A stretch of 64,000 nucleotides of DNA from Actinomadura sp. WMMA1423 (GTDB lineage Bacteria; Actinomycetota; Actinomycetes; Streptosporangiales; Streptosporangiaceae), in assembly GCF_006547145.1 (NCBI RefSeq), contig NZ_CP041244.1, positions 3,348,001 through 3,412,000 on the forward strand, given 5' to 3'. The notes below the pieces were generated by a model. That model searched no databases. It saw only the letters and a program-made list of their open reading frames with translations, and was not told the DNA's origin. Position 1 is the first letter of the stretch; the number at the start of each line of letters is the position of its first letter. This document shows, piece after piece, positions 1 through 64,000 of the stretch. The translations under genes were made by a program, and so were the position numbers.

Positions 1-29
1 CATTGTCCGCACAGTCGCTAATAGAGATT

Positions 30-49
30 CCGGCCGCTTCGGCGGCCGG
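30..49. terminator. UUCG-capped hairpin upstream of first gene
   Basis: An 8-bp perfect GC stem (CCGGCCGC/GCGGCCGG) is closed by a TTCG tetraloop. It lies about 30 nt before the first start codon. It could terminate an upstream gene outside the window or sit in the leader of the CpaE-like gene; the sequence does not decide which. Confidence 0.4.
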
Positions 50-80
50 GTGACAACCAGAGCGCTGAGGACACTGAGTG

Positions 81-1796
81 ATGGCAACTGCGCCGAACCT
101 CGTCGTCGCGGGGGACCCCGGCGTCGCCCGGACTTTGCGGGAGACCGGCCGGTTCTCCGCGGTGTACGACGCCGCCTCCGCGGCGGAACTTCGCGACCTG
201 TCCAAGAGCGGGAGGGTCGGCTCCCCCGCCGCCTTCATGTTCGCCCCGGGATTCGTCGAGGACCTCCCGGGCGCGAACGTGGCGGTCCTCGCGAACGGGC
301 TCGCCGCCAGCGGATTCACCGTGCTCGTGCACGGGCGGTTCGCCGAGCGCGGCGACGTCTTCGATCCGGCCGTGCACGTCACCGGCGGGCAGCTCAAGAT
401 GTCGGACCTGCTGGCGATCTTCGGGGTCACCGGCCAGGCCCCGGCCGAGCCCGCCCCGGCCGTATCCGAGACGCAGGCCCCGCCGCAGGCTCCGACCGCC
501 GGGCGGCAGCAGGCGCGACCCGCCGAGGCCGCACCGCCCGCCGCCCAACCGCCCGCCGCCGAGCCGCCCGCCCAACCGGGGCCCGCCGCCCAGGCGCCCA
601 CTGGGCAGGCGCCCGCTACCGGGGGCTGGAATCCGGCCCCGGCGCGGCCTCTGTCCTTCGCCCAGGGGACGGGTCCCGTTCCGCCGCAGGCTCCCGAAGG
701 GCCCCCGCCCTCCGCTCCGGCTCCGGCTCCGCAGCCGTGGCCGGCCCCGGCCCCGGGTCAGCAGGGGTTCGCGGACCAGCAGCCCGTCCCGGGAGCCCCC
801 GCGGAGCCGGGGCCGCAATCGGGTTCCGCCACGAGGCACGACCACAACGCGTTGCCGTCCCAGCCGTCCTCGAACGGATGGCCGGGCCCGCAGCCGACGC
901 CGGCCGCACCGGTCAGGTCGGAGGGGGCCGCCCCGGCCCGGGGGCGGGTCATCGCCATCGCCTCGGCCAAGGGCGGGGTGGGCAAGACCACCACGGCCGT
1001 GAACCTGTCGGTCTACGCGGCCAGGCATCTGCAGGCGGCCGGCCGCCCCGGGAGCGTGGCGCTGGTCGACACCAACTTCCAGCAGGCCGACATCGCGCGG
1101 TACCTGAGCGTGGAGTCGCCGACGATCCTCGACCTGCTCCGGGTGAACGGGTCGCTCAGGGTGGAGAACGTGCGCACCCATCTCGCGCACCTTCCGGACG
1201 CCGACCTGTTCGCCCTGCTCGGGCCGCAGGACGTCACCATGGCCGACCCCGCGCTGATCAACGCGATGCTGTACCGGCGGATCATCGCGGTGCTGAGGCA
1301 GGCGTTCGACTTCGTGTTCGTCGACACGCCGGTCGCCGAACTCTTCCACCTGACGTTCACCGACCTGATCCTTCCCGAGGCCGACGCGATCCTGGTCCCG
1401 GTCGAGCCCAACCGGGTGACGCTGGAGGCCGCCCGCGCCTGGCTCAGCGCGATCACCATGGCGCGGCACTCCCGCAGCGGCGGCGTCCCGCCCGAGAAGC
1501 TGTCGCTCATCCTCAACCGGGCCCGCGCCGACGTGGACTGCAGCCCCGAGGACGTCATGGACCTGATGCCGGGATGGCGGTTCGTCGGCATGATCCCAGA
1601 GGACCAGGAGTGGATGCAGGCCGCCAACAACCGCCGGCTGGCCGCGATGCGGGTCGGCCCGGACCTGGATGCGACCTTCCGCGAGATCCTGCAGTTCGTC
1701 ACCGGGGACCCGGTGTTCGGCCAGCCCATGGCCGCGCAGCCGGGAAGCGGCCGGGGCGGCGTCTGGAGAAGGCTCCTCGGCATGGACCCCAAGTGA
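81..1796 (+). CDS. CpaE-like ParA/MinD ATPase with receiver-like N-terminus
   Basis: 571 aa with three parts. Residues 1-115 resemble a receiver-like pseudo-domain, residues about 120-285 are a Pro/Ala/Gln-rich linker, and the rest is a ParA/MinD ATPase. A canonical deviant Walker A (AKGGVGKT, residues 296-303) and a later FVDTP motif (near residue 415) are present, so ATP binding and hydrolysis look intact. The order receiver-like domain, linker, ParA domain is that of CpaE, which positions Tad pilus/secretion machinery. Only 42 nt separate it from the next gene, which has a CpaF-like shape, so the two are probably co-transcribed. No pilin, TadB/C or prepilin peptidase genes are nearby, so a pilus role is unsupported; positioning of another envelope machine is possible. 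The ATG at 81 directly follows an in-frame GTG at 78, and a GAGG at 67-70 could serve either. Confidence 0.8.
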   Translation: MATAPNLVVAGDPGVARTLRETGRFSAVYDAASAAELRDLSKSGRVGSPAAFMFAPGFVEDLPGANVAVLANGLAASGFTVLVHGRFAERGDVFDPAVHVTGGQLKMSDLLAIFGVTGQAPAEPAPAVSETQAPPQAPTAGRQQARPAEAAPPAAQPPAAEPPAQPGPAAQAPTGQAPATGGWNPAPARPLSFAQGTGPVPPQAPEGPPPSAPAPAPQPWPAPAPGQQGFADQQPVPGAPAEPGPQSGSATRHDHNALPSQPSSNGWPGPQPTPAAPVRSEGAAPARGRVIAIASAKGGVGKTTTAVNLSVYAARHLQAAGRPGSVALVDTNFQQADIARYLSVESPTILDLLRVNGSLRVENVRTHLAHLPDADLFALLGPQDVTMADPALINAMLYRRIIAVLRQAFDFVFVDTPVAELFHLTFTDLILPEADAILVPVEPNRVTLEAARAWLSAITMARHSRSGGVPPEKLSLILNRARADVDCSPEDVMDLMPGWRFVGMIPEDQEWMQAANNRRLAAMRVGPDLDATFREILQFVTGDPVFGQPMAAQPGSGRGGVWRRLLGMDPK

Positions 1797-1838
1797 TCAT
1801 TCTCGAGCCGGCCAGATCATCAGAAAGGAAGCGGCTGT

Positions 1839-3257
1839 ATGGCAGCGCAAAATGAGCCCGCCACCGGAATGGACTTCTGGGCGGCCATCGGCGTCGGCCA
1901 GGAGGAGGACGGGCCGGACGGGAAACCCGAGCAGGACAAGCTCCTGGTGACCGGCGCCCCCGCCTCCGCCGCACCGGCGGACACGGGCGCCGCCGCGGGC
2001 TCCGGGACGCAGGAGGGCCAGCAGGGTCCGCAGGCCGACTGGGCTTCGCTGTTCTCCGCCTGGGACGACTCCTCCAACGGCGGCGCCCCCGCCGCGGGGC
2101 AGGCGGCCGCGGCGCAGCCGGCCACCGGAAAGAGCGGGGCGGAGGCGGGCGCGGCGCCGGCCGCGAAGCCGAAGGCGCGGAACAAGTCCCGCGACGAGGA
2201 GCCGCGAGAGTCCGCGCCCCCGCCGGCCGAGCAGCCCCCCGGGGACGCGCGGAGCGCTGGAGCCGCGCCCGCCCCGGAGGCGGGCGCGGCGGCCCAGGCC
2301 TCCGCTCCCGCGCAGGAGTGGCGGACCACGCGCAGCACGCCCTTCGGAGCGGCCGAGCAGGCGGCACCGTCCGCGACACCCGCTCAGACTCCGCAGACGG
2401 CCCAGGCTCCGCAACCCACGCAGGCTCCGCAAGCCAGCCAGGCTCCCCAGGCTCCGCAGGAGCCCGCGGACGGCGCCGCACCGCAGCCCCCGCTCGCAGC
2501 GGACCCCGCGTGGACCACGGCGGAGCGCATCGCCACCGCGCTCCGCCCGCGGGTGGCCGAACTCTGGCTGGAGGTCCTCACCCGGCACACGGGCGGGGAT
2601 CCGGCCATGGCCAGCAGGGTGTACCACGTCCTGAACGGGACCCACCTGCTCGGCGAGCTGATGCGAGACGAGACGATCGACGAGGTCCACGTCCACGGGA
2701 CCCAGGTGACCGTCTGCGGAGCGCACGGCATCCGCCAGATCCCCGGGTTCCCCACCCTCGCGGCGTCCCGCCGGGCGGTCAAGACGATCGCCGCCTCCCG
2801 GGAGAAGCAGGGTCTCGTCGTCTCGAAGGTCAACGACTCCGTCGTGATCAGCCGGCGGAACGGCACGGCCCCGAACACGGGCGCCCTCGTCGCAAGCCGG
2901 GTCGTCAGCGCGGACCAGCTCGCCCGGATCCGGGGGGCGCTGCAGCAGATGCAGGCGGTGACCGTGACCGGCCCGGCCGCGCGGATCGTCATCCGCGCGC
3001 TGGCCTCGCTGATTCCGGAGGGCAGCCGCGTCTTCCTCGGTGCGTACGCGACGCTGCCCGCCGGGTGCGTCACGGCGGCGAGCCCGATGGAGGCCGACTA
3101 CGTGCTCGGCGTGCGCCCGGGCGCGGTGGCCGAGGAGATGGCGGGCGCGGGGCAGGTCGGCGGCCTCATCGCCAACCCGGAGACGCAGTTCCCCGCGGCG
3201 CTGCGATTCGCCGTCACGGGGCCTTCCGCCGCGCCGGAGCGGCTGGTCGACCGCTGA
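1839..3257 (+). CDS. CpaF/VirB11-like protein lacking the Walker A motif (pseudo-ATPase)
   Basis: 472 aa. The first 225 residues are Ala/Pro/Gln-rich and low complexity. The remainder follows the layout of a CpaF/TadA secretion ATPase: a helical region, an IDEVHVHG segment like the D-I-M-V-N-G motif of the N-terminal domain, and then the expected P-loop position. There the sequence reads VTGPAARI (376-383) instead of G-x-x-x-x-G-K-T, yet the following ALASLIPEGSRV still matches the helix and strand after a CpaF P-loop. No Walker B or catalytic-glutamate equivalent is obvious. I infer a catalytically dead paralog, perhaps a partner or scaffold for the upstream ParA protein. The start follows a GAAAGGAAG ribosome site. 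Family assignment rests on pattern recognition and needs structure-based confirmation. Confidence 0.6.
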   Translation: MAAQNEPATGMDFWAAIGVGQEEDGPDGKPEQDKLLVTGAPASAAPADTGAAAGSGTQEGQQGPQADWASLFSAWDDSSNGGAPAAGQAAAAQPATGKSGAEAGAAPAAKPKARNKSRDEEPRESAPPPAEQPPGDARSAGAAPAPEAGAAAQASAPAQEWRTTRSTPFGAAEQAAPSATPAQTPQTAQAPQPTQAPQASQAPQAPQEPADGAAPQPPLAADPAWTTAERIATALRPRVAELWLEVLTRHTGGDPAMASRVYHVLNGTHLLGELMRDETIDEVHVHGTQVTVCGAHGIRQIPGFPTLAASRRAVKTIAASREKQGLVVSKVNDSVVISRRNGTAPNTGALVASRVVSADQLARIRGALQQMQAVTVTGPAARIVIRALASLIPEGSRVFLGAYATLPAGCVTAASPMEADYVLGVRPGAVAEEMAGAGQVGGLIANPETQFPAALRFAVTGPSAAPERLVDR

Positions 3258-3329
3258 CCGACCGCCGCCGGATCCGCGGCCCCGCCTCGCGGGCCCGCGG
3301 CGCCCCGGTCGCGGTTCCTCAGGACTGAC

Positions 3330-3370
3330 GAGGGGCGCCGACTCGCCGGCTCCGGCGAACGGCGCCCCTC
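3330..3370. terminator. Bidirectional nested hairpin terminator
   Basis: An outer 10-bp perfect stem (3330-3339 with 3361-3370) encloses an inner 7-bp perfect stem (3343-3349 with 3352-3358). It lies between the convergent CpaF-like gene and the minus-strand hypothetical gene ending at 3376, so it probably serves both strands. Confidence 0.7.
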
Positions 3371-3375
3371 TGGGG

Positions 3376-3885
3376 TCAGCTCAGGTGCACGGCGCGCTTG
3401 AGCTCCACATCGCCTATCTCCAGCACCTGCGCACGCGCCGCCGCCTCGGCCAGCGGCGCGATGAGACAGGCCAGGGGGGCGCGCCGGGGGGTGCCCGGCA
3501 TCTCGGCCAGTTCGGTGACCCGGCGCACCCCGGCCGCATCGTGCAACTCGAAGCCGCGGACGGGATGCGCCCAGAGCCTGCCCTGCGCCGTCTCCATCAC
3601 CGGCACCGCTCGATCGCCGGGGGCGACGGCGATCTCGCCTAATACCCAGCCCGTCCGCTGCGCCGCGTCGGCGTAGGCGATGACCTGCTCCAAGTTTCGC
3701 CGCAGCCGCGGCACGCAGGAGCCGCCGAACGTGACCGGCGGGCTGCCCAGCGCGACCGCGTCCCGGCAGCCGAGCCGACCCGCGATCTCGGCGACCCGAT
3801 CGAGGACACTGCGGTGCACATGGCCCACGCGTTCTCCGTCCACGGTAAGCAGCACCACATTCGTGCGGCCCTGCGAATCGGCCAT
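3376..3885 (-). CDS. Hypothetical protein
   Basis: 169 aa, not recognised. The ATG at 3885 is preceded by AAGGGGAG at good spacing, which favours it over the upstream in-frame start at 4047 that would overlap the neighbouring gene. The protein looks like a soluble mixed alpha/beta protein, with no signal peptide, membrane segment or obvious catalytic motif. It contains a central stretch on a tolerant Gly/Val-rich background and a C-terminal helix rich in Ala. It lies 43 nt downstream of the CHC2 zinc-finger gene on the same strand, so the two are probably one transcript. Confidence 0.7.
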   Translation of the reverse strand: MADSQGRTNVVLLTVDGERVGHVHRSVLDRVAEIAGRLGCRDAVALGSPPVTFGGSCVPRLRRNLEQVIAYADAAQRTGWVLGEIAVAPGDRAVPVMETAQGRLWAHPVRGFELHDAAGVRRVTELAEMPGTPRRAPLACLIAPLAEAAARAQVLEIGDVELKRAVHLS

Positions 3886-3928
3886 CGGCTCCCCTTGCCC
3901 TGGCGGCCCCCCGGCCGCCGGGGACGAC

Positions 3929-4936
3929 TCAGGCGGTGCGCATGTCCACGACGCGGTCGGAGTCCAGGATGAAACTCGCGGCCTCGTCCGGAGTGACCCC
4001 CAGGACGTCGATGACCAGCCGGATGGGACCGACCTTCTCGGCATCACAGCGGTGGCACCTCGTCCGGTTGTCTCCGTACACCTTCATCGAGGGGTTCTTG
4101 TCGCCGTTGCTGTGCCGGCTCGGACGGGGGCAGTGCCACAGGTTCCCGTCGTCGGAGGAGGAGCCGAGCCGCGTGAGCACGGTCTTGATGTCCACCGACT
4201 TGGCCTCGGCGATCCGCTTGTTGTGCGGCGAGACGGGGACGGGCGGCACCATGTCGGCGCCGCGGCGCCCGGCCCGCAGCTCCTGCCGGTACTTGGCGGC
4301 CTCGCGCCGCAGCTTCTCAAGGTCGATGCCCTGGGCCGGGTCGTCCTTGGTGACGGGCGGGGGCTCGTTCCCGGTGGACAGGTAGGGGAACCGGTCGTCG
4401 GCCCGCCGCCGCAGCGCCGCGACGAGCACGAACGTGGCGAGCGCGTCCCTGGCCGCCTCCGGCGGGACCATGCGCAGCCGCGCCGCGTACCTGATCACGG
4501 TGGCGGCCTCCGGGGTGACGAGCTGCTGGGGGCCGGAGCCGATGTGCACGGTGGGGACGCCTTCGGCGTCCTGGCCGCCGACCTGGCCCCATTCCAGGTA
4601 GCCCGGGGGGCGGCCCGCGTCGGGGAAGGCCTCCCCCTGCGGGTCCAGCCGCGAGAACTCGAGGACGGTCCCGCCGGCGTAGGCGTCGACGCGGCGGCCG
4701 GCGAAGCCGCACAGTGCCGCGTACGGCACGATGCAGGCCGGGTCCTCGGGGGCGAGGTAGATGACCCGCGATCGGAAGTCGGCCGCGGTCAGGCCGCTCG
4801 CCCGCAGGCCGGCGATGGTCGCGGCGATCACGTCCTGGTCGTCGCCCGGAACCAGGTCGACCGACTTGATCCCCTCGAGCGCCGGAGGTGAGCCGGTGGT
4901 ACGAACGGCCAGCACGTAATCGGTCAACTGCTGCAT
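3929..4936 (-). CDS. Protein with C-terminal CHC2 (DnaG-type) zinc finger
   Basis: 335 aa. The first two-thirds are not recognised. The C-terminal 75 residues carry a DnaG/CHC2-type zinc ribbon: Cys269 with a following His, then Cys294 and Cys297 in a C-H-R-C arrangement, with the interposed N-P-S-M-K-V strand typical of the family (compare T-P-S-F-x-V in DnaG) and a following helix ending in EAASFIL. In DnaG this module recognises single-stranded template DNA, but no Toprim catalytic domain is present here. It may therefore bind DNA without being a primase. It is divergent from the 383-aa gene at 5221 and upstream of the 169-aa gene. Confidence 0.75.
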   Translation of the reverse strand: MQQLTDYVLAVRTTGSPPALEGIKSVDLVPGDDQDVIAATIAGLRASGLTAADFRSRVIYLAPEDPACIVPYAALCGFAGRRVDAYAGGTVLEFSRLDPQGEAFPDAGRPPGYLEWGQVGGQDAEGVPTVHIGSGPQQLVTPEAATVIRYAARLRMVPPEAARDALATFVLVAALRRRADDRFPYLSTGNEPPPVTKDDPAQGIDLEKLRREAAKYRQELRAGRRGADMVPPVPVSPHNKRIAEAKSVDIKTVLTRLGSSSDDGNLWHCPRPSRHSNGDKNPSMKVYGDNRTRCHRCDAEKVGPIRLVIDVLGVTPDEAASFILDSDRVVDMRTA

Positions 4937-5220
4937 CCGGTCTCCTTTGTGGTGTGCTTCGCAGCGCGCTGCTCGTGTGTGTCACGCATGACCGTCCACG
5001 CGAGATGGCGAGCCGCATGTTTTATTTGTCAACCGGTGCGGCGGTGCTCGCCCTCCGGTCCTCTGGTACTTGCCGATCCTGCCTGGCCCGAAACGGTTAT
5101 GACTGAAGAGTGGACACCGGCCGGGGCGACCGGTGCCGCACCTGGCCGGGTCCGGCCGGGTGCCGAGATTACCGCCGGCCGTTCGCGCGGCAGGCGGCAG
5201 GACACGGAGAAGGGTGCACA
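4937..5220. promoter_or_regulatory. Divergent intergenic region
   Basis: 284 nt between the CHC2 gene and the 383-aa gene. It is locally A/T-richer than its surroundings near 5018-5035 and 5088-5105. A weak plus-strand promoter-like pair (TTGCCG at 5070, CGGTTA near 5094) can be read. No perfect palindrome was found. Confidence 0.35.
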
Positions 5221-6372
5221 GTGCCAGCGCAAACCAAGGAAGAGTTCTACGTCCGGCGCCTCTTCGACGACGACGTCCCCGTGTTCGTGGACGCCACCAG
5301 ATACGTCCGGCAGGACCTTCCCTACCCGCTCAGCGCCAAGAAGGCGCTGAAGGCGACCTGCGGGGTCCGCACGGACAACGAGGTGCTGGCGTTCAGCCTG
5401 CGCAACTACACCGGCAAGCAGGCCGAGCGCGAGGTCGAGCACGTCGAGACCACCGTCGGCGGGCGTGTGACGGCGCAGAACCAGCTGCGGCTGCGCATGC
5501 CCCGCAGGACCCTGCACGGCCTGAACGAGACGGCGCGGGCCCTGTCGGTCGTCCTCGGCGACGAAGTGATCACCGAGCTCGACGGCGACCTCTACCTCCT
5601 CACCCTCACCCGCGCCGGCAACGAGGGGACGCTCACCCTCGCCGGCAAGCTGACGAGGTCGGAGGGCGGCTTCGTCCGGTCCGAGCTCAGCGAGTCCGAC
5701 ACCGAGTTCGAACTGCCGGTCGCGGGAGTGCGGCTGCGGATCTTCCTGCGCTCCCCGGTCCGCGACCGCCTCATCGCCTACGGCTTCAGCGGCTACCTCA
5801 CCCGCAAGCCCGGTGAGATGGAAACGGTGACCCGGGCGACCGCGCTGGCCATCAACAGCATCCTCGGCCTGGCCACGTTCCGCATGCTCTCGCAGCTGGA
5901 CCACATCGACGTCCCGGCCGCGCCGCGCGGCAACGCCGTCCGGCAGCGCAAGCCCTCCGAGCGGGTGACCTTCGCGGTGCCGGTGCTGCTGTTCACCGAC
6001 GACGGGACGCCGGCGGCCCGCGGCCACGTCGCCGCCGAGATCGACCTGGACCAGGTGGACCCGGTGACCGGCGGCCTGCAGCTGCACGTCACGGCCGGCG
6101 ACCAGCTGGAGTGGAACCCGGCGGTGGCCGAGACGGTGAAGTTCGAGTCCTACGAGCGGGTGCTCACCGAGACCATCGGCGCCATGCTCCACTCGGCCGT
6201 GGGCGCCGACACGGTGCGCGACCTGGCCTACGACATCATGCTGGGCGACCTCCAGGCCGAGGGAATCGCCCGCCTGCGCACCGCGACCACCGGCCTCCCG
6301 GGCCTGGCCGCCAAGCCGCACCACGCCGAGGTGCGGTCCGTGCAGCCGACCACCGGCGCGCCGGTGGCCTGA
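5221..6372 (+). CDS. Hypothetical protein, 383 aa
   Basis: Not recognised. The GTG at 5221 is chosen because GGAGAAGGG precedes it at suitable spacing; upstream in-frame codons read low-quality Arg/Gly-rich sequence. The protein looks like a large soluble mixed alpha/beta protein without signal peptide or membrane helix, and its composition is ordinary rather than low-complexity. Two segments look like paired beta-rich domains (about 90-200 and 240-310). It is followed by a perfect hairpin terminator and then the kinase operon, so it is probably transcribed separately. It may belong functionally with the accessory genes to its left, but nothing in the sequence proves it. Confidence 0.7.
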   Translation: MPAQTKEEFYVRRLFDDDVPVFVDATRYVRQDLPYPLSAKKALKATCGVRTDNEVLAFSLRNYTGKQAEREVEHVETTVGGRVTAQNQLRLRMPRRTLHGLNETARALSVVLGDEVITELDGDLYLLTLTRAGNEGTLTLAGKLTRSEGGFVRSELSESDTEFELPVAGVRLRIFLRSPVRDRLIAYGFSGYLTRKPGEMETVTRATALAINSILGLATFRMLSQLDHIDVPAAPRGNAVRQRKPSERVTFAVPVLLFTDDGTPAARGHVAAEIDLDQVDPVTGGLQLHVTAGDQLEWNPAVAETVKFESYERVLTETIGAMLHSAVGADTVRDLAYDIMLGDLQAEGIARLRTATTGLPGLAAKPHHAEVRSVQPTTGAPVA

Positions 6373-6415
6373 TCCCGGCGCGGTCCGGCGCCGCGCCTCG
6401 CACCGTCCGCGCAGG

Positions 6416-6445
6416 CCGGCGGCACCAGAGCCCTGGTGCCGCCGG
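6416..6445 (+). terminator. Perfect 13-bp hairpin terminator
   Basis: Left arm 6416-6428 and right arm 6433-6445 pair perfectly around an AGCC loop. There is no T-tract, which is usual in high-GC actinomycetes. It separates the 383-aa gene from the kinase operon. Confidence 0.75.
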
Positions 6446-6625
6446 TCCGGGCGTTCGCCCCCGTCCGCGCGCGATACGGGATCGTCGCGCGGCGGGATCA
6501 GGCGAGCGGCGGGGCCAGGCCCTAGAGTCTCCGGGTAGCGGCCTCCACACTGGAGACGACGGTCAACCAGTTCAAGATCATCAGGTATCGTCGGGCCGTC
6601 GAGGACGAGGCTGGACGGGACTGCT

Positions 6626-8974
6626 GTGGGCGAGTTCGATGGCACTCCGCCGCACGACACCCGGCGCGACGCCGGGACGACGAGGCGGGACGCGGCGGTG
6701 CCCGGGCCGCGCCCGGCGTCGCCGACCAGGCGGGAGGGCCACGGCCCTGGGGATCCGCTGGTACGGCTGCCGGCCGAGCTCGGCGAGCGCTACACGGTGG
6801 TCGCCGAGTTGCCCGTGCAGGGCGCTGAGTCCGACCTGCTCCTGGTGCGCGACGACGACGGCGCCGAGTTCGTGGCGAAGATCTTCCGCCGCGGGTACCG
6901 CGCCGACCGGGAGGTGTGGGCGAAGCTGCCCGCGCTCCAGGCGCCGAACGTGCTGCGCATCCTGGAGACCGGGCACGCCGGCGGGCGCGACTACGAGATC
7001 ACCGCGTACGCGCCTGACGGCAACCTGCGGGCGCTGATGGACGAGGGGCCGCTGTCCGCGGCGGCCGTCGGCGATGTCGCCGCCCAGCTCGCCGACGGCC
7101 TCCGGGCCCTGCACCGGGCCGGCATCGTCCACCGGGACCTCAAACCCGAGAACGTCCTGGTGCTGGAGAGGGAGCCGCTGCGGCTCGCGATCGCCGACTT
7201 CGGGCTGAGCAGGGTGCTCGACCAGAGCGTGGTGTTCGCCTCGTCGTCGCGGACGCTGGCCTACGCGGCGCCGGAGTCGCTGTCCGGCCAGGTGTCGCCG
7301 GCGCGCGACTGGTGGTCGCTCGGCATGATCGTCCGGGAGCTGGCGACGGGCCGGGCGCCGTTCGAGGGGCTGAGCGAGACCGTCGTGGTCGACCATCTCG
7401 CGACGCGGCCTGTCGGCGCGGACGACGTCCGCGACCCGCGGCTGCGGCTGCTGTGCCAGGGGCTGCTGACCCGCGATCCGCGCAGGCGGTGGACGGGCGA
7501 GCAGGTGGGGCAGTGGCTGGACGGCGGCTCCCCGCAGGTCGCCGAGGAGAGCGTCGAGGCGGGTGACGGGCTCGCGTTCCAGGGGCGGCGCTACTCCGAC
7601 CGGCGGGAGCTGGCGCGCGCGCTCGTCGGGAGCTGGGAGCACGCCGCCCAGTACTTCTTCGGGCGCGGCGAGGCGGGCGAGGCGTGGCGGAGCCTGCGGG
7701 AGTGGCTGGCGCGGGTGACCGGCGACGGCCGCGCCGAACTCGTCGACGGCTACCTGACGACGGCGCTGCCGCCGGACGTGAAGCTCCTGCATCTGGTGCT
7801 GTGGCTTGATCCGTCGCTGCCCCCGCACTTCCTCGGCCGCCGGACCGGCTCCGGCGACCTGCCGGGGCTGGCGGCGCTGGCGGACGACCGGCGCCATCCC
7901 GACCACCGCACCGCCTGCCTGATCGGACGGGCGCTGTGGAGGCACCGCCTGCTGCACGTCCTCGCCGGGTTCGAGGGCGGCGAGGACCTGGCCCGCGTCG
8001 ACGACCAGTGGCGCGCTCACGTGGCGGCCTGGGACGACCTGGCGCGCTGGCTGCGCGAGCAGGGCGCCACACCGCCGGGCCTGGCGAGGCGCCTGCCCGG
8101 TGCCGAGGCCGAGGAGCCGCCCGTCGTCCTGCTCACGCTGCTCGCCCTGGCGGCGCGCCCGGCGGAGACCCACCGTCTGATCGCCGAGGGCGCGGCGCGG
8201 GCGCGCGCGTCCGTCTCCGAGCCGGTGCCGTGGCTCATCTGGATGGCGGACGGCGCGGGCGACGACCCGCTGCGGCTGCTCGCGGTCGCGCGCGCCGCGC
8301 CCGAGGCGGTCGCGGAGACCGAGTCCCGGGCGCGCGAGCGGCACGCCGCGGCGCAGCGCGAGGAGGCGCTGCGCGCGCGGTGGAGCGACCTCGAACGCCG
8401 GCGGCTCGCGGGGCGCGGCGCCGCCATGGCGAAGGCGGCCGCGCTGACGGTTCCGCTGCTGCCGTTCTGGCTGGCGGGCAGCTGGGTCGTCGGGTCGCTG
8501 TTCGGCGGGGGCGACGGCGACGGCACCTCGTCGGTCGGCCTCCACAGCTCCTCCCCCTCCGGCATCTCGTTCGGGGTCCTGGCCGTCATATCGGTGCTGG
8601 CGTGGGCCGTGCACTGCGGCACCGAGGTCCTCGTGGCGCGCACGCAGGGCGCGGACTATCTCCGGCAGGGGCCGTGGGCGATGGTCTCCGGAATCCTCGG
8701 GGCGGGCGGCCGCGGCCTGTCCCAGGCGTCCCAGACGATGTCGGGCGCCGCGCGGCGCGGCGGCCGGCGCGGCTGCCGGACCGGTTGCGTGATCGCGCTG
8801 CTCGTCGCGACGGTGCCGGCGGTGCTGCTCCTCCTCGTGATCGGGGCGCTGACGTCGATCGCGAGCATGCTGTGGATCCTCGTCATGGTCGCGGTTCCCG
8901 CCGCGCACGTGGTCGCGGCGGGCGTGCGGCTGCATCACTGGCGGCTGGCGCGCAAGAACGGAGGAGCCCTGTGA
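6626..8974 (+). CDS. Membrane-anchored Ser/Thr protein kinase, first gene of novel operon
   Basis: 782 aa. The N-terminal Hanks-type kinase domain (about 50-295) has the ATP-anchoring lysine in VAKI (K85), the catalytic HRDLKPEN (169-176), DFG (D191) and APE, so it should be active. Residues 300-600 are a helical region with repeated Trp/Leu patterns that I do not recognise. Three hydrophobic segments follow (about 610-635, 645-670, 730-780), which would anchor the kinase in the membrane with its catalytic domain inside. This is the reverse of the usual PASTA-kinase layout, since the extracellular C-terminal domain is missing. Its stop overlaps the next gene's start (GTGA at 8971). The operon's FHA protein is the natural reader of its phosphothreonine products. 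Confidence 0.9.
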   Translation: MGEFDGTPPHDTRRDAGTTRRDAAVPGPRPASPTRREGHGPGDPLVRLPAELGERYTVVAELPVQGAESDLLLVRDDDGAEFVAKIFRRGYRADREVWAKLPALQAPNVLRILETGHAGGRDYEITAYAPDGNLRALMDEGPLSAAAVGDVAAQLADGLRALHRAGIVHRDLKPENVLVLEREPLRLAIADFGLSRVLDQSVVFASSSRTLAYAAPESLSGQVSPARDWWSLGMIVRELATGRAPFEGLSETVVVDHLATRPVGADDVRDPRLRLLCQGLLTRDPRRRWTGEQVGQWLDGGSPQVAEESVEAGDGLAFQGRRYSDRRELARALVGSWEHAAQYFFGRGEAGEAWRSLREWLARVTGDGRAELVDGYLTTALPPDVKLLHLVLWLDPSLPPHFLGRRTGSGDLPGLAALADDRRHPDHRTACLIGRALWRHRLLHVLAGFEGGEDLARVDDQWRAHVAAWDDLARWLREQGATPPGLARRLPGAEAEEPPVVLLTLLALAARPAETHRLIAEGAARARASVSEPVPWLIWMADGAGDDPLRLLAVARAAPEAVAETESRARERHAAAQREEALRARWSDLERRRLAGRGAAMAKAAALTVPLLPFWLAGSWVVGSLFGGGDGDGTSSVGLHSSSPSGISFGVLAVISVLAWAVHCGTEVLVARTQGADYLRQGPWAMVSGILGAGGRGLSQASQTMSGAARRGGRRGCRTGCVIALLVATVPAVLLLLVIGALTSIASMLWILVMVAVPAAHVVAAGVRLHHWRLARKNGGAL

Positions 8975-10101
8975 GCAGCGGGATCGACGCCGACATCGCG
9001 CTGGACGCCGCGGTGGTGCTGAGCCTCGGCATGAACCGCGTCCTCGGGCGCGGCGCGGGGCTGGCCGCGAGCGCGGCCGAGGCGCTGGCGGCCCGCGCCG
9101 CCGGACGGGCGGAGGCACGGGCGGCCGCGCTCGCCGAGGTGGAGACGCACGAGCGGGCGCTGCGCGAGGTCGTGGAGCGGAGCGCCCGCATCGCGGCGCT
9201 GGCCGAGACCCGCGCGAAGATCGGCGCGGACGTGGCGCTGCCCGAGCCCCTCGACCCCGCCGGCCTGTCCCCCGCGGAGCTGACCGCCTGGTGCGCCGCC
9301 ACGGACCCCGTCCTGGACGAGGCCGAGCGGCGCCTGTCCGAGCACCTCGCCGCGCAGGTCAGCACGCAGATCTTCGCCGTGCCCACCGAAGGGCTGGCGG
9401 CCGACCTCGGGCAGGGCCCCCCGCCGCCCCGGCGCGAGGACGGCGACGTCCGCGGGAACCTGGAGCGGATCATGGCGCGGCTGCTGCCCGACGCCGCCGA
9501 GGAGGAGCGGCGCGCGGTGGCGGAGGCGGCGCGGCTGCTGGCCGGCGTCGCGACGGCGGACGAGGCGGAGGGCGTCCTCCAGGAGGTCCGGCTGCGCATC
9601 CAGGACGCCAACGGCCGCACACGGGAGCGGCGCGAGGAGGAGCGGCGCCGCGCGGCCGAGCGCGAGGCCGCCGAGCAGGCCGAGGCCGAGCGCCGGTACG
9701 TCCTCGACTCCATCACCGCCGCCTTCGAGGACATGGGGTACGAGGTCCAGGCCGGGTTCGAGACGCTGACGGCCGAGGACGGCACCCTGACGCTGACCAG
9801 GGGCGGCTGGCCCGACCACAGCGTGCGGATGCGCGTGGAGGACGCGGCGCACGTGCGGGCGTCGATGGTGCGCGAGCGGCCCGCCGAGAGCGAGGACGAC
9901 CGGCGGCTGGACGTCGAGCGCGAGCGCGAGTGGTGCGAGGCGTTCGAGGCGGCGCGCGAGCGCCTCGCGGACGCGGGGATCCGCTCCGACGTGGGCTGGC
10001 GCCTCGACCCGGGCGTCCGTGAGCTGCCGGTTTCGACCCGGAACAGGCAGACTAGGGGCCGAGTCGGCCAACGCGAGCGCTCTCGCGAGCGTCACAAGTG
10101 A
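8971..10101 (+). CDS. Coiled-coil protein of kinase/AAA/radical-SAM operon
   Basis: 376 aa, no recognised family. Translation starts at a GTG overlapping the kinase stop codon, with GGAGGAG upstream. The first 110 residues are Ala/Glu/Arg-rich and helical, and a strongly charged coiled coil (about 200-250, dense in Glu/Arg/Ala) follows. A compact C-terminal domain (about 250-350) contains a strand-rich segment around GTLTLTRGGWPDHSVRMRV. It lacks signal peptide and membrane helices. Because it is translationally coupled between the kinase and the AAA protein, I infer a substrate or adaptor of this complex. The long in-frame extension upstream lies inside the kinase gene and is not used. Confidence 0.8.
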   Translation: MSSGIDADIALDAAVVLSLGMNRVLGRGAGLAASAAEALAARAAGRAEARAAALAEVETHERALREVVERSARIAALAETRAKIGADVALPEPLDPAGLSPAELTAWCAATDPVLDEAERRLSEHLAAQVSTQIFAVPTEGLAADLGQGPPPPRREDGDVRGNLERIMARLLPDAAEEERRAVAEAARLLAGVATADEAEGVLQEVRLRIQDANGRTRERREEERRRAAEREAAEQAEAERRYVLDSITAAFEDMGYEVQAGFETLTAEDGTLTLTRGGWPDHSVRMRVEDAAHVRASMVRERPAESEDDRRLDVEREREWCEAFEAARERLADAGIRSDVGWRLDPGVRELPVSTRNRQTRGRVGQRERSRERHK

Positions 10102-10142
10102 GATGCGGAGGCACGGACGGAGCGGATTGGGGAGCACGCTAG

Positions 10143-12056
10143 ATGAGCATTGATTCGCCTACCCTCGGGGGGCGGTTGCAGGGTTGGCCGCCATTCATCC
10201 GCGAGCTGGACGCGACCCTCTCGGTGCACTCCCAGTACGTCCTGTCGGGCAACCTCTACGACAGCTTCCTCTCCCCCGCGGCGGACGGCGCGCCCGCCCA
10301 GCTCCTCCCGCTGCGCGCCCTGCTGTGGGAGACGCTGCGCTCCAGCGGCGCGTCCTTCATGGCCGTGTACGACCCGGTCGACGGGCTGCAGATCGTCCCC
10401 GGTCCCGAGGACGCCGCCGGGGCCGAGGCGGCCGCCGCGGCCGAGCGGCTGCTGGGCAAGACCAAGGCGGACGAGAAGCCGTCGCTGGAGGGGCTGACCC
10501 GCTACCTGGCCGGGGTCGCCCGCCCGAAGGAGAACGTCCGCGCCGCGTTCGTGATCGACTCGGCGTCGCGCATCGCCCGCACCCCCACCGACCTGGAGCC
10601 GGCCGAGCGCGACTTCTTCCGGTTCTGCGCGAAGCTGTCGCGCAGCGCCCGCCCCGTCCGGGTGGCCGGGGCGCGGCCGAAGCCGCTCTACAACCCGGTC
10701 GTCTGGCTGGTGGAGCGGCCGGGCGACCTGCCGCCGTGGCTCACCGCCGACAACGAGAACATCCGCGAGATCACGATCCCGCGCCCGCACCTCGGCGACC
10801 GGCAGGAGACGGCGCGGCTGCTGGCCCGCGCGTTCGGGGTCGGCGACGTCGCCGCCGACGAGGCCGCGGCGGCGGCCTGCGACGCGTTCGCCGAGCAGGC
10901 CGACGGGCTCACCCTCCAGTCGATGATCGAGGTGACCCGGCTGGCGAAGGAGCGGGGTGTCGACCTCGCCGACCTGCCGGACGCGGTCCGCACCTACAAG
11001 CTCGGCGTGCTCGACAACCCGTGGAGCCGCGGCCACCTGCGCCGCCGGGTGCTGGACGGGGAGAAGCGCGTCCCGGAGCGGGTGATCGGGCAGCCGCAGG
11101 CCGTCACCAAGACCCTCGACATACTCAAGCGGGCGGTGCTCGGCCTGTCGGGCGCGCAGGCGACCCGGTCCGGGAGCCGGCCGCGCGGGGTGCTGTTCTT
11201 CGCCGGCCCGACCGGCACCGGCAAGACGGAGCTGGCGAAGGCGATCACCGAGCTGGTCTTCGGGGACGAGTCGGCCTACCTGCGCTTCGACATGAGCGAG
11301 TTCTCCGGCGAGGGGTCCGGCGACCGGCTGATCGGGTCGCCGCCCGGGTACGTGGGCCACGAGGCGGGCGGCGAGCTGACCAACGCCGTCCGCGAGGACC
11401 CGTTCCGGGTGATCCTCTTCGACGAGATCGAGAAGGCGCACCCCCGGATCCTGGACAAGTTCCTCCAGATCCTGGAGGACGGCCGCCTCACCGACGGCCG
11501 CGGCAACACCGTGCACTTCTCCGAGTCGATCCTGATCTTCACCTCGAACCTCGGGATGTACGTGCCGGGGCGCGACCTGACGGCCCGCGACCCCTTCCCG
11601 CTCGGTACCCCCGAACGTGTGCAGAACATCACAACCGGGATGACCTACGACGAGGTGGAGCAGCGCATCAAGGGCGCCGTGGCCGACCACTTCACCGAGG
11701 TGCTGAACCGGCCGGAGCTGCTCAACCGGTTCGGCGACAACATCGTGGTGTTCGACTTCATCTCCGCCGAGGCCGCGCACAAGATCTTCGACCTGCAGTT
11801 CGCGAACATCTGCCGGCGGGTCACCGACGAGCACCGGCTCGTCCTGGCGGTGAAGGGCGAGGCGCTCGAGACGCTCCGCCGGTGGTGCACGGAGGAGCTC
11901 GACAAGGGCGGGCGCGGCATCGGCATGGCCCTGGAGTCGCACTTCGTCAACCCGCTGGCGCGCGCGCTTTTCGACCGGGAGCTCGTCCCAGACGAGAAGG
12001 TCACCGTCACGGGCATCCGGCGCGAGGGCAGCATCGTGCATCTGGACCTCCAGTGA
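10143..12056 (+). CDS. Tandem AAA+ ATPase: degenerate first module, ClpB-type second module
   Basis: 637 aa. The C-terminal half is a Clp/Hsp100 D2-type AAA+ module: Walker A GPTGTGKT (355-362), pore-loop-type GSPPGYVGH, Walker B with D427/E428 in FDEIEKAHP, sensor-1 TSNLG, and an Arg-finger-like ELLNRF followed by a ClpB C-terminal domain. The N-terminal 300 residues also look like an AAA fold (SGNLYDS start, a FVIDSA strand at the Walker B position, a sensor-like VVWLVERPGDLPPWL, and a helical lid) but have no Walker A, so this module is probably dead. ClpB M-domain and N-domain are absent, so it is not a standard disaggregase. It starts 41 nt after the coiled-coil gene and its stop overlaps the radical SAM start. 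Confidence 0.9.
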   Translation: MSIDSPTLGGRLQGWPPFIRELDATLSVHSQYVLSGNLYDSFLSPAADGAPAQLLPLRALLWETLRSSGASFMAVYDPVDGLQIVPGPEDAAGAEAAAAAERLLGKTKADEKPSLEGLTRYLAGVARPKENVRAAFVIDSASRIARTPTDLEPAERDFFRFCAKLSRSARPVRVAGARPKPLYNPVVWLVERPGDLPPWLTADNENIREITIPRPHLGDRQETARLLARAFGVGDVAADEAAAAACDAFAEQADGLTLQSMIEVTRLAKERGVDLADLPDAVRTYKLGVLDNPWSRGHLRRRVLDGEKRVPERVIGQPQAVTKTLDILKRAVLGLSGAQATRSGSRPRGVLFFAGPTGTGKTELAKAITELVFGDESAYLRFDMSEFSGEGSGDRLIGSPPGYVGHEAGGELTNAVREDPFRVILFDEIEKAHPRILDKFLQILEDGRLTDGRGNTVHFSESILIFTSNLGMYVPGRDLTARDPFPLGTPERVQNITTGMTYDEVEQRIKGAVADHFTEVLNRPELLNRFGDNIVVFDFISAEAAHKIFDLQFANICRRVTDEHRLVLAVKGEALETLRRWCTEELDKGGRGIGMALESHFVNPLARALFDRELVPDEKVTVTGIRREGSIVHLDLQ

Positions 12057-12817
12057 GCACGGGCCGGCCCGCCGCGTCCGGAGCGGGCGCGGGCGAGACG
12101 CTCCTGCTCGCCAAGGCGCACTATCCGGTGACCACACTCGGCCCCGGAACCCGTGCGGGAATCTGGACGCAGGGCTGCACGCTGCACTGCGACGGCTGCC
12201 TCTCCCGCGACACGTGGGACGCGGACCCGGGGCGGGCGATCCCCGTCCAGGCGGTCCTAGGATGGCTCGCGTCCCTTCCGGAACCGGTCGACGGGGTGAC
12301 CATCTCGGGCGGAGAACCCTTCCAGCAGCCGGCCGCGCTCGCGGCCCTGGTGCGGGGGATCCGCGCGTGGCGGGAGACCCGAGGCCGTGAGACGATTGCG
12401 ATGGACATATTGGTGTACAGCGGATATGTCTACTCTCGGCTCTCGCGCGCCGGTGTGACGCGCGAGATCGTGGACATGTGTGACGCCGTGGTCACGGGGC
12501 CCTACGTCGACCGGCTCAACCCGAAGGGGCGACACCCAGAGGACGGCTCTCTACTCTGGAGGGGGTCGGCCAACCAGCGTGTCGTGCCGGTGTCCCCGCT
12601 GGGACGCGAGCGGTACGGGGCAGTGGCCGGCGTCGGTGACACTGAAGTCGGCGACACTGAAGGAAGAGGGCCCCGAGTACAGGTGTCCGTGGACGAAGGG
12701 CCGGAGGGAAGGCGGGTGTTCTACATCGGGATCCCGCGACGGGGTGACATGGAGCACCTCACGTCGAGGCTCGACCGCGCCGGCGTGCGCTCGGGGGATG
12801 TGTCATGGCGACCTTGA
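12053..12817 (+). CDS. NrdG-like radical SAM protein
   Basis: 254 aa. The CxxxCxxC cluster motif (C42, C46, C49 in GCTLHCDGC), a downstream SGGEPFQQ (the GGE SAM-binding motif), and the sequence of a short activase-type barrel place it with the NrdG/4Fe-4S single-cluster radical SAM proteins. These normally activate glycyl-radical enzymes, but no NrdD or PFL-type gene lies in the window. It is fused by overlap (GTGA) to the AAA gene and overlaps the FHA gene by 13 nt, so a role inside this operon is more likely than ribonucleotide reduction. The C-terminal 50 residues after VVPVSPLG are not typical of NrdG. The target of its chemistry is unknown. Confidence 0.85.
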   Translation: MSTGRPAASGAGAGETLLLAKAHYPVTTLGPGTRAGIWTQGCTLHCDGCLSRDTWDADPGRAIPVQAVLGWLASLPEPVDGVTISGGEPFQQPAALAALVRGIRAWRETRGRETIAMDILVYSGYVYSRLSRAGVTREIVDMCDAVVTGPYVDRLNPKGRHPEDGSLLWRGSANQRVVPVSPLGRERYGAVAGVGDTEVGDTEGRGPRVQVSVDEGPEGRRVFYIGIPRRGDMEHLTSRLDRAGVRSGDVSWRP

Positions 12818-14136
12818 ACTGTCCGGTCTGCGACGAACCGGTCCAGCCGGGTGATCTGCTCTGCATGAGCTGCGGGGCCAACCTGGCGCGCGCCGGCGGC
12901 GCGCCCCAACCGGGCCCGGGCGGGTACGGCCAGCCTCAGCACGGCCAGCCGCAGCCGGGGCAGTACGGCCAGCCTCAGCACGGCCAGCCTCAGCCGGGGC
13001 AGTACGGGCAACCCCAGCACGGGCAGCCCCAGCCGGGGCAGTACGGCCAGCCTCAGCACGGCCAGCCCCAGTACGGCCAGCCTCAGCCGAACGACCCGTA
13101 CCAGCAGCAGGCCCCGAACCAGCAGGGTCCCTCCGGGCAGCCGCAGGACCCCTGGGGTCCGCAGCAGCAGCAGCAGCAGCCGGACGCGTGGGGGCCGCCC
13201 ATGCAGCAGCCTCCCGCCGACCAGCAGGGGCAGCCCCAGTACGGCCAGCCCCAGCACGGGCAGCCCCAGCACGGGCAGCACGGTCAGCCGCAGCATGGCC
13301 AGCACGGGGGCCAGTCGCCCATGCAGCAGCAGCCTGCCGACCCCTGGGGCATGCCCCAGCAGCAGCAGGATCCGTGGGGCGCGCCGCAACAGCAGCAGTC
13401 ACCGGCGGCCGACCAGTACCAGCAGCCGCAGGACCAGTACCAGCAGCCGCAGTACCAGCCGCAGGAGCAGTACGGCGCTCCGCAGCCCGGTCCGGGCGAC
13501 CACCAGTTCGGTCCGCCGCAGCAGCACTCCCCGTACGGGCAGCCGCAGCACGGAGGCCCCCAGCACGGCGGTCAGCCCCAGCACGGCGGTCAGCCCCAGC
13601 ACGGCCAGCCGCAGCACGGGGGCCAGCCGCAGCACGGGGGCCAGCCTCCGCTGCCGCCGCACGGCCGTGAGGCGACGCTGCTGCCGCACGAGCACAACCA
13701 GGGCCAGGGCCAGCGCCCGCCCGCACCCGACAGCACGGCGTTCATGTGCCCGTACTGCGAGGCGGTGCTGACCAACCCGGGCGCCGCGCAATGCGACTCG
13801 TGCCTGCGCCCGCTGCCGCAGAAGGGCACGCCCATCCTGCGCGTCCAGTTCCCGACGGGCGAGCTCAAGGTCTCCGTCGGGCAGCACCTGGTCCTCGGCC
13901 GGGACGCGGGCCAGTCGCCGGTGGCGGCCACGTTCACCCAGTACGACAACGTGTCGCGGCGCCACTCGACGGTGTGGCTCGACCCGTCCGGCACGGCGTG
14001 GGTGCGCGACGAGGGCTCCACCAACGGGACGTTCGTCAACGGCGAGCGGCTCCCCCGCGGTGTGGAGGCCCCGCTCCGCGACGGCGACCAGCTCCGTCTG
14101 GCCGCCGACGTGACGGGCACCGTCCAGCTGAACTGA
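12805..14136 (+). CDS. Zinc-ribbon, Gln/Gly/Pro-rich, FHA-domain protein
   Basis: 443 aa in four parts. Residues 1-25 form a zinc ribbon (C6, C9, C20, C23). Residues 30-310 are a disordered Q/P/G/H/Y repeat built from short GQPQHGQ-like units. A second zinc ribbon (C315, C318, about C329, C332) follows. A C-terminal FHA domain (about 340-443) retains the phosphothreonine-binding signature: GRD, S-R-R-H-S, and S-T-N-G-T-F-V-N-G. No signal peptide or membrane helix. FHA domains bind phosphothreonine, so the operon's kinase is the obvious writer. The repeat region may phase-separate or act as a flexible tether; that is inference. Confidence 0.9.
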   Translation: MATLNCPVCDEPVQPGDLLCMSCGANLARAGGAPQPGPGGYGQPQHGQPQPGQYGQPQHGQPQPGQYGQPQHGQPQPGQYGQPQHGQPQYGQPQPNDPYQQQAPNQQGPSGQPQDPWGPQQQQQQPDAWGPPMQQPPADQQGQPQYGQPQHGQPQHGQHGQPQHGQHGGQSPMQQQPADPWGMPQQQQDPWGAPQQQQSPAADQYQQPQDQYQQPQYQPQEQYGAPQPGPGDHQFGPPQQHSPYGQPQHGGPQHGGQPQHGGQPQHGQPQHGGQPQHGGQPPLPPHGREATLLPHEHNQGQGQRPPAPDSTAFMCPYCEAVLTNPGAAQCDSCLRPLPQKGTPILRVQFPTGELKVSVGQHLVLGRDAGQSPVAATFTQYDNVSRRHSTVWLDPSGTAWVRDEGSTNGTFVNGERLPRGVEAPLRDGDQLRLAADVTGTVQLN

Positions 14137-14153
14137 GCGCCACGAGCGAAAAG

Positions 14154-14194
14154 GGGGCGGCCCCGCGGTTCTCGGAGAACCGCGGGGCCGCCCC
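14154..14194. terminator. 19-bp perfect hairpin, bidirectional terminator
   Basis: Arms 14154-14172 and 14176-14194 pair perfectly around a CGG loop, and TTTC follows on the plus strand. On the minus strand the left flank supplies a short T run. It lies between the convergent FHA gene and typA and isolates the kinase operon. Confidence 0.9.
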
Positions 14195-14212
14195 TTTCGC
14201 GTGGGCCCCTGC

Positions 14213-16066
<1,854 letters not shown>

Positions 16067-16224
16067 GCGGGTTCGCCTTGCGTGAGAGTTCGGGGAACGC
16101 CGCAGACGTGCGGCAGCCCCCATTCTACTTGGCCGCGCGTACCACCCATCCCGAGCCGTTCGCCACGCCCGCCCCAGGGGCCCCGATTGGCAAACTTTGC
16201 GCGTTCTTTGTACTCTCCGAGATC

Positions 16225-16376
16225 GGTCGTCCGGAGTCCCATCCCCCGGGACTGCGACCGGAACGCCGAATCTCCCGGGCATCGGGAGAACCGGGGACCC
16301 ACCACCCTCGGGGTGAATCGACGCACGTCGTAGGGCGACTCCTGGCCCGAACCCGTCAGCTAACCCGGTAGGCGTG
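16225..16376 (+). promoter_or_regulatory. c-di-AMP (ydaO/yuaA) riboswitch
   Basis: The leader of the NlpC/P60 gene matches the ydaO family. It has CGCCGAATCTC followed by a CCCGGGCATCGGG stem, GAACCGGGGACCC, GGGGTGAATCG, GTAGGGCGACTCCTG, CCCGAACCCGTCAGCTAACC and CGGTAGGC in the expected order. Actinobacterial members of this family bind c-di-AMP and typically shut off cell-wall hydrolase genes such as the one that follows. Boundaries are approximate. Confidence 0.92.
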
Positions 16377-16397
16377 CGAGGAGAGGAGAGCACCGGC

Positions 16398-17414
16398 TTG
16401 GTTCCGGATTCCCGTAGGCGGCGCCGCGTCGTGCCGACCGCCACCGCCACCCTGCTCCTGATCGGCCTCGGCGCCACCGCGCCGAACGTCGCCCGCGCCG
16501 CGCAGCCCTCCCGGCACGCCGCCGCGCCGCCCGCGCCGAGCCCGACCCCGACCACGGAGAAGGGCCTGCGCAAGAGCCTGGACGCGCTGAACGAAGAGGC
16601 CGAGATCCTCACGGAGAAGTTCAACAAGGCCCGGGTGGAGCTCGGCAAGGCCCGCAAGGCCGAGCAGGACGCCACCAGGGAGGCCGAGCGGCTGCGCGCG
16701 CTCGCCGAACCCGCCCGCCAGCGGCTCGGCAGCCTGGCCGCCGCCAACTACATGGCCGGCGGCCCCGACGCCCTCTTCGGCTCCGGCGGGTCGGCCGAGG
16801 GGCTGTCCGACAGCGCCTACCTCGCGCAGAGCCAGGCCACCGCCGTCCTCGCGCTGAAGAAGCAGATCGACCAGGCCGACGCCGCCCAGCGCACCGCGCG
16901 GGCGAAGACCGCGCAGGTCAAGAAGGCCTGGGACGACGCCAAGAAGGCCCGCGAGGCGGCCAAGGCCAAGGTCTCCGAGGTGATGAAGCGCCTCGACAAG
17001 CTGACCACCACCCACGCCCGCGACCCGCGCACCGGCCTCACCGCCACGGTGAAGGGCTCGGACCTGCCCGCGAAGATGGCCCGCAAGGCGCTCACCAAGC
17101 TCGGCTCCCCGTACGTGTGGGCCGCCGCCGGTCCGAGCAGCTTCGACTGCTCCGGCCTCGTCGTCTGGGCCTACACCCAGGTCGGCAAGCCCGGCCTCCC
17201 GCACTACACCGGCGACCTGTTCGCCATGGGGTCGAAGGTCTCGCGCGGCGCGCTGCGCTCCGGCGACCTGGTCTACTTCGGCGGCAACCTGCACCACATG
17301 GGCATCTACCTGGGCGACGGCAAGTACCTGCACGCCCCCCAGACCGGCGACGTGGTGAAGATCTCCAAACTCAGCGAGCGCTCCGACTACGCCGGCGCCA
17401 ACCGTATTTCCTAG
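16398..17414 (+). CDS. Secreted NlpC/P60 peptidoglycan endopeptidase (RipA-like)
   Basis: 338 aa from a TTG preceded at 7 nt by GGAGAGGAGAG; an alternative GTG lies at 16374. A Sec signal peptide is followed by a coiled coil (about 45-210) and a C-terminal NlpC/P60 domain with catalytic Cys in FDCSGLV and His in HHMGIYL. It resembles RipA/CwlO-type D,L-endopeptidases that cleave stem peptides, with the coiled coil probably contacting FtsEX-type activators or autoinhibiting. Expression should be controlled by the preceding c-di-AMP riboswitch. Confidence 0.93.
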
Positions 17415-17564
17415 CGTCTTTCTCCTCCTTCGGGCCTAGCGGCCCTCCATCGTCGAAAAACGCGGGCGATCGCTGGCATCGCTCCGACTCGCCTAGCGGC
17501 TCACTGCGCGATCAGGTCGTCGCGTGGTTGCGGCGAGGCTGAGGTCGGCGCGATCCGTGCCGGA

Positions 17565-18011
<447 letters not shown>

Positions 18012-18791
18012 TGCCCCGGAGGGAGTCGACCAGGCGCGTCGCGTCGCGGACGATCTCCTCCAGGCGGTCGCCGTGCGCGCCGCGCCAGTAGACCTGGCCG
18101 CATCCCGCGCAGCGGCCGTAGACGTCGTAGCTGCGGCGGGTGCCCGCCTGCAGCTCGCGCTCGATCTCCTCCTTGTCGACCGGGACGAGCTCGCCGTTGC
18201 ATGCGGTGCAGCGCGTCCACGGCCGCAGGACGGGCGCGAACCGGTCGAGCAGGTCGCGGAGCTGGTCGTCAGGGCGCGAGCCGCGGACGTAGGCGCCGAA
18301 CCACAGCGCGCGGCGGCGCAGGAGGCCGCGGTCCTGGGTGAGCAGGACGCGGCGCTCCTCGTTGGCCTGCACGACGAGCGCCGGGTCGTCCATGTCGTTG
18401 TGGTAGGCGGTGTCGAGGCCGAGCAGGCGCATGCGCCGGGCCAGCGTCCCGAGGTGGACGTCGAGCAGGAAGCGGGGCGCGACCTGGCCCGGGTCGAGCG
18501 GGACGGGCTGCGGGCGCGGCACCGCGGCCACGCGGACCTCGGCCCCGACGTCCGGCCTGGTGGCGGGCCCGGCGGGCTCGCCGTCGGCCGTCATCGGACC
18601 CGCCTCGGGCAGCGGCACGCCCAGCGACTCCACGAGGTGCCCCAGCGTGGAGGTCCCGTCGTAGGGGACGCGGGCCGGGGTCTCCCGCCGGGTGGCGGGC
18701 AGGAACATCAGCAGCTCGTCGGCGACGCGGATCGTTATCTCTGACTCCACGCAGATCAGCATGCCACGTGCGGCCGACGATTCCCGGCGGG

Positions 18792-20075
18792 TCAGGCCGC
18801 CACGTGCGCGGCGGACTCCTTCAGGGACGCCAGCAGGCCGGGGACGTCGTGGCCCCGCAGCGCTCCCCCGCGCTTGACCACCCGGCCGCCGACGAGGACG
18901 GCGTCGACGTTGCGCGTGTCAGCGGCCAGCACCACGGCCGCGACGGGGTCGTGGGCCGCCGCGACGCCGAGGGTGTCGGTGCGCAGGACGAGCAGGTCGG
19001 CCTGCTTGCCGGGGGCCAGCGACCCGGTGACGCCCGCGAGCCCGGCGACCTCGGCGCCCTCGATCGTGGCCATCCGGAGGGCGTCGGCGGTGGTGAAGCC
19101 GAGTCCGGCGCCGCCCGCGCGGCCCCGTTCGAGGACGTAGGCGGCGCGCATGACGCTGAACATGTCGCCCGGGCCGGAGGCGACCGTGTCGGCGCCGAGC
19201 CCGGTCGGGACGCCCGCGCCGCGGGCGCGTCCGGTGGGCGGGGCGCCGATGTCCAGGGCGGCCTCGATGCCGGGGGCGACCGAGACCGTCCCGCCGCTTC
19301 CGGCGATCCGCTTCAGCTCGTCATCGGTGTAGAAGTTGGCGTGCACGTACGTCGCCGGGTGGTCCATCAGCCCGTGGGTCTCCAGAAACGCCAGACCGCG
19401 CGCGGCGCTCGGCGCGCCGTGGCCGCCCATGTGCGCGGTGACCGGCAGCCCGAGGTCGCGGGCCGTTCGCCATTCGGCGAGCGCGCGCTCGTCCCCCGCG
19501 ATCTCGGGCCCGAGCGCGGCCAGGGCCATCGTGACCGCGCCGCCGGGGGTTGCGAAGTACTCGCGGTGGACGCGGCCCGTCTCGGCGGCGAGCGCGTCGA
19601 GGTCGCCGCCGCCGTAGCAGTACCCGAACACCGCCCTGATGCCCGACGCCCGCAGCGCCGCGACGTTCGCCTCGGTGTGGCCCGGGCCGAGCTGGATGTG
19701 CGACCAGTCGACCAGCGTCGTGATGCCGGAGTCGAGGCATTCCAGGGCGCCGGCGAGCGTCCCGGCGTACACGTCCTCGGGACGGTAGCGGGGCGCCATC
19801 TCGCCCAGGACTCGTCGCAGGTACGCGGGGAGCGTGCCGTCGCACACGGAGGCGCGGATCCCGGTCTGCCAGGTGTGCCGGTGGGTGTCGACGAACCCCG
19901 GCATGACGATGCGGTCGGTCGCGTCGATGGTCTCGGCGCCTTCGGGTGCGGCGAGTCCCGGGCCGACCGCGGCGATGCGGCCGTCCTCGACGAGCACGTC
20001 GGCGGTCCCCAGCACGGCCGGCTCGGGCGCCGTGTCGATGACGAGGCCGTTCGTGAGCAGCAGAGTCGTTGTCAT
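18792..20075 (-). CDS. Amidohydrolase (chlorohydrolase/deaminase superfamily)
   Basis: 427 aa. The metal-binding HxH appears in FVDTHRHTWQ, with further expected His residues in VTAHMGGHG and the YVHANFYTDDEL strand, and the D in GLGADTVA. This layout is that of the TrzN/AtzB/SsnA group of cytosine-like deaminases and hydrolases; the substrate cannot be told from sequence. It is divergent from a MarR regulator across a 61-nt gap containing a palindromic operator, so the pair is probably a self-contained substrate-responsive unit. The start at ATG 20075 follows a promoter-like TTGCTT/TAAGCT pair by only a few nucleotides. Confidence 0.9.
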   Translation of the reverse strand: MTTTLLLTNGLVIDTAPEPAVLGTADVLVEDGRIAAVGPGLAAPEGAETIDATDRIVMPGFVDTHRHTWQTGIRASVCDGTLPAYLRRVLGEMAPRYRPEDVYAGTLAGALECLDSGITTLVDWSHIQLGPGHTEANVAALRASGIRAVFGYCYGGGDLDALAAETGRVHREYFATPGGAVTMALAALGPEIAGDERALAEWRTARDLGLPVTAHMGGHGAPSAARGLAFLETHGLMDHPATYVHANFYTDDELKRIAGSGGTVSVAPGIEAALDIGAPPTGRARGAGVPTGLGADTVASGPGDMFSVMRAAYVLERGRAGGAGLGFTTADALRMATIEGAEVAGLAGVTGSLAPGKQADLLVLRTDTLGVAAAHDPVAAVVLAADTRNVDAVLVGGRVVKRGGALRGHDVPGLLASLKESAAHVAA

Positions 20076-20095
20076 GCGCGAAAGCTTAAGAGTTA

Positions 20096-20109
20096 GCTTT
20101 TTAAAAAGC
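20096..20109. promoter_or_regulatory. Perfect palindrome, MarR operator candidate
   Basis: GCTTTTTAAAAAGC is a perfect 14-bp palindrome, extended imperfectly by GTT(A) and AAC on the sides. It lies in the shared gap of the amidohydrolase and MarR genes. It overlaps the predicted minus-strand promoter (TTGCTT, 17-nt spacer, TAAGCT) and lies just before the plus-strand -10 (TACGCT at 20125-20130). Confidence 0.75.
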
Positions 20110-20136
20110 AACACGGTGAGCGAGTACGCTCGGGGC

Positions 20137-20700
20137 GTGCAGGACGAGAGTGCGCGCCGGGACGACGTCCCCGCACCCGCGGACGGAGCCGACGCCCGCA
20201 GGGACGAGATCGACACCGTGGCGGACGCGTGGCGGCGGGACGGGCTGTCCGAGCCGCTCATCGCGATGCTGGAGCTGAGCAAGCGCGCCGGGCGCGTGTC
20301 CATGCTGGTGCAGCAGGCCCTCCGTGGGCCGCTCGCCGACCTCGGCCTCACCTACGCCGAGTTCGAGGTCCTGACCGTGCTGCGCCGGGAGGGCGAGCCG
20401 TACCGGCTGCGTCCGAGCGAGCTCACGCGGTCGGCGTTCCTCACCTCGGGCGGGACGAGCAACGTCCTGCAGCGGCTCCAGAAGGCGGGCTACGTCGAAC
20501 GCGAGGCCAACGCCGGCGACGCCCGCAGCCGCTTCGTCCAGCTGACGGAGGACGGGCTGCGCGTCACCGAACGGGCCCTGGTCGCGTCCGGCACGGCCCA
20601 CGAGGACGTCATGGCCCGGGTACCGCCGGAGGACGTCCGGGACGCCGCCGACGCGCTGCGCGAGATCCTGCTCGTCATCGGCAGGCGCCGGTTCCGCTGA
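20137..20700 (+). CDS. MarR-family transcriptional regulator
   Basis: 187 aa. The winged-helix core runs from LGLTYAEFEVLTVLRREG through SAFLTSGGTSNVLQRLQKAGYVERE to the wing GDARSRFVQLTEDG. The GTG at 20137 lies 7 nt after a TACGCT -10, the position expected for a leaderless mRNA; an earlier in-frame GTG at 20116 is possible but lacks a ribosome site. It likely represses itself and the divergent amidohydrolase through the AT-rich palindrome. Confidence 0.9.
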   Translation: MQDESARRDDVPAPADGADARRDEIDTVADAWRRDGLSEPLIAMLELSKRAGRVSMLVQQALRGPLADLGLTYAEFEVLTVLRREGEPYRLRPSELTRSAFLTSGGTSNVLQRLQKAGYVEREANAGDARSRFVQLTEDGLRVTERALVASGTAHEDVMARVPPEDVRDAADALREILLVIGRRRFR

Positions 20701-20713
20701 CCCGGCCGGGCGG

Positions 20714-21769
20714 TCACCGCCGCGCGGCCAGCTCCGACACCTTCCTCTTGAAGTCGGGCCGCGCGAGCGGGCGGGTCACCCCGATCCAGTTCGCCTTCTT
20801 GTAGGTCTTGACGCCGATCGCGGGCACGCACGCCGAGCAGCTCGCCACGATCATCTTGCCGCCGCCGATGACCATCCCCACATGGCCGGGGTTGTCGGGC
20901 GAGGTCCCGGGGCCGGAGTTGAAGAACACCAGGTCGCCCGGCTGCTCCTTGCCCTTGGCGATCTTCACGCCGAAGGGCCACTGCTCGAACGTCGTGCGCG
21001 GGAGGTTCAGGCCGACCTGCCGGTACGCGGCCTGGATGAGGCTGGAGCAGTCGTAGGCGTCCGGGCCGTTCGCCCCGAACACGTACGGCTTGCCCCGCTG
21101 CGCCATGGCGAACGCGATGATCGTCTTCACGAGTGCGCTGACGTTGGCCGGGAGCCGGTTGTCCTCGCAGTTGATCCCGTTCGCCTGGACGACCTTGAAC
21201 TCGCCGCCGACGTAGCGCTTCGCCCAGGTCAGGACGAGGTCGACGTAGTCCCACGAGTGGTTGTACTGGAAGATCGCGGTGCGCATCCTGGTCGGGGCGC
21301 CGTTGTGCTTGAGGTAGGCCGCGGCGGTCGGGATCGCGTCGGCCGGGTTGTAGCGGTCCTTCTTGCCGTCGTTGTCGCCGTCCACCGCGAACGCCTTGAA
21401 CGTCGCCGCCAGGAACTGCATGGGGCCGCCCGCACCCGCGTAGTTCTCCCCGCTGGAGACGCCCGGCATCGTCGACCTGCCGTGGTCGGTCTCGACCTTG
21501 CCGACGCCCGCCAGGACGTTCCAGGGGATGCCGTACTTCCTGCCCGCCTCCTGGTACAGCTTCAGGTAGTCGGCCGGGACCGCCTTGGCGTCGTTCGCCG
21601 CCGCGGGCTGCGCGCCGGCGCCGGCGGTGTCCACGCATCCGCCGCCGCCCACCCCGCCGCCGAACAGGAACTGGCCCGCGCCGAACAGGATCGGGACGAA
21701 GATCAGTGCCATGAACATGACCCCGGCGACCGCGATGCCGCCGACGAGCAGCAGGATCCGCGAGCTCAT
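20714..21769 (-). CDS. Bifunctional lytic transglycosylase/NlpC-P60 endopeptidase (TcpG/VirB1-like)
   Basis: 351 aa. An N-terminal membrane anchor (residues 1-40) leads into an SLT-like transglycosylase domain with the catalytic Glu in KVETDHGRS and GPMQF. A C-terminal NlpC/P60 domain has Cys in YDCSSLI and His in GHVGMVI. Such two-domain enzymes open the cell wall for type IV secretion. It is the last gene of the tcp-like operon; its ATG overlaps the preceding gene's stop. Confidence 0.93.
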   Translation of the reverse strand: MSSRILLLVGGIAVAGVMFMALIFVPILFGAGQFLFGGGVGGGGCVDTAGAGAQPAAANDAKAVPADYLKLYQEAGRKYGIPWNVLAGVGKVETDHGRSTMPGVSSGENYAGAGGPMQFLAATFKAFAVDGDNDGKKDRYNPADAIPTAAAYLKHNGAPTRMRTAIFQYNHSWDYVDLVLTWAKRYVGGEFKVVQANGINCEDNRLPANVSALVKTIIAFAMAQRGKPYVFGANGPDAYDCSSLIQAAYRQVGLNLPRTTFEQWPFGVKIAKGKEQPGDLVFFNSGPGTSPDNPGHVGMVIGGGKMIVASCSACVPAIGVKTYKKANWIGVTRPLARPDFKRKVSELAARR

Positions 21770-22401
21770 CCCGTGTCACCCGCCTGCCCGGCGTCCGCCG
21801 GCTCGAACGAGTAGACCCTCATCGAGCCGCCGTCCCTCGTCACGGTGACCGCGTACTGCTTGCTGTCGCTGCTCGTCCGGCCGCTCCTGGTGACCTGCTG
21901 GCGGCCGGTCACCAGGAAGATGATCGAGTTCTTCTCGATGTCGCGGACCTCGTCGAGGGACGCGGTGCCCTGCGCGACGAACTGCTCCTTGCGGCGCTCC
22001 TCCACCATCGCGGGCGTCGCCATCCCCTGGCCGAGGCGCTGCCCGAGGTCGTCGGTGGCCAGGCCGGCGAACTGCGCCACGTAGGCCTGGGGGGTCTCGT
22101 CGTAGCGGTACGTCCCGTAGGCGGCGACGAACCGCTGCGCGAGGTCGGCCGCCGCGGCGAACTCCTGCCGGGAGAACGGCAGCAGCCGGTAGACGTCGAA
22201 GTCGCCCGGGTCCACGGTGCTCTGGATCCCCGGCGGCGGCGACGCGGGCGCCTGCGACGCCGTGGCGCTCGGACGTGCCTGCGGCTCGTCGTCGTGCTCG
22301 TCCGACGGCGCGGCGAGCGTCAGGTAGACGCCGACGGCCGCCAGCAGTACGACGAGACCCGCGAACAGGAGCTTGCGCCGCCGGTCGGTCAGGTTCATCA
22401 C
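21766..22401 (-). CDS. Membrane-anchored NTF2/VirB8-like T4SS component
   Basis: 211 aa. One N-terminal TM helix (about 10-30) and a Pro/Ala-rich spacer precede a soluble domain (70-200) with a helix-then-strand pattern (FAAAADLAQRFVAAYGTYRYDETPQAYVAQFAGLATDDL ... IIFLVTGRQQV). This fits the NTF2-like fold of VirB8 and TcpC proteins and would sit outside the membrane. Its start and stop both overlap neighbours by 4 nt. It may form a complex with the TcpC homolog encoded at the operon's head. Confidence 0.7.
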   Translation of the reverse strand: MMNLTDRRRKLLFAGLVVLLAAVGVYLTLAAPSDEHDDEPQARPSATASQAPASPPPGIQSTVDPGDFDVYRLLPFSRQEFAAAADLAQRFVAAYGTYRYDETPQAYVAQFAGLATDDLGQRLGQGMATPAMVEERRKEQFVAQGTASLDEVRDIEKNSIIFLVTGRQQVTRSGRTSSDSKQYAVTVTRDGGSMRVYSFEPADAGQAGDTG

Positions 22402-24959
22402 TCGTCCCGATCCGCCTCACCGGACCGGCGGTCCGCCGGACGCAGCCAGAACGGGATCGGCGGGGAGGCGTCGGAGTCGCTCCTGCCCCACAGCGGCGGG
22501 GGCTGCCGCCGCCCGCCCGGCTCGGGACGCGACGGGCCGCCGCCCGAACCGCCGCCGGAGCGGCCGCGCTGCCGGGGGACGCTCCCGCCGCCGGAACCGC
22601 CGCCCGAACCGCCGCCCGAACCGCCGCTGCCGCCGCCGGAGAACCAGCCGCCGCCACCGCCGCCGCCCGAACGGCCTGAACCGCCACCCGAGCCGCCGCC
22701 CGAACGTCCGCGGCCGCGGTCGACGGAGCCGGACGAGCGTCCGCCGCCGGAGAACCAGCCACCGCCGCCGCCGGAACCGCCGCCCGAACCACCGGAGCCG
22801 CCCGAACCGCCCGAACCACCGGAGCCGCCAGAGCCGCCGGAACGGCCGGAACGGCCCGAACCGCCGCCCGAACCACCGCCGCCGCCCGAGCCGCCACTGC
22901 CGCCCGAGCCGCCGCCACCGGAGACACCGCCGCCGGTTCCGCCGCGCCCCGTCCAGGAGGTCGGGCGGATGGTGCCCTTGCCGGAGCCCGACCCCCCTCC
23001 GTCTCCGGAGTCGTCGTCACCCTTCGCGACGACGATCCCGGGCCTGACGGTGCCCGCCTTGGCACCGTCCGTACGGCGGTCGCCGAGCGCGCCCGCCCTG
23101 GTCGGAAGGTTCAGCGGAGGAGCACCGCGCTTGGACCGGCCCTGCGCGGCCGCCGCACCCGCGGCGCCCGCACCGCGGGGCTTGGCCGCGAGGACCGGGG
23201 CGTCCTCGGGCGACTGCTCGGCGCCCGCGCCGGGCGCCGTCCTGTCGGCCGAGTTCACCGTGCCGGCCATCGCGCCGGCCGTCGCGCCGCCCGTCACCCC
23301 GCCGATGATGGCCGCGGCCACCGCCGGGTCGTCCTTGGCCTTGCGGAACATCTGGTAGGCGGCCACCGGCGGGAGCGCCTCGGTGCTCTTGCGGGCCGCC
23401 GCGACCGACTTGCCGAACTCCGCCTCGCCCTTGTCCTTGGCCCCGACCGCCGAGTAGCCGACGGCGGAGAACAGATGCTGGAACGGCTTGCGGTACACGA
23501 ACGCCGCGAACGTCACCAGCGCGATCAGCAGCACCTGCAGGCCCCACGGGAGCGTCTCGCCGAGGATCAGGCTGTAGGCCCACAGCAGCAGCGAGAGCAC
23601 CCCGATGAGCGCGGCCTGTTTCAGCAGCATCGACAGCAGCAGTTCGAGCCAGCGCATGGCGATGACGCGCCCGACGCCCGGATGGATGCCGATCCCGAGG
23701 AAGATCGGCCCCGCGACGAGGAGCAGCAGGAACGCGATCTTCACGACGATCAGCGCGGTCGAGATGACCAGGATGAGCATGCCCGCGACCAGGGCCGCGA
23801 ACAGCGCGATGATCGCCACTCCCAGCCGGTTCTGCCAGTCCTTGCCCTGGAACACGGCGTAGCTCTCGGGATGGTTGTCCTTGATGTCCTTCGTGACGTC
23901 CTTGTAGGCGTCGGACTTCTTCCCCAGGTCGACCTTGTTCGTCCCGTACGTCTCCGGAAGGTCGACCGCCTGCGACCAGAGCAGCTTGTCGGCGTTCTGC
24001 TTGATGATCTTCGCGTTGGGGTCGCTGGTACCAAACTCGCCCTGCAGCCACGGCTTGCAGACGAGCGCCACCCACAGCGCGTTCGCGTTGCGGGACGTCG
24101 GGTCGATGTTCTGGGACGTCGCCGGATCGGGCTTGCCCTCGGGGACGGGTACGCACGTCCCGCCCTTGGTGTCGCTCGGTGGCAGTGCGGCGCTGAACGC
24201 GGCGCTGGTCGCCTCGGAGACCTTCGTCCCGAGCGTGGTGAAGTCGGCGGGCCGCGCGATCAGCCAGACCAGCGCCACCATCGCGGCGATCATCCAGACC
24301 ACGCCCTCGGTGACCTTGCTCGCCCGCCTGCGGACGAGGCCCCACCAGGCCAGCCACATCGCGCCGAGGATGACCACCCACGACCAGTAGCGGGCGTTGA
24401 AGGTCTTGCCGATGTTGATGATGACGCCGTCGACGGTGTCCTTCAGCCAGCTCAGCAGCGACTCCGACGCGGCCGCCTGGTAGACGCTGATCGTCGTCCG
24501 GTCGACGGTCCGGACGACGGTGAACAGGGTGTTCGCGATCGCGTTGCCCACCATCGCCATCGCGTCCGAGCAGCCCATGTCGACCGCGTACCAGGTCTGC
24601 CCGGCGGTGCCGTACCGGTCGTAGTAGGTGAGCCGCTCGACGGGGGTCTTCTGCAGTTTCTCGTTCGGGTAGTCGGGCGGCTTGATCATGCCGTCGGTCC
24701 CGGACCCGTACCGCTCGGGTGGGGGGTGGTCGGCCGGGCTGCACACGTCGTTCAGCGGGTTCGGCACTCCCGGGACCGAAGCGGACGCCGGCGTCAGCGG
24801 GCCCAGCATGAACATCGCCATGACGACCAGCAGCAGCACCGAGCGGCGGCTGCGCGGCGCGCGGCGGACGCGCCGCCCGGGGCGCCGCAGGGCCTTACGG
24901 TCGAGTCCTTCGCCGGGCGAGCGCTGCAGGCGCGCCCGCCCGTCGCGGGAACCCCTCAT
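22398..24959 (-). CDS. VirB6/TrbL/TcpH-like polytopic membrane protein with Gly/Ser-rich tail
   Basis: 853 aa from the ATG at 24959, which overlaps the VirB4 stop (ATGA) and has GAGGAGGT upstream. A signal-anchor near residues 45-65 is followed by an extracytoplasmic stretch, several TM helices (about 190-260) and a larger cluster (about 370-490). The end, from about residue 650, is a hydrophilic Gly/Ser/Arg tract with few other residues. The layout matches the VirB6/TrbL channel component of type IV systems and TcpH of pCW3. The tail could reach into the cell or wall; its function is unknown. Confidence 0.85.
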   Translation of the reverse strand: MRGSRDGRARLQRSPGEGLDRKALRRPGRRVRRAPRSRRSVLLLVVMAMFMLGPLTPASASVPGVPNPLNDVCSPADHPPPERYGSGTDGMIKPPDYPNEKLQKTPVERLTYYDRYGTAGQTWYAVDMGCSDAMAMVGNAIANTLFTVVRTVDRTTISVYQAAASESLLSWLKDTVDGVIINIGKTFNARYWSWVVILGAMWLAWWGLVRRRASKVTEGVVWMIAAMVALVWLIARPADFTTLGTKVSEATSAAFSAALPPSDTKGGTCVPVPEGKPDPATSQNIDPTSRNANALWVALVCKPWLQGEFGTSDPNAKIIKQNADKLLWSQAVDLPETYGTNKVDLGKKSDAYKDVTKDIKDNHPESYAVFQGKDWQNRLGVAIIALFAALVAGMLILVISTALIVVKIAFLLLLVAGPIFLGIGIHPGVGRVIAMRWLELLLSMLLKQAALIGVLSLLLWAYSLILGETLPWGLQVLLIALVTFAAFVYRKPFQHLFSAVGYSAVGAKDKGEAEFGKSVAAARKSTEALPPVAAYQMFRKAKDDPAVAAAIIGGVTGGATAGAMAGTVNSADRTAPGAGAEQSPEDAPVLAAKPRGAGAAGAAAAQGRSKRGAPPLNLPTRAGALGDRRTDGAKAGTVRPGIVVAKGDDDSGDGGGSGSGKGTIRPTSWTGRGGTGGGVSGGGGSGGSGGSGGGGGSGGGSGRSGRSGGSGGSGGSGGSGGSGGSGGGSGGGGGWFSGGGRSSGSVDRGRGRSGGGSGGGSGRSGGGGGGGWFSGGGSGGSGGGSGGGSGGGSVPRQRGRSGGGSGGGPSRPEPGGRRQPPPLWGRSDSDASPPIPFWLRPADRRSGEADRDE

Positions 24960-27445
24960 CGGGAGACCTCCTCGACCTCGGCCCCCGCGACGGTGAGTTC
25001 GGACGTGCCCGGACGTGACCGGGTCGGGTTGGTGTCCAGCCAACGCTGCAGTTCCTCGGAGATCAGGTCGACGCCGATGCGCCCCGCTCGGCCGTCGAGG
25101 TCACGGAAGATGCATTCGCCGTTGCCGAGGTTGCGCAGCACGGCCTTGTGCTCGTCGGACGTCTCCACCCCGAGTAGGGACATGACGTTCCCGACCTCGA
25201 CCCGCTCGGTGGAGCGGAACGAGAACACCGAGGACAGGCAGTTCGTCACCTGTTCGTTCAGCAGGTCGCCCGCGTTCTGGGAGACCAGGATCAGCGCGGT
25301 GTTGCGGGAGCGTCCCATGCGCGACACCTCGGGCACCAGCTTGGCGCCCTCCGGAGTCGAGGTGATCGCCCACGCCTCGTCCAGGAAGATGGCCTTCGGC
25401 AGCCGCCGGTCGAGGCCGTGCATCAGCCGCCGCGCGAACTGCGACACCAGGTACATCAGCGCGACCGACAGCCGCTGCTCGTAGGAGTAGTCCTCCCGCG
25501 GGATCGTGACGTCCGGCAGGGTGAGCCCGCCGAGCGTGAACACGGTCGTCCAGCCGGCGCTGTCGATGCGCTCGCCCCCGGACGGGTCGAAGCACAGCCG
25601 CGCGAGCCGCATCTCCGACATCGAGCGCAGCACCGCGCCGAGGTTCTTGGACGCCGGGTCGTCGGCGCCCTCCAGGTAGTCGACGACGCGGCCGAGCGAG
25701 GGCCGCTCGCCGTTGGCGACCGCGCCGACCGCCTGGATCATCGCGGACTCGCGCTCCTCCGACATCCGCGGCAGCAGCAGCCGCAGCGTCTCGGTCGCCA
25801 TCATCTTCTTGGTGGCGAGGTCGTCGCCGAAGGAGAACGGGTCGAGCAGGCCGGGCGCCGCCGAGCCGAGCGGCAGGATGCGCGCCCTCCTGCCCCGCGC
25901 CTTGAGCAGCTCCACGAGCGACTCGGCGTCGCCCTTCGGGTCGATCGCCGCGATGGTGACGCCGCGCAGCGCCATCTGGTAGATCAGCAGCAGCGCGAGC
26001 GTGGTCTTGCCGCCGCCGGGCTCGCCGGTGATCGCGACGGCCGTCGGGCGGTTGCGGGCGGCGGCGACGAGCGGGTCGAAGTGCACGATGGCCCGGGCAC
26101 GGCCGAGCGTCTCGCCGATGTACGGGCCGACCCAGCCCTCGCCCTCGTCGTCGGTGCGGTCGCCGAGGTCGACGGTCGCGATCGGCATGCCGCCCGCGAT
26201 GGTGCGCAGCGGCTGGCGCTGCGCGTAGGCGTTCAGCCGGATCTGGTCGCCGGGCAGCGACTCCAGGAACAGCGAGAACTGGTCGCCGGTCGAGTTGACG
26301 ACGTCGATGCCGATGTCGCGGTAGTGCTCGACGACGGCGTCCACGCGCTGCGCGAGCAGGTCCTCGGTCGGCGCGGACACGATCAGCCGGTGCCACCCGT
26401 ACACGAACGGCAGCCGCTCCTTGGTGATGCCGTGCTCCAGCATCCGGGCCGCGTCGATCTGCTCGGCGAGCGCGATCGGCGCCTCCGCGCCCGCCTCCCG
26501 GATGTGCTGGTCCATGTCGCGGGCGTGGGCGAGCTTGCGCGAGACGTCCTTGGACGCCTTCGCGGGCGGGACCAACTTCATCCGCGCGCTGATCTCGACG
26601 GGGAACGGGAGCGCGTCGGAGTAGTGGAACCAGGGCTCGCCGTCCGGGAACGGCATCATGTCGGGGAACCGCGCGAACGACAGGTACGCGACGTAGGACG
26701 CCGCGGTGGCGCCGCCGCCCGCGCCGGTGAAGTTCGGCTGCTCGATCCGCAGGTACGAGCGCCCGTTGTGGATGGCGCCCTCCACCAGCGACTCGATCTC
26801 GCCCTTGCCCCACGCCCTGCGCGGGACGGCGGACGGCGGCGGGTCGGCCAGCGACCCCGTCACCGCGTGCTGGAACAGCCACGCCACCTCGGTGGAGGTC
26901 GCGTGCCTGGCGTAGAGGGCGGACCCGCCGAGCGCGCGGCCGACGCGCTCGGCCTGGTCCGTCCAGCGCGAGATCTCCTTCTTGTCGACGGCGTCGTCGT
27001 GCACGCCGAGGACGCTCTCGCTGCGCTTGTAGACCTTGAGGAGCTGCGACAGGACGCCGCCCGACAGCTGCGCGCCCATGCCGCGCGGGCCGAGCCGCAC
27101 CCCGAGGTAGACCTCCTTGGTCCAGAAGTCCTTGGCCCACACGTGGGCGTAGGTCTCCTCCAGGTACTCCCGCCACCCGGGGCCGCCGTCGGACGTCTGG
27201 TCGAGGGCCAGCGCCCACTCGGCCGCCGGGTACGTCCGGTGCGCGATCCGCAGGTGGACCTCGGCGTCCTGCATGCGGATGCCGGCGAGCGCGATGGTGA
27301 TGTTGGTGGCGAGCGCCTCGCGCTCCTCACCGGTCGTGAACTCGTAGGACACGGTGGGCAGCCGGAAGTACGCCCAGGCGGCGCCCTCGGTCAGCAGGAC
27401 GCGGTCGTCGAAGTACCGCACGGCCAGTCGGCTCGACTTGCTCAT
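24956..27445 (-). CDS. VirB4/TraC/TcpF-type conjugation ATPase
   Basis: 829 aa. Start chosen at the ATG of MSKSSRLAVRYFDDRVLL, preceded by CGGGAGGAAGG. The N-terminal half is the VirB4 cytosolic interaction domain. The C-terminal RecA-like domain has Walker A GEPGGGKTT (near residue 470), IAAIDPKGD, and Walker B IFLDEAWAI (near 683). It powers T4SS assembly or substrate movement. Its start overlaps the stop of a 57-codon ORF and its stop overlaps the VirB6-like start. Confidence 0.96.
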   Translation of the reverse strand: MSKSSRLAVRYFDDRVLLTEGAAWAYFRLPTVSYEFTTGEEREALATNITIALAGIRMQDAEVHLRIAHRTYPAAEWALALDQTSDGGPGWREYLEETYAHVWAKDFWTKEVYLGVRLGPRGMGAQLSGGVLSQLLKVYKRSESVLGVHDDAVDKKEISRWTDQAERVGRALGGSALYARHATSTEVAWLFQHAVTGSLADPPPSAVPRRAWGKGEIESLVEGAIHNGRSYLRIEQPNFTGAGGGATAASYVAYLSFARFPDMMPFPDGEPWFHYSDALPFPVEISARMKLVPPAKASKDVSRKLAHARDMDQHIREAGAEAPIALAEQIDAARMLEHGITKERLPFVYGWHRLIVSAPTEDLLAQRVDAVVEHYRDIGIDVVNSTGDQFSLFLESLPGDQIRLNAYAQRQPLRTIAGGMPIATVDLGDRTDDEGEGWVGPYIGETLGRARAIVHFDPLVAAARNRPTAVAITGEPGGGKTTLALLLIYQMALRGVTIAAIDPKGDAESLVELLKARGRRARILPLGSAAPGLLDPFSFGDDLATKKMMATETLRLLLPRMSEERESAMIQAVGAVANGERPSLGRVVDYLEGADDPASKNLGAVLRSMSEMRLARLCFDPSGGERIDSAGWTTVFTLGGLTLPDVTIPREDYSYEQRLSVALMYLVSQFARRLMHGLDRRLPKAIFLDEAWAITSTPEGAKLVPEVSRMGRSRNTALILVSQNAGDLLNEQVTNCLSSVFSFRSTERVEVGNVMSLLGVETSDEHKAVLRNLGNGECIFRDLDGRAGRIGVDLISEELQRWLDTNPTRSRPGTSELTVAGAEVEEVSR

Positions 27446-27615
27446 GCCTTCCTCCCGGCGCCGGTTCCGATCAACGATTCTCTCCGCGCGCGGGCGGCCG
27501 CACAGGGCTGCACGGGAGAGTGTTCGCAATCCGGACGGTCATGAACGTCAGGCGGGTCCGCCAGCAATGCCCGGTTCACTACGGTCTCCGCTCGATGCCC
27601 GCGAGGGGCGCTCAT
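27442..27615 (-). CDS. Small overlapping ORF coupling TcpE-MinD to VirB4, 57 aa
   Basis: Reading frame visible only on inspection of the 166-nt gap. Its ATG overlaps the TcpE/MinD stop (ATGA, 27612-27615), AGGAGG lies 7 nt before the ATG, and its TGA overlaps the VirB4 start (ATGA, 27442-27445). The product is hydrophilic (MSAPRGHRAETVVNRALL start, ending RESLIGTGAGRKA), with two Cys and no membrane helix. It has no recognised family. Exact tiling with a strong ribosome site argues for a genuine gene or at least a translated coupling ORF. Confidence 0.6.
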   Translation of the reverse strand: MSAPRGHRAETVVNRALLADPPDVHDRPDCEHSPVQPCAAARARRESLIGTGAGRKA

Positions 27616-30600
27616 CGGGTGGCCTCCTGCTCCTGCTGAAGCTCCTGGTAACGCTCGGGCATGACGGTGAAGCCGCCGGCCACGACGCCGGCGAGGGCAA
27701 GATAGGCACGCCGCGTGGGGGTGCGCAACGACTTCAGCTCGTTGCGCGGCGCGCGGTCCATGCTCAGGTGATCGTCCCACGGAATGCGCACCAGCGCCCG
27801 GCATCGGCCGCGCGCCACGGCCTCGGCCTGCTCGACGTCGTCCATGCTGCGGCGGCTCACGCCGTTGATGACCGTCACCGCGCGGGACCGAAGCTCCTCG
27901 TAGCCGTGCCCGTCGAGCCACTCGAACGTCATCGCGACGGCCCGGGGCGCGTCGGCGCTCGCCGGCGCGACGAGGACGATCTGGTCGGCGTACGGCAGGA
28001 CGCGCGCGACCACGGCGGCGGCCGCGTCCAGCAGCGTCACCGAGTAGAACTTGTCGATCGTGCGGATCGCGAGCGCGTAGTCGCGGTCGTCGAGCGCCTG
28101 CAGCGGGTTCTTGCCCGCCGCGATCACGTCGAGCCCCGACTTGGCCTGCGAGGTGTAGCGGCGCATCGCGGTGAGGCTGCCGACCTGGTCGGCGCGGGTG
28201 ATGAGCCCGGTCAGCGTCTCGTTGGTGTCGCTGCGGGTGCGCCGCGCGAGCGCGCCGGGCCCGGGGTTGACGTCGATCGCGACGACCGGCTCGCCGTTGT
28301 GCTGCGCGAACGTGTGCCCCAGCATCAGCGCCGTGACGGTCTGCCCGGCGCCGCCGGTGCAGCCCAGCACGACGACGTGCCGCGTCCCGTGGAACGGCTG
28401 CTGGATCCGCTGCTGGTAGTCGGCGTCGACCTCGCCGTGCCCGCCGCCGACGGCGTGGATGAGGCGCCGCAGGCCGCCGGAGCTGACCTCGTGCTCGGGA
28501 CCGGGAGGGGTGATCGCCGGACCCGAGGGCGGGGGCGCCGGGGGCGGCGGCAGGGGCCGCGGCCGGACGGGCGAGGCCGGCTGCGACCGGACCTCCCGCG
28601 GCGGGGCCTCCTCCTCCACCGGACGCGGCGGCTCCGCGAACGCCGGAGGCTCGGCGTGCGAGGGCGCCTCCGGTGCGGGCCCGCCGGGATCGCCGCCGAC
28701 CGCCGGGCGCTGCGGCCTGGACAGCCCCTGCGACCAGGGCCTGGGCGGCTCCCGCAGGACACCGGGCTGCTCGGGTGGAGCGGGCGGCGCACCCGCCTGC
28801 TCCGACGTGGCCGCGGGCGCCTCCGGCCGCGCGGCGGGCCGCTCGGGCCGCGTGGCGGGCCGCCCCGACCACATGACAGGTTCCTGGGGCCGCACGACGG
28901 GCCGTCCCGTAGGCGCGTGGGGCGCCTGCGGCTCCCCACCATGCCGCTCCGCCGCAGCAGGCGCCTCCGCCGAACGAGCCGCCGCAGCGGGCGCCTCCGG
29001 GGGGTGGGCCGCGGGCCGCTCAAGCGGTACTGGCGGCTGCGCCGAACGCGCCTCCTGACCCGACACGGCCGGCGACCCCGCTTGGGCGGCAGGCCGCTCA
29101 GGCGACGCGGGCGGCTGCGCCGGACGGGCGTCCTGACCTGAAGCAGCGGGCGCCTCCGGGTGGGCAGCGGGCCGCTCAGGCGAGGCGGGCGGCTGCGCCG
29201 AACGGGCATCCTGACCTGAAGCAGCGGGCGCCTCCGGGTGGGCAGCGGGCCGCTCAGGCGACGCGGGGGGCAGCGCCGGACGCGCCTGCTGAACCGACGT
29301 GGCGGGCGGCTCTCCCTGCGCCGCAGGGGTCTCGGAGTGCGCGGCAGGCTGTTCGGGCGGCGCGGAGGGCGGGGCCGGCGAAGCGTGCTGTGGCGGCGCG
29401 GCCTCCTGCTCCGGTGCGGGGGGCGATTCCGCCTCGGGCGCCGGGTGCTCGGGACGTGCCGAGGGCCGCGCGGGGTGCTCTGCCTGCTCCTGGGGCGTGG
29501 GGGGCTGGGCCGGGCGGTGGGGGTTCTCGGCGCCGAAGGCGCCGGGGACCATGGGGATGTCGGGACGGGTGGCGGCGGGACGCTGCGGGGCGGGGGTCCC
29601 CCGGACCTGGATCCGTGTTCCGGCGACCTTCTTGTCGCCGGGCTCCCCGTTGAACGCCCGCACGCGCTCACCCTCGGCGGCATGCTCGGGCTCGGCGGGC
29701 GGCTGCCGCGTGACCCCGGCGCCCGGCTCGGCGGGACGCACCCACCGGACGGTCGGCGCCGCGGGCTCCCGCTCGTTCTCGACGGGATGGCGCGTGACCG
29801 GTTCGGGGGCGCCCGCGTCCTCCTCGGCCGGCGGCTGCTGGGGGATGTCGGGGCGGGTGTCGCCGACCGGGACGGCCTGCCAGAACTCCGCCGGTTCGCC
29901 CGGACGGCGGACGCCGGAGGCCAGGGCGCGCTTGCCGGAGCCGGGGGGAGGACCGGGCGGCGGGATCTCCAACTGCGGTGTCGCCGGAGGTCGCTCGACG
30001 TCGGGGACGAGGGGGACGACGTCGTCCTCGTGCGCGATCTCGCGGGTGGCTCGGCGCCACGCCTTGGGCGGGACGAGGGGAGCGGGGGCGGCGGGCTCGG
30101 GGACGGCGGGCTGCGGGACGACGTGCTCGGGGGCCGTGGGGAGCGGGGCGACCTGGACGGGCTCGCGCTGGGCCGCGTACTCGCCCAGGGAAGGGGGCGC
30201 GGCGGCGACCGCGGGACGCGGGACCAGGACCGGAGTCGCGGCGGCGGCGGGTTCCGGCGCGGCGGCGGGCCCGCGGGCGCGGCGGCGGGACTTGATCGCG
30301 GCACGTTCCGCCGCGGCGGCCGGGGCCGGGCTTCCGGCGCGGCGCCAGACCCGGGCGACGATGACGACCTCGCGGGGCTCCTGGATCGGGGTCAGGCGGC
30401 ACCAGGTGCGGGGCTCGGAGAGGTAGCGGCCCTGGGAGAGCAGGAGTTCGGTGAGCCGCTTGCCCTCGATGACGGGACGGGTCGCCATCCAGGTGAGGAC
30501 GCCCGGCGGGACGATGTAGAGGACGTGCCAGGGGGAGGCGAAGGGGATCCCGACGACCCGGAGCAACACGATCCACGGCACGAACACGCCGAGGAAGACA

Positions 30601-30701
30601 CCGATCTGGACCAGCGGAAGCGGCATCGGAAGCCGCAGGTCGTACAGCTTGTAGAGCCGCTTCTCGATGCGCCAGATGTTCGTGTACGTGGGTAGATCCA
30701 C
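27612..30701 (-). CDS. TcpE membrane domain fused by Pro-rich repeats to a MinD/ParA-like domain with altered P-loop
   Basis: 1029 aa. Residues 1-130 resemble the TcpE/SCO-type conjugal transfer family: a cytosolic YTNIWRIEKRLYKLYDLRLPMPLP lead and two TM helices. Residues 140-740 are a long Pro/Ala/Glu-rich linker with 26-residue repeats. Residues about 770-1029 form a MinD/ParA-type domain: the P-loop position reads GCTGGAGQT with Gln for the conserved Lys, followed by an IDVNPGPG switch-like segment. The missing lysine suggests weak or absent ATP hydrolysis. The N-terminal similarity and position between TcpC and VirB4 homologs make a conjugation-type machine role likely; the fusion is unusual. 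Confidence 0.85.
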   Translation of the reverse strand: MDLPTYTNIWRIEKRLYKLYDLRLPMPLPLVQIGVFLGVFVPWIVLLRVVGIPFASPWHVLYIVPPGVLTWMATRPVIEGKRLTELLLSQGRYLSEPRTWCRLTPIQEPREVVIVARVWRRAGSPAPAAAAERAAIKSRRRARGPAAAPEPAAAATPVLVPRPAVAAAPPSLGEYAAQREPVQVAPLPTAPEHVVPQPAVPEPAAPAPLVPPKAWRRATREIAHEDDVVPLVPDVERPPATPQLEIPPPGPPPGSGKRALASGVRRPGEPAEFWQAVPVGDTRPDIPQQPPAEEDAGAPEPVTRHPVENEREPAAPTVRWVRPAEPGAGVTRQPPAEPEHAAEGERVRAFNGEPGDKKVAGTRIQVRGTPAPQRPAATRPDIPMVPGAFGAENPHRPAQPPTPQEQAEHPARPSARPEHPAPEAESPPAPEQEAAPPQHASPAPPSAPPEQPAAHSETPAAQGEPPATSVQQARPALPPASPERPAAHPEAPAASGQDARSAQPPASPERPAAHPEAPAASGQDARPAQPPASPERPAAQAGSPAVSGQEARSAQPPVPLERPAAHPPEAPAAAARSAEAPAAAERHGGEPQAPHAPTGRPVVRPQEPVMWSGRPATRPERPAARPEAPAATSEQAGAPPAPPEQPGVLREPPRPWSQGLSRPQRPAVGGDPGGPAPEAPSHAEPPAFAEPPRPVEEEAPPREVRSQPASPVRPRPLPPPPAPPPSGPAITPPGPEHEVSSGGLRRLIHAVGGGHGEVDADYQQRIQQPFHGTRHVVVLGCTGGAGQTVTALMLGHTFAQHNGEPVVAIDVNPGPGALARRTRSDTNETLTGLITRADQVGSLTAMRRYTSQAKSGLDVIAAGKNPLQALDDRDYALAIRTIDKFYSVTLLDAAAAVVARVLPYADQIVLVAPASADAPRAVAMTFEWLDGHGYEELRSRAVTVINGVSRRSMDDVEQAEAVARGRCRALVRIPWDDHLSMDRAPRNELKSLRTPTRRAYLALAGVVAGGFTVMPERYQELQQEQEATR
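29135..29290 (-). repeat. Tandem 78-bp coding repeat in linker
   Basis: Two near-identical 78-bp units (starts 29135 and 29213) and a partial third encode 26-residue SPERPAAHPEAPAASGQ-type repeats in the TcpE-MinD linker. In-frame unit length shows selection for the protein, not a genomic repeat element. Copy number probably varies among strains. Confidence 0.8.
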
Positions 30702-30756
30702 GCCCCTACTCCCCTAACTGCGCGGGCACCGTGCCGCCTCCGGACCTCCGCCTGGG

Positions 30757-30984
30757 TCAGGAGGCGTCCATGCCGGGGGCCCCGACGATCGCCTTGGCCG
30801 TGGTCTGGATGTCGTTCGGCACGTGGAAGAGCTCTCCGATTCCGGTCGCCGGGCAGGTGAATTGCACAAAACGCGTGTTCTCGCAGGTCAACAGGAACGC
30901 CCTGTCATGCTGCGGCATCGATCCGTCTGCCTTCCCTGGTCGGTGGTCGGGTGCGGGGCCCGAGTTCACTGCGCGGCCTCTCAT
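30757..30984 (-). CDS. Small conserved-looking ORF in tcp-like operon, 75 aa
   Basis: ATG at 30984 overlaps the TcpC stop (ATGA, 30981-30984), supporting coupled translation. A second ATG at 30918 has GGGAAGG upstream and would give a 53-aa protein starting MPQHDRAFLLTC. The 53-aa core carries FLLTCENTRFVQFTCPATGIGELFHVPNDI with two Cys (TC, TC), no TM helix, and ends GAPGMDAS. Not recognised. Its location matches where small Tcp proteins are found in conjugation operons. Confidence 0.65.
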   Translation of the reverse strand: MRGRAVNSGPAPDHRPGKADGSMPQHDRAFLLTCENTRFVQFTCPATGIGELFHVPNDIQTTAKAIVGAPGMDAS

Positions 30985-32057
30985 GATGCGCTCGGTTGCG
31001 TGGTGCCGCGAATGTCCTGGACAAGCCAGGTCGTCCCCTTCTTCACCATTGCGAGCTGGTAGCTCTGCTCGAGCTCACCGCCCGCGCCATCCGCGGGCTG
31101 CCACACCACCGTCGCGGTGACCGTGCGCGAGCCATCGGGCCCCTTCGGCGCGACGACCTCCTTGACCTGCACGAATGTGACGGAATTGGCCAGGCCGGCG
31201 ATGGTCGTCCCGTTGGAGAACCGGGAAAGGGCCGCCTGGTTGCCGGTCGCGTACTCCTGGAAGAAGGTGCCGAGGAACGGCTGGAGTTCGGTTTCGAGGG
31301 CGGTGTCGCGGTCTTGCACGCCGACGCCGTCCTGGGGGAGCTGCGCCTTGGTGGGAGGCGGGAGCAGGGCGGGGCGGGCGGAGACGACCAGCGAACCGCT
31401 CCGGTCGGCGTACACCGGGACGGCGAGGCGGAGCCAGCGGTCGGCGGTGCGGGCCAGGAGCGTCACGGTGGCGTTGTTCGCGTCGCGGGCGTCGACGCCG
31501 GCGACCTGGACGGACTGCACCTGCATCTTGCCGACGCCGTTCCAGCCGTACTGCGCGTCGGCGCCGTCGGGCAGGAACGTCCGCAACTGGGCCTCGCGGG
31601 CGGGCGCGGTCTTCTGGTCGAAGTTGAGGTAGACGTTCGCGAACTGGATGGCGAACGCCCCCGCCGCGCTGCTGGGGAACCCGGCGCTCTTCGGCGGCTT
31701 GGACGGTGTGCCCGCCTCGCCCGCCCTGTCGTCGGCGGTGAAGCGCTCGAACGGGGCGCGGACGCCGTTGACGAGGATGACGAGGATCAGGGCCCAGAGC
31801 ACGGCGCGGCCGACCCAGACCCACCAGCGCCCGCCGGACCCGCCCCACCGGCCCCCGCCGCGCGAGCCGCCGCCGGAGCGGCCGCGGCCGCGCTCGGGCA
31901 GGTCCCACGGGTCGGCGGACGACGCGAGCGCCCGGCCGGGCGCCGCGGTCTCGTCGACAACGGCGGTGTCACGGCCGCGTCCCACGGCCGACCTGCGAGC
32001 CATCCTGCCTCCGCTCGCGCCTCGCCCCCGGTCGGCGCGGTCCTGTGTGCTGGTCAT
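30981..32057 (-). CDS. TcpC-like (VirB8-type) conjugation protein
   Basis: 358 aa. A cytosolic Arg/Gly-rich N-terminus precedes one TM helix (about 85-105, in VWVGRAVLWALILVILVN). Two periplasmic-type NTF2-like domains follow, as in TcpC of pCW3. Starts: ATG 32057 is reported; a GTG at 32081 and an ATG at 32003 (GGAGG 4 nt upstream) are alternatives. It heads the tcp-like operon and probably bridges the wall hydrolase and channel. Confidence 0.85.
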   Translation of the reverse strand: MTSTQDRADRGRGASGGRMARRSAVGRGRDTAVVDETAAPGRALASSADPWDLPERGRGRSGGGSRGGGRWGGSGGRWWVWVGRAVLWALILVILVNGVRAPFERFTADDRAGEAGTPSKPPKSAGFPSSAAGAFAIQFANVYLNFDQKTAPAREAQLRTFLPDGADAQYGWNGVGKMQVQSVQVAGVDARDANNATVTLLARTADRWLRLAVPVYADRSGSLVVSARPALLPPPTKAQLPQDGVGVQDRDTALETELQPFLGTFFQEYATGNQAALSRFSNGTTIAGLANSVTFVQVKEVVAPKGPDGSRTVTATVVWQPADGAGGELEQSYQLAMVKKGTTWLVQDIRGTTQPSAS

Positions 32058-32423
32058 GTCCGGCGGCTTTTCTGAACCCACCTCGGGCCCAGGGTAACCA
32101 CGGGCGTCAATTGTTCCAGCGCATCCCGGCGAAACACAGCCCCGGCACGCGGTTGTGGATAATGCGATCCACCTCAGCAGGAACGGGGAGGATTGCCAAA
32201 CGGTGACGTTCTCCTACCCAGGGCTCCGAACGGCCCGCAAGCCCAGGCAACGGACAAGCGGGACGCCTCAGAAGCCGCTCGGTCACAGGATGGCGACGGC
32301 ACCGGCAATCCGTTCGCCTGAAATAACCGACACAAGGACAAAAAGGCGACATTCAGCATCAAAGCGACTACCCGTCCGGCACACCCCTCGCACGGGCACC
32401 CCGTGTAGCCGAAATCACACAGG
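32058..32423. promoter_or_regulatory. 366-nt noncoding region upstream of tcp-like operon
   Basis: No supported gene lies here. It carries an A/T-rich stretch at about 32320-32365 (unusual for this chromosome), which is the obvious location for the operon's promoter on the minus strand. I could not assign clear -35/-10 boxes or an operator. Confidence 0.4.
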
Positions 32424-32777
32424 TCACGTCACGGGGAAGAGGGGGCGGGTGGTGGCGGGCTTGTCCGTCTCGCACACGGCGCCGTCTGCGGGCCGGACGC
32501 CATGGACGAGAGCGGCGTCGACCGCGCCGTTGACGCACGAGTTGACGCCGTAGGAGCCGTGCCCGACTCCTTCACGCGTGAGCAGCACCGCGGCGTCCAG
32601 GGTTCGGGTCATGTTCTCGGCCCAGTGGTGGGGGGTGACGGGGTCCAGCCGGCCTGCGACCACCAGCACCGGCGGCGTACCGGCGCCTGTGAGCGGCCTG
32701 GTGACGCGGTCCTTGTTCGGCGCGGGCCACCGGGCGCAGTTCAGGAGACCGAGACCCTCAACGCCGCCGTCGACCAC
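32424..32777 (-). pseudogene. Remnant of TAP-like alpha/beta hydrolase (C-terminal part only)
   Basis: About 117 codons match the C-terminal TAP-like domain of secreted alpha/beta hydrolases (tripeptidyl-aminopeptidase type). The frame retains the catalytic Asp region (GRLDPVTP), the His region (GVGHGSYG) and the terminal Cys pairs. The N-terminal signal peptide, oxyanion hole and nucleophile Ser are absent, and ychF begins right upstream. A deletion left this piece, so it cannot be an enzyme. Confidence 0.8.
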
Positions 32778-32829
32778 GTGCTCTCCCCCGGCCCCGCACC
32801 ACCCGCCGGGCCGGCCCGGCCGTGAGCCG

Positions 32830-33921
<1,092 letters not shown>

Positions 33922-34074
33922 GGCGGTCAAGTTTATGGGCGTCCGCGACCCCTCGGGCTGCCCGGAACCTCCGTGCGGCCTCCCCTTGGTGAACACTGGG
34001 CCAAATGTCCGGTGACGCGGGGCATCCCGGCGCGTCGCGGTCGCCGATCGCGAGCGCGCTGCCACGATGAGCGG

Positions 34075-35460
34075 ATGGACCTCGCGCTGTTCGCCGGACT
34101 CCTCGTCGGCGCCGTCTTCGGCGCCGTCGCGGGGTACGCGCTCGCGACGGGCCGGCAGGGCGCCCTGATCGCGCGGGCGCGGGCGGCCGAGGAGAAGCTC
34201 GCCTACGCCGAGGAGCGGATGGCCGAGCACTTCGAGAACCTGTCGGCGAAGGCCCTGGACGCCAGCAACCAGCGTTTCCTGGAGCTGGCCGACGCGCGGC
34301 TCAAGGCGGCGGGCGTCGAGGCCGCCGGTGACCTGCGGCGGCGGCAGCAGGCGGTCGAGCACCTGGTCGCGCCGCTCAAGGAGACGCTCGCCAAGGTGGA
34401 GGAGCAGCTCCGCGAGGTGGAGACGGGCCGCCGCGAGTCGCACGCGATGCTGGCCAAGCAGGTCGACTTCGTCCGGCAGAGCTCCGACCAGCTCCGGCGC
34501 GAGACGCAGTCGCTCGTCCGGGCGCTCCAGCGGCCCGAGGCCAGGGGGCGCTGGGGCGAGCTCCAGCTCCGCCGCGTCGTGGAGCTGGCCGGGATGACGC
34601 ACCACTGCGACTTCGACGAGCAGGCCAGTTCCGTCACGGCCGAGGGCACGGTCCGTCCCGACATGGTCGTGCGGCTGGCCGGCGGCAAGAGCATCGTGGT
34701 CGACTCCAAGGTCTCGCTGGCCGCCTACCTCCAGGCCGCCGAGAGCGGCGACCCCGTGCGGCTGGACGCCCACGCGCGGCACCTGCGCGACCATGTCGAC
34801 CGCCTGTCGGCGAAGTCGTACTGGCAGGCGTTCAGCCCGGCACCGGAGTTCGTCGTGCTGTTCATCCCGGGCGAGGCGTTCCTGGCGCCCGCCCTCGACC
34901 GCGACCCCGGCCTGCTGGAGTACGCGATGAGGCGGCGCGTGCACATCGCCACGCCGACCACCCTCATCACGATGCTGCGGACGGCGTCCTACGCCTGGCA
35001 GCAGGCCGCCCTGTCGCGCAACGCCCGCGCCGTCTTCGATCTCGGCAAGGAGCTGTACGAGCGGCTGGGCACGATGGGGCAGCACGTCGACGAACTCGGC
35101 CGCGCGCTGACCGGCGCCATCAAGTCCTACAACCGCACTGTCGGGTCCCTGGAGACGCGCGTCCTGGTCAGTGCGCGCAAGCTGAACGAGCTCGGAGTGG
35201 TGGACGACGGCCTGGAAAGCCCCCATCCTGTCGAGGAGAGCCCCCGTGCCCTCTCCGCGGCCGAACTGACCGCATACGACGAACTTTTCGACGACGAGGA
35301 CCATCTGCCTGATCGGGACCTTTCCCGGCCGGGCCCCGCCGCGGGAGCGGCGGGGCCCGGCGGGCGCGTCCCCGAGCAGGGCGATCCGCGGAACGTCCAG
35401 GAGCGGAGCGGACCGGGGCGTGTGGGGGGTCCCCCTCCCACGGGGAAGAGGTGGCGATGA
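34075..35460 (+). CDS. rmuC: DNA recombination protein RmuC
   Basis: 461 aa. An N-terminal TM helix (ALFAGLLVGAVFGAVAGYAL) leads into a long coiled coil (50-170). The RmuC nuclease-like core contains GRWGELQLRRVVELAGM, RPDMVVRL and VVDSKVSL, then a Pro/Gly-rich tail. The domain belongs to the PD-(D/E)XK-like fold; RmuC limits inversions at short inverted repeats in E. coli. The start ATG at 34075 is chosen because a TM helix follows directly. Confidence 0.95.
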   Translation: MDLALFAGLLVGAVFGAVAGYALATGRQGALIARARAAEEKLAYAEERMAEHFENLSAKALDASNQRFLELADARLKAAGVEAAGDLRRRQQAVEHLVAPLKETLAKVEEQLREVETGRRESHAMLAKQVDFVRQSSDQLRRETQSLVRALQRPEARGRWGELQLRRVVELAGMTHHCDFDEQASSVTAEGTVRPDMVVRLAGGKSIVVDSKVSLAAYLQAAESGDPVRLDAHARHLRDHVDRLSAKSYWQAFSPAPEFVVLFIPGEAFLAPALDRDPGLLEYAMRRRVHIATPTTLITMLRTASYAWQQAALSRNARAVFDLGKELYERLGTMGQHVDELGRALTGAIKSYNRTVGSLETRVLVSARKLNELGVVDDGLESPHPVEESPRALSAAELTAYDELFDDEDHLPDRDLSRPGPAAGAAGPGGRVPEQGDPRNVQERSGPGRVGGPPPTGKRWR

Positions 35461-36053
35461 GTTCATCGACGGTACGCGACGCGCCGGGCGGCGCGCCGCC
35501 CCCGGAGGGCCCGGCGCGGCGCCGGCGCGGGGGCCGGTCCCGGCCCGAGTCGGCCGGCCCGGTCACGCTCACCGGGCGCGGCGGCATCGTGGTCATGTTC
35601 GCCGCCGGGGTGCTCTGCGGGCTGCTGTCGCGGTGGTTCGACGTGCCGCTGCTCGCCGGCGCCGGGTTCGCGATCGGCTGCGCGCTCGCCGCGTTCGCTA
35701 CCCGTCCCGCCGACCTGCTCACGCTCGTCGTCAGCCCGCCGCTGGTGTTCCTCGCCGCCACGCTCACGGTCGTGCTCGCCACCGGGCTCGGCGGCGGCTC
35801 GCTGCTGCGCGGCCTCACGGTGGGCGTCTTCACCGCGCTCGCCGCCACCGCGCCGTGGCTGTTCTTCGGGACGCTGCTCGTGGTCGTGATCTGCCTGGCC
35901 CGCGGCGTCCTGACGAACGCGCGGGAGCTGCACGACAAGCTGGTCGGGGTCCGGCTCTTCGAGAAGGAGGAGAACGAGAACCCCGTCCGCTGGGACGAGA
36001 CCCCCGCCACCCCCCGGGACCGCCGCCGCGCCGGCCGCGACGAGGTCGACTGA
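35457..36053 (+). CDS. DUF6542-like membrane protein
   Basis: 198 aa. Its ATG overlaps the rmuC stop (ATGA). After an Arg/Pro-rich cytosolic leader there are four hydrophobic helices (about 45-63, 66-80, 83-105, 115-140) and a charged C-terminus. Function unknown; the domain is common in actinobacteria. Probably co-transcribed with rmuC. Confidence 0.85.
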   Translation: MSSSTVRDAPGGAPPPEGPARRRRGGRSRPESAGPVTLTGRGGIVVMFAAGVLCGLLSRWFDVPLLAGAGFAIGCALAAFATRPADLLTLVVSPPLVFLAATLTVVLATGLGGGSLLRGLTVGVFTALAATAPWLFFGTLLVVVICLARGVLTNARELHDKLVGVRLFEKEENENPVRWDETPATPRDRRRAGRDEVD

Positions 36054-36114
36054 GCCCGCCGGAGGCTCCCGAAGCGACTCAGAGGCATTCACGCCCTCCA
36101 CGCGGTGACCAGGC

Positions 36115-36143
36115 TTGACGAATTCAATACGGTCGTACATATT
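36115..36143 (+). promoter_or_regulatory. Promoter for TetR/dehalogenase operon
   Basis: A TTGACG box (36115-36120) and CATATT (36138-36143) lie 17 nt apart, 8 nt before the tetR ATG. Within the spacer TACG-GT-CGTA forms a small inverted repeat that could be the TetR operator. Confidence 0.7.
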
Positions 36144-36150
36144 ACTCCCC

Positions 36151-36729
36151 ATGGCCAGACCATCGAACAAGGACCAGATCCTCGAGGCGGGTCTCGAAGT
36201 CGTCCGGCGGCGCGGGTTCACGGCCGCCGGCGTCCGTGAGATCACCTCCGCGGCGTCGGTGCCGCAGGGATCGTTCACCAACCACTTCGCCTCCAAGGAG
36301 GCGTTCGGCCTGGAGATCCTCGACCGCTACTTCGAGGACGTGAAGTCGGTCGCGGCCGCGACGCTCGGCACCGGGCTCGACCCGGTCGAGCGGCTCCGCG
36401 GCTACTTCGACGCGATCACCGAGCGGCTGGAGGCCCGCGGCTGGCAGCACGGCTGCCTGGTCGGCAACCTCAGCCTGGAGTCGGCCGAGCACAGCGAGGC
36501 CATCCGGACGCGGCTCGCCGAGATCTTCGCGGAGTGGCGGGCGCCGTTCGCCCGCTGCCTCGAACAGGCGGCGGCCCAGGGGCGGATCACCCTCACGGTC
36601 CCGGCGGCGGACCTGGCCGACTTCCTGCTCGCCTCATGGCAGGGCGCGATCCTGCGCATGAAGGTCGAGCGCACACCCGAACCGCTGCACCGTTTCAAGG
36701 ACGTCGTCTTCACGACGGTCCTGCGCTGA
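36151..36729 (+). CDS. TetR-family regulator
   Basis: 192 aa. The N-terminal HTH (about 8-55: DQILEAGLEVVRRRGFTAAGVREITSAASVPQGSFTNHFASKEAF) and a C-terminal ligand domain with GWQHGCLVGNLSLESA, as in regulators of the AcuR/DhaR type. It lies 13 nt upstream of the haloalkane dehalogenase gene and probably represses the pair in response to its substrate. Confidence 0.93.
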   Translation: MARPSNKDQILEAGLEVVRRRGFTAAGVREITSAASVPQGSFTNHFASKEAFGLEILDRYFEDVKSVAAATLGTGLDPVERLRGYFDAITERLEARGWQHGCLVGNLSLESAEHSEAIRTRLAEIFAEWRAPFARCLEQAAAQGRITLTVPAADLADFLLASWQGAILRMKVERTPEPLHRFKDVVFTTVLR

Positions 36730-36742
36730 ACAGGAGAAACCC

Positions 36743-37597
36743 TTGCCCACGACACCCGTGCTCGGCACCGAGATCCACCACACCGAATCCGGCACCGGCG
36801 AGCCCATCGTCTTCCTGCACGGCAACCCGACCTCGTCCTACCTGTGGCGGAACGTCGTCCCCCACGTGTCGGACCTGGGACGGTGCCTCGCACCCGACCT
36901 CGTCGGCATGGGCCGATCGGGACCGGCGCCCGCGTACCGCTTCGCCGACCACGCGCGCCACCTCGACGCCTGGTTCGACGCCATGGGGCTCAACGCGGAC
37001 GTCACCCTCGTCCTGCACGACTGGGGGTCGGCGCTCGGTTTCCACTGGGCCGCCCGCAACCCCGGCCGGGTCAAGGCCATCGCGTACATGGAGGCCATCG
37101 TCCAGCCCCGCCTGTGGACGGACTTCCCGCCGGGCCGGGACGAGCTGTTCCGCGCCATGCGGTCCGAGAAGGGCGAGAAGCTGGTGCTGGAGGAGAACTT
37201 CTTCGTCGAGACGGTGCTGCCCCGCAGCGTCCTGCGCGTCCTGACCGATGAGGAGATGGACGCCTACCGCGCCCCGTTCCGCACTCCCGAGTCGCGCCTT
37301 CCCACGCTGGAATTCGCCCGCGAACTCCCGATCGACGGCACCCCGCCGGACGTCGCCGAGATCGTCGAGGCCTACGGCCGCTGGCTCGCCGAAACGCCGG
37401 TACCCAAGCTGTTCGTCGCCGCCGACCCCGGTGCCCTGCTCGTCGGACGCGCGGCCGAGTTCGCCCGCACCTTCCCCAACCAGCGGGAGGTGACCGTGAA
37501 GGGCGTCCACTACCTGCAGGAGGACTCCCCCGACGAGATCGGTGAGGCGCTCAGGAGCTTCCTGCTCGACCTCGCCGCGCCGGGCACCGGACGCTGA
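36743..37597 (+). CDS. Haloalkane dehalogenase (HLD-II type)
   Basis: 284 aa from a TTG with AGGAGA 6 nt upstream. Alpha/beta hydrolase with the HLD-II catalytic pentad visible: nucleophile D93 (HDWGS), halide-holding N28 (HGNP) and W94, acid E117 (YMEAI) and base H256 (GVHYLQED). These features distinguish it from luciferase or epoxide hydrolase paralogs. It should cleave carbon-halogen bonds to alcohol plus halide. The natural substrate is unknown. Confidence 0.93.
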   Translation: MPTTPVLGTEIHHTESGTGEPIVFLHGNPTSSYLWRNVVPHVSDLGRCLAPDLVGMGRSGPAPAYRFADHARHLDAWFDAMGLNADVTLVLHDWGSALGFHWAARNPGRVKAIAYMEAIVQPRLWTDFPPGRDELFRAMRSEKGEKLVLEENFFVETVLPRSVLRVLTDEEMDAYRAPFRTPESRLPTLEFARELPIDGTPPDVAEIVEAYGRWLAETPVPKLFVAADPGALLVGRAAEFARTFPNQREVTVKGVHYLQEDSPDEIGEALRSFLLDLAAPGTGR

Positions 37598-37635
37598 CGC
37601 CCGCCCGGGCGGAGCCGGTCTCCGCCCGGTGGAGG

Positions 37636-37662
37636 GCCCGGCGGGACGCCGTCCCGCCGGGC
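37636..37662. terminator. 12-bp perfect hairpin terminator
   Basis: Arms 37636-37647 and 37651-37662 pair perfectly around GCC. A second 10-bp stem (37605-37614 with 37620-37629) lies just before it. Both lie between the convergent dehalogenase and ispH genes. Confidence 0.8.
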
Positions 37663-37685
37663 GCTCGCCTCGCCGGCGCGCGGCC

Positions 37686-38648
37686 TTAGACGGGCGTGAT
37701 GCGCAGGTCCTTGCGGAGTTCCTTCGGCAGGGAGAAGCGCATGTGCTCCGGGACGGACTCGATCTCCTCGGCCTCGCCGTAGCCGCGCTCGGCGAGCCAC
37801 GCCAGGACCTCCTGGACCAGCTCGTCCGGTACGGAGGCGCCGCTCGTGACGCCCACGGTGCCGACGCCCTCCAGCCAGGCCGGGTCGATGTGCTCGGCGT
37901 AGTCGACGAGGTAGGCGGCGTCGGCGCCGTGCTCCTTGGCGACCTCGACCAGCCGGACGGAGTTGGAGGAGTTGGTGGAGCCGACCACGATGACGAGGTC
38001 GGCCTGCGCCGCCATCTCCTTCACCGCGACCTGCCGGTTCTGGGTGGCGTAGCAGATGTCGTCGGACGGCGGGTCCATCAGCTTGGGGAACCGCTCGCGG
38101 AGCTTCTCGACGGTGGCGACGGTCTCGTCGACCGACAGCGTGGTCTGCGACAGCCAGGCGACCTTCTCGGGGTCGCGGACGGTCACGTTGGCGACGTCGC
38201 CGGGCCCGTCGACGAGGTGGATGTGGTCGGGGGCCTCGCCGGTGGTGCCGATGACCTCCTCGTGGCCCTCGTGGCCGATCAGCAGGATGTCGTAGTCCTG
38301 GGCGGCGAACCGGACCGCCTCCTTGTGGACCTTGGTCACCAGCGGGCAGGTCGCGTCGATGGTGCGCAGGTTCAGGCCCTCGGCCTCCTGGTGCACGACG
38401 GGCGCCACGCCGTGGGCGGAGAACACCACGATGGAGCCCTCGGGCACCTCCTCGGTCTCGTCCACGAAGATCGCCCCGCGCTCCTCCAGCGTCTTCACGA
38501 CGTGCACGTTGTGGACGATCTGCTTGCGGACGTAGATCGGGGCCCCGTACTTCTCCAGGGCGATCTCGACCGTCTGCACGGCCCGGTCGACGCCCGCGCA
38601 GTAACCACGCGGCTTGGCGAGCAGGACACGGCGCTGGGTGGAGGTCAT
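37686..38648 (-). CDS. ispH: 4-Hydroxy-3-methylbut-2-enyl diphosphate reductase
   Basis: 320 aa. The three cluster cysteines lie in GYCAGV (C17), ATCPLV (C101) and ICYATQ (C199), with the conserved HGV near HGVAP and the substrate-binding SSNSVRL. It makes IPP and DMAPP, the last step of the MEP pathway, using a [4Fe-4S] cluster. ATG 38648 is the normal start. Confidence 0.97.
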
Positions 38649-38788
38649 GGCTCCATCGTACGAGGCACGCGGCTGTGACCCACTCCACGGCACGCTTTGC
38701 CAGAATTCCATTCACCCCGCGTGACCAGGGTCGCACGGATGGGGCAGAGTGAGGGGGGACGGAGACGAGGCAGGAAGAGGAACATCCG

Positions 38789-39721
38789 ATGAGGAAATCG
38801 CCGCGCCGCCTCAGTGAGCAGGTCCGCGACACCGTGGGCGAGCAGGTCCGGGATCTCCCGCTGCACGCCGTCCGGCTGGCCATGTTCGGCGTCGGCCGGG
38901 CCCTGCTGCTCGGTGACCGCATGACCAGGGACTACAAGGAGATCACCGAGGGCGGCGGTGTGAAGCCGGTGATCGGGCGGCTGCGCGAGGACGTCCAGCA
39001 CACGGCCGGGAAGGTCGTCGGGCTGGTCGCCGAGCGCGTCCGCGGTGAGGAGCCCGAGCCGGAGCCGGAGCCCGCGCGCCGCACCAGGACGGCCGCCTCG
39101 CGCACGGCCGCCACCAGCAGCGCCGCCAGGAGCACGGCCACCGAGGAGATCTCGGTCGGCAAGCCCGGCGGCGGGGCGGGGCACAAGCCGAAGCACGCCC
39201 GCCCGGGACCGCCGCCCAAGCCGGCCAAGCCGGGAGCGCTGGGCAGGCACCACGCCAAGGCGGAGGGCGGTGCGGGCACGGTCGCCGAGCCCGCGCCGAA
39301 GCCGGTGCCGTCCGAGCCGAAGCCGGAGCCCGCGCCGCAGGCCGAGCCCGCCGCGAGCCCGAAGGCCGCCGAGCCCGGACCGGCCGCGCCCGAGGCCAAG
39401 CCGACCGAGGCGGCGAAGGCCAGGGCCGAGGAGAGTAAGGCCCCGGCGAAGAAGCCGTCGGAGAAGAAGGCCGGCAAGGCGGCGTTCGAGCCGAAGGCGG
39501 AGGCCAAGCCCGCCGCGCAGGCGGAGGCCGCGCACATCGCCGAGGACCTTCCGGTCCCCGACTACGACAGCGCCACGCTGCCCCAGCTGCGCGCGCGCCT
39601 TCGCGGGCTGTCCGCCGACCAGGTGAAGCTCCTGCGCGAGTACGAGCGCAAGCACGCCGGACGCGAGGACGTCATCAGCATGTACGAGCGCCGCATCGCC
39701 AAGCTCAACGGCCTGAGCTGA
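38789..39721 (+). CDS. Lipid-droplet-associated-type protein, Ala/Pro/Lys-rich
   Basis: 310 aa. The N-terminal 75 residues are amphipathic helices (DLPLHAVRLAMFGVGRALLLGDRMTRDYKEIT). The middle (80-255) is a low-complexity Lys/Ala/Pro/Glu region. A conserved C-terminal SAP-like helical hairpin (YDSATLPQLRARLRGLS ... YERRIAKL) ends it. It resembles actinobacterial proteins annotated as lipid-droplet associated. Function is uncertain. A strong hairpin terminator follows. Confidence 0.75.
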   Translation: MRKSPRRLSEQVRDTVGEQVRDLPLHAVRLAMFGVGRALLLGDRMTRDYKEITEGGGVKPVIGRLREDVQHTAGKVVGLVAERVRGEEPEPEPEPARRTRTAASRTAATSSAARSTATEEISVGKPGGGAGHKPKHARPGPPPKPAKPGALGRHHAKAEGGAGTVAEPAPKPVPSEPKPEPAPQAEPAASPKAAEPGPAAPEAKPTEAAKARAEESKAPAKKPSEKKAGKAAFEPKAEAKPAAQAEAAHIAEDLPVPDYDSATLPQLRARLRGLSADQVKLLREYERKHAGREDVISMYERRIAKLNGLS

Positions 39722-39733
39722 CCGGCTGGGAAT

Positions 39734-39770
39734 GGAAGAAGCCCCCGAGGAACTCCCGGGGGCTTCTTCC
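39734..39770 (+). terminator. 14-bp perfect hairpin terminator
   Basis: GGAAGAAGCCCCCG (39734-39747) pairs perfectly with 39757-39770 around a 9-nt loop. A short T-rich flank follows. Confidence 0.85.
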
Positions 39771-39824
39771 GTTCACGTCGCCTCAGGGTTCACCGCGCGT
39801 GCGTGGATGCCCGCGTGCGCGGGT

Positions 39825-40250
39825 TCAGGGGGCGTCGAAGAGTTTGTCGAGGGCGGGTAGGGCGGCTTCCACGGCCGCGCGCTCCCCGTCCGTCAGCTCA
39901 GCGAACCGCTCGGCGAGGAAGCCGATCCGTCGCTCGCGCCCGGCGGCCAGGCGGTCGCGTCCCGCCCCGGTGAGCGAGGCGGTGACGACGCGGGCGTCGG
40001 AGCCGGTCCGGCCGCGCACGACGAGCCCGTCGCGTTCGAGACGGTTGATCTGCGCGGTCATCGTCGGCAGCCGGACGCCGTGCTCGGCCGCCAGCTCGGT
40101 CATCCGCCGCGGCCCGTGCTCCAGGGAGCCGAGCACCGACAGCTGCTGGCTGGTGATCGGCTGGTCGGCGCTGACCTGCCGCAGCATCAGCACGACGTGG
40201 CGCAGGCGCCGGTTGAGCTGCTCGGCGAGCTCGCGTTCGGATGCGGTCAC
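39825..40250 (-). CDS. MarR-family transcriptional regulator
   Basis: 141 aa. Winged-helix core: QQLSVLGSLEHGPRRMTELAAEHGVRLPTMTAQINRLERDGLVVRGRTGSDARVVTASLTGAG. Start chosen at GTG 40250 on length; a longer in-frame ATG at 40319 would overlap xseA. Divergent from xseA with a 67-nt gap. Target and ligand unknown. Confidence 0.9.
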   Translation of the reverse strand: MTASERELAEQLNRRLRHVVLMLRQVSADQPITSQQLSVLGSLEHGPRRMTELAAEHGVRLPTMTAQINRLERDGLVVRGRTGSDARVVTASLTGAGRDRLAAGRERRIGFLAERFAELTDGERAAVEAALPALDKLFDAP

Positions 40251-40317
40251 GGTCTTATTCTCACCGGTGGGAGCGGCGGCCGGGGCAGGGGGTGGGAGCG
40301 CGCCGTAGGCTGCCTGC

Positions 40318-41526
40318 ATGGCGATGGAGACGACGGCCGAATCCCCGGTTCCGGTGCGCACCGTCCTGCAGGCGGTGAGCGGGTGGATCGGCAGGCTCGG
40401 CCGGATCTGGGTCGAGGGCCAGATCACCGACCTCAACGCCCGCGGCGGCACGGTCTACATGACGCTCCGCGACCCGGTGGCGAACATGTCGGTGCGGGTC
40501 GTCGGCCCGCGCGCGGTGTTCGAGGCCGCCGGCCCGGCGGTCACCGACGGGGCCCGGGTCGTCGTGCACGCCAAGCCCGACTTCTGGATCAACCGCGGGA
40601 CGTTCTCGCTCAGCGCGCTGGAGATCAGGCCGGTCGGCGTCGGCGAGCTGCTGGCCCGGCTGGAGCGGCTCAAGCGGGTGCTGGCGTCCGAGGGGCTGTT
40701 CCGGCCCGAGCGCAAGCGCCCGCTGCCGTTCCTGCCCGGCCGGATCGGGCTGATCTGCGGGCGCGACTCCGACGCCGAGCACGACGTCCTGCAGAACGCG
40801 CGGCGGCGGTGGCCGGCGGTGGCGTTCCGGGTGGAGAACACCGCGGTGCAGGGCTCGTACGCCGTCGGCGAGGTGATGGAGGCGCTGCGCGCGCTGGACG
40901 CCGATCCCGAGATCGATGTGATCATCATCGCGCGCGGCGGCGGCGCCATGGAGGACCTGCTGCCGTTCTCCGACGAGGCCCTCGTCCGCGCGGTCGCCGC
41001 CGCCCGCACGCCGGTGGTCAGCGCGATCGGGCACGAGCAGGACGCACCGCTCCTGGACCTGGTCGCCGACGTTCGCGCCTCCACCCCGACCGACGCGGCG
41101 AAGAAGGCCGTGCCGGACGTGCGGGAGCAGCTCCAGCTCGTCCGGCAGCTGCGCGACCGGGGGCGGCGGTGCCTGTCCGGCGCGGTGGAGCGGGAGCTGG
41201 CGTGGCTGCGGTCGGTGCGCTCGCGGCCCGCGCTGGCCGATCCGGTGCGGGAGATCGAGCGGCAGTCCGAGCAGGTCGCGGCGCTGCGCGACCGGGCGCG
41301 TCGGTGCCTGTCGGGCGCACTGGACCGGGCCGGGGACGAGCTCGGGCACACCCGGGCCCGGCTGCTCGCCCTCTCCCCCGCCGCGACGCTGGAGCGCGGC
41401 TACGCGATCGTCCAGCGGGAGGACGCGTCGGTCGTGCGCGAGTCGGCGGGGGTCAAGGACGGCGAGCGCCTCCACGTGCGGCTGGCCGACGGGCGGCTCG
41501 GCGTGACCGTGACCGAGCGGGAATGA
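40318..41526 (+). CDS. xseA: Exonuclease VII large subunit
   Basis: 402 aa. N-terminal OB-fold, then the XseA nuclease core with [35 protein letters not shown] and [27 protein letters not shown], and a coiled-coil tail. With XseB it degrades single-stranded DNA. 57 nt before xseB. Confidence 0.96.
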
Positions 41527-41583
41527 ACCGTGGGATGCCGACCGGGGGACGGGAGGTCCTTCCGGGGATGAGAGGGTGGGCCG

Positions 41584-41820
41584 GTGGCGGACGAGAAGGG
41601 GACGGCGGAGAAGCCGTCGTACGAGCAGGCACGGGACGAGCTCGCCGAGGTCGTGAAGCGGCTGGAGGCGGGCGGCCTGACGCTGGAGGAGTCGCTCGGC
41701 CTGTGGGAGCGGGGCGAGAGGCTCGCCGCCGTCTGCGAGGAGTGGCTGGAGGGCGCCCGCGCCAGGCTCGCCGCGGCCCTCGAACGGCCCGACGACGGCG
41801 AGGCCGCCGCCCCGTTCTAG
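41584..41820 (+). CDS. xseB: Exonuclease VII small subunit
   Basis: 78 aa from a GTG. The XseB helical hairpin YEQARDELAEVVKRLEAGGLTLEESLGLWERGERLA matches the family well, at the usual length. The C-terminus is acidic. Confidence 0.96.
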   Translation: MADEKGTAEKPSYEQARDELAEVVKRLEAGGLTLEESLGLWERGERLAAVCEEWLEGARARLAAALERPDDGEAAAPF

Positions 41821-41823
41821 GGG

Positions 41824-42588
41824 TCAGGACGCGGGCGTGACCGTCACCGGAGGGGTCGGCCCCCCGGTCTTCGCCTGCTCCTTGAGCGAACCCGCCAGGA
41901 CCGCCAGCTCCGCGTAGGACGCGGTGCCGGTGACGACGAGGCTCACCCCGTTCGGGAGCGTCCGGGCGAGGGTGTTGGCCTTCTTGTCCTTGCGGTAGTA
42001 CTTCGTCCAGCTGACGCCGTTCACCTGCTGCGTCCCGACCGGCTGGCTGCTGTTGGCCATGCGCGGGACGTACTGCGACGCCTTCTCGTTGCTCTGCTCC
42101 AGCGCCGCGTACTCCTCGCTCGGCGTCACGAATCCCAGGTGCCAGGCGACGGGGTCCTTGCCGCCGGAGTCCAGGCCGTGCACCCGCGAGCTGTTGGGAC
42201 GCCAGTGGAGGGGGAGCCCCTCCGGCGCGTAGACGGTGAAGGGCGCGTCGCTGCGCATCGCCCACAGCTGCGGGGCGTAGTCGACGGTCGGCAGGACCTC
42301 CTTGTCGCTGCGCGGCGTGATGACGTAGACCGCCAGCACGATCAGCAGGCAGGCGCCCATCGCCATGGTGAAGCCGCCGAGCCCGGTGGTCAGGCGCTTG
42401 TACACGCCGGGGCTCACCTCGACCACGGGCCGGCCGGCGGGCGCGCCGCCGTCGGCCGGCGCCGCCGCGGCGCCGGTCTCGGCACGGTCCGCGGGCGCGT
42501 CCGGCTCGGGCGCGTCCGGCTCGGGCGCGTCCGGCTCGGGCCGGGCGGCCTCGGCGTCAGGGGCGGTGGACGGGGTCTTGTCGGTCAC
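41824..42588 (-). CDS. DUF4245 membrane protein
   Basis: 254 aa from a GTG with GGAGG upstream. Pro/Glu-rich N-terminus, one TM helix (about 80-100), then an extracytoplasmic DUF4245 domain (YAPQLWAMRSDAPFTVYAPEGLPLHWRPNSSRVHG). The family is widespread in actinobacteria; function unknown. Converges on xseB with only 3 nt between stops. Confidence 0.88.
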   Translation of the reverse strand: MTDKTPSTAPDAEAARPEPDAPEPDAPEPDAPADRAETGAAAAPADGGAPAGRPVVEVSPGVYKRLTTGLGGFTMAMGACLLIVLAVYVITPRSDKEVLPTVDYAPQLWAMRSDAPFTVYAPEGLPLHWRPNSSRVHGLDSGGKDPVAWHLGFVTPSEEYAALEQSNEKASQYVPRMANSSQPVGTQQVNGVSWTKYYRKDKKANTLARTLPNGVSLVVTGTASYAELAVLAGSLKEQAKTGGPTPPVTVTPAS

Positions 42589-42608
42589 CCCTCCAGGATC
42601 CCCCACCC

Positions 42609-43274
42609 TCAGCGCTGCTCCGTACCGGGGTTCCTGATCGTGCCGACGATGGCCATGATCTTGTCGGCGAGCCTGCGGGCGGCGTCCTCGTCGTCCAGCA
42701 GGGAGATCTCCGACACCGCGCCCGCCATCGCACCGGTCAGCACCGTGACCAGGGCCTCGTCCACGCCGCCGTCGGCGGTGTGGAACAGGGCGGCGTTGCG
42801 GCGGGCCCACTTGTTCAGCCGCTGGCGCATGACCCGGTCGAACCCCGGGGGGCCGTCGCCGGAGATGAACAGCCGGGCGACGTCCCGCTCGTCGAGGCAG
42901 CCGTTGAGGTAGGCGCCCGCGCCGGCGATGAACTGCCGCATCGGGTCGGTCTCGCCGGCCTCCCGGACGGCGCTGATCGCCTCGCGGGTGCGTTCCTGCT
43001 GGCGGCCCTGGAAGTCCTCGAACAGCGTCAGGTACAGGTCGGCCTTGCCGTTGAAGTGGTGGTAGAGGCTGCCCACGCTGGCGCCGGCCTTGGCGACGAT
43101 GTCGGTCACCGCGGCCTGGGCGAAGCCGGACTCGCAGAAGACGTCCCTGGCCGCGGCCAGCAGGGCGCCGCGCGTGGCCGCCCCGCGGTCGGAGGTCCGT
43201 CCGGGGACAGCCGCGGGCCGCGCGCCCCCGTTCTGTGTCACCCCGCCGGACGGGACGTCGATGTCGCTGCTCAT
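42609..43274 (-). CDS. TetR/AcrR-family regulator
   Basis: 221 aa. HTH in about residues 30-75 (GALLAAARDVFCESGFAQAAVTDIVAKAGASVGSLYHHFNGKADLY), then an effector domain. No transporter is adjacent; it lies before the glpX gene in opposite orientation. Start at ATG 43274. Ligand and target cannot be inferred. Confidence 0.9.
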   Translation of the reverse strand: MSSDIDVPSGGVTQNGGARPAAVPGRTSDRGAATRGALLAAARDVFCESGFAQAAVTDIVAKAGASVGSLYHHFNGKADLYLTLFEDFQGRQQERTREAISAVREAGETDPMRQFIAGAGAYLNGCLDERDVARLFISGDGPPGFDRVMRQRLNKWARRNAALFHTADGGVDEALVTVLTGAMAGAVSEISLLDDEDAARRLADKIMAIVGTIRNPGTEQR

Positions 43275-43489
43275 GACGCCTGAGATTACGCCCTCTCCCA
43301 GGGGGAAACGATCCCTTGTCCGTGCCGCAGTGGATTCACGGCCCCGCGCCGTGCCTGCCGGCCGTGCCCGGATACCGCGTCCACCCCGTGCCCGGATGCC
43401 CGCGGCCCCGGCTGGTCTGGTCCAATTTGTGACCTGCCATCCGGTCCACGGAGAATCCGAGGCACCACCGATCGAAGGGGCTGCCCCGC

Positions 43490-44524
43490 ATGTCCGATGA
43501 GACCACCGTTTCCTCCCCTCTCGCCACCGAGCCGTCGGCACCGGACCGCAACCTCGCGATGGAACTGGTCAGGGTGACCGAGGCCGCCGCCATGGCCGCC
43601 GCCCGCTGGGTCGGGCGGGGGGACAAGAACGGCGCCGACGGGGCCGCCGTGAACGCGATGCGCCAGCTGATCAACACGGTGTCGATGCGGGGCGTCGTCG
43701 TGATCGGCGAGGGCGAGAAGGACAACGCGCCGATGCTGTTCAACGGCGAGGAGGTCGGGGACGGCTCCGGCGCCGAGTGCGACGTCGCGGTGGACCCGGT
43801 GGACGGGACCCGGCTGACCGCGCTCGGCATGAGCAACGCGATCGCGGTGCTGTCGGTGGCGCCGCGCGGGTCGATGTTCGACCCGTCCGCCGTCTTCTAC
43901 ATGGAGAAGCTGGTGACGGGTCCGGAGGCGGCCGACGCCGTCGACATCGAGCGCCCGATCGCCGACAACATCCGCGCGATCGCCCGCGCCAAGGGCTCCT
44001 CGCCGCACGACGTGACGGTCTGCATCCTGGACCGGCCCCGCCACGAGGGCATCGTCAAGGAGGTCCGGGAGGCCGGGGCGCGGATCAAGTTCATCATGGA
44101 CGGCGACGTGGCCGGCGCGATCATGGCGTCCCGGCCGGGTACCGGCGTCGACCTGCTGCTCGGCATCGGCGGCACCCCGGAGGGCATCATCGCCGCGTGC
44201 GCGATCAAGGCGCTCGGCGGGGTGATCCAGGGCCGGCTGTGGCCGCAGGACGACGAGGAGCGGCGCAAGGCGACCGACGCCGGGCACGAGCTCGGCAAGG
44301 TGCTCACCACCGACGACCTGGTGACCTCCGACGACGTGTTCTTCGCGGCGACCGGGATCACCGACGGCGAGCTGGTCGACGGCGTCCGCTACAGCAAGGG
44401 CACGGCGGTCACGCACTCGCTGGTCATGCGGTCGCGCAGCGGCACCATCCGGACGGTCTCCAGCGAGCACCAGCTGAACAAGCTCCGCGCCTACAGCGCG
44501 ATCAACTTCGACACGGCGGTGTAG
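43490..44524 (+). CDS. glpX: Class II fructose-1,6-bisphosphatase
   Basis: 344 aa. The FBPase class II signature includes [25 protein letters not shown] and GIGGTPEGI. This is the main gluconeogenic FBPase in most actinobacteria. ATG 43490 is the obvious start. Confidence 0.96.
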
Positions 44525-44537
44525 GCCCGCGGGCCTA
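44522..44537. terminator. Perfect palindrome joining two stop codons
   Basis: TAGGCCCGCGGGCCTA is a perfect 16-bp palindrome. Its left end is the glpX TAG and its right end, read on the other strand, is the TAG of the DUF1707 gene. It could act as a minimal bidirectional terminator. Confidence 0.5.
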
Positions 44538-45146
44538 CCGGCCGCGGCCCAGGCGGTTGCGGAAGCGGGTGCGCAGCGGGAGCCTCGGGGCGCGCGCCCG
44601 CACCGAACCGAAGATCATGGTGCCGCCCACCTCGATGGTGGGGCCCTCGGGCGCGGGACGGGCCCGCAGGTCGCGGGTGCTGAGGATGGTGCGCCCCGTG
44701 ACGTCCACGCGGACGCCCTCGGGGACGAGGAGGCGGATCCGGCCGCCGAGCACCAGCGAGTCGACGACGATGTGGCGGCGCTGGAGGACGGCCTCGCGCA
44801 GGTCGAGCTCGACCGTCCCGAAGAGGGCGAGGATCGGGAGCTTGACCGGGACGACCCAGCGCCCGTCCCGGCGGGTGCGGCCGAAGAAGACCGAGACCGG
44901 GCGGTCGTCCACGAGGATGGGCTGCGCCTCCTCGGGGCTGAGGTCGCCGGTGAGGCCGGTCAGCTCGCCCAGGGTGCGGGCCGCGTAGGCGCGGGAGGTG
45001 CGCTCGGAGTGCTCCTCGATGGTGATCCGCCCGTCCGCGAGGGCCTCGCCCAGGACGGCGGCGACGCGTTCGCGGTCGGCGTCGGACGCGCGGAGGTCGC
45101 GCACGTTGGTGACCTTCTCGGCCGCCGGGCGATGGGGGACGTCCAC
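44535..45146 (-). CDS. DUF1707 protein with LiaF-like C-terminal domain
   Basis: 203 aa. DUF1707 (RDLRASDADRERVAAVLGEALADGRITIEEHSERTSRAYAA) at the N-terminus is followed by a LiaF-type beta domain. No TM helix. GTG 45146 has no visible ribosome site; a GTG at 45104 with GAGAAGG at good spacing is an alternative. Such proteins are associated with cell-wall stress responses; function here is unproven. Confidence 0.87.
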   Translation of the reverse strand: MDVPHRPAAEKVTNVRDLRASDADRERVAAVLGEALADGRITIEEHSERTSRAYAARTLGELTGLTGDLSPEEAQPILVDDRPVSVFFGRTRRDGRWVVPVKLPILALFGTVELDLREAVLQRRHIVVDSLVLGGRIRLLVPEGVRVDVTGRTILSTRDLRARPAPEGPTIEVGGTMIFGSVRARAPRLPLRTRFRNRLGRGR

Positions 45147-45214
45147 AAGGAAGAGGGTAGCCGCCGGCGGGGACGGCCCCGCCCGGAAAACGTTTAGGGA
45201 TTCGTCCCTCGCTG

Positions 45215-45220
45215 TACCTA
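45215..45220 (+). promoter_or_regulatory. -10 element and inverted repeat before ABC exporter
   Basis: TACCTA at 45215-45220 lies 12 nt before the ATG, so the mRNA would have a very short leader. AGGGA-TTCG-TCCCT (45196-45209) is a 5-bp inverted repeat just upstream, a candidate operator. Confidence 0.45.
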
Positions 45221-45231
45221 GTGTGAAGGGT

Positions 45232-46185
45232 ATGACCTTGCAGCGTGCCCAGCTCGCGGCCGCCCGGGAGGGCAGCGGCGCGGCGGCGATCAGCCTGCGC
45301 GGCGTCGTGAAGCGGTTCGGCGACTTCACCGCCGTGAACGGGCTCGACCTCGACGTCCCCGCCGGGGTCTGCCTGGGGCTGCTCGGCCCGAACGGCGCCG
45401 GCAAGTCGACGACGATGAGGATGCTGACCGCGCAGGCGATCGCCGACGAGGGCTCCATCCGCGTGCTCGGCTTCGACGTGCCCCGCGAGTCCAAGCGCGC
45501 GCGGGCCGTGATGGGGGTCGTCCCGCAGCAGGACAACCTCGACGAGGAGCTGACCGCGCGCGAGAACCTCGAGGTCTTCGCGCACCTGTACCGGGTGCCG
45601 CGCAAGGAGCGCCGCCGGGCGGTGGACGACGCCCTCGCGCTCGCGCACCTCACCGAGCGGCAGCTGACCAAGGTGGACGATCTGTCCGGCGGCATGCGGC
45701 GGCGGCTGCTGATCGCCCGGGGGCTGGTGCACCGGCCCGCGCTCGTCCTGCTGGACGAGCCGACCGTGGGCCTCGACCCGCAGGTGCGGGCCGAGCTGTG
45801 GGGGCTGATCGACGGGCTGCGCGCCGGGGGCACGACCGTGCTGATGTCGACGCACTACATCGAGGAGGCCGAGCGCCTCGCCGACGAGTGCGCGCTGATG
45901 TCGCACGGCGGGGTCATCGCGCGGGGCACGCCGTCGGCGCTGGTCGCCGAGTACGCGGGCGAGCGGGTCGTCGAGCACTACGGGCCGCCGGACCGGCTGG
46001 CGGAGGTCGAGCGGCTGGCGAGGGCGGCCGGGCTGCCCACCCGCCGGACCGGGCCGTCGGTCTCGGTGCTGAAGGCCGAGACCATCCCGCCCTCGCTGGA
46101 GGACGACCTCGGCCCGGACGGCGTCCGCCGCGCCTCCAACCTCGAGGACGTGTTCGTCGTACTGACCGGGGAGCGTGTGGAATGA
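45232..46185 (+). CDS. ABC exporter ATP-binding protein
   Basis: 317 aa. Walker A GPNGAGKSTT, a Q-loop with VPQQDNLDEELTARENL, signature LSGGMRRRL, Walker B LVLLDEPTVGLDP, and STHYIEEAERL. The C-terminal part carries the EDVFV segment of the DrrA/NodI class. Followed by its permease with an ATGA overlap. Likely an antibiotic or lipid exporter; substrate unknown. Confidence 0.95.
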   Translation: MTLQRAQLAAAREGSGAAAISLRGVVKRFGDFTAVNGLDLDVPAGVCLGLLGPNGAGKSTTMRMLTAQAIADEGSIRVLGFDVPRESKRARAVMGVVPQQDNLDEELTARENLEVFAHLYRVPRKERRRAVDDALALAHLTERQLTKVDDLSGGMRRRLLIARGLVHRPALVLLDEPTVGLDPQVRAELWGLIDGLRAGGTTVLMSTHYIEEAERLADECALMSHGGVIARGTPSALVAEYAGERVVEHYGPPDRLAEVERLARAAGLPTRRTGPSVSVLKAETIPPSLEDDLGPDGVRRASNLEDVFVVLTGERVE

Positions 46186-46994
46186 CCGCCCAGGCGGAGA
46201 CGGCCCAGGTGGAGCGGGCGCCGCGCCTGCGCCGGTTCGAGACGGCCCCGGTCCGCGGGATCTGGCGCCACGAGCTGGCGCTCTACAAGCGGTACTGGAA
46301 GTCCCAGTCGTTCGCCTCGATGGTGGAGCCGACGTTCTTCCTGCTGGCCTTCGGCTACGGGTTCGGTTCGATGGTCGCGATGATCGGCGACTACCGGTAC
46401 CTGGACTTCGTCGCGACCGGCGTCGTCGGGACGGCGGCGCTGTTCACCTCGGTCTTCCCGGGAATGTTCAACGGCTACATCAGGCGCGTGTTCCAGCACA
46501 CCTACGACGCGATGCTCGCCGCGCCCGTGGACGTCCACGAGCTGGTGACGGCCGAGGCGCTGTGGATCGCGGCGAAGTCGGCGATCTACTCGTGCACGCC
46601 GCTGGTGGTGGCGCTGTTCTTCGGCCTCGACCCCGCGTTCGGGATGCTGCTGGTGCCGTTCGTGACGTTCTTCACCGCGCTCGGCTTCGGCCTGTTCGGC
46701 ATGTGGACGTCGTCGGTGGTGCCGTCGATCAACTCGTTCGACTACGTGATCACCGGCGTGGTGACGCCGCTGTTCCTGATCGCCGGGACGTTCTTCCCCG
46801 TCGACGCGCTGCCCGGCTGGGCGCAGAAGGTCTCCCACCTCAACCCGCTGTACCACTGCGTGCAGCTGGTCAGGGACGCGGTGTTCGGCCTGCGTCCGCT
46901 CGCCGACCTCGGCCACTTGGGCGCGCTGGTGGTGTTCGCCGCGCTGATGTGGCTGATCGCCGTCCGCGGCATGCGCCGGCGGCTCATCGCCTGA
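46182..46994 (+). CDS. ABC-2 type permease (NodJ/DrrB class)
   Basis: 270 aa. Six TM helices are visible after a basic leader, with the C-terminal IAGTFFPVDALPGWAQKVSHLNPLYHCVQLVRDAV motif of this class. Its ATG overlaps the ATPase stop, so the two are translationally coupled. Confidence 0.95.
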   Translation: MTAQAETAQVERAPRLRRFETAPVRGIWRHELALYKRYWKSQSFASMVEPTFFLLAFGYGFGSMVAMIGDYRYLDFVATGVVGTAALFTSVFPGMFNGYIRRVFQHTYDAMLAAPVDVHELVTAEALWIAAKSAIYSCTPLVVALFFGLDPAFGMLLVPFVTFFTALGFGLFGMWTSSVVPSINSFDYVITGVVTPLFLIAGTFFPVDALPGWAQKVSHLNPLYHCVQLVRDAVFGLRPLADLGHLGALVVFAALMWLIAVRGMRRRLIA

Positions 46995-47097
46995 GGCTCC
47001 CCGCCCATTGACCTGGGGCGTACCCTGTCCCTACGCTGACGCGAATCTTCTTCACATTGCGTCTTCTTACGGTGCGCAGCCAGAGAGGTCGGGGCGC

Positions 47098-48327
47098 ATG
47101 AGCGAGGCCACCACCGCCCGGGACCGCAGGGCCCGGTTCGCCGCGTACACGGCGTTCGCCGTCCAGGGGCTCTGCTTCGCCTCACTGGTGACACAGGTCC
47201 CGAAGATGCAGGAGGCGCACCACCTGAGCGACGCCACGCTGTCGCTGGTGCTGCTCATGGTGCCGCTCGTCGCGGGCGTGGGGAGCGTCGTCTCCGGCGC
47301 GCTGTTCCAGCGGCTCGGCAGCGGCCCGGTGCTGCGGGTCTCCCAGCCGGCCGTGGCCGTCACGATCGCCCTGATCGGCCTCACCGGCGACAACGACCTC
47401 GCGCTCTACCTGACGGTCGCCGCGTTCGGCCTGTTCGTCGGCGCGGTGGACGCGTCAATGAACGCTCAGGCGATCGCCGTCGAGCGCCGCTACGGGATCA
47501 GCCTGATCACCGGCTTCTACGCCGTCTGGAGCGTCGCGGGGATCCTCGGCGGCCTGTGGGCGTCCCTCGCCAACAAGCTCGACCTGTCGCTGTTCACCGG
47601 CTTCGCCATCGCCGCCGCCGTGGGCGTCGCCGCCTCGCTCGCCACCGGCGGCCGCCTCTACCGCCGCGCGGAGGAGGGGGACGGCCCGACCGCCGAGGAG
47701 CTGAAGGCGGCGGGTCGCAGCGTCCCGTGGCGGCCGATCCTGGTCGTGGGCGCCGCGATGGCCGTCGCCTACCTGGCCGACTCGGCGATCTCCAACTACG
47801 GCGCCAAGTACCTCGACGACGAGCTGTCCGCGAGCGACTGGGTCGCCCCGCTCGGCTACGTCGCCTACCAGGTCACCATGGTCGTCAGCCGCGCCGTCGC
47901 CGACCTCGCCGTCCGCCGTTCGGGCGCCGTGCGCGTCGTGCGGATCGGCGGCGCGGTCGGCATCCTCGGCATGGCCGGCGTGGTCGCCGCCCCCAACGCC
48001 GCCGTCGCCATCGCCGCGTTCGCCCTCGCCGGCCTCGGCCTGAGCGTGATCGCCCCGGTCTCGTTCTCCGCCGCCGGCCGCGTCGACCCGACCGGCCTCG
48101 GCGTCGCCGTCTCCCGCGTGAACATCTTCAACTACGTGGGCTTCGTCCTCGGAGCCGCCGTGGTCGGCGCCATCGCCCCGCTGAGCGCCGACCACGGCCT
48201 GCGCCTGGCCTTCATCATCCCGACCCTGCTGGTCCTGGTCGTCTTCGCCACGGCGAAGGGCTTCAACCCGAAGCCGGTAGAAGGCGCCCGTCCCGACGCT
48301 CCCGCGATGGAACGCCCCATGGCCTGA
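47098..48327 (+). CDS. MFS transporter
   Basis: 409 aa. Two bundles of TM helices with a central hydrophilic linker (about 195-220). AGAGAGG lies before the ATG. Small-molecule efflux is plausible; substrate unknown. A 12-bp hairpin terminator follows. Confidence 0.92.
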   Translation: MSEATTARDRRARFAAYTAFAVQGLCFASLVTQVPKMQEAHHLSDATLSLVLLMVPLVAGVGSVVSGALFQRLGSGPVLRVSQPAVAVTIALIGLTGDNDLALYLTVAAFGLFVGAVDASMNAQAIAVERRYGISLITGFYAVWSVAGILGGLWASLANKLDLSLFTGFAIAAAVGVAASLATGGRLYRRAEEGDGPTAEELKAAGRSVPWRPILVVGAAMAVAYLADSAISNYGAKYLDDELSASDWVAPLGYVAYQVTMVVSRAVADLAVRRSGAVRVVRIGGAVGILGMAGVVAAPNAAVAIAAFALAGLGLSVIAPVSFSAAGRVDPTGLGVAVSRVNIFNYVGFVLGAAVVGAIAPLSADHGLRLAFIIPTLLVLVVFATAKGFNPKPVEGARPDAPAMERPMA

Positions 48328-48331
48328 AAGT

Positions 48332-48365
48332 GGGTCTGCCCAGGGGACGGCCTCTGGGCAGACCC
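48332..48365 (+). terminator. 12-bp perfect hairpin terminator
   Basis: GGGTCTGCCCAG (48332-48343) pairs perfectly with 48354-48365. It sits between the convergent MFS and 77-aa genes and probably serves both. Confidence 0.8.
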
Positions 48366-48369
48366 TCCT

Positions 48370-48603
48370 TCACGCGTCTTCGGCCAGGGCCGTGACGGCG
48401 CGTTCGCCCTCGTTCTGGGCTTCTTCGGGGGTCATGTCCTTCAGTGCTTGGGCCAGTGCCACCTCGGCGGCGTCGGCCGCGGCCCGGAGCGTCACGGCGT
48501 GCTCCTGCGCCCGTTCGAGGTCGCCCAGACCGACACAGTCGAAGGCCACCTGCGCGTCGTGGCCCGCCATCTTCAACTGCCGCGCGGCCTCTTCCAGACT
48601 CAT
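48370..48603 (-). CDS. Small helical hypothetical protein, 77 aa
   Basis: The ATG at 48603 has AGGAGGAA upstream, a strong site. The protein is all-helical and Ala/Glu-rich, with one Cys. Family not recognised. Downstream of the MocR gene on the same strand with 29 nt between, so possibly co-transcribed. Confidence 0.75.
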   Translation of the reverse strand: MSLEEAARQLKMAGHDAQVAFDCVGLGDLERAQEHAVTLRAAADAAEVALAQALKDMTPEEAQNEGERAVTALAEDA

Positions 48604-48632
48604 CCATTCCTCCTACACCGGGGAAGCTGTTC

Positions 48633-50057
48633 CTACCCTCCATCACCGTGAGCAACCGCCTGTCCCAGCAGTTGCGCGGCTTTGACCAGGCGGGGCTCGG
48701 TGAGGCCCGCGTAGCCGAGGACGAGCGCGGGGGGCGCCTCGTCCGCGCGGCGCGGCGACCACATCCCGCGGGCGCCCTCGACCGCCACGCCGGCGCGCGC
48801 GGCCCGGTCCACGACCTCGTCCTCGTCGCACCCGCCCGGCAGTTCCACGTAGAGGTGGATGCCCGCTGAGACGCCGTGAACCCTCGCGCCGGGCAGATTC
48901 TCGGAGAGCGCGCCGACGAGGGCATCGCGCCGGGCGCGGTAGCGCCTCCGCATGGTGCGCAGATGCCGGTCGTAGCCCCCGCCGCGCAGGAACTCGGTCA
49001 GCGCGTGCTGCTCCAGGACGGGGGCGCCGTGGTCGGTGTAGGCGCGGTGCTCCCGCAGGCGTTCGGCCAGCGACGGCGGCGCGACGGCCCAGCCCAGGCG
49101 GAGGGCGGGGGCCAGGGACTTGCTGACCGAGCCGAAGAGGACGACCCTGTCGGGCTCGACACCCTGGAGGCAGCCGACGGGGTCGCGGTCGTAGCGGAAC
49201 TCGGCGTCGTAGTCGTCCTCCAGGATCAGGCCGTCCGCGTCGCGCGCCCAGGCGATCAGCTCGGCGCGGCGCGCGGGCGACAGCACGACCCCGGTCGGGT
49301 ACTGGTGCGCGGGCGTGACGAGCACGGCGCGCGCGTGGGTGCGGGCGAGCGCCGCGACGTCGATGCCCTCGCCGTCCACCGGGATGCGGACGAGGCGCAT
49401 CCCGGCGGCCGCCAGCATCGGCAGCTGCCGGACGCTGGCCGGGTCCTCGACGGCGAGCGTGGTGAGGCCGTCGGCGCGCAGCAGCCCGAGCAGGGCCGAC
49501 AGGCCGTGCGCCACCCCGTTCATGATCACTGTCCGGTCCGGGTCGGCGTGCGCGGCGCGCACCCGGCCGAGGTAGGACGCCAGCTCGGCGCGCAGGTCCG
49601 GGACGCCCGCGGGGTCGGGGTAGGCGAGCGCGTCGTGCGGCAGGGTGCGCAGCGCGGCGCGGGCGGCGGCGATCCAGCGCTCGCGGGGGAACGCCGACAG
49701 GTCCGGGCGGCCCAGGGACAGGTCGTACAGGACCTCGGGTTCCGGCCAGGTCTCGGCCGGGCGGGGCGCGGCCGGCGGCCGGGACGGGGGCGCGGTCCCC
49801 TCGTCGGGGCGGGCCAGCGGCGCGATGCGGGTGCCGTCGCCGCGCCGCGCGATCAGGAAGCCCTCGGCGGTGAGCTGCTCGTAGGCGGTGACGACGACGC
49901 CGCGTGAGACGTCCAGGTCGCGGGCCAGATCGCGGCTCGACGGCAGCCGGGTCCCGGCGGTCAGCCGACCGGTGCGCACCGCCGCGCGGAAGCCGGCGGC
50001 GATCTGCGCGGCCAGCCGGCCGGCGGACCGGTCGAGTGGAAGATGAAGGTCGGTCAC
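48633..50057 (-). CDS. MocR-type regulator (GntR HTH fused to PLP aminotransferase domain)
   Basis: 474 aa. Residues about 5-75 are a GntR winged helix (RLPSSRDLARDLDVSRGVVVTAYEQLTAEGFLIARRGDGTR). The rest is a fold-type I aminotransferase domain with the PLP lysine in SVSKSLAPALRLGW. GTG 50057 gives the usual MocR start; the longer frame from 50093 has no ribosome site. It is divergent from an EamA transporter across a 113-nt gap with inverted GTCCA repeats. MocR proteins sense PLP or amino compounds and control such neighbours. Confidence 0.94.
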   Translation of the reverse strand: MTDLHLPLDRSAGRLAAQIAAGFRAAVRTGRLTAGTRLPSSRDLARDLDVSRGVVVTAYEQLTAEGFLIARRGDGTRIAPLARPDEGTAPPSRPPAAPRPAETWPEPEVLYDLSLGRPDLSAFPRERWIAAARAALRTLPHDALAYPDPAGVPDLRAELASYLGRVRAAHADPDRTVIMNGVAHGLSALLGLLRADGLTTLAVEDPASVRQLPMLAAAGMRLVRIPVDGEGIDVAALARTHARAVLVTPAHQYPTGVVLSPARRAELIAWARDADGLILEDDYDAEFRYDRDPVGCLQGVEPDRVVLFGSVSKSLAPALRLGWAVAPPSLAERLREHRAYTDHGAPVLEQHALTEFLRGGGYDRHLRTMRRRYRARRDALVGALSENLPGARVHGVSAGIHLYVELPGGCDEDEVVDRAARAGVAVEGARGMWSPRRADEAPPALVLGYAGLTEPRLVKAAQLLGQAVAHGDGG

Positions 50058-50103
50058 ATGACTCTCAGCGTCAAGAGGTGGGGTTGACGTCACGGAGAGG
50101 GTA

Positions 50104-50149
50104 TTGGTCCCCCTTTCAGGGGATTGATTGGCTCTGTCCAGTGGACCAA
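50104..50149. promoter_or_regulatory. Inverted-repeat operator region of MocR/EamA divergon
   Basis: TTGGTCC (50104-50110) is matched by inverted GGACCAA (50143-50149), and GTCCA-G-TGGAC (50136-50146) is a perfect palindrome. MocR operators often combine direct and inverted copies of such a box. Confidence 0.7.
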
Positions 50150-50170
50150 CCGCCTCCTAGCGTTCGGTCC

Positions 50171-51112
50171 ATGAACACCTCCCACAAACGCGGCATGGCG
50201 GGCGCCTGCGTCGCGATGTCCATCGTCGGCACGCTGACGGCCGTCTCAGCGACCATCTCCGGCTACCCCGTCTTCGGCGGCCAGGCGGTCCGGTACGCCG
50301 TCGCCGCCCTGGTCCTGCTGGCCGTGGCCCGCTTCGCCGGAGGGCCCGCGCGCCGGCCCGCCGCGCGCGACTGGCTGCTGCTGGCGGCGCTGGCGGCGAC
50401 GGGGCTGGTCGCGTTCAACGTCTGCATCGTGGCGGCGACCCGCGACACGAGCCCGGCGACCATCGGCACGGTGATCGCGGCGGTGCCGGTCGTGCTGGCG
50501 GTGGTCGGGCCGCTGCTGGACGGCCGCCGCCCGGCCCCGGCGATCATCGTGGCGGCCTGCGTGGTGACGGCCGGGGCGGGCCTCGCGAACGGCCTCGGCA
50601 GCGGCAGCGCCCGCGGGCTGCTGCTCTCCCTCGGGGCCCTCGCCGGGGAGGTGTGCTTCTCCCTGCTGGCCGTCCCGCTGCTGCCGCGCATCGGGCCGCT
50701 GCGGGTCTCCGCCTACTCCGCCGCGCTGGCCGCGCCGATGCTGCTGGCGGTCGGCCTGGCCGCGGACGGGACGGGGCTGCTGCCCGTCCCGACCCCCGGC
50801 GAGCTGGCCGGCTTCGCCTACCTGACGATCGTGGTCACCACGATCGCGTTCCTGCTCTGGTACGACGCCATCGGACGCCTCGGGGCCGACCGCGCCGGGT
50901 TGTTCGCGGGGATGATCCCGGTCAGCGCGGTCGTCACGACCGTGGTGCTCGGCATCGACCGGCCGGAACCGGCCGATCTGGCGGGGGCCGCACTGGTCGC
51001 CGCGGGCGTCGTGGTGGGGCTGCGGGCCCGGGTCTCCCCCCGTGAGCCCGCGCCGGGCGAGCCCGTAACCTGTGATCCGGCCCCCATCGGAATCGCGCGA
51101 GGATCTGCCTGA
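50171..51112 (+). CDS. EamA-family (DMT) transporter
   Basis: 313 aa, ten hydrophobic helices in two EamA repeats, with a short hydrophilic C-terminus. A probable target of the divergent MocR regulator. Amino acid or vitamin export is plausible; substrate unknown. Its end is 1 nt before the fumarase start. Confidence 0.93.
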
Positions 51113-51113
51113 G

Positions 51114-52754
<1,641 letters not shown>

Positions 52755-52801
52755 GGACCGTCCGCCGGCGGCCCGGACCGGGGGCCGCCGGCGGGCGGTC
52801 C
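52755..52801 (+). terminator. 20-bp hairpin terminator
   Basis: Arms 52755-52774 and 52782-52801 pair along their length with one G-T wobble and a 7-nt loop. It terminates the class I fumarase transcript. Confidence 0.9.
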
Positions 52802-52902
52802 CCGGAGGTTCCTAGGCAGTAGGTCACAGTATTGGGCCAAAATCCGAATTGGTAGCGAAGTCTCCCCAATGACCGCCGGGCCACTCCGGTATCTTTTCCG
52901 CC

Positions 52903-54168
52903 ATGTCTCAGTCAGAGCGCCTCGTGCTAGCGACGCGCTACCGGCTGGTCTCGGAGATCGGTCAGGGTGCCAACGGCACCGTGTGGCGGGGGCACGACGA
53001 GCTCCTCGACCGCGCCGTCGCGATCAAGGAACTGCGGCTCCCCGACAACCTCGCCGAGGACGACCGGGTGGTCTTCTACCGTCGTACCCTCCGGGAGGCG
53101 CGCGCGCCCGCACAGCTGCGCACGCACTCCATCGTCGAGGTCTACGACGTGGTCATCGAACAGGGCCGTCCCTGGATCGTGATGGAGATGATCGAGGCGC
53201 CCAGCCTCGAACAGCTCATCGAGCGCTCGGGGCCGCTGCCGCCCGAGCGCGTCGCGCACATCGGCCGCGCCCTCCTGGACGCCCTCAACACCGCGCACAA
53301 GGCCGGGATCGTGCACCGCGACCTGAAGCCGAGCAACGTGCTGCTGGACGGCGACCGCGTCGTCCTCACCGACTTCGGGCTCGCGTTCTCCTCCGATTCG
53401 GCGAGCCTCACCAAGACGGGCCACTTCATGGGCTCGCCCGCCTACGTGGCGCCCGAGGTCGCCGCCGGGGAGAAGGCCACCCCGCGCTCCGACCTGTGGT
53501 CGCTCGGCGCGACCCTCTACGCGGCGCTGGAGGGCCGCCCACCGTTCGAGCGCGAGAACGTCATGGCGACGCTGTCCGCGCTGGCGAACGAGTCGACCCC
53601 CGCCCCGCAGAACGCCGGCGCCCTCGCGCCCGTCATCACCGGGCTGCTGGAGAAGAACCCGACCCGGCGGCTCAGCCACGCCCGCGCCGTCGACCGGCTC
53701 GAACGGGCCATGGCGGGCCCCCGCTCCGGGCGCCGCGCGCCGACCCCCCGCTACCGGCTGATGGTCGTGATCGGGCTGATCGGCGCGACCGTCGCCTCCT
53801 GCGGCATCGGCGCCACCGCCCTCATCGTCGGCATGATGCGCGAGAGCCCGGGCCCCTCCCCCACCGCCGGCCCGTCCAGCCCGGCGGGCACCACCGCCCA
53901 GGCCGCCGCGCCGCCCGGCGCCGCGACCAGCACGCTGGTCGTCCGGGCCCGCACCGACTCCTGCAAGATCTTCGTGTCGGCGCCCGGTGCCGCGACCACC
54001 GTGCTCAGCGACGAGACGCTCCGCAAGGGCGACGCGCGCCGGTACGACCAGCCCCGCATCAACGCGGTCGTCTACGACGCGTCCGCCTGCGACGTGTGGG
54101 TGAACGGGCGGCAGAAGCCCGCGGGCAAGCCGGGCGAGCGGCAGAACTACACGCTCACCAAGGAGTGA
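52903..54168 (+). CDS. Transmembrane Ser/Thr protein kinase
   Basis: 421 aa. Hanks kinase with VAIK lysine K42, HRDLKPSN (H138, D140), DFG D157, and APE. A Pro/Arg-rich juxtamembrane stretch, one TM helix (about 286-312) and an extracytoplasmic domain of about 90 residues with two Cys (about 370-405) follow. The ectodomain has no PASTA repeat. It lies between the two fumarase genes on the same strand, so metabolic or wall signalling roles are possible. Confidence 0.93.
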
Positions 54169-54253
54169 TCCGCGCCTCACGCGGGAATGCGTGAGCCACC
54201 GACCGGGCTGCCATGGACGACGGCGGCCGGCGAAGTCGAGTGGGAGGCGTTCC

Positions 54254-55687
54254 ATGGGCGAGCAGGAGTACCGGGTCGAGCACGACTCCATGGGCGAGGT
54301 CCGGGTGCCGGCCGCGGCCAAGTGGCGGGCCCAGACCCAGCGCGCGGTGGAGAACTTCCCGATCTCGGGGCGGCCGCTGGAGGCCGCGCACATCGCCGCG
54401 CTCGGCCAGATCAAGGCCGCCGCGGCGGTCGTCAACGCCGAGCTGGGGGTCCTCGACGAGGACCTCGCCGGCGCGATCGCCGAGGCCGCCCGCGAGGTCG
54501 CGGACGGGCGGTGGAACGACCAGTTCCCGATCGACGTGTTCCAGACCGGGTCGGGGACGTCGTCCAACATGAACGCCAACGAGGTCGTGGCGACCCTGGC
54601 GCAGGAGCGGCTCGGCCGCCCCGTCCACCCCAACGACCACGTGAACGCCTCACAGTCGTCCAACGACGTGTTCCCGTCGTCCATCCACATCGCGGCTACC
54701 GGGGCCGTCGTGAACGATCTGGTCCCCGCGCTGCGGCATCTGGAGGCCGCGCTCGCGCGCAAGGCCGGGGAGTACGCGACCGCGGTCAAGTCCGGCCGGA
54801 CCCATCTGATGGACGCGACGCCGGTGACGCTCGGGCAGGAGTTCGGCGGGTACGCCGCGCAGGCGGCGCACGGCGCGGAGCGGCTGGAGGCCGTCCTGCC
54901 GCGGCTGGCGGAGCTCCCGCTCGGCGGTACCGCGGTCGGTACCGGCATCAACGCTCCCGACGGCTTCGCCGCCCGCGTCATCGCCGAGATCGCGCGGGCC
55001 ACCGGGCTGCCGCTGACCGAGGCCCGCGACCACTTCGAGGCGCAGGGCGCGCGGGACGGCCTGGTGGAGGCGAGCGGGGCGCTGCGCACGATCGCGGTGA
55101 GCCTCAGCAAGATCGCCAATGATCTGCGCTGGATGGGCTCGGGGCCGCGCGCCGGACTCGCCGAGATCCGGCTGCCCGACCTGCAGCCGGGCTCGTCGAT
55201 CATGCCCGGGAAGGTGAACCCGGTGATCCCCGAGGCGGTGGCGCAGGTCGCCGCGCAGGTCATCGGCAACGACGCGGCCGTGGCGTTCGGCGGCGCGTCG
55301 GGGAGCTTCGAGCTGAACGTGATGCTGCCGATGCTCGCCCGCAACGTGCTGGAGTCGGTGACCCTGCTGGCGAACGCGTCCCGGCTGCTCGCCGACCGCT
55401 GCGTGGACGGCATCGAGGCCGACGTGGACCGCATGCGCGAGTACGCCGAGTCCTCACCGTCGATCGTGACGCCGCTGAACCGCTACATCGGGTACGAGGA
55501 GGCGGCGAAGGTCGCCAAGCAGGCGCTCAGTGAGCGCAGGACGATCCGGGAGGTCGTGCTGGAGCGCGGCTACGTCGACGAGGGAAGGCTGACGGTCGAG
55601 CAGCTGGACGAGGCCCTCGACGTGCTGCGGATGACGGGCGCGGAGCGCGGGAACGGCACCGGGCGGAAGGCCGCCGCGGACGGCTGA
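54254..55687 (+). CDS. fumC: Class II fumarate hydratase
   Basis: 477 aa. The signature [15 protein letters not shown] and the [26 protein letters not shown] and [13 protein letters not shown] segments identify the FumC/aspartase superfamily. GGGAGG lies 7 nt before the ATG. Cofactor-free fumarase. Confidence 0.96.
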
Positions 55688-55772
55688 GCCCGGCGGCGCC
55701 GGGCCCGGGGGCCGCAGGGCGCCGCCGCGCGTCCCAGACGCCCCACAGGCGTCCGGGACGCGCCGGGCCGGG

Positions 55773-56729
55773 TCAGTACCAGCCGACGGACTGCGAGTGC
55801 GACCACGCGCCGCACGGCTTGCCGTAGCGGTTCTTGATGTAGCCGAGGCCCCACTTGATCTGGGTGGTGGCGTTGTTCTGCCAGTCGGGGCCGGCGCTGG
55901 CCATCTTGGAGCCGGGCAGAGCCTGCGGAATGCCGTACGCGCCCGAGGGGTTGGCCGCGTGGGTGTTCCAGTGGCTCTCCTTGTTCCACAGGTTCACCAG
56001 GCAGCCGAACTCGCCGCTGCCGCTGAAGCCGTAGCTGGGCATCAGCCGCTTGGCGATCCTCTGGGCCTCCCCCGCCGGCACCGGGTCGCCCGTCGGGCCG
56101 CCGCCCGAGGAGCCGCTCTTCTTCTTCTCCGGCGTCTTGGTCGGGATCGGCTTGCCCTTGGGCAGCAGGGACGGGCCCTTGCCGCCGTCCTGGCGGGCCG
56201 CGCGGGACGCGCGGTCGAGCGCCAGCTTCTTGCGCTGCTGCTCGAGCACCTTGGGGTCGATCTTCGGCGGCGCGGCGGCGTCGGCGAGCTGCTTGGCCGG
56301 CTCGACGGTCTGCGTGCCCCCGTCGCCCGAGCCGCCGGTCAGCGCGAACGCGGCGACCGCGCCCCCGCCGAGCACGACGGCGGCGCCCGCGGCGACGACC
56401 GCGATCCGCTTGCCGCCGCGCCCGCGCGAGCCGCCCTTGCGGGCGGTGCGGCGGGGCGCGCCCTGCGCGGAGGAGATCTCGTCGCCGGGACCGCCGGCGG
56501 AGGCGCCGGCGTGCGGCGGCTCCTGGAAGGGCTGGAGCCCGAGCGTGTCGCCCGCCGGGGCGCCCGCGCGGGGGGCGGTGCCCGCCACGCGCACGTCGTC
56601 CTCGTGCGGCGCCTCCAGCCCCTCCGCGGAGAGGTCGGGCGCCTGGGCCTGGGCGGGGGCCAGCGGCTGCCGGGAGTCGAAGCTCTGTCGATCGTCTCGC
56701 CTAGGGGACCCGGGGCGGTCTCCGTACAA
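55773..56729 (-). CDS. Resuscitation-type lytic transglycosylase
   Basis: 318 aa from a TTG with GGAAGGA 5 nt upstream. A cytosolic hydrophilic leader of about 110 residues precedes one TM helix (about 110-130). A basic Lys/Pro-rich spacer and a C-terminal APF/transglycosylase-type domain (LVNLWNKESHWNTHAANPSGAYGIPQALPGSKM ... GYIKNRYGKPC) follow. The catalytic Glu is in NKES. Type II membrane enzyme cutting glycan strands. The start codon is uncertain; GTG 56783 is possible. Confidence 0.88.
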   Translation of the reverse strand: MYGDRPGSPRRDDRQSFDSRQPLAPAQAQAPDLSAEGLEAPHEDDVRVAGTAPRAGAPAGDTLGLQPFQEPPHAGASAGGPGDEISSAQGAPRRTARKGGSRGRGGKRIAVVAAGAAVVLGGGAVAAFALTGGSGDGGTQTVEPAKQLADAAAPPKIDPKVLEQQRKKLALDRASRAARQDGGKGPSLLPKGKPIPTKTPEKKKSGSSGGGPTGDPVPAGEAQRIAKRLMPSYGFSGSGEFGCLVNLWNKESHWNTHAANPSGAYGIPQALPGSKMASAGPDWQNNATTQIKWGLGYIKNRYGKPCGAWSHSQSVGWY

Positions 56730-56946
56730 GGCGGTCCTTCCGACGGTCGCACGCGCATGGACACGCGCACGAACTGTTTCCACCCCGGCCCGGCCGGCCG
56801 CCGTCGCTCGGCGACCCCGGACGCGGGACGGCGCCCGGCACGGCGCGCGCGTTCTGGGGGCCGCGCTCCGGCCTGGCACCGCACTGGGGGTGCTTACGGG
56901 GAGACACAATGCCCGAGGCCGAGGGCTGCTTCGCAACCAAAACGAG

Positions 56947-56975
56947 ACGAATGGGCCTTGCGGGCCCGTTGTCAA
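56947..56975 (-). promoter_or_regulatory. Promoter for lytic transglycosylase
   Basis: On the minus strand TTGACA (56970-56975) and ATTCGT (56947-56952) lie 17 nt apart. The predicted mRNA would have a leader of about 210 nt before the TTG at 56729. Confidence 0.7.
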
Positions 56976-57116
56976 CCCGGCCGCGAGGACCCCGAAAACC
57001 GGTACGGACCTGCGGATCTCCGTTCAGATCACAGCTACTGTGACCTTCGCCACATTCCTACCCAGCGAGGTTTAGCGATCACCCTCCGTAGGAAGGACGA
57101 CGACGTTCTGAGACGC

Positions 57117-57155
57117 GAGAACCCCGGCGGCCCGTCACGGCCCGCCGGGGTTCTC
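57117..57155. terminator. 14-bp perfect hairpin terminator
   Basis: GAGAACCCCGGCGG (57117-57130) pairs perfectly with 57142-57155. On the minus strand it ends the PhoH transcript. Confidence 0.85.
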
Positions 57156-57168
57156 ACTTCGCCGGGCC

Positions 57169-58626
57169 CTAGACCCCGACGTCACCGAGCATGTCGGTCA
57201 CCAGCGCCGCGATCGGCGAGCGCTCCGACCTGGTCAGCGTCACGTGCGCGAAGAGCGGATGGCCCTTCAGCCGCTCCACCACAGCCGCGACCCCGTCGTG
57301 CCTGCCGACGCGCAGGTTGTCGCGCTGGGCCACGTCGTGGGTCAGCACGACCCGCGACCCGGAGCCGATCCGCGACAGGACGGTGAGCAGCACGCCGCGC
57401 TCCAGCGACTGCGCCTCGTCCACGATCACGAACGAGTCGTGCAGCGAGCGGCCCCGGATGTGCGTGAGCGGCAGGACCTCCAACATGTCACGGTCCACGA
57501 CCTCGTCGACGACCTCCGGCGTCGTCACCGCCGAGAGGGTGTCGTAGACGGCCTGCGCCCACGGCGACATCTTCTCGTTCTCCGAGCCCGGCAGATAGCC
57601 GAGCTCCTGGCCGCCGACCGCGTACAGGGGGCGGAACACCACGACCTTGCGGTGCTGCCGCCGCTCCAGGACGGCCTCCAGCCCCGCGCACAGGGCGAGC
57701 GCCGACTTGCCGGTGCCGGCCCGACCGCCGAGCGAGACAATGCCGACGTCCTCGTCCATCAGCAGGTCCAGCGCGATCCGCTGCTCGGCGGACCGGCCGC
57801 GCAGCCCGAACACCTCGCGGTCGCCGCGCACCAGCCGCACCGACTTGTCGGGCTGGACGCGCCCGAGGGCCGAGCCGCGCTCCGACAGCAGCCGCAGCCC
57901 CGTGTGGCACGGCAGGTCCCGCGCCTCCTCCAGGTCGGCGCTCCCCGCGTCGTACAGCTCCTCGATCGCCCCGGCCGGCACCTCCAGCTCGCGCATCCCG
58001 GTCCAGCCGGACTCCACGACGGCCAGCTCCGCGCGGTACTCCTCGGCGGGCAGCCCGACCGCGGACGCCTTCACCCGCATCGGCAGGTCCTTGGAGACCA
58101 GCACGACGTCGCGGCCCTCGCGGGCCAGCCACGCGGCCACCGACAGGATCCGGGTGTCGTTGTCGCCGAGCCGGAACCCGTCCGGCAGGACGCTCGGGTC
58201 GGCGTGGTTCAGCTCGACGCGGAGCGATCCGCCCTGGTCGCCGAGCGGCCCCTCGACCGAGACCGGCTCGTCGAGCCTCCCGTGCCGCAGGCGCAGGTCG
58301 TCCAGCGTCCGCAGGGCCTGCCGGGCGAAGTAGCCGAGCTCCGGGTGGTGCCGCTTGGCCTCCAGCTCGGAGATGACGACGATCGGGAGTACGACCTCGT
58401 GCTCCGCGAACCGGGTCATCGCCCCCGGATCGGCGAGCAGGACGCTGGTGTCCAGGACGTACGTGCGCCGGTCCGGTTCCCTGCCGGGAGCAGCGCCCCC
58501 CAAGTCCCCAGAGGTTTCCGGTTCACTGTGGGGGGACGACCCCCCACTCCCCCCGGAAACCGCCGGAACCGTGGTTCCGGAGGGATTCCCGGACGAGTCG
58601 GGACGGCGCGCGGAGGTTGTGGCCAC
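57169..58626 (-). CDS. PIN-PhoH fusion (PhoH2)
   Basis: 485 aa. N-terminal PIN RNase domain ([15 protein letters not shown] start near 55, and [11 protein letters not shown] with an acidic pair) fused to a PhoH-type ATPase with Walker A GRAGTGKS (near 297), [14 protein letters not shown] Walker B, and [10 protein letters not shown]. PhoH2 proteins are sequence-specific RNA helicase-nucleases; some are linked to VapB-like PhoAT in mycobacteria, which is absent here. GTG 58626 has AGGGAGA upstream. Confidence 0.95.
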
Positions 58627-58704
58627 TCGATCTCCCTGGATATGGGGGAACTGCCGGTGGCGCGCAGGTCCGCCCGCGCAGGGGCGGTGGTCCGCGGAGG
58701 ACTG

Positions 58705-59592
58705 TCAGGTACCGTAGCGCCGGTGCCGCGCGGCGTAGGAGCGCATGGCCCGGAGGAAGTCCACCTTGCGGAAGTCCGGCCAATGGACCTCGCAGAAGTG
58801 GAACTCCGAGTGGGCGCTCTGCCAGAGCATGAAGCCGGAGAGACGCTGCTCTCCCGAGGTGCGGATGACCAGGTCCGGGTCCGGCTGGCCGCGCGTGTAG
58901 AGATGCTCCGCGATGTGCTCCACGTCGAGGACCTCGGCGAGTTCCTCGATGCTGGTGCCACGACTCGCCTGCTCGATGAGCAGAGAGCGCACCGCATCAG
59001 CGATCTCACGCCTACCTCCATACCCAACCGCGACGTTCACAATCAGGCCGGGTGCCCCCGATGTGGCCTCACCCGCATCTTTCAGGACGCGGGCGGTCTT
59101 ATCGGGCAGGAGGTCGAGCGCGCCGACGGGCTTGACGTGCCAGCCGTCCTCGGCGAGCTTGCGGACGGTGTTCTCGATGATCGCCAGGAGCGGTTCCAGC
59201 TCGGCGGCGGGCCGGTTGAGGTTGTCGGTCGACAGCAGCCACAGCGTGACGTGCTCGACGCCGGCCTCCGCGCTCCACTGGAGCAGCTCGGAGATCTTCT
59301 GGGCGCCGCGCTGGTGGCCGGAGTTGACGTCGGCCAGCCCCATCGACCTGGCCCAGCGCCGGTTGCCGTCCAGGATCACGCCGACGTGCCGGGGTGTGAC
59401 CTCGGCGGGCAGCTCGGCCTCGACGCGCCGCTCGTACATCCGGTAGACGGCGTCGCGGACGGCCGCGTACGGGCCGCTGCGGCGGAGGGCGGAGACCAGC
59501 CGCCCGCCCTCGGAGGGGCGCCGGCGCACGCCGTCCCTCCGCGCGCCGCGCGCCGACCTGGTGCGCGGCTCTCCCGTACGCCGAACCCGCAT
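58705..59592 (-). CDS. uppS: Isoprenyl transferase (undecaprenyl/decaprenyl diphosphate synthase type)
   Basis: 295 aa. cis-Prenyltransferase signature: HVGVILDGNRRWARSMG, the STDNLNRP strand, GYGGRREI, and the C-terminal RTSGEQRLSGFMLWQSAHSEFHF. Makes polyprenyl carriers for the wall. ATG 59592 has AAGGGAA upstream. The first 50 residues are Arg-rich and variable, so a later start is conceivable. Confidence 0.96.
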   Translation of the reverse strand: MRVRRTGEPRTRSARGARRDGVRRRPSEGGRLVSALRRSGPYAAVRDAVYRMYERRVEAELPAEVTPRHVGVILDGNRRWARSMGLADVNSGHQRGAQKISELLQWSAEAGVEHVTLWLLSTDNLNRPAAELEPLLAIIENTVRKLAEDGWHVKPVGALDLLPDKTARVLKDAGEATSGAPGLIVNVAVGYGGRREIADAVRSLLIEQASRGTSIEELAEVLDVEHIAEHLYTRGQPDPDLVIRTSGEQRLSGFMLWQSAHSEFHFCEVHWPDFRKVDFLRAMRSYAARHRRYGT

Positions 59593-59683
59593 GTGGGCTT
59601 CCCTTCGAGCGACCGACCCTGGCGGAAAGTCGCTCAATTATGGCCCGGCGGCGACACTTCTCCCACCGTTCCCGTATGCCAGG

Positions 59684-60241
59684 CTAACGCGCCGGACGGG
59701 CCAGGCGCGGTGGATGGCCTGCTCCGGCCCGGTCCGCCTCGGCGAGCAGATCGCCCAGAAACCGCGCCAGCTCCCCCGAGGTGAGCACGGCGCGGACGCC
59801 GCGGCCGCCCGCGCCCCACGCCTCGACCACGGCGCGCCGCGCGACCCGCCACCGGCCCGCCGCGGACTGGTGGCGGCCGACCCACATCGAGGACGTGCGC
59901 AGCGAGCAGCGCAGCTCGCCGGTGCTGATCACGTCGCCCCGGTCGCGGTAGCGGAACATGAACAGCTCGGGCTCGCGGGCGGTGTCGGCGGGGGCCGGCT
60001 CGGGGAAGCGGTCGTCGGGATCGGGCCAGCGGGCCGCCTGCGGGGACTCCTCGGACCGGGCGGCGGCGACCCGGGCGGCGAGCCCGGCCAGGAAGTACCC
60101 GCACCGCTCCCCCACCGCCCCGAACGACTCGCCGTCGCGCCACAGCTCGAGGGTGATCTCGAACGGGGTGCCGCCGCGGTCGAGCGAGGCGACCGGGACC
60201 ACCGCGAGGTCGGACCCGTCCAGGCAGCGCAGCCCTGGCAT
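59684..60241 (-). CDS. Hypothetical protein, 185 aa
   Basis: Not recognised. GGGAGGT lies before the ATG at 60241. Soluble, mixed alpha/beta, with no Cys pair or membrane helix and an Arg/Pro-rich C-terminus. 91 nt upstream of uppS on the same strand, so possibly co-transcribed. Confidence 0.75.
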   Translation of the reverse strand: MPGLRCLDGSDLAVVPVASLDRGGTPFEITLELWRDGESFGAVGERCGYFLAGLAARVAAARSEESPQAARWPDPDDRFPEPAPADTAREPELFMFRYRDRGDVISTGELRCSLRTSSMWVGRHQSAAGRWRVARRAVVEAWGAGGRGVRAVLTSGELARFLGDLLAEADRAGAGHPPRLARPAR

Positions 60242-60371
60242 CCGTGCACCTCCCGCCCCCGTCCGGCCCGCTCTGCGAGTACGTTAGGGGAGGTCGGCAC
60301 CATGATCACACCCAGTGACCATCGAGATCGGGTAATGCTCGCCCCCGGCCCTCGCGGCCGGGGCCCGGCGG

Positions 60372-60893
60372 TCAGGCCTGCGGGCCGGCGGCGCGGGCGC
60401 GCTCGACGTGCTGCAGGGCGCTGCGCAGCTCCGCGAGCCACTCGTCGGTGTTCTTGCCGACGAGCCTGACGCACCAGGCGAGCGCGTCGCTGCGGCTGCG
60501 GGCGACCCCCGCTTCCACGAGCGTGTCGAGGACGCGGCGCTCGGGCTGCCGCAGCCGCGTCATCACCGGCACCGACAGGGTGGTGAACATCTCCCGCTCG
60601 CCGCCGCACTCCACGCCCCAGGAGATCTTGCGGCCGAAGCGCTGCTCGGCCTCCCGGGCGATGGCGATCCGCCGGTCGCGGGTCTGGTCGCGGAAGCGCT
60701 GGACGTGCCCGGCGACGAGGCCCGCGCGCTCGGCGCCGGACGCCTCGGCCGCGGCGGCCGGGAGGGGCAGCGCGCCGACGACCGCGACCTCCTCGCGGTC
60801 GACGACGACCTCCGGCGCGCCCTCGAACCACTCCTCGGGGAGCCGCCCGGTGAACCAGCCGCGCAGCTGCTCCGCCGCTTCGCTCGTATTCAT
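60372..60893 (-). CDS. Hypothetical protein with RHH-like C-terminus
   Basis: 173 aa. The N-terminal 110 residues are mixed and unrecognised. The last 50 residues (RRVLDTLVEAGVARSRSDALAWCVRLVG) have the amphipathic pattern of a ribbon-helix-helix core. The palindrome GTAAT-CAAA-ATTAC is immediately upstream of the start codon, so self-binding is plausible. Start ATG 60893 with no clear ribosome site; a leaderless mRNA is possible. Confidence 0.75.
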   Translation of the reverse strand: MNTSEAAEQLRGWFTGRLPEEWFEGAPEVVVDREEVAVVGALPLPAAAAEASGAERAGLVAGHVQRFRDQTRDRRIAIAREAEQRFGRKISWGVECGGEREMFTTLSVPVMTRLRQPERRVLDTLVEAGVARSRSDALAWCVRLVGKNTDEWLAELRSALQHVERARAAGPQA

Positions 60894-60907
60894 GTAATCA
60901 AAATTAC
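60894..60907. promoter_or_regulatory. Palindrome adjoining start codon, operator candidate
   Basis: GTAATCAAAATTAC is a 5-bp-arm inverted repeat directly before the ATG of the RHH-like gene. It is conspicuously A/T-rich for this chromosome and also overlaps a TAATTT-like -10 on the minus strand. Confidence 0.6.
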
Positions 60908-60989
60908 AGCCCCCACCGGCTCCGCGCCAGGCTCGCCGGGCCGCGACCTGGGGTTCTTCGTCGCTCCCGGTGCGGGCCGGCCTCGGCGG

Positions 60990-62162
60990 TCAGCGGGTCA
61001 GGGCGGCGGCCATCTTGGGGCTGACTCGGACGGCGCCGCGCATGTTCCGGGTGTAGACGTTCTGGACCTGCACCACGGTGCCCGTCCGCGGGGCCGCCAG
61101 CATCTTGCCCTGGCCCAGGTAGAGGGCGATGTGCGAGATGTAGCCGGGCGCGGTCGGGTCGTTGGCCCAGATGAGCATGTCGCCGGGCTCGGCCTTGCTG
61201 TAGGGGAGGACCCAGCCGACACGGGCCTGGTCGGCGGCGACGCGGGGCAACCGGATGCCGGCCCTGGCGAACGCGTACTGCATCAGGCCGGAGCAGTCGT
61301 AGCCGCCCTCGGCCTCGGACTCGCCGCCCCACACGTACGGCCAGCCGAGCCGGGTGTAGGCCGCCTTGATCACCGTGCGGACCTGGCCGGCCGTCATGAC
61401 CTGGCCGCCCGCGGCGGGCACGTTCCCGGACCTCGGGAAGTCGATCTCGGGGTTGACCGCGACGGCCTTGGCGCCCTTGGGCAGCGCCTTGCGCAGCTTC
61501 TTGATGAACGTCTTCGGCGCCTTCTTCGGGACGCTGACCAGCATCGCGTTGCCCGTGGGCAGCCCGAGGGCCTGCGCGGTGGTGTGCGAGATGACCGCGT
61601 CGACGTCGCTGATGCCCATCGTCGCGTACGCACCGACCCGCAGCTGCGACTGGTGCTGCCTGCCGCCGACCGGCACCTGGCTGCCGAGCCTGACGCCGCC
61701 GTCGCTGCCCATCGTGAACGAGATGGCGACGTCGCCGGAGGCGACGTTGCGCCAGAGGGCGTCCGACTTGGCGGTCGGCTTCGGCGTGTAGTTGCGGAAC
61801 GTGGACGGGTCGACGCCCATCAGGCCGACGCGCTTGCCCGCGACCATGCCCTGCACCGCGTCGACGACCTCGACGCCCTTCACGCCCTTGGCGCCGCGGA
61901 CCTTCTGGACGAACTCGGCCGGGAGCGTGGAGGGGGCGGCCACGAGGACGTGCGGGGTGAGCCTCCTGCCGAGCGGCGCGACCGCCGCGGGCGACAGGCC
62001 GGTGCTGCCGGAGGCCGCCACGAACCGGGCGCGCTGCTCGCCGCGCCGCCCCTGCGCCGGGCCGTCGTCGTGCGCGACGAGGACGGCGACGTTGGCCGCG
62101 AGCGTCGTCAGCACGGAGACGCCGATGATCGTCGGAAGGACCCGGCGGTTCGGCTTGCCCAC
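60990..62162 (-). CDS. NlpC/P60 endopeptidase with permease-like ectodomain
   Basis: 390 aa from GTG 62162 (GAGGGA 8 nt upstream; GTG 62168 is an alternative). An N-terminal TM helix (about 8-30) precedes a 200-residue region whose LTPHVLVAAPSTLPAEFVQKVRGAKGVKGVEVVDAVQG start resembles the extracellular MacB/FtsX-type permease core. A C-terminal NlpC/P60 domain has Cys in YDCSGLM and His in SHIALYLG. The combination suggests a wall hydrolase with its own regulatory ectodomain. Confidence 0.88.
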   Translation of the reverse strand: MGKPNRRVLPTIIGVSVLTTLAANVAVLVAHDDGPAQGRRGEQRARFVAASGSTGLSPAAVAPLGRRLTPHVLVAAPSTLPAEFVQKVRGAKGVKGVEVVDAVQGMVAGKRVGLMGVDPSTFRNYTPKPTAKSDALWRNVASGDVAISFTMGSDGGVRLGSQVPVGGRQHQSQLRVGAYATMGISDVDAVISHTTAQALGLPTGNAMLVSVPKKAPKTFIKKLRKALPKGAKAVAVNPEIDFPRSGNVPAAGGQVMTAGQVRTVIKAAYTRLGWPYVWGGESEAEGGYDCSGLMQYAFARAGIRLPRVAADQARVGWVLPYSKAEPGDMLIWANDPTAPGYISHIALYLGQGKMLAAPRTGTVVQVQNVYTRNMRGAVRVSPKMAAALTR

Positions 62163-62310
62163 TGGCACACTCCCTCGATGTCGCCTTGCACCGGCTCCCT
62201 GACCGCGTACAGGACACGACTATGACTCAGATGGTCGGCCACCGTCCAGATACCCGGGGCGCCACGGGACAGCCTCGTCCGCCCGGCTCCATTGGGTCAG
62301 GCACGTTCCA

Positions 62311-62326
62311 GTTACTCAGTAGTAAC
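62311..62326. promoter_or_regulatory. Inverted repeat in YyaL/NlpC intergenic region
   Basis: GTTACT-CAGT-AGTAAC is a perfect 6-bp inverted repeat about 150 nt upstream of the NlpC/P60 start and about 45 nt downstream of the YyaL stop. It could be an operator or a weak terminator. Confidence 0.5.
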
Positions 62327-62372
62327 AGTCCGCGTGTCTGAGATCAAGGTCACGTTGCCACAAAGTGGATCG

Positions 62373-64000
62373 TCAGTCCAATTGCCCGCGCAGCTCGCGG
62401 TTCAGGTCCGCCTGGGTCGTCACAGGAAGGCGGCAGACGAACCCGCGGCAGACGTACGCGGCCGGCTCCCCGTCCACCAGGCCCCGCCCCTCCAGCAGCG
62501 GCACCCCCTCGGCGTCCGGTCCGCCGACGCTCACCACCGCGCCCGGCGCGACCGCCATGAGCGCGGTGCGGTGCAGCGCGCGGGTGCGCACGTCGTCCGG
62601 GTCGCCGACCACCGCGATCTCGACCGGTCCCGCGGCGCGGGCCTCCGCCGCGGCGAGGCCCCAGCCCGCGAACCGCGCGTGCTCCTCGGCGAGCGTCCCC
62701 GCCGGCGCCAGCGCGTCCTCCGCCGACTGCCGGTGCCAGTCGGACCCGGTCAGCGCGGCGAACGACAGCAGCGCCCCCGCCGCCGCGAACTGCCCCGACG
62801 GCGTCGCGTTGTCGGTCGGGTCCTGGGGGCGCCGGAACAGCCGCTCGGCGTCGTCGGCCGTGTCGAAGAAGCCGCCGGCCCCGTCGGCGAACCGTTCGAG
62901 GACGGTGTTCAGCAGCTCGCCGGCCAGCCGCACGTGGTGCGGATCGCCGGTGACCGCGTGCAGGGCGAGCAGCCCCTCCGCCACGTCGGCGTAGTCCTCC
63001 AGGACGCCGGCGTTCGCTCCGGCCGCCCCGTCCTTGGAAGTGCGGGCCAGCCGCCCGTCCCGGAGGTGCACCTCCACCAGGAGCCGCGCGACCTCCTCGG
63101 CCGCCCGGACGAGGTCGGGCCGGTCGAACAGCGCGCCGCACTCGGCCAGCGCCGCGATGGCGAGCCCGTTCCAGGCCGCCACCACCTTGTCGTCCCGCGC
63201 GGGAGGGACCCTCTGCGCGCGCGCCGCCAGCAGCGCGGTCCGGACGCGCTCGTACCGCCCGGCATCGTCGGGGTCGCGCAGGAGCTGCAGGACGGACGAG
63301 CCGTGCTCGAACGTCCCGGTCACCTCGAAGAGGGTCTCGGCGAACGCGCCGTCCTCGTCCCCGAGCACCTCCCGCAGCTGCTCGGGCGTCCACACGTAGT
63401 ACCTGCCCTCGACGCCCTCGCTGTCGGCGTCCAGCGCCGAGGCGAGGCCGCCCTGGTCGGTGCGCAGGTCGCGCAGCATCCAGTCGCACGTCTCCAGCGC
63501 CACCCGCCGCGCGGACGGGTTGCCCGTGAGCCGCCACCAGTGCGCGTACACCCGCGCCAGCAGGGCGTTGTCGTAGAGCATCTTCTCGAAGTGCGGGACG
63601 ACCCACCCGGCGTCGACCGAGTACCGCGCGAACCCGCCCCCGAGCTGGTCGTACATCCCGCCCCGGGCCATCGCCTCCAGCGTGCCGGACGCCATCGCCA
63701 GCGACTCCTCGTCGCCCGTGCGCGCGTGATGGCGCAGCAGGAACTCCAGCACCATCGACGGCGGGAACTTGGGGGCGCCGCCGAACCCGCCGCGACGCTC
63801 GTCGTAGGAACGCGCGAGCACCTTCACCGCGTGCGCGAGCACCCGGTCGCCGGGCGCCTCCGACCCGCCGAGGCCGGACCCGCGCGAGGTCAGGGCCTCG
63901 ACGACCTGCCGCCCCTGCTTGGCGACCTCGTCGCGCTGCTCGGCCCACGCCTTGTGGACGGCCTGCAGCAGCGCCCGGAACTGCGCCCGCGGGAAGTACG
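62373..64000 (-). CDS. Thioredoxin-domain protein YyaL/DUF255 (partial, N-terminus beyond window)
   Basis: At least 542 codons are in frame. The segment from the window edge reads YFPRAQFRALLQAVHKAWAEQRDEVAKQG, the region after the thioredoxin-like domain in YyaL/SPATA20-type proteins. The following six-hairpin glycosidase-like domain includes GGFGGAPKFPPSM, GGMYDQLGGGFARYSVD, PHFEKMLYDNALLARVY and DADSEGVEGRYYVWTPEQL. Role unknown. The N-terminal thioredoxin domain and start lie outside the window. Confidence 0.95.
   Translation of the reverse strand, partial: YFPRAQFRALLQAVHKAWAEQRDEVAKQGRQVVEALTSRGSGLGGSEAPGDRVLAHAVKVLARSYDERRGGFGGAPKFPPSMVLEFLLRHHARTGDEESLAMASGTLEAMARGGMYDQLGGGFARYSVDAGWVVPHFEKMLYDNALLARVYAHWWRLTGNPSARRVALETCDWMLRDLRTDQGGLASALDADSEGVEGRYYVWTPEQLREVLGDEDGAFAETLFEVTGTFEHGSSVLQLLRDPDDAGRYERVRTALLAARAQRVPPARDDKVVAAWNGLAIAALAECGALFDRPDLVRAAEEVARLLVEVHLRDGRLARTSKDGAAGANAGVLEDYADVAEGLLALHAVTGDPHHVRLAGELLNTVLERFADGAGGFFDTADDAERLFRRPQDPTDNATPSGQFAAAGALLSFAALTGSDWHRQSAEDALAPAGTLAEEHARFAGWGLAAAEARAAGPVEIAVVGDPDDVRTRALHRTALMAVAPGAVVSVGGPDAEGVPLLEGRGLVDGEPAAYVCRGFVCRLPVTTQADLNRELRGQLD

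Follow-up and report, generated by a model that had tools for sequence, protein, structure and literature searches.

Why should an actinomycete keep a CpaF-like protein without a P-loop directly behind a CpaE-like ATPase whose own loop is intact? The question is raised by a gene of Actinomadura sp. WMMA1423, whose genome is a single contig of 9.53 Mb, in a stretch of 64,000 nucleotides that we refer to as the window. The original prediction, made from the letters of the window, described a CpaF-shaped protein with the P-loop replaced by VTGPAARI, a DEVHVHG-like motif of the CpaF N-domain and an adjoining intact CpaE-like ATPase. It proposed a pseudo-ATPase that uses the CpaF fold as a structural partner for the ParA protein. 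Each of the described features was found (Table 1): the loop lacks the Lys and Thr of Walker A, the motif is the IDEVHVHG strand of an NTD2-like domain, and the stop of the CpaE/ParA-like gene (81-1796), which carries SAKGGVGKTTTA and an intact KGGVGKTT, lies 42 bases upstream of the pseudo-CpaF ORF.

Genes were called with a home-made codon-usage caller, and some starts are uncertain. A GxDFW- or TxDFW-type N-terminal motif, read off the sequence, is present in 13 of the 16 members of our larger alignment of relatives (A2). Pfam and NCBIfam searches gave no match for orf169 (frame 3377-3898) or orf383, and a Pfam search gave nothing significant for orf335.

Table 1. Features of the pseudo-CpaF locus, in coordinates of the window.
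Feature	Position	Strand	Description and basis
Pseudo-CpaF gene	1839..3257	+	472 aa, ATG start; N-terminal motif, disordered-looking linker, NTD1, NTD2, degenerate RecA-like domain
Short conserved N-terminal motif TGMDFWAAIGV, followed by poorly conserved linker	1863..1895	+	Read off sequence
Three-helix segment, counterpart of CpaF NTD1	2505..2666	+	Model elements H3-30, H35-46, H49-56; VIA match to CpaF 9e24
NTD2-like domain with IDEVHVHG strand, without CpaF GRR..D..LPDGSR loop	2673..2861	+	Model, VIA, alignment
G-P-A-A at the Walker A loop position	2970..2981	+	Alignments; Lys and Thr absent
Walker B relic ADYVLGVRPG (CpaF: VVGE-VRG), without catalytic Glu	3093..3122	+	Joint alignment
His-box relic LIANP (CpaF: LHAN), without His	3165..3179	+	Joint alignment
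Partner gene: CpaE/TadZ-like REC-like domain, linker, ParA domain, basic amphipathic tail	81..1796	+	Pfam AAA_31, 1.2e-12
N-terminal REC-like domain of partner	81..434	+	AlphaFold pLDDT 87.6, (beta-alpha)5; fold search led by receiver domains
ParA domain with intact deviant Walker A, KGGVGKTT	936..1715	+	Sequence, Pfam
C-terminal tail of partner, GRGGVWRRLLGMDPK	1749..1793	+	Comparable tails in 11/14 partner proteins, judged by eye
orf169, conserved neighbour	3376..3885	-	Close to pseudo-CpaF in many relatives
orf335, conserved neighbour; Cys/His-rich end resembling primase-type zinc ribbon (by eye)	3929..4936	-	Close to pseudo-CpaF in many relatives
orf383, conserved neighbour	5221..6372	+	Close to pseudo-CpaF in many relatives

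Pseudo-CpaF is homologous to CpaF/TadA

As a single sequence, pseudo-CpaF matched no Pfam or NCBIfam model at E up to 1 and retrieved no secretion ATPase from the PDB sequences. The Pfam model PF00437 likewise left it unmatched at E up to 1, and it is not among the three matches of that model in the genome. Since these searches found nothing, profiles and fold comparison were needed. When 394 genomes of the class were searched with a profile of nine relatives, 37 had a match, the source genome being one of them. Of the 36 foreign matches, 29 were inspected. CpaF-type proteins that retain GxxxxGK[ST] account for 27 of these 29; as for the other two, the printed stretch of L050 ends before the P-loop and L057 appears to be a chance match. 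Conversely, a profile built from 19 CpaF sequences recognized 16 of 19 pseudo-CpaF domains at E < 0.01, with E-values calculated for 3458 ORFs (best E 2.5e-7; window protein 3.6e-4), with a weak value for L069 (0.07) and non-significant values of about 2 for L067 and L076.

Profile-profile comparison with hhalign aligned pseudo-CpaF to the 19 CpaF sequences with probabilities of 97.2-97.5 and E-values of 2-4e-11. Because 16 of the 19 CpaF sequences had been gathered by the profile of the pseudo-CpaF relatives themselves, a separate comparison was made with a single CpaF from the source genome, found by PF00437, which gave a probability of 83% and an E-value of 8.6e-6. A P-loop control, the neighboring VirD4-like ATPase, gave a probability of 0.1%.

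An AlphaFold model of pseudo-CpaF (pLDDT 73.5, pTM 0.66) was good up to about residue 170 and poor in the RecA-like half, with pLDDT below 50 at residues 175-202 and 204-221. The top Foldseek matches of the model were FlaI, TadA/CpaF, VirB11, and GspE, with E-values from 4e-7 and low overall TM-scores of 0.2-0.3. VIA-align was led by CpaF 9e24, which covered residues 13-121 (NTD1-NTD2) with a Z of 10.3 and an rmsd of 5.0 over 109 residues. The predicted fold is therefore CpaF-like by both comparisons, rather than unrelated to CpaF. Taken together, the profiles, the hhalign comparisons, and the model make the homology of the C-terminal 250 residues to CpaF/TadA secure. That the likeness is instead a chance product of a GC-rich, alanine-rich protein could appeal to the empty single-sequence searches and to the failure of the reverse profile on two of 19 relatives, but it has a negligible probability against the predominance of CpaF among the inspected foreign matches, the 97% hhalign probability, the secretion ATPases that lead both fold searches, and the outcome of the P-loop control.

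The ATP site is lost while the protein is conserved

The P-loop is absent from all 20 distinct sequences compared (the 16 of alignment A2, three more from the nine of alignment A1, and that of genome G557, with five genomes that duplicate named records counted once), which carry G-P-x-A where CpaF has GxxxxGKT. The position reads x-G-P-A-A, except for N-G-P-H-A in the most distant relative. The Gly, the Pro, and the second Ala are invariant in 16/16 sequences of A2, and GK[ST], sought throughout the 16 C-terminal domains of this alignment, was not found. Aligned with the 19 CpaF sequences, the loop is three residues shorter than GGTGSGKT. Ala stands where CpaF has the Lys, and Arg (Pro in one printed row of the alignment) where it has the Thr.

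Further losses were read from a MAFFT L-INS-i alignment of the 16 relatives with the 19 CpaF sequences, in which six of the 16 relatives were printed. In global mode, hhalign misaligned the region past the P-loop because CpaF has an extra segment there. The joint alignment shows that the relatives are missing the GRR..D..LPDGSR loop of NTD2 and the Asp-box segment between Walker A and Walker B. Their Walker B reads V(V/I/L)GV in place of the VVGE of CpaF, with loss of the Glu, and their His box reads LIAN in place of LHAN, with loss of the His. The chain is also about 100 residues shorter than CpaF at its C-terminus. The active site of CpaF, as given in a section of PMC11300603, includes the P-loop Lys 287, the His-box His 382, Glu 357, the Asp-box Glu 312, Arg 217, and Arg 223. 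Counting back from the P-loop Lys in the L044 row would make the last two the arginines of the lost NTD2 loop. Because the motifs that define the functional ATPase family were tested and are missing, pseudo-CpaF falls outside that family. Given the low confidence of the model in the RecA-like half, the case for a lost nucleotide pocket is one of sequence.

The replaced loop is itself conserved, with the five-residue segment TGPAA ranking 9 of 248 in conservation. The C-terminal domain is open in 16/16 relatives and has 23 invariant columns, which include the replaced loop, and dN/dS was 0.25-0.64 in 7/7 hand-picked pairs (a rough estimate, as the NG86 count is simple and the genome GC-rich). 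The conservation of the loop and these ratios indicate that the ATP site was removed and the protein kept. The gene shows signs of purifying selection, and pseudo-CpaF reads as a pseudo-ATPase rather than as a decaying gene. The original prediction of a pseudo-ATPase on the CpaF fold is thus well supported by homology and motif loss, and the ortholog comparison points the same way, with the pair recurring in relatives and no intact GKT among the 20 sequences.

Two other readings bear on this conclusion. Pseudo-CpaF could be a CpaF relic on its way out, held by chance and drift, as might be suspected from an apparent frameshift in the linker of L065, the missing N-terminal motif of L070, a broken CpaE in L070 and L071, and the absence of the gene at the G559 locus. 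The uniformly open C-terminal domain, its invariant columns, and the dN/dS of the seven pairs stand against decay and make it very improbable. A somewhat better candidate, though still distinctly unlikely, is an active or nucleotide-binding protein with a remodeled pocket, in which GPAA, ADYVxGVRPG, and GQxGALIANPET would build a new site for a ligand or an enzymatic reaction. Conservation in these segments is among the highest in the protein, more than a simple scaffold would have to display, but the aligned CpaF elements that contact phosphate, magnesium, and base are gone, including the NTD2 loop.

The upstream gene encodes a CpaE/TadZ-like partner

The partner has the layout of CpaE/TadZ, with a REC-like domain, a ParA domain that retains the signature Lys, and an amphipathic tail (by eye) similar to the membrane-targeting helix of MinD. 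The REC-like domain matched many receiver domains with a VIA Z of about 10, and at best with a Foldseek E-value of 8e-3; a proline-rich linker separates it from the ParA domain. The NCBIfam model CpaE_hom_Actino scored the partner at 36.4 bits, far below its cut-off of 154. CpaE/TadZ of the Tad pilus, as described in parts of PMC13170226, likewise combines an atypical REC-like domain, a ParA domain with a deviant Walker A, and an amphipathic tail. The partner differs from it in the long linker, in its T4SS-like loci, and in two genomes (G131 and G198) that lack the ParA domain and carry a fusion of the REC-like domain to a transmembrane segment.

Of the 15 named loci, 13 have a CpaE-like ParA domain, whole or as a fragment, upstream of pseudo-CpaF. 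The window and 10 of these 13 loci retain the signature Lys of the domain; in L073 the residue is Arg, and L070 and L071 have the domain as fragments. The REC-like domain is present somewhere in 16 of 19 distinct loci, with weak matches in L070 and L071 (43% and 37%). At two cpaF loci of the source genome, a ParA-like gene also lies directly upstream of cpaF (by eye), and linkage at 13/15 loci in this same gene order makes the proposed partnership with ParA plausible.

The partnership is not obligatory, and in this respect the original prediction needs qualification. No CpaE was found in the fetched DNA of L066 and L068 (up to 10 kb on each side). At G559, CpaE adjoins VirB4 and pseudo-CpaF is absent from the locus. 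Since there are loci that carry one gene alone, neither strictly depends on the other. In G131 and G198, which are sister sequences in the tree, the fused REC-like domain and transmembrane segment are followed by a C-terminal domain that looks like Fn3 (by eye), and these genomes contain no ParA above 35% identity.

The pair occurs in T4SS-like loci of Actinomadura and related genera

The C-terminal 252 residues were found in nine of 200 genomes of the family, including the source genome, and scanning GTDB contigs yielded 15 named loci, which belong to Actinomadura, Actinoallomurus, and Bailinhaonella. Since the gene caller missed pseudo-CpaF in L069, presence or absence of genes was read from a tblastn table. 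Among named relatives, the gene of Actinomadura mexicana is the closest (94% identity), and the Bailinhaonella branch is long in a tree of 19 sequences.

The 20 kb upstream of the window contain VirB4, VirD4-like, and NlpC/P60 genes. The start of the VirB4-type gene (AAA_10, 2.5e-18) lies about 150 bases ahead of that of the CpaE-like gene, and the two run in opposite directions. On its own strand, the VirB4-type gene is followed by a gene for a 1336-aa membrane protein and, further on, by that for the VirD4-like ATPase (TraG-D_C, 27.7 bits against a cut-off of 22). Between these two, on the other strand, is a gene for a 1275-aa protein that matches NLPC_P60 at 23.6 bits, with a cut-off of 23. 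The 1336-aa protein and a 391-aa protein, considered as candidate VirB6-like and VirB8-like components, matched no Pfam model. We call the cluster T4SS-like, a putative label that draws on its VirB4 and VirD4-like ATPases and an NlpC/P60 match just over the cut-off. The cluster begins just upstream of the window, and so it was invisible to the original prediction.

T4SS-like genes were present in the fetched locus at 15 of 19 distinct pseudo-CpaF loci, in two types of cluster: eight loci have the upstream VirB4 type, seven have genes of the SCO6880-type cluster (only parts of which were seen at L069 and L076), and four have neither in the fetched DNA, one of these being a 6-kb contig. At the L067 locus of Actinomadura physcomitrii, a VirB4-like gene flanks the pair on one side and NlpC and TraG-like genes on the other, all on the same strand. 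Neither T4SS type is monophyletic in the tree, which implies that the context of pseudo-CpaF has changed more than once. The upstream VirB4 type (at least 79% identity) is rare in the genus and was found in four of 59 genomes searched, the source genome and G559 among them. A second VirB4 (about 27%; window 24956-27445 in the source genome) was matched in 36/36 members of the genus.

Several other origins and contexts were considered and rejected. Descent of the pair from SCO6880-type clusters of other Actinomycetes was dismissed, as 0 of 20 such loci from 14 genomes in other genera of the class carry either pseudo-CpaF or CpaE, three of these loci being ended by contig ends. An intact CpaF in the same cluster was sought by running the CpaF profile over the 3458 neighborhood ORFs, which placed the pseudo-CpaF domains on top and left weak scores for the rest, the best being an ABC-type ATPase frame (by eye) with an E-value of 0.005; the profile found nothing significant in G559. 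An origin from an ICE or phage is unsupported, because a search of 84 kb detected no tRNA, the nearest tyrosine integrase match (PF00589) is more than 650 kb away, no TrwC relaxase lies near the locus, the nearer of two PF03432 matches is more than 1.4 Mb away, and plasmid and phage records gave no match to pseudo-CpaF at E up to 1e-3. Pfam scans of 24 proteins, of which 22 are neighbors, detected no Tad family. The earlier statement that the window has no Tad genes stands for CpaF, the one Tad family tested, as the three PF00437 matches of the genome lie elsewhere.

A proposed adaptor role in T4SS-like machines

We lean, with modest confidence, towards a reading in which a Tad-type cpaE-cpaF pair was recruited to T4SS-like machines, with the CpaF half serving as a non-hydrolyzing adaptor. 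Descent from CpaF, loss and replacement of the ATP site, conservation, and linkage to CpaE-like and T4SS-like genes are observed. The adaptor role and an inability to hydrolyze ATP would follow if these features mean what they appear to mean, and pseudo-CpaF would work at most like the structural half of CpaF.

The main competing explanation is a nucleotide-dependent positioning pair independent of secretion, in which the REC-ParA protein would be a positioner of the MinD/ParA type, pseudo-CpaF a cargo adaptor for another polar structure, and the T4SS-like neighbors genomic-island company. The four of 19 loci without T4SS genes in the fetched flanks fit such a pair, as do its occurrence beside two different T4SS-like clusters and the distance of about 9 kb that separates it from the SCO6880-type genes in Actinoallomurus iriomotensis (G152/L073). 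We nonetheless consider it unlikely, if the strongest of the alternatives, in light of the T4SS-like genes at the remaining 15 loci and the placement of the pair within the same-strand gene run of A. physcomitrii.

Under recruitment to a T4SS-like machine, pseudo-CpaF would be an adaptor or hub at its cytoplasmic base, with power coming from VirB4 and the VirD4-like ATPase rather than from pseudo-CpaF. The REC-like domain of the partner may dock on pseudo-CpaF in the way that CpaE is modeled in the Tad machine, where fitting placed its dimers in a ring that encircles the CpaF hexamer (according to the portion of PMC13170226 that describes this fit). Membrane attachment and positioning of the complex would fall to the ParA domain and amphipathic tail, and the conserved DFW motif, which lies at one end of the long linker, could offer an additional docking site. 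A transmembrane segment seems to have taken the place of the ParA domain and tail in two related genomes, a swap that suggests that ParA is a replaceable membrane anchor. A more far-reaching version, which we put forward only tentatively, is that Gram-positive T4SS-like machines of Actinomadura and its neighbors adopted the cpaE-cpaF pair of Tad systems and converted its motor to a hub without ATPase activity, so that the contact between hub and REC-like domain would be essential and the ParA domain an exchangeable anchor.

Relation to known systems

Pseudo-CpaF shares with CpaF/TadA (PF00437, T2SSE; VirB11/FlaI superfamily) a disordered-looking NTD0, a three-helix NTD1, NTD2, and the start of the RecA-like domain, in this order, together with sequence-profile and fold matches and a cpaE-like gene directly upstream. 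It differs in having no Walker A, Asp box, Walker B Glu, His box, or NTD2 arginine loop, in its shorter C-terminus, in the absence of a PF00437 match, and in its T4SS-like setting. VirB11 of Gram-negative T4SSs belongs to the same superfamily; pseudo-CpaF likewise lies near VirB4 and a VirD4-like ATPase, and the VirB11-related structures 2gza, 1nlz, and 2pt7 are among its fold matches. VirB11 is an active hexameric ATPase, whereas pseudo-CpaF has no recognizable ATP site.

A plasmid of Cutibacterium acnes has both Tad and VirB4/TcpC-like genes, and the passage of PMC5696575 that describes it leaves the link between them open. Among the matches listed in a search of open-access full text, there was no report of a disarmed CpaF or VirB11; subscription journals are mostly uncovered by such a search, and this is weak evidence of absence.

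According to a passage of a 2025 FEMS review (PMC12857230), VirB11 homologs are universally missing from Gram-positive T4SSs. Set against that statement, the loci described here contain a protein of the VirB11/CpaF superfamily in a Gram-positive T4SS-like setting, conserved without its ATP site. Pseudo-CpaF offers a way to separate the role of the ring as a structural hub from its role as a motor, and it allows the grip of CpaE/TadZ on CpaF to be studied without ATP turnover. If the proposed role is correct, pseudo-CpaF would be, among the literature matches listed, the first protein of this motor family to have lost its ATP site and to take a structural position in a secretion machine.

A T4SS-linked ParA-like domain with an altered P-loop

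The window contains a second T4SS-like cluster, encoding NlpC/P60 + SLT, TrbL/VirB6, VirB4, TcpE and TcpC proteins. Its VirB4 is the own-genome copy among matches of about 27% identity that were detected in all 36 genus members searched. In this cluster, TcpE (VirB3-like) carries a fused ParA-like domain with the P-loop sequence GCTGGAGQTVT, in which Gln takes the place of the signature Lys, and 12/12 further genomes examined show the same arrangement. After pseudo-CpaF, the CpaF-related protein under study, the domain is the second T4SS-linked NTPase to have lost its P-loop. Separately, the Lys is also absent from a short ParA-like protein (SSCHGGAGASTL) encoded in the SCO6880-type cluster of G131, the likeness being judged by eye.

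Features in the window and in compared loci
Feature	Location	Position	Strand
Pseudo-CpaF N-terminal part with linker motifs	window	1839-2498	+
orf335	window	3929-4936	-
Ser/Thr kinase, ClpB-type AAA and FHA genes	window	6698-14136	+
Second T4SS-like cluster	window	20714-32003	-
TcpE-ParA-like fusion	window	27612-30701	-
Short ParA-like protein	G131, L021	812-1432	+
orf335/CpaE-like gene junction	G559, L149	8396-8458	

Neighboring genes and linker motifs

At the G559 locus, orf335 immediately adjoins the CpaE-like gene, with both pseudo-CpaF and orf169 absent, while an orphan locus in A. violacea carries pseudo-CpaF, orf169 and orf335 without CpaE in the DNA covered. A. mexicana shares the first three genes of the co-directional kinase-ClpB-FHA run. 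The conserved neighbor orf335 has a C-terminal Cys/His cluster that by eye resembles a primase zinc ribbon, which hints at a connection with DNA.

The pseudo-CpaF linker contains DWASLFSAW in addition to the DFW motif. Similar W..[LM]F stretches occur in some relatives, including two copies close to the start of the Bailinhaonella protein. These stretches and the DFW motif could possibly serve as docking motifs.
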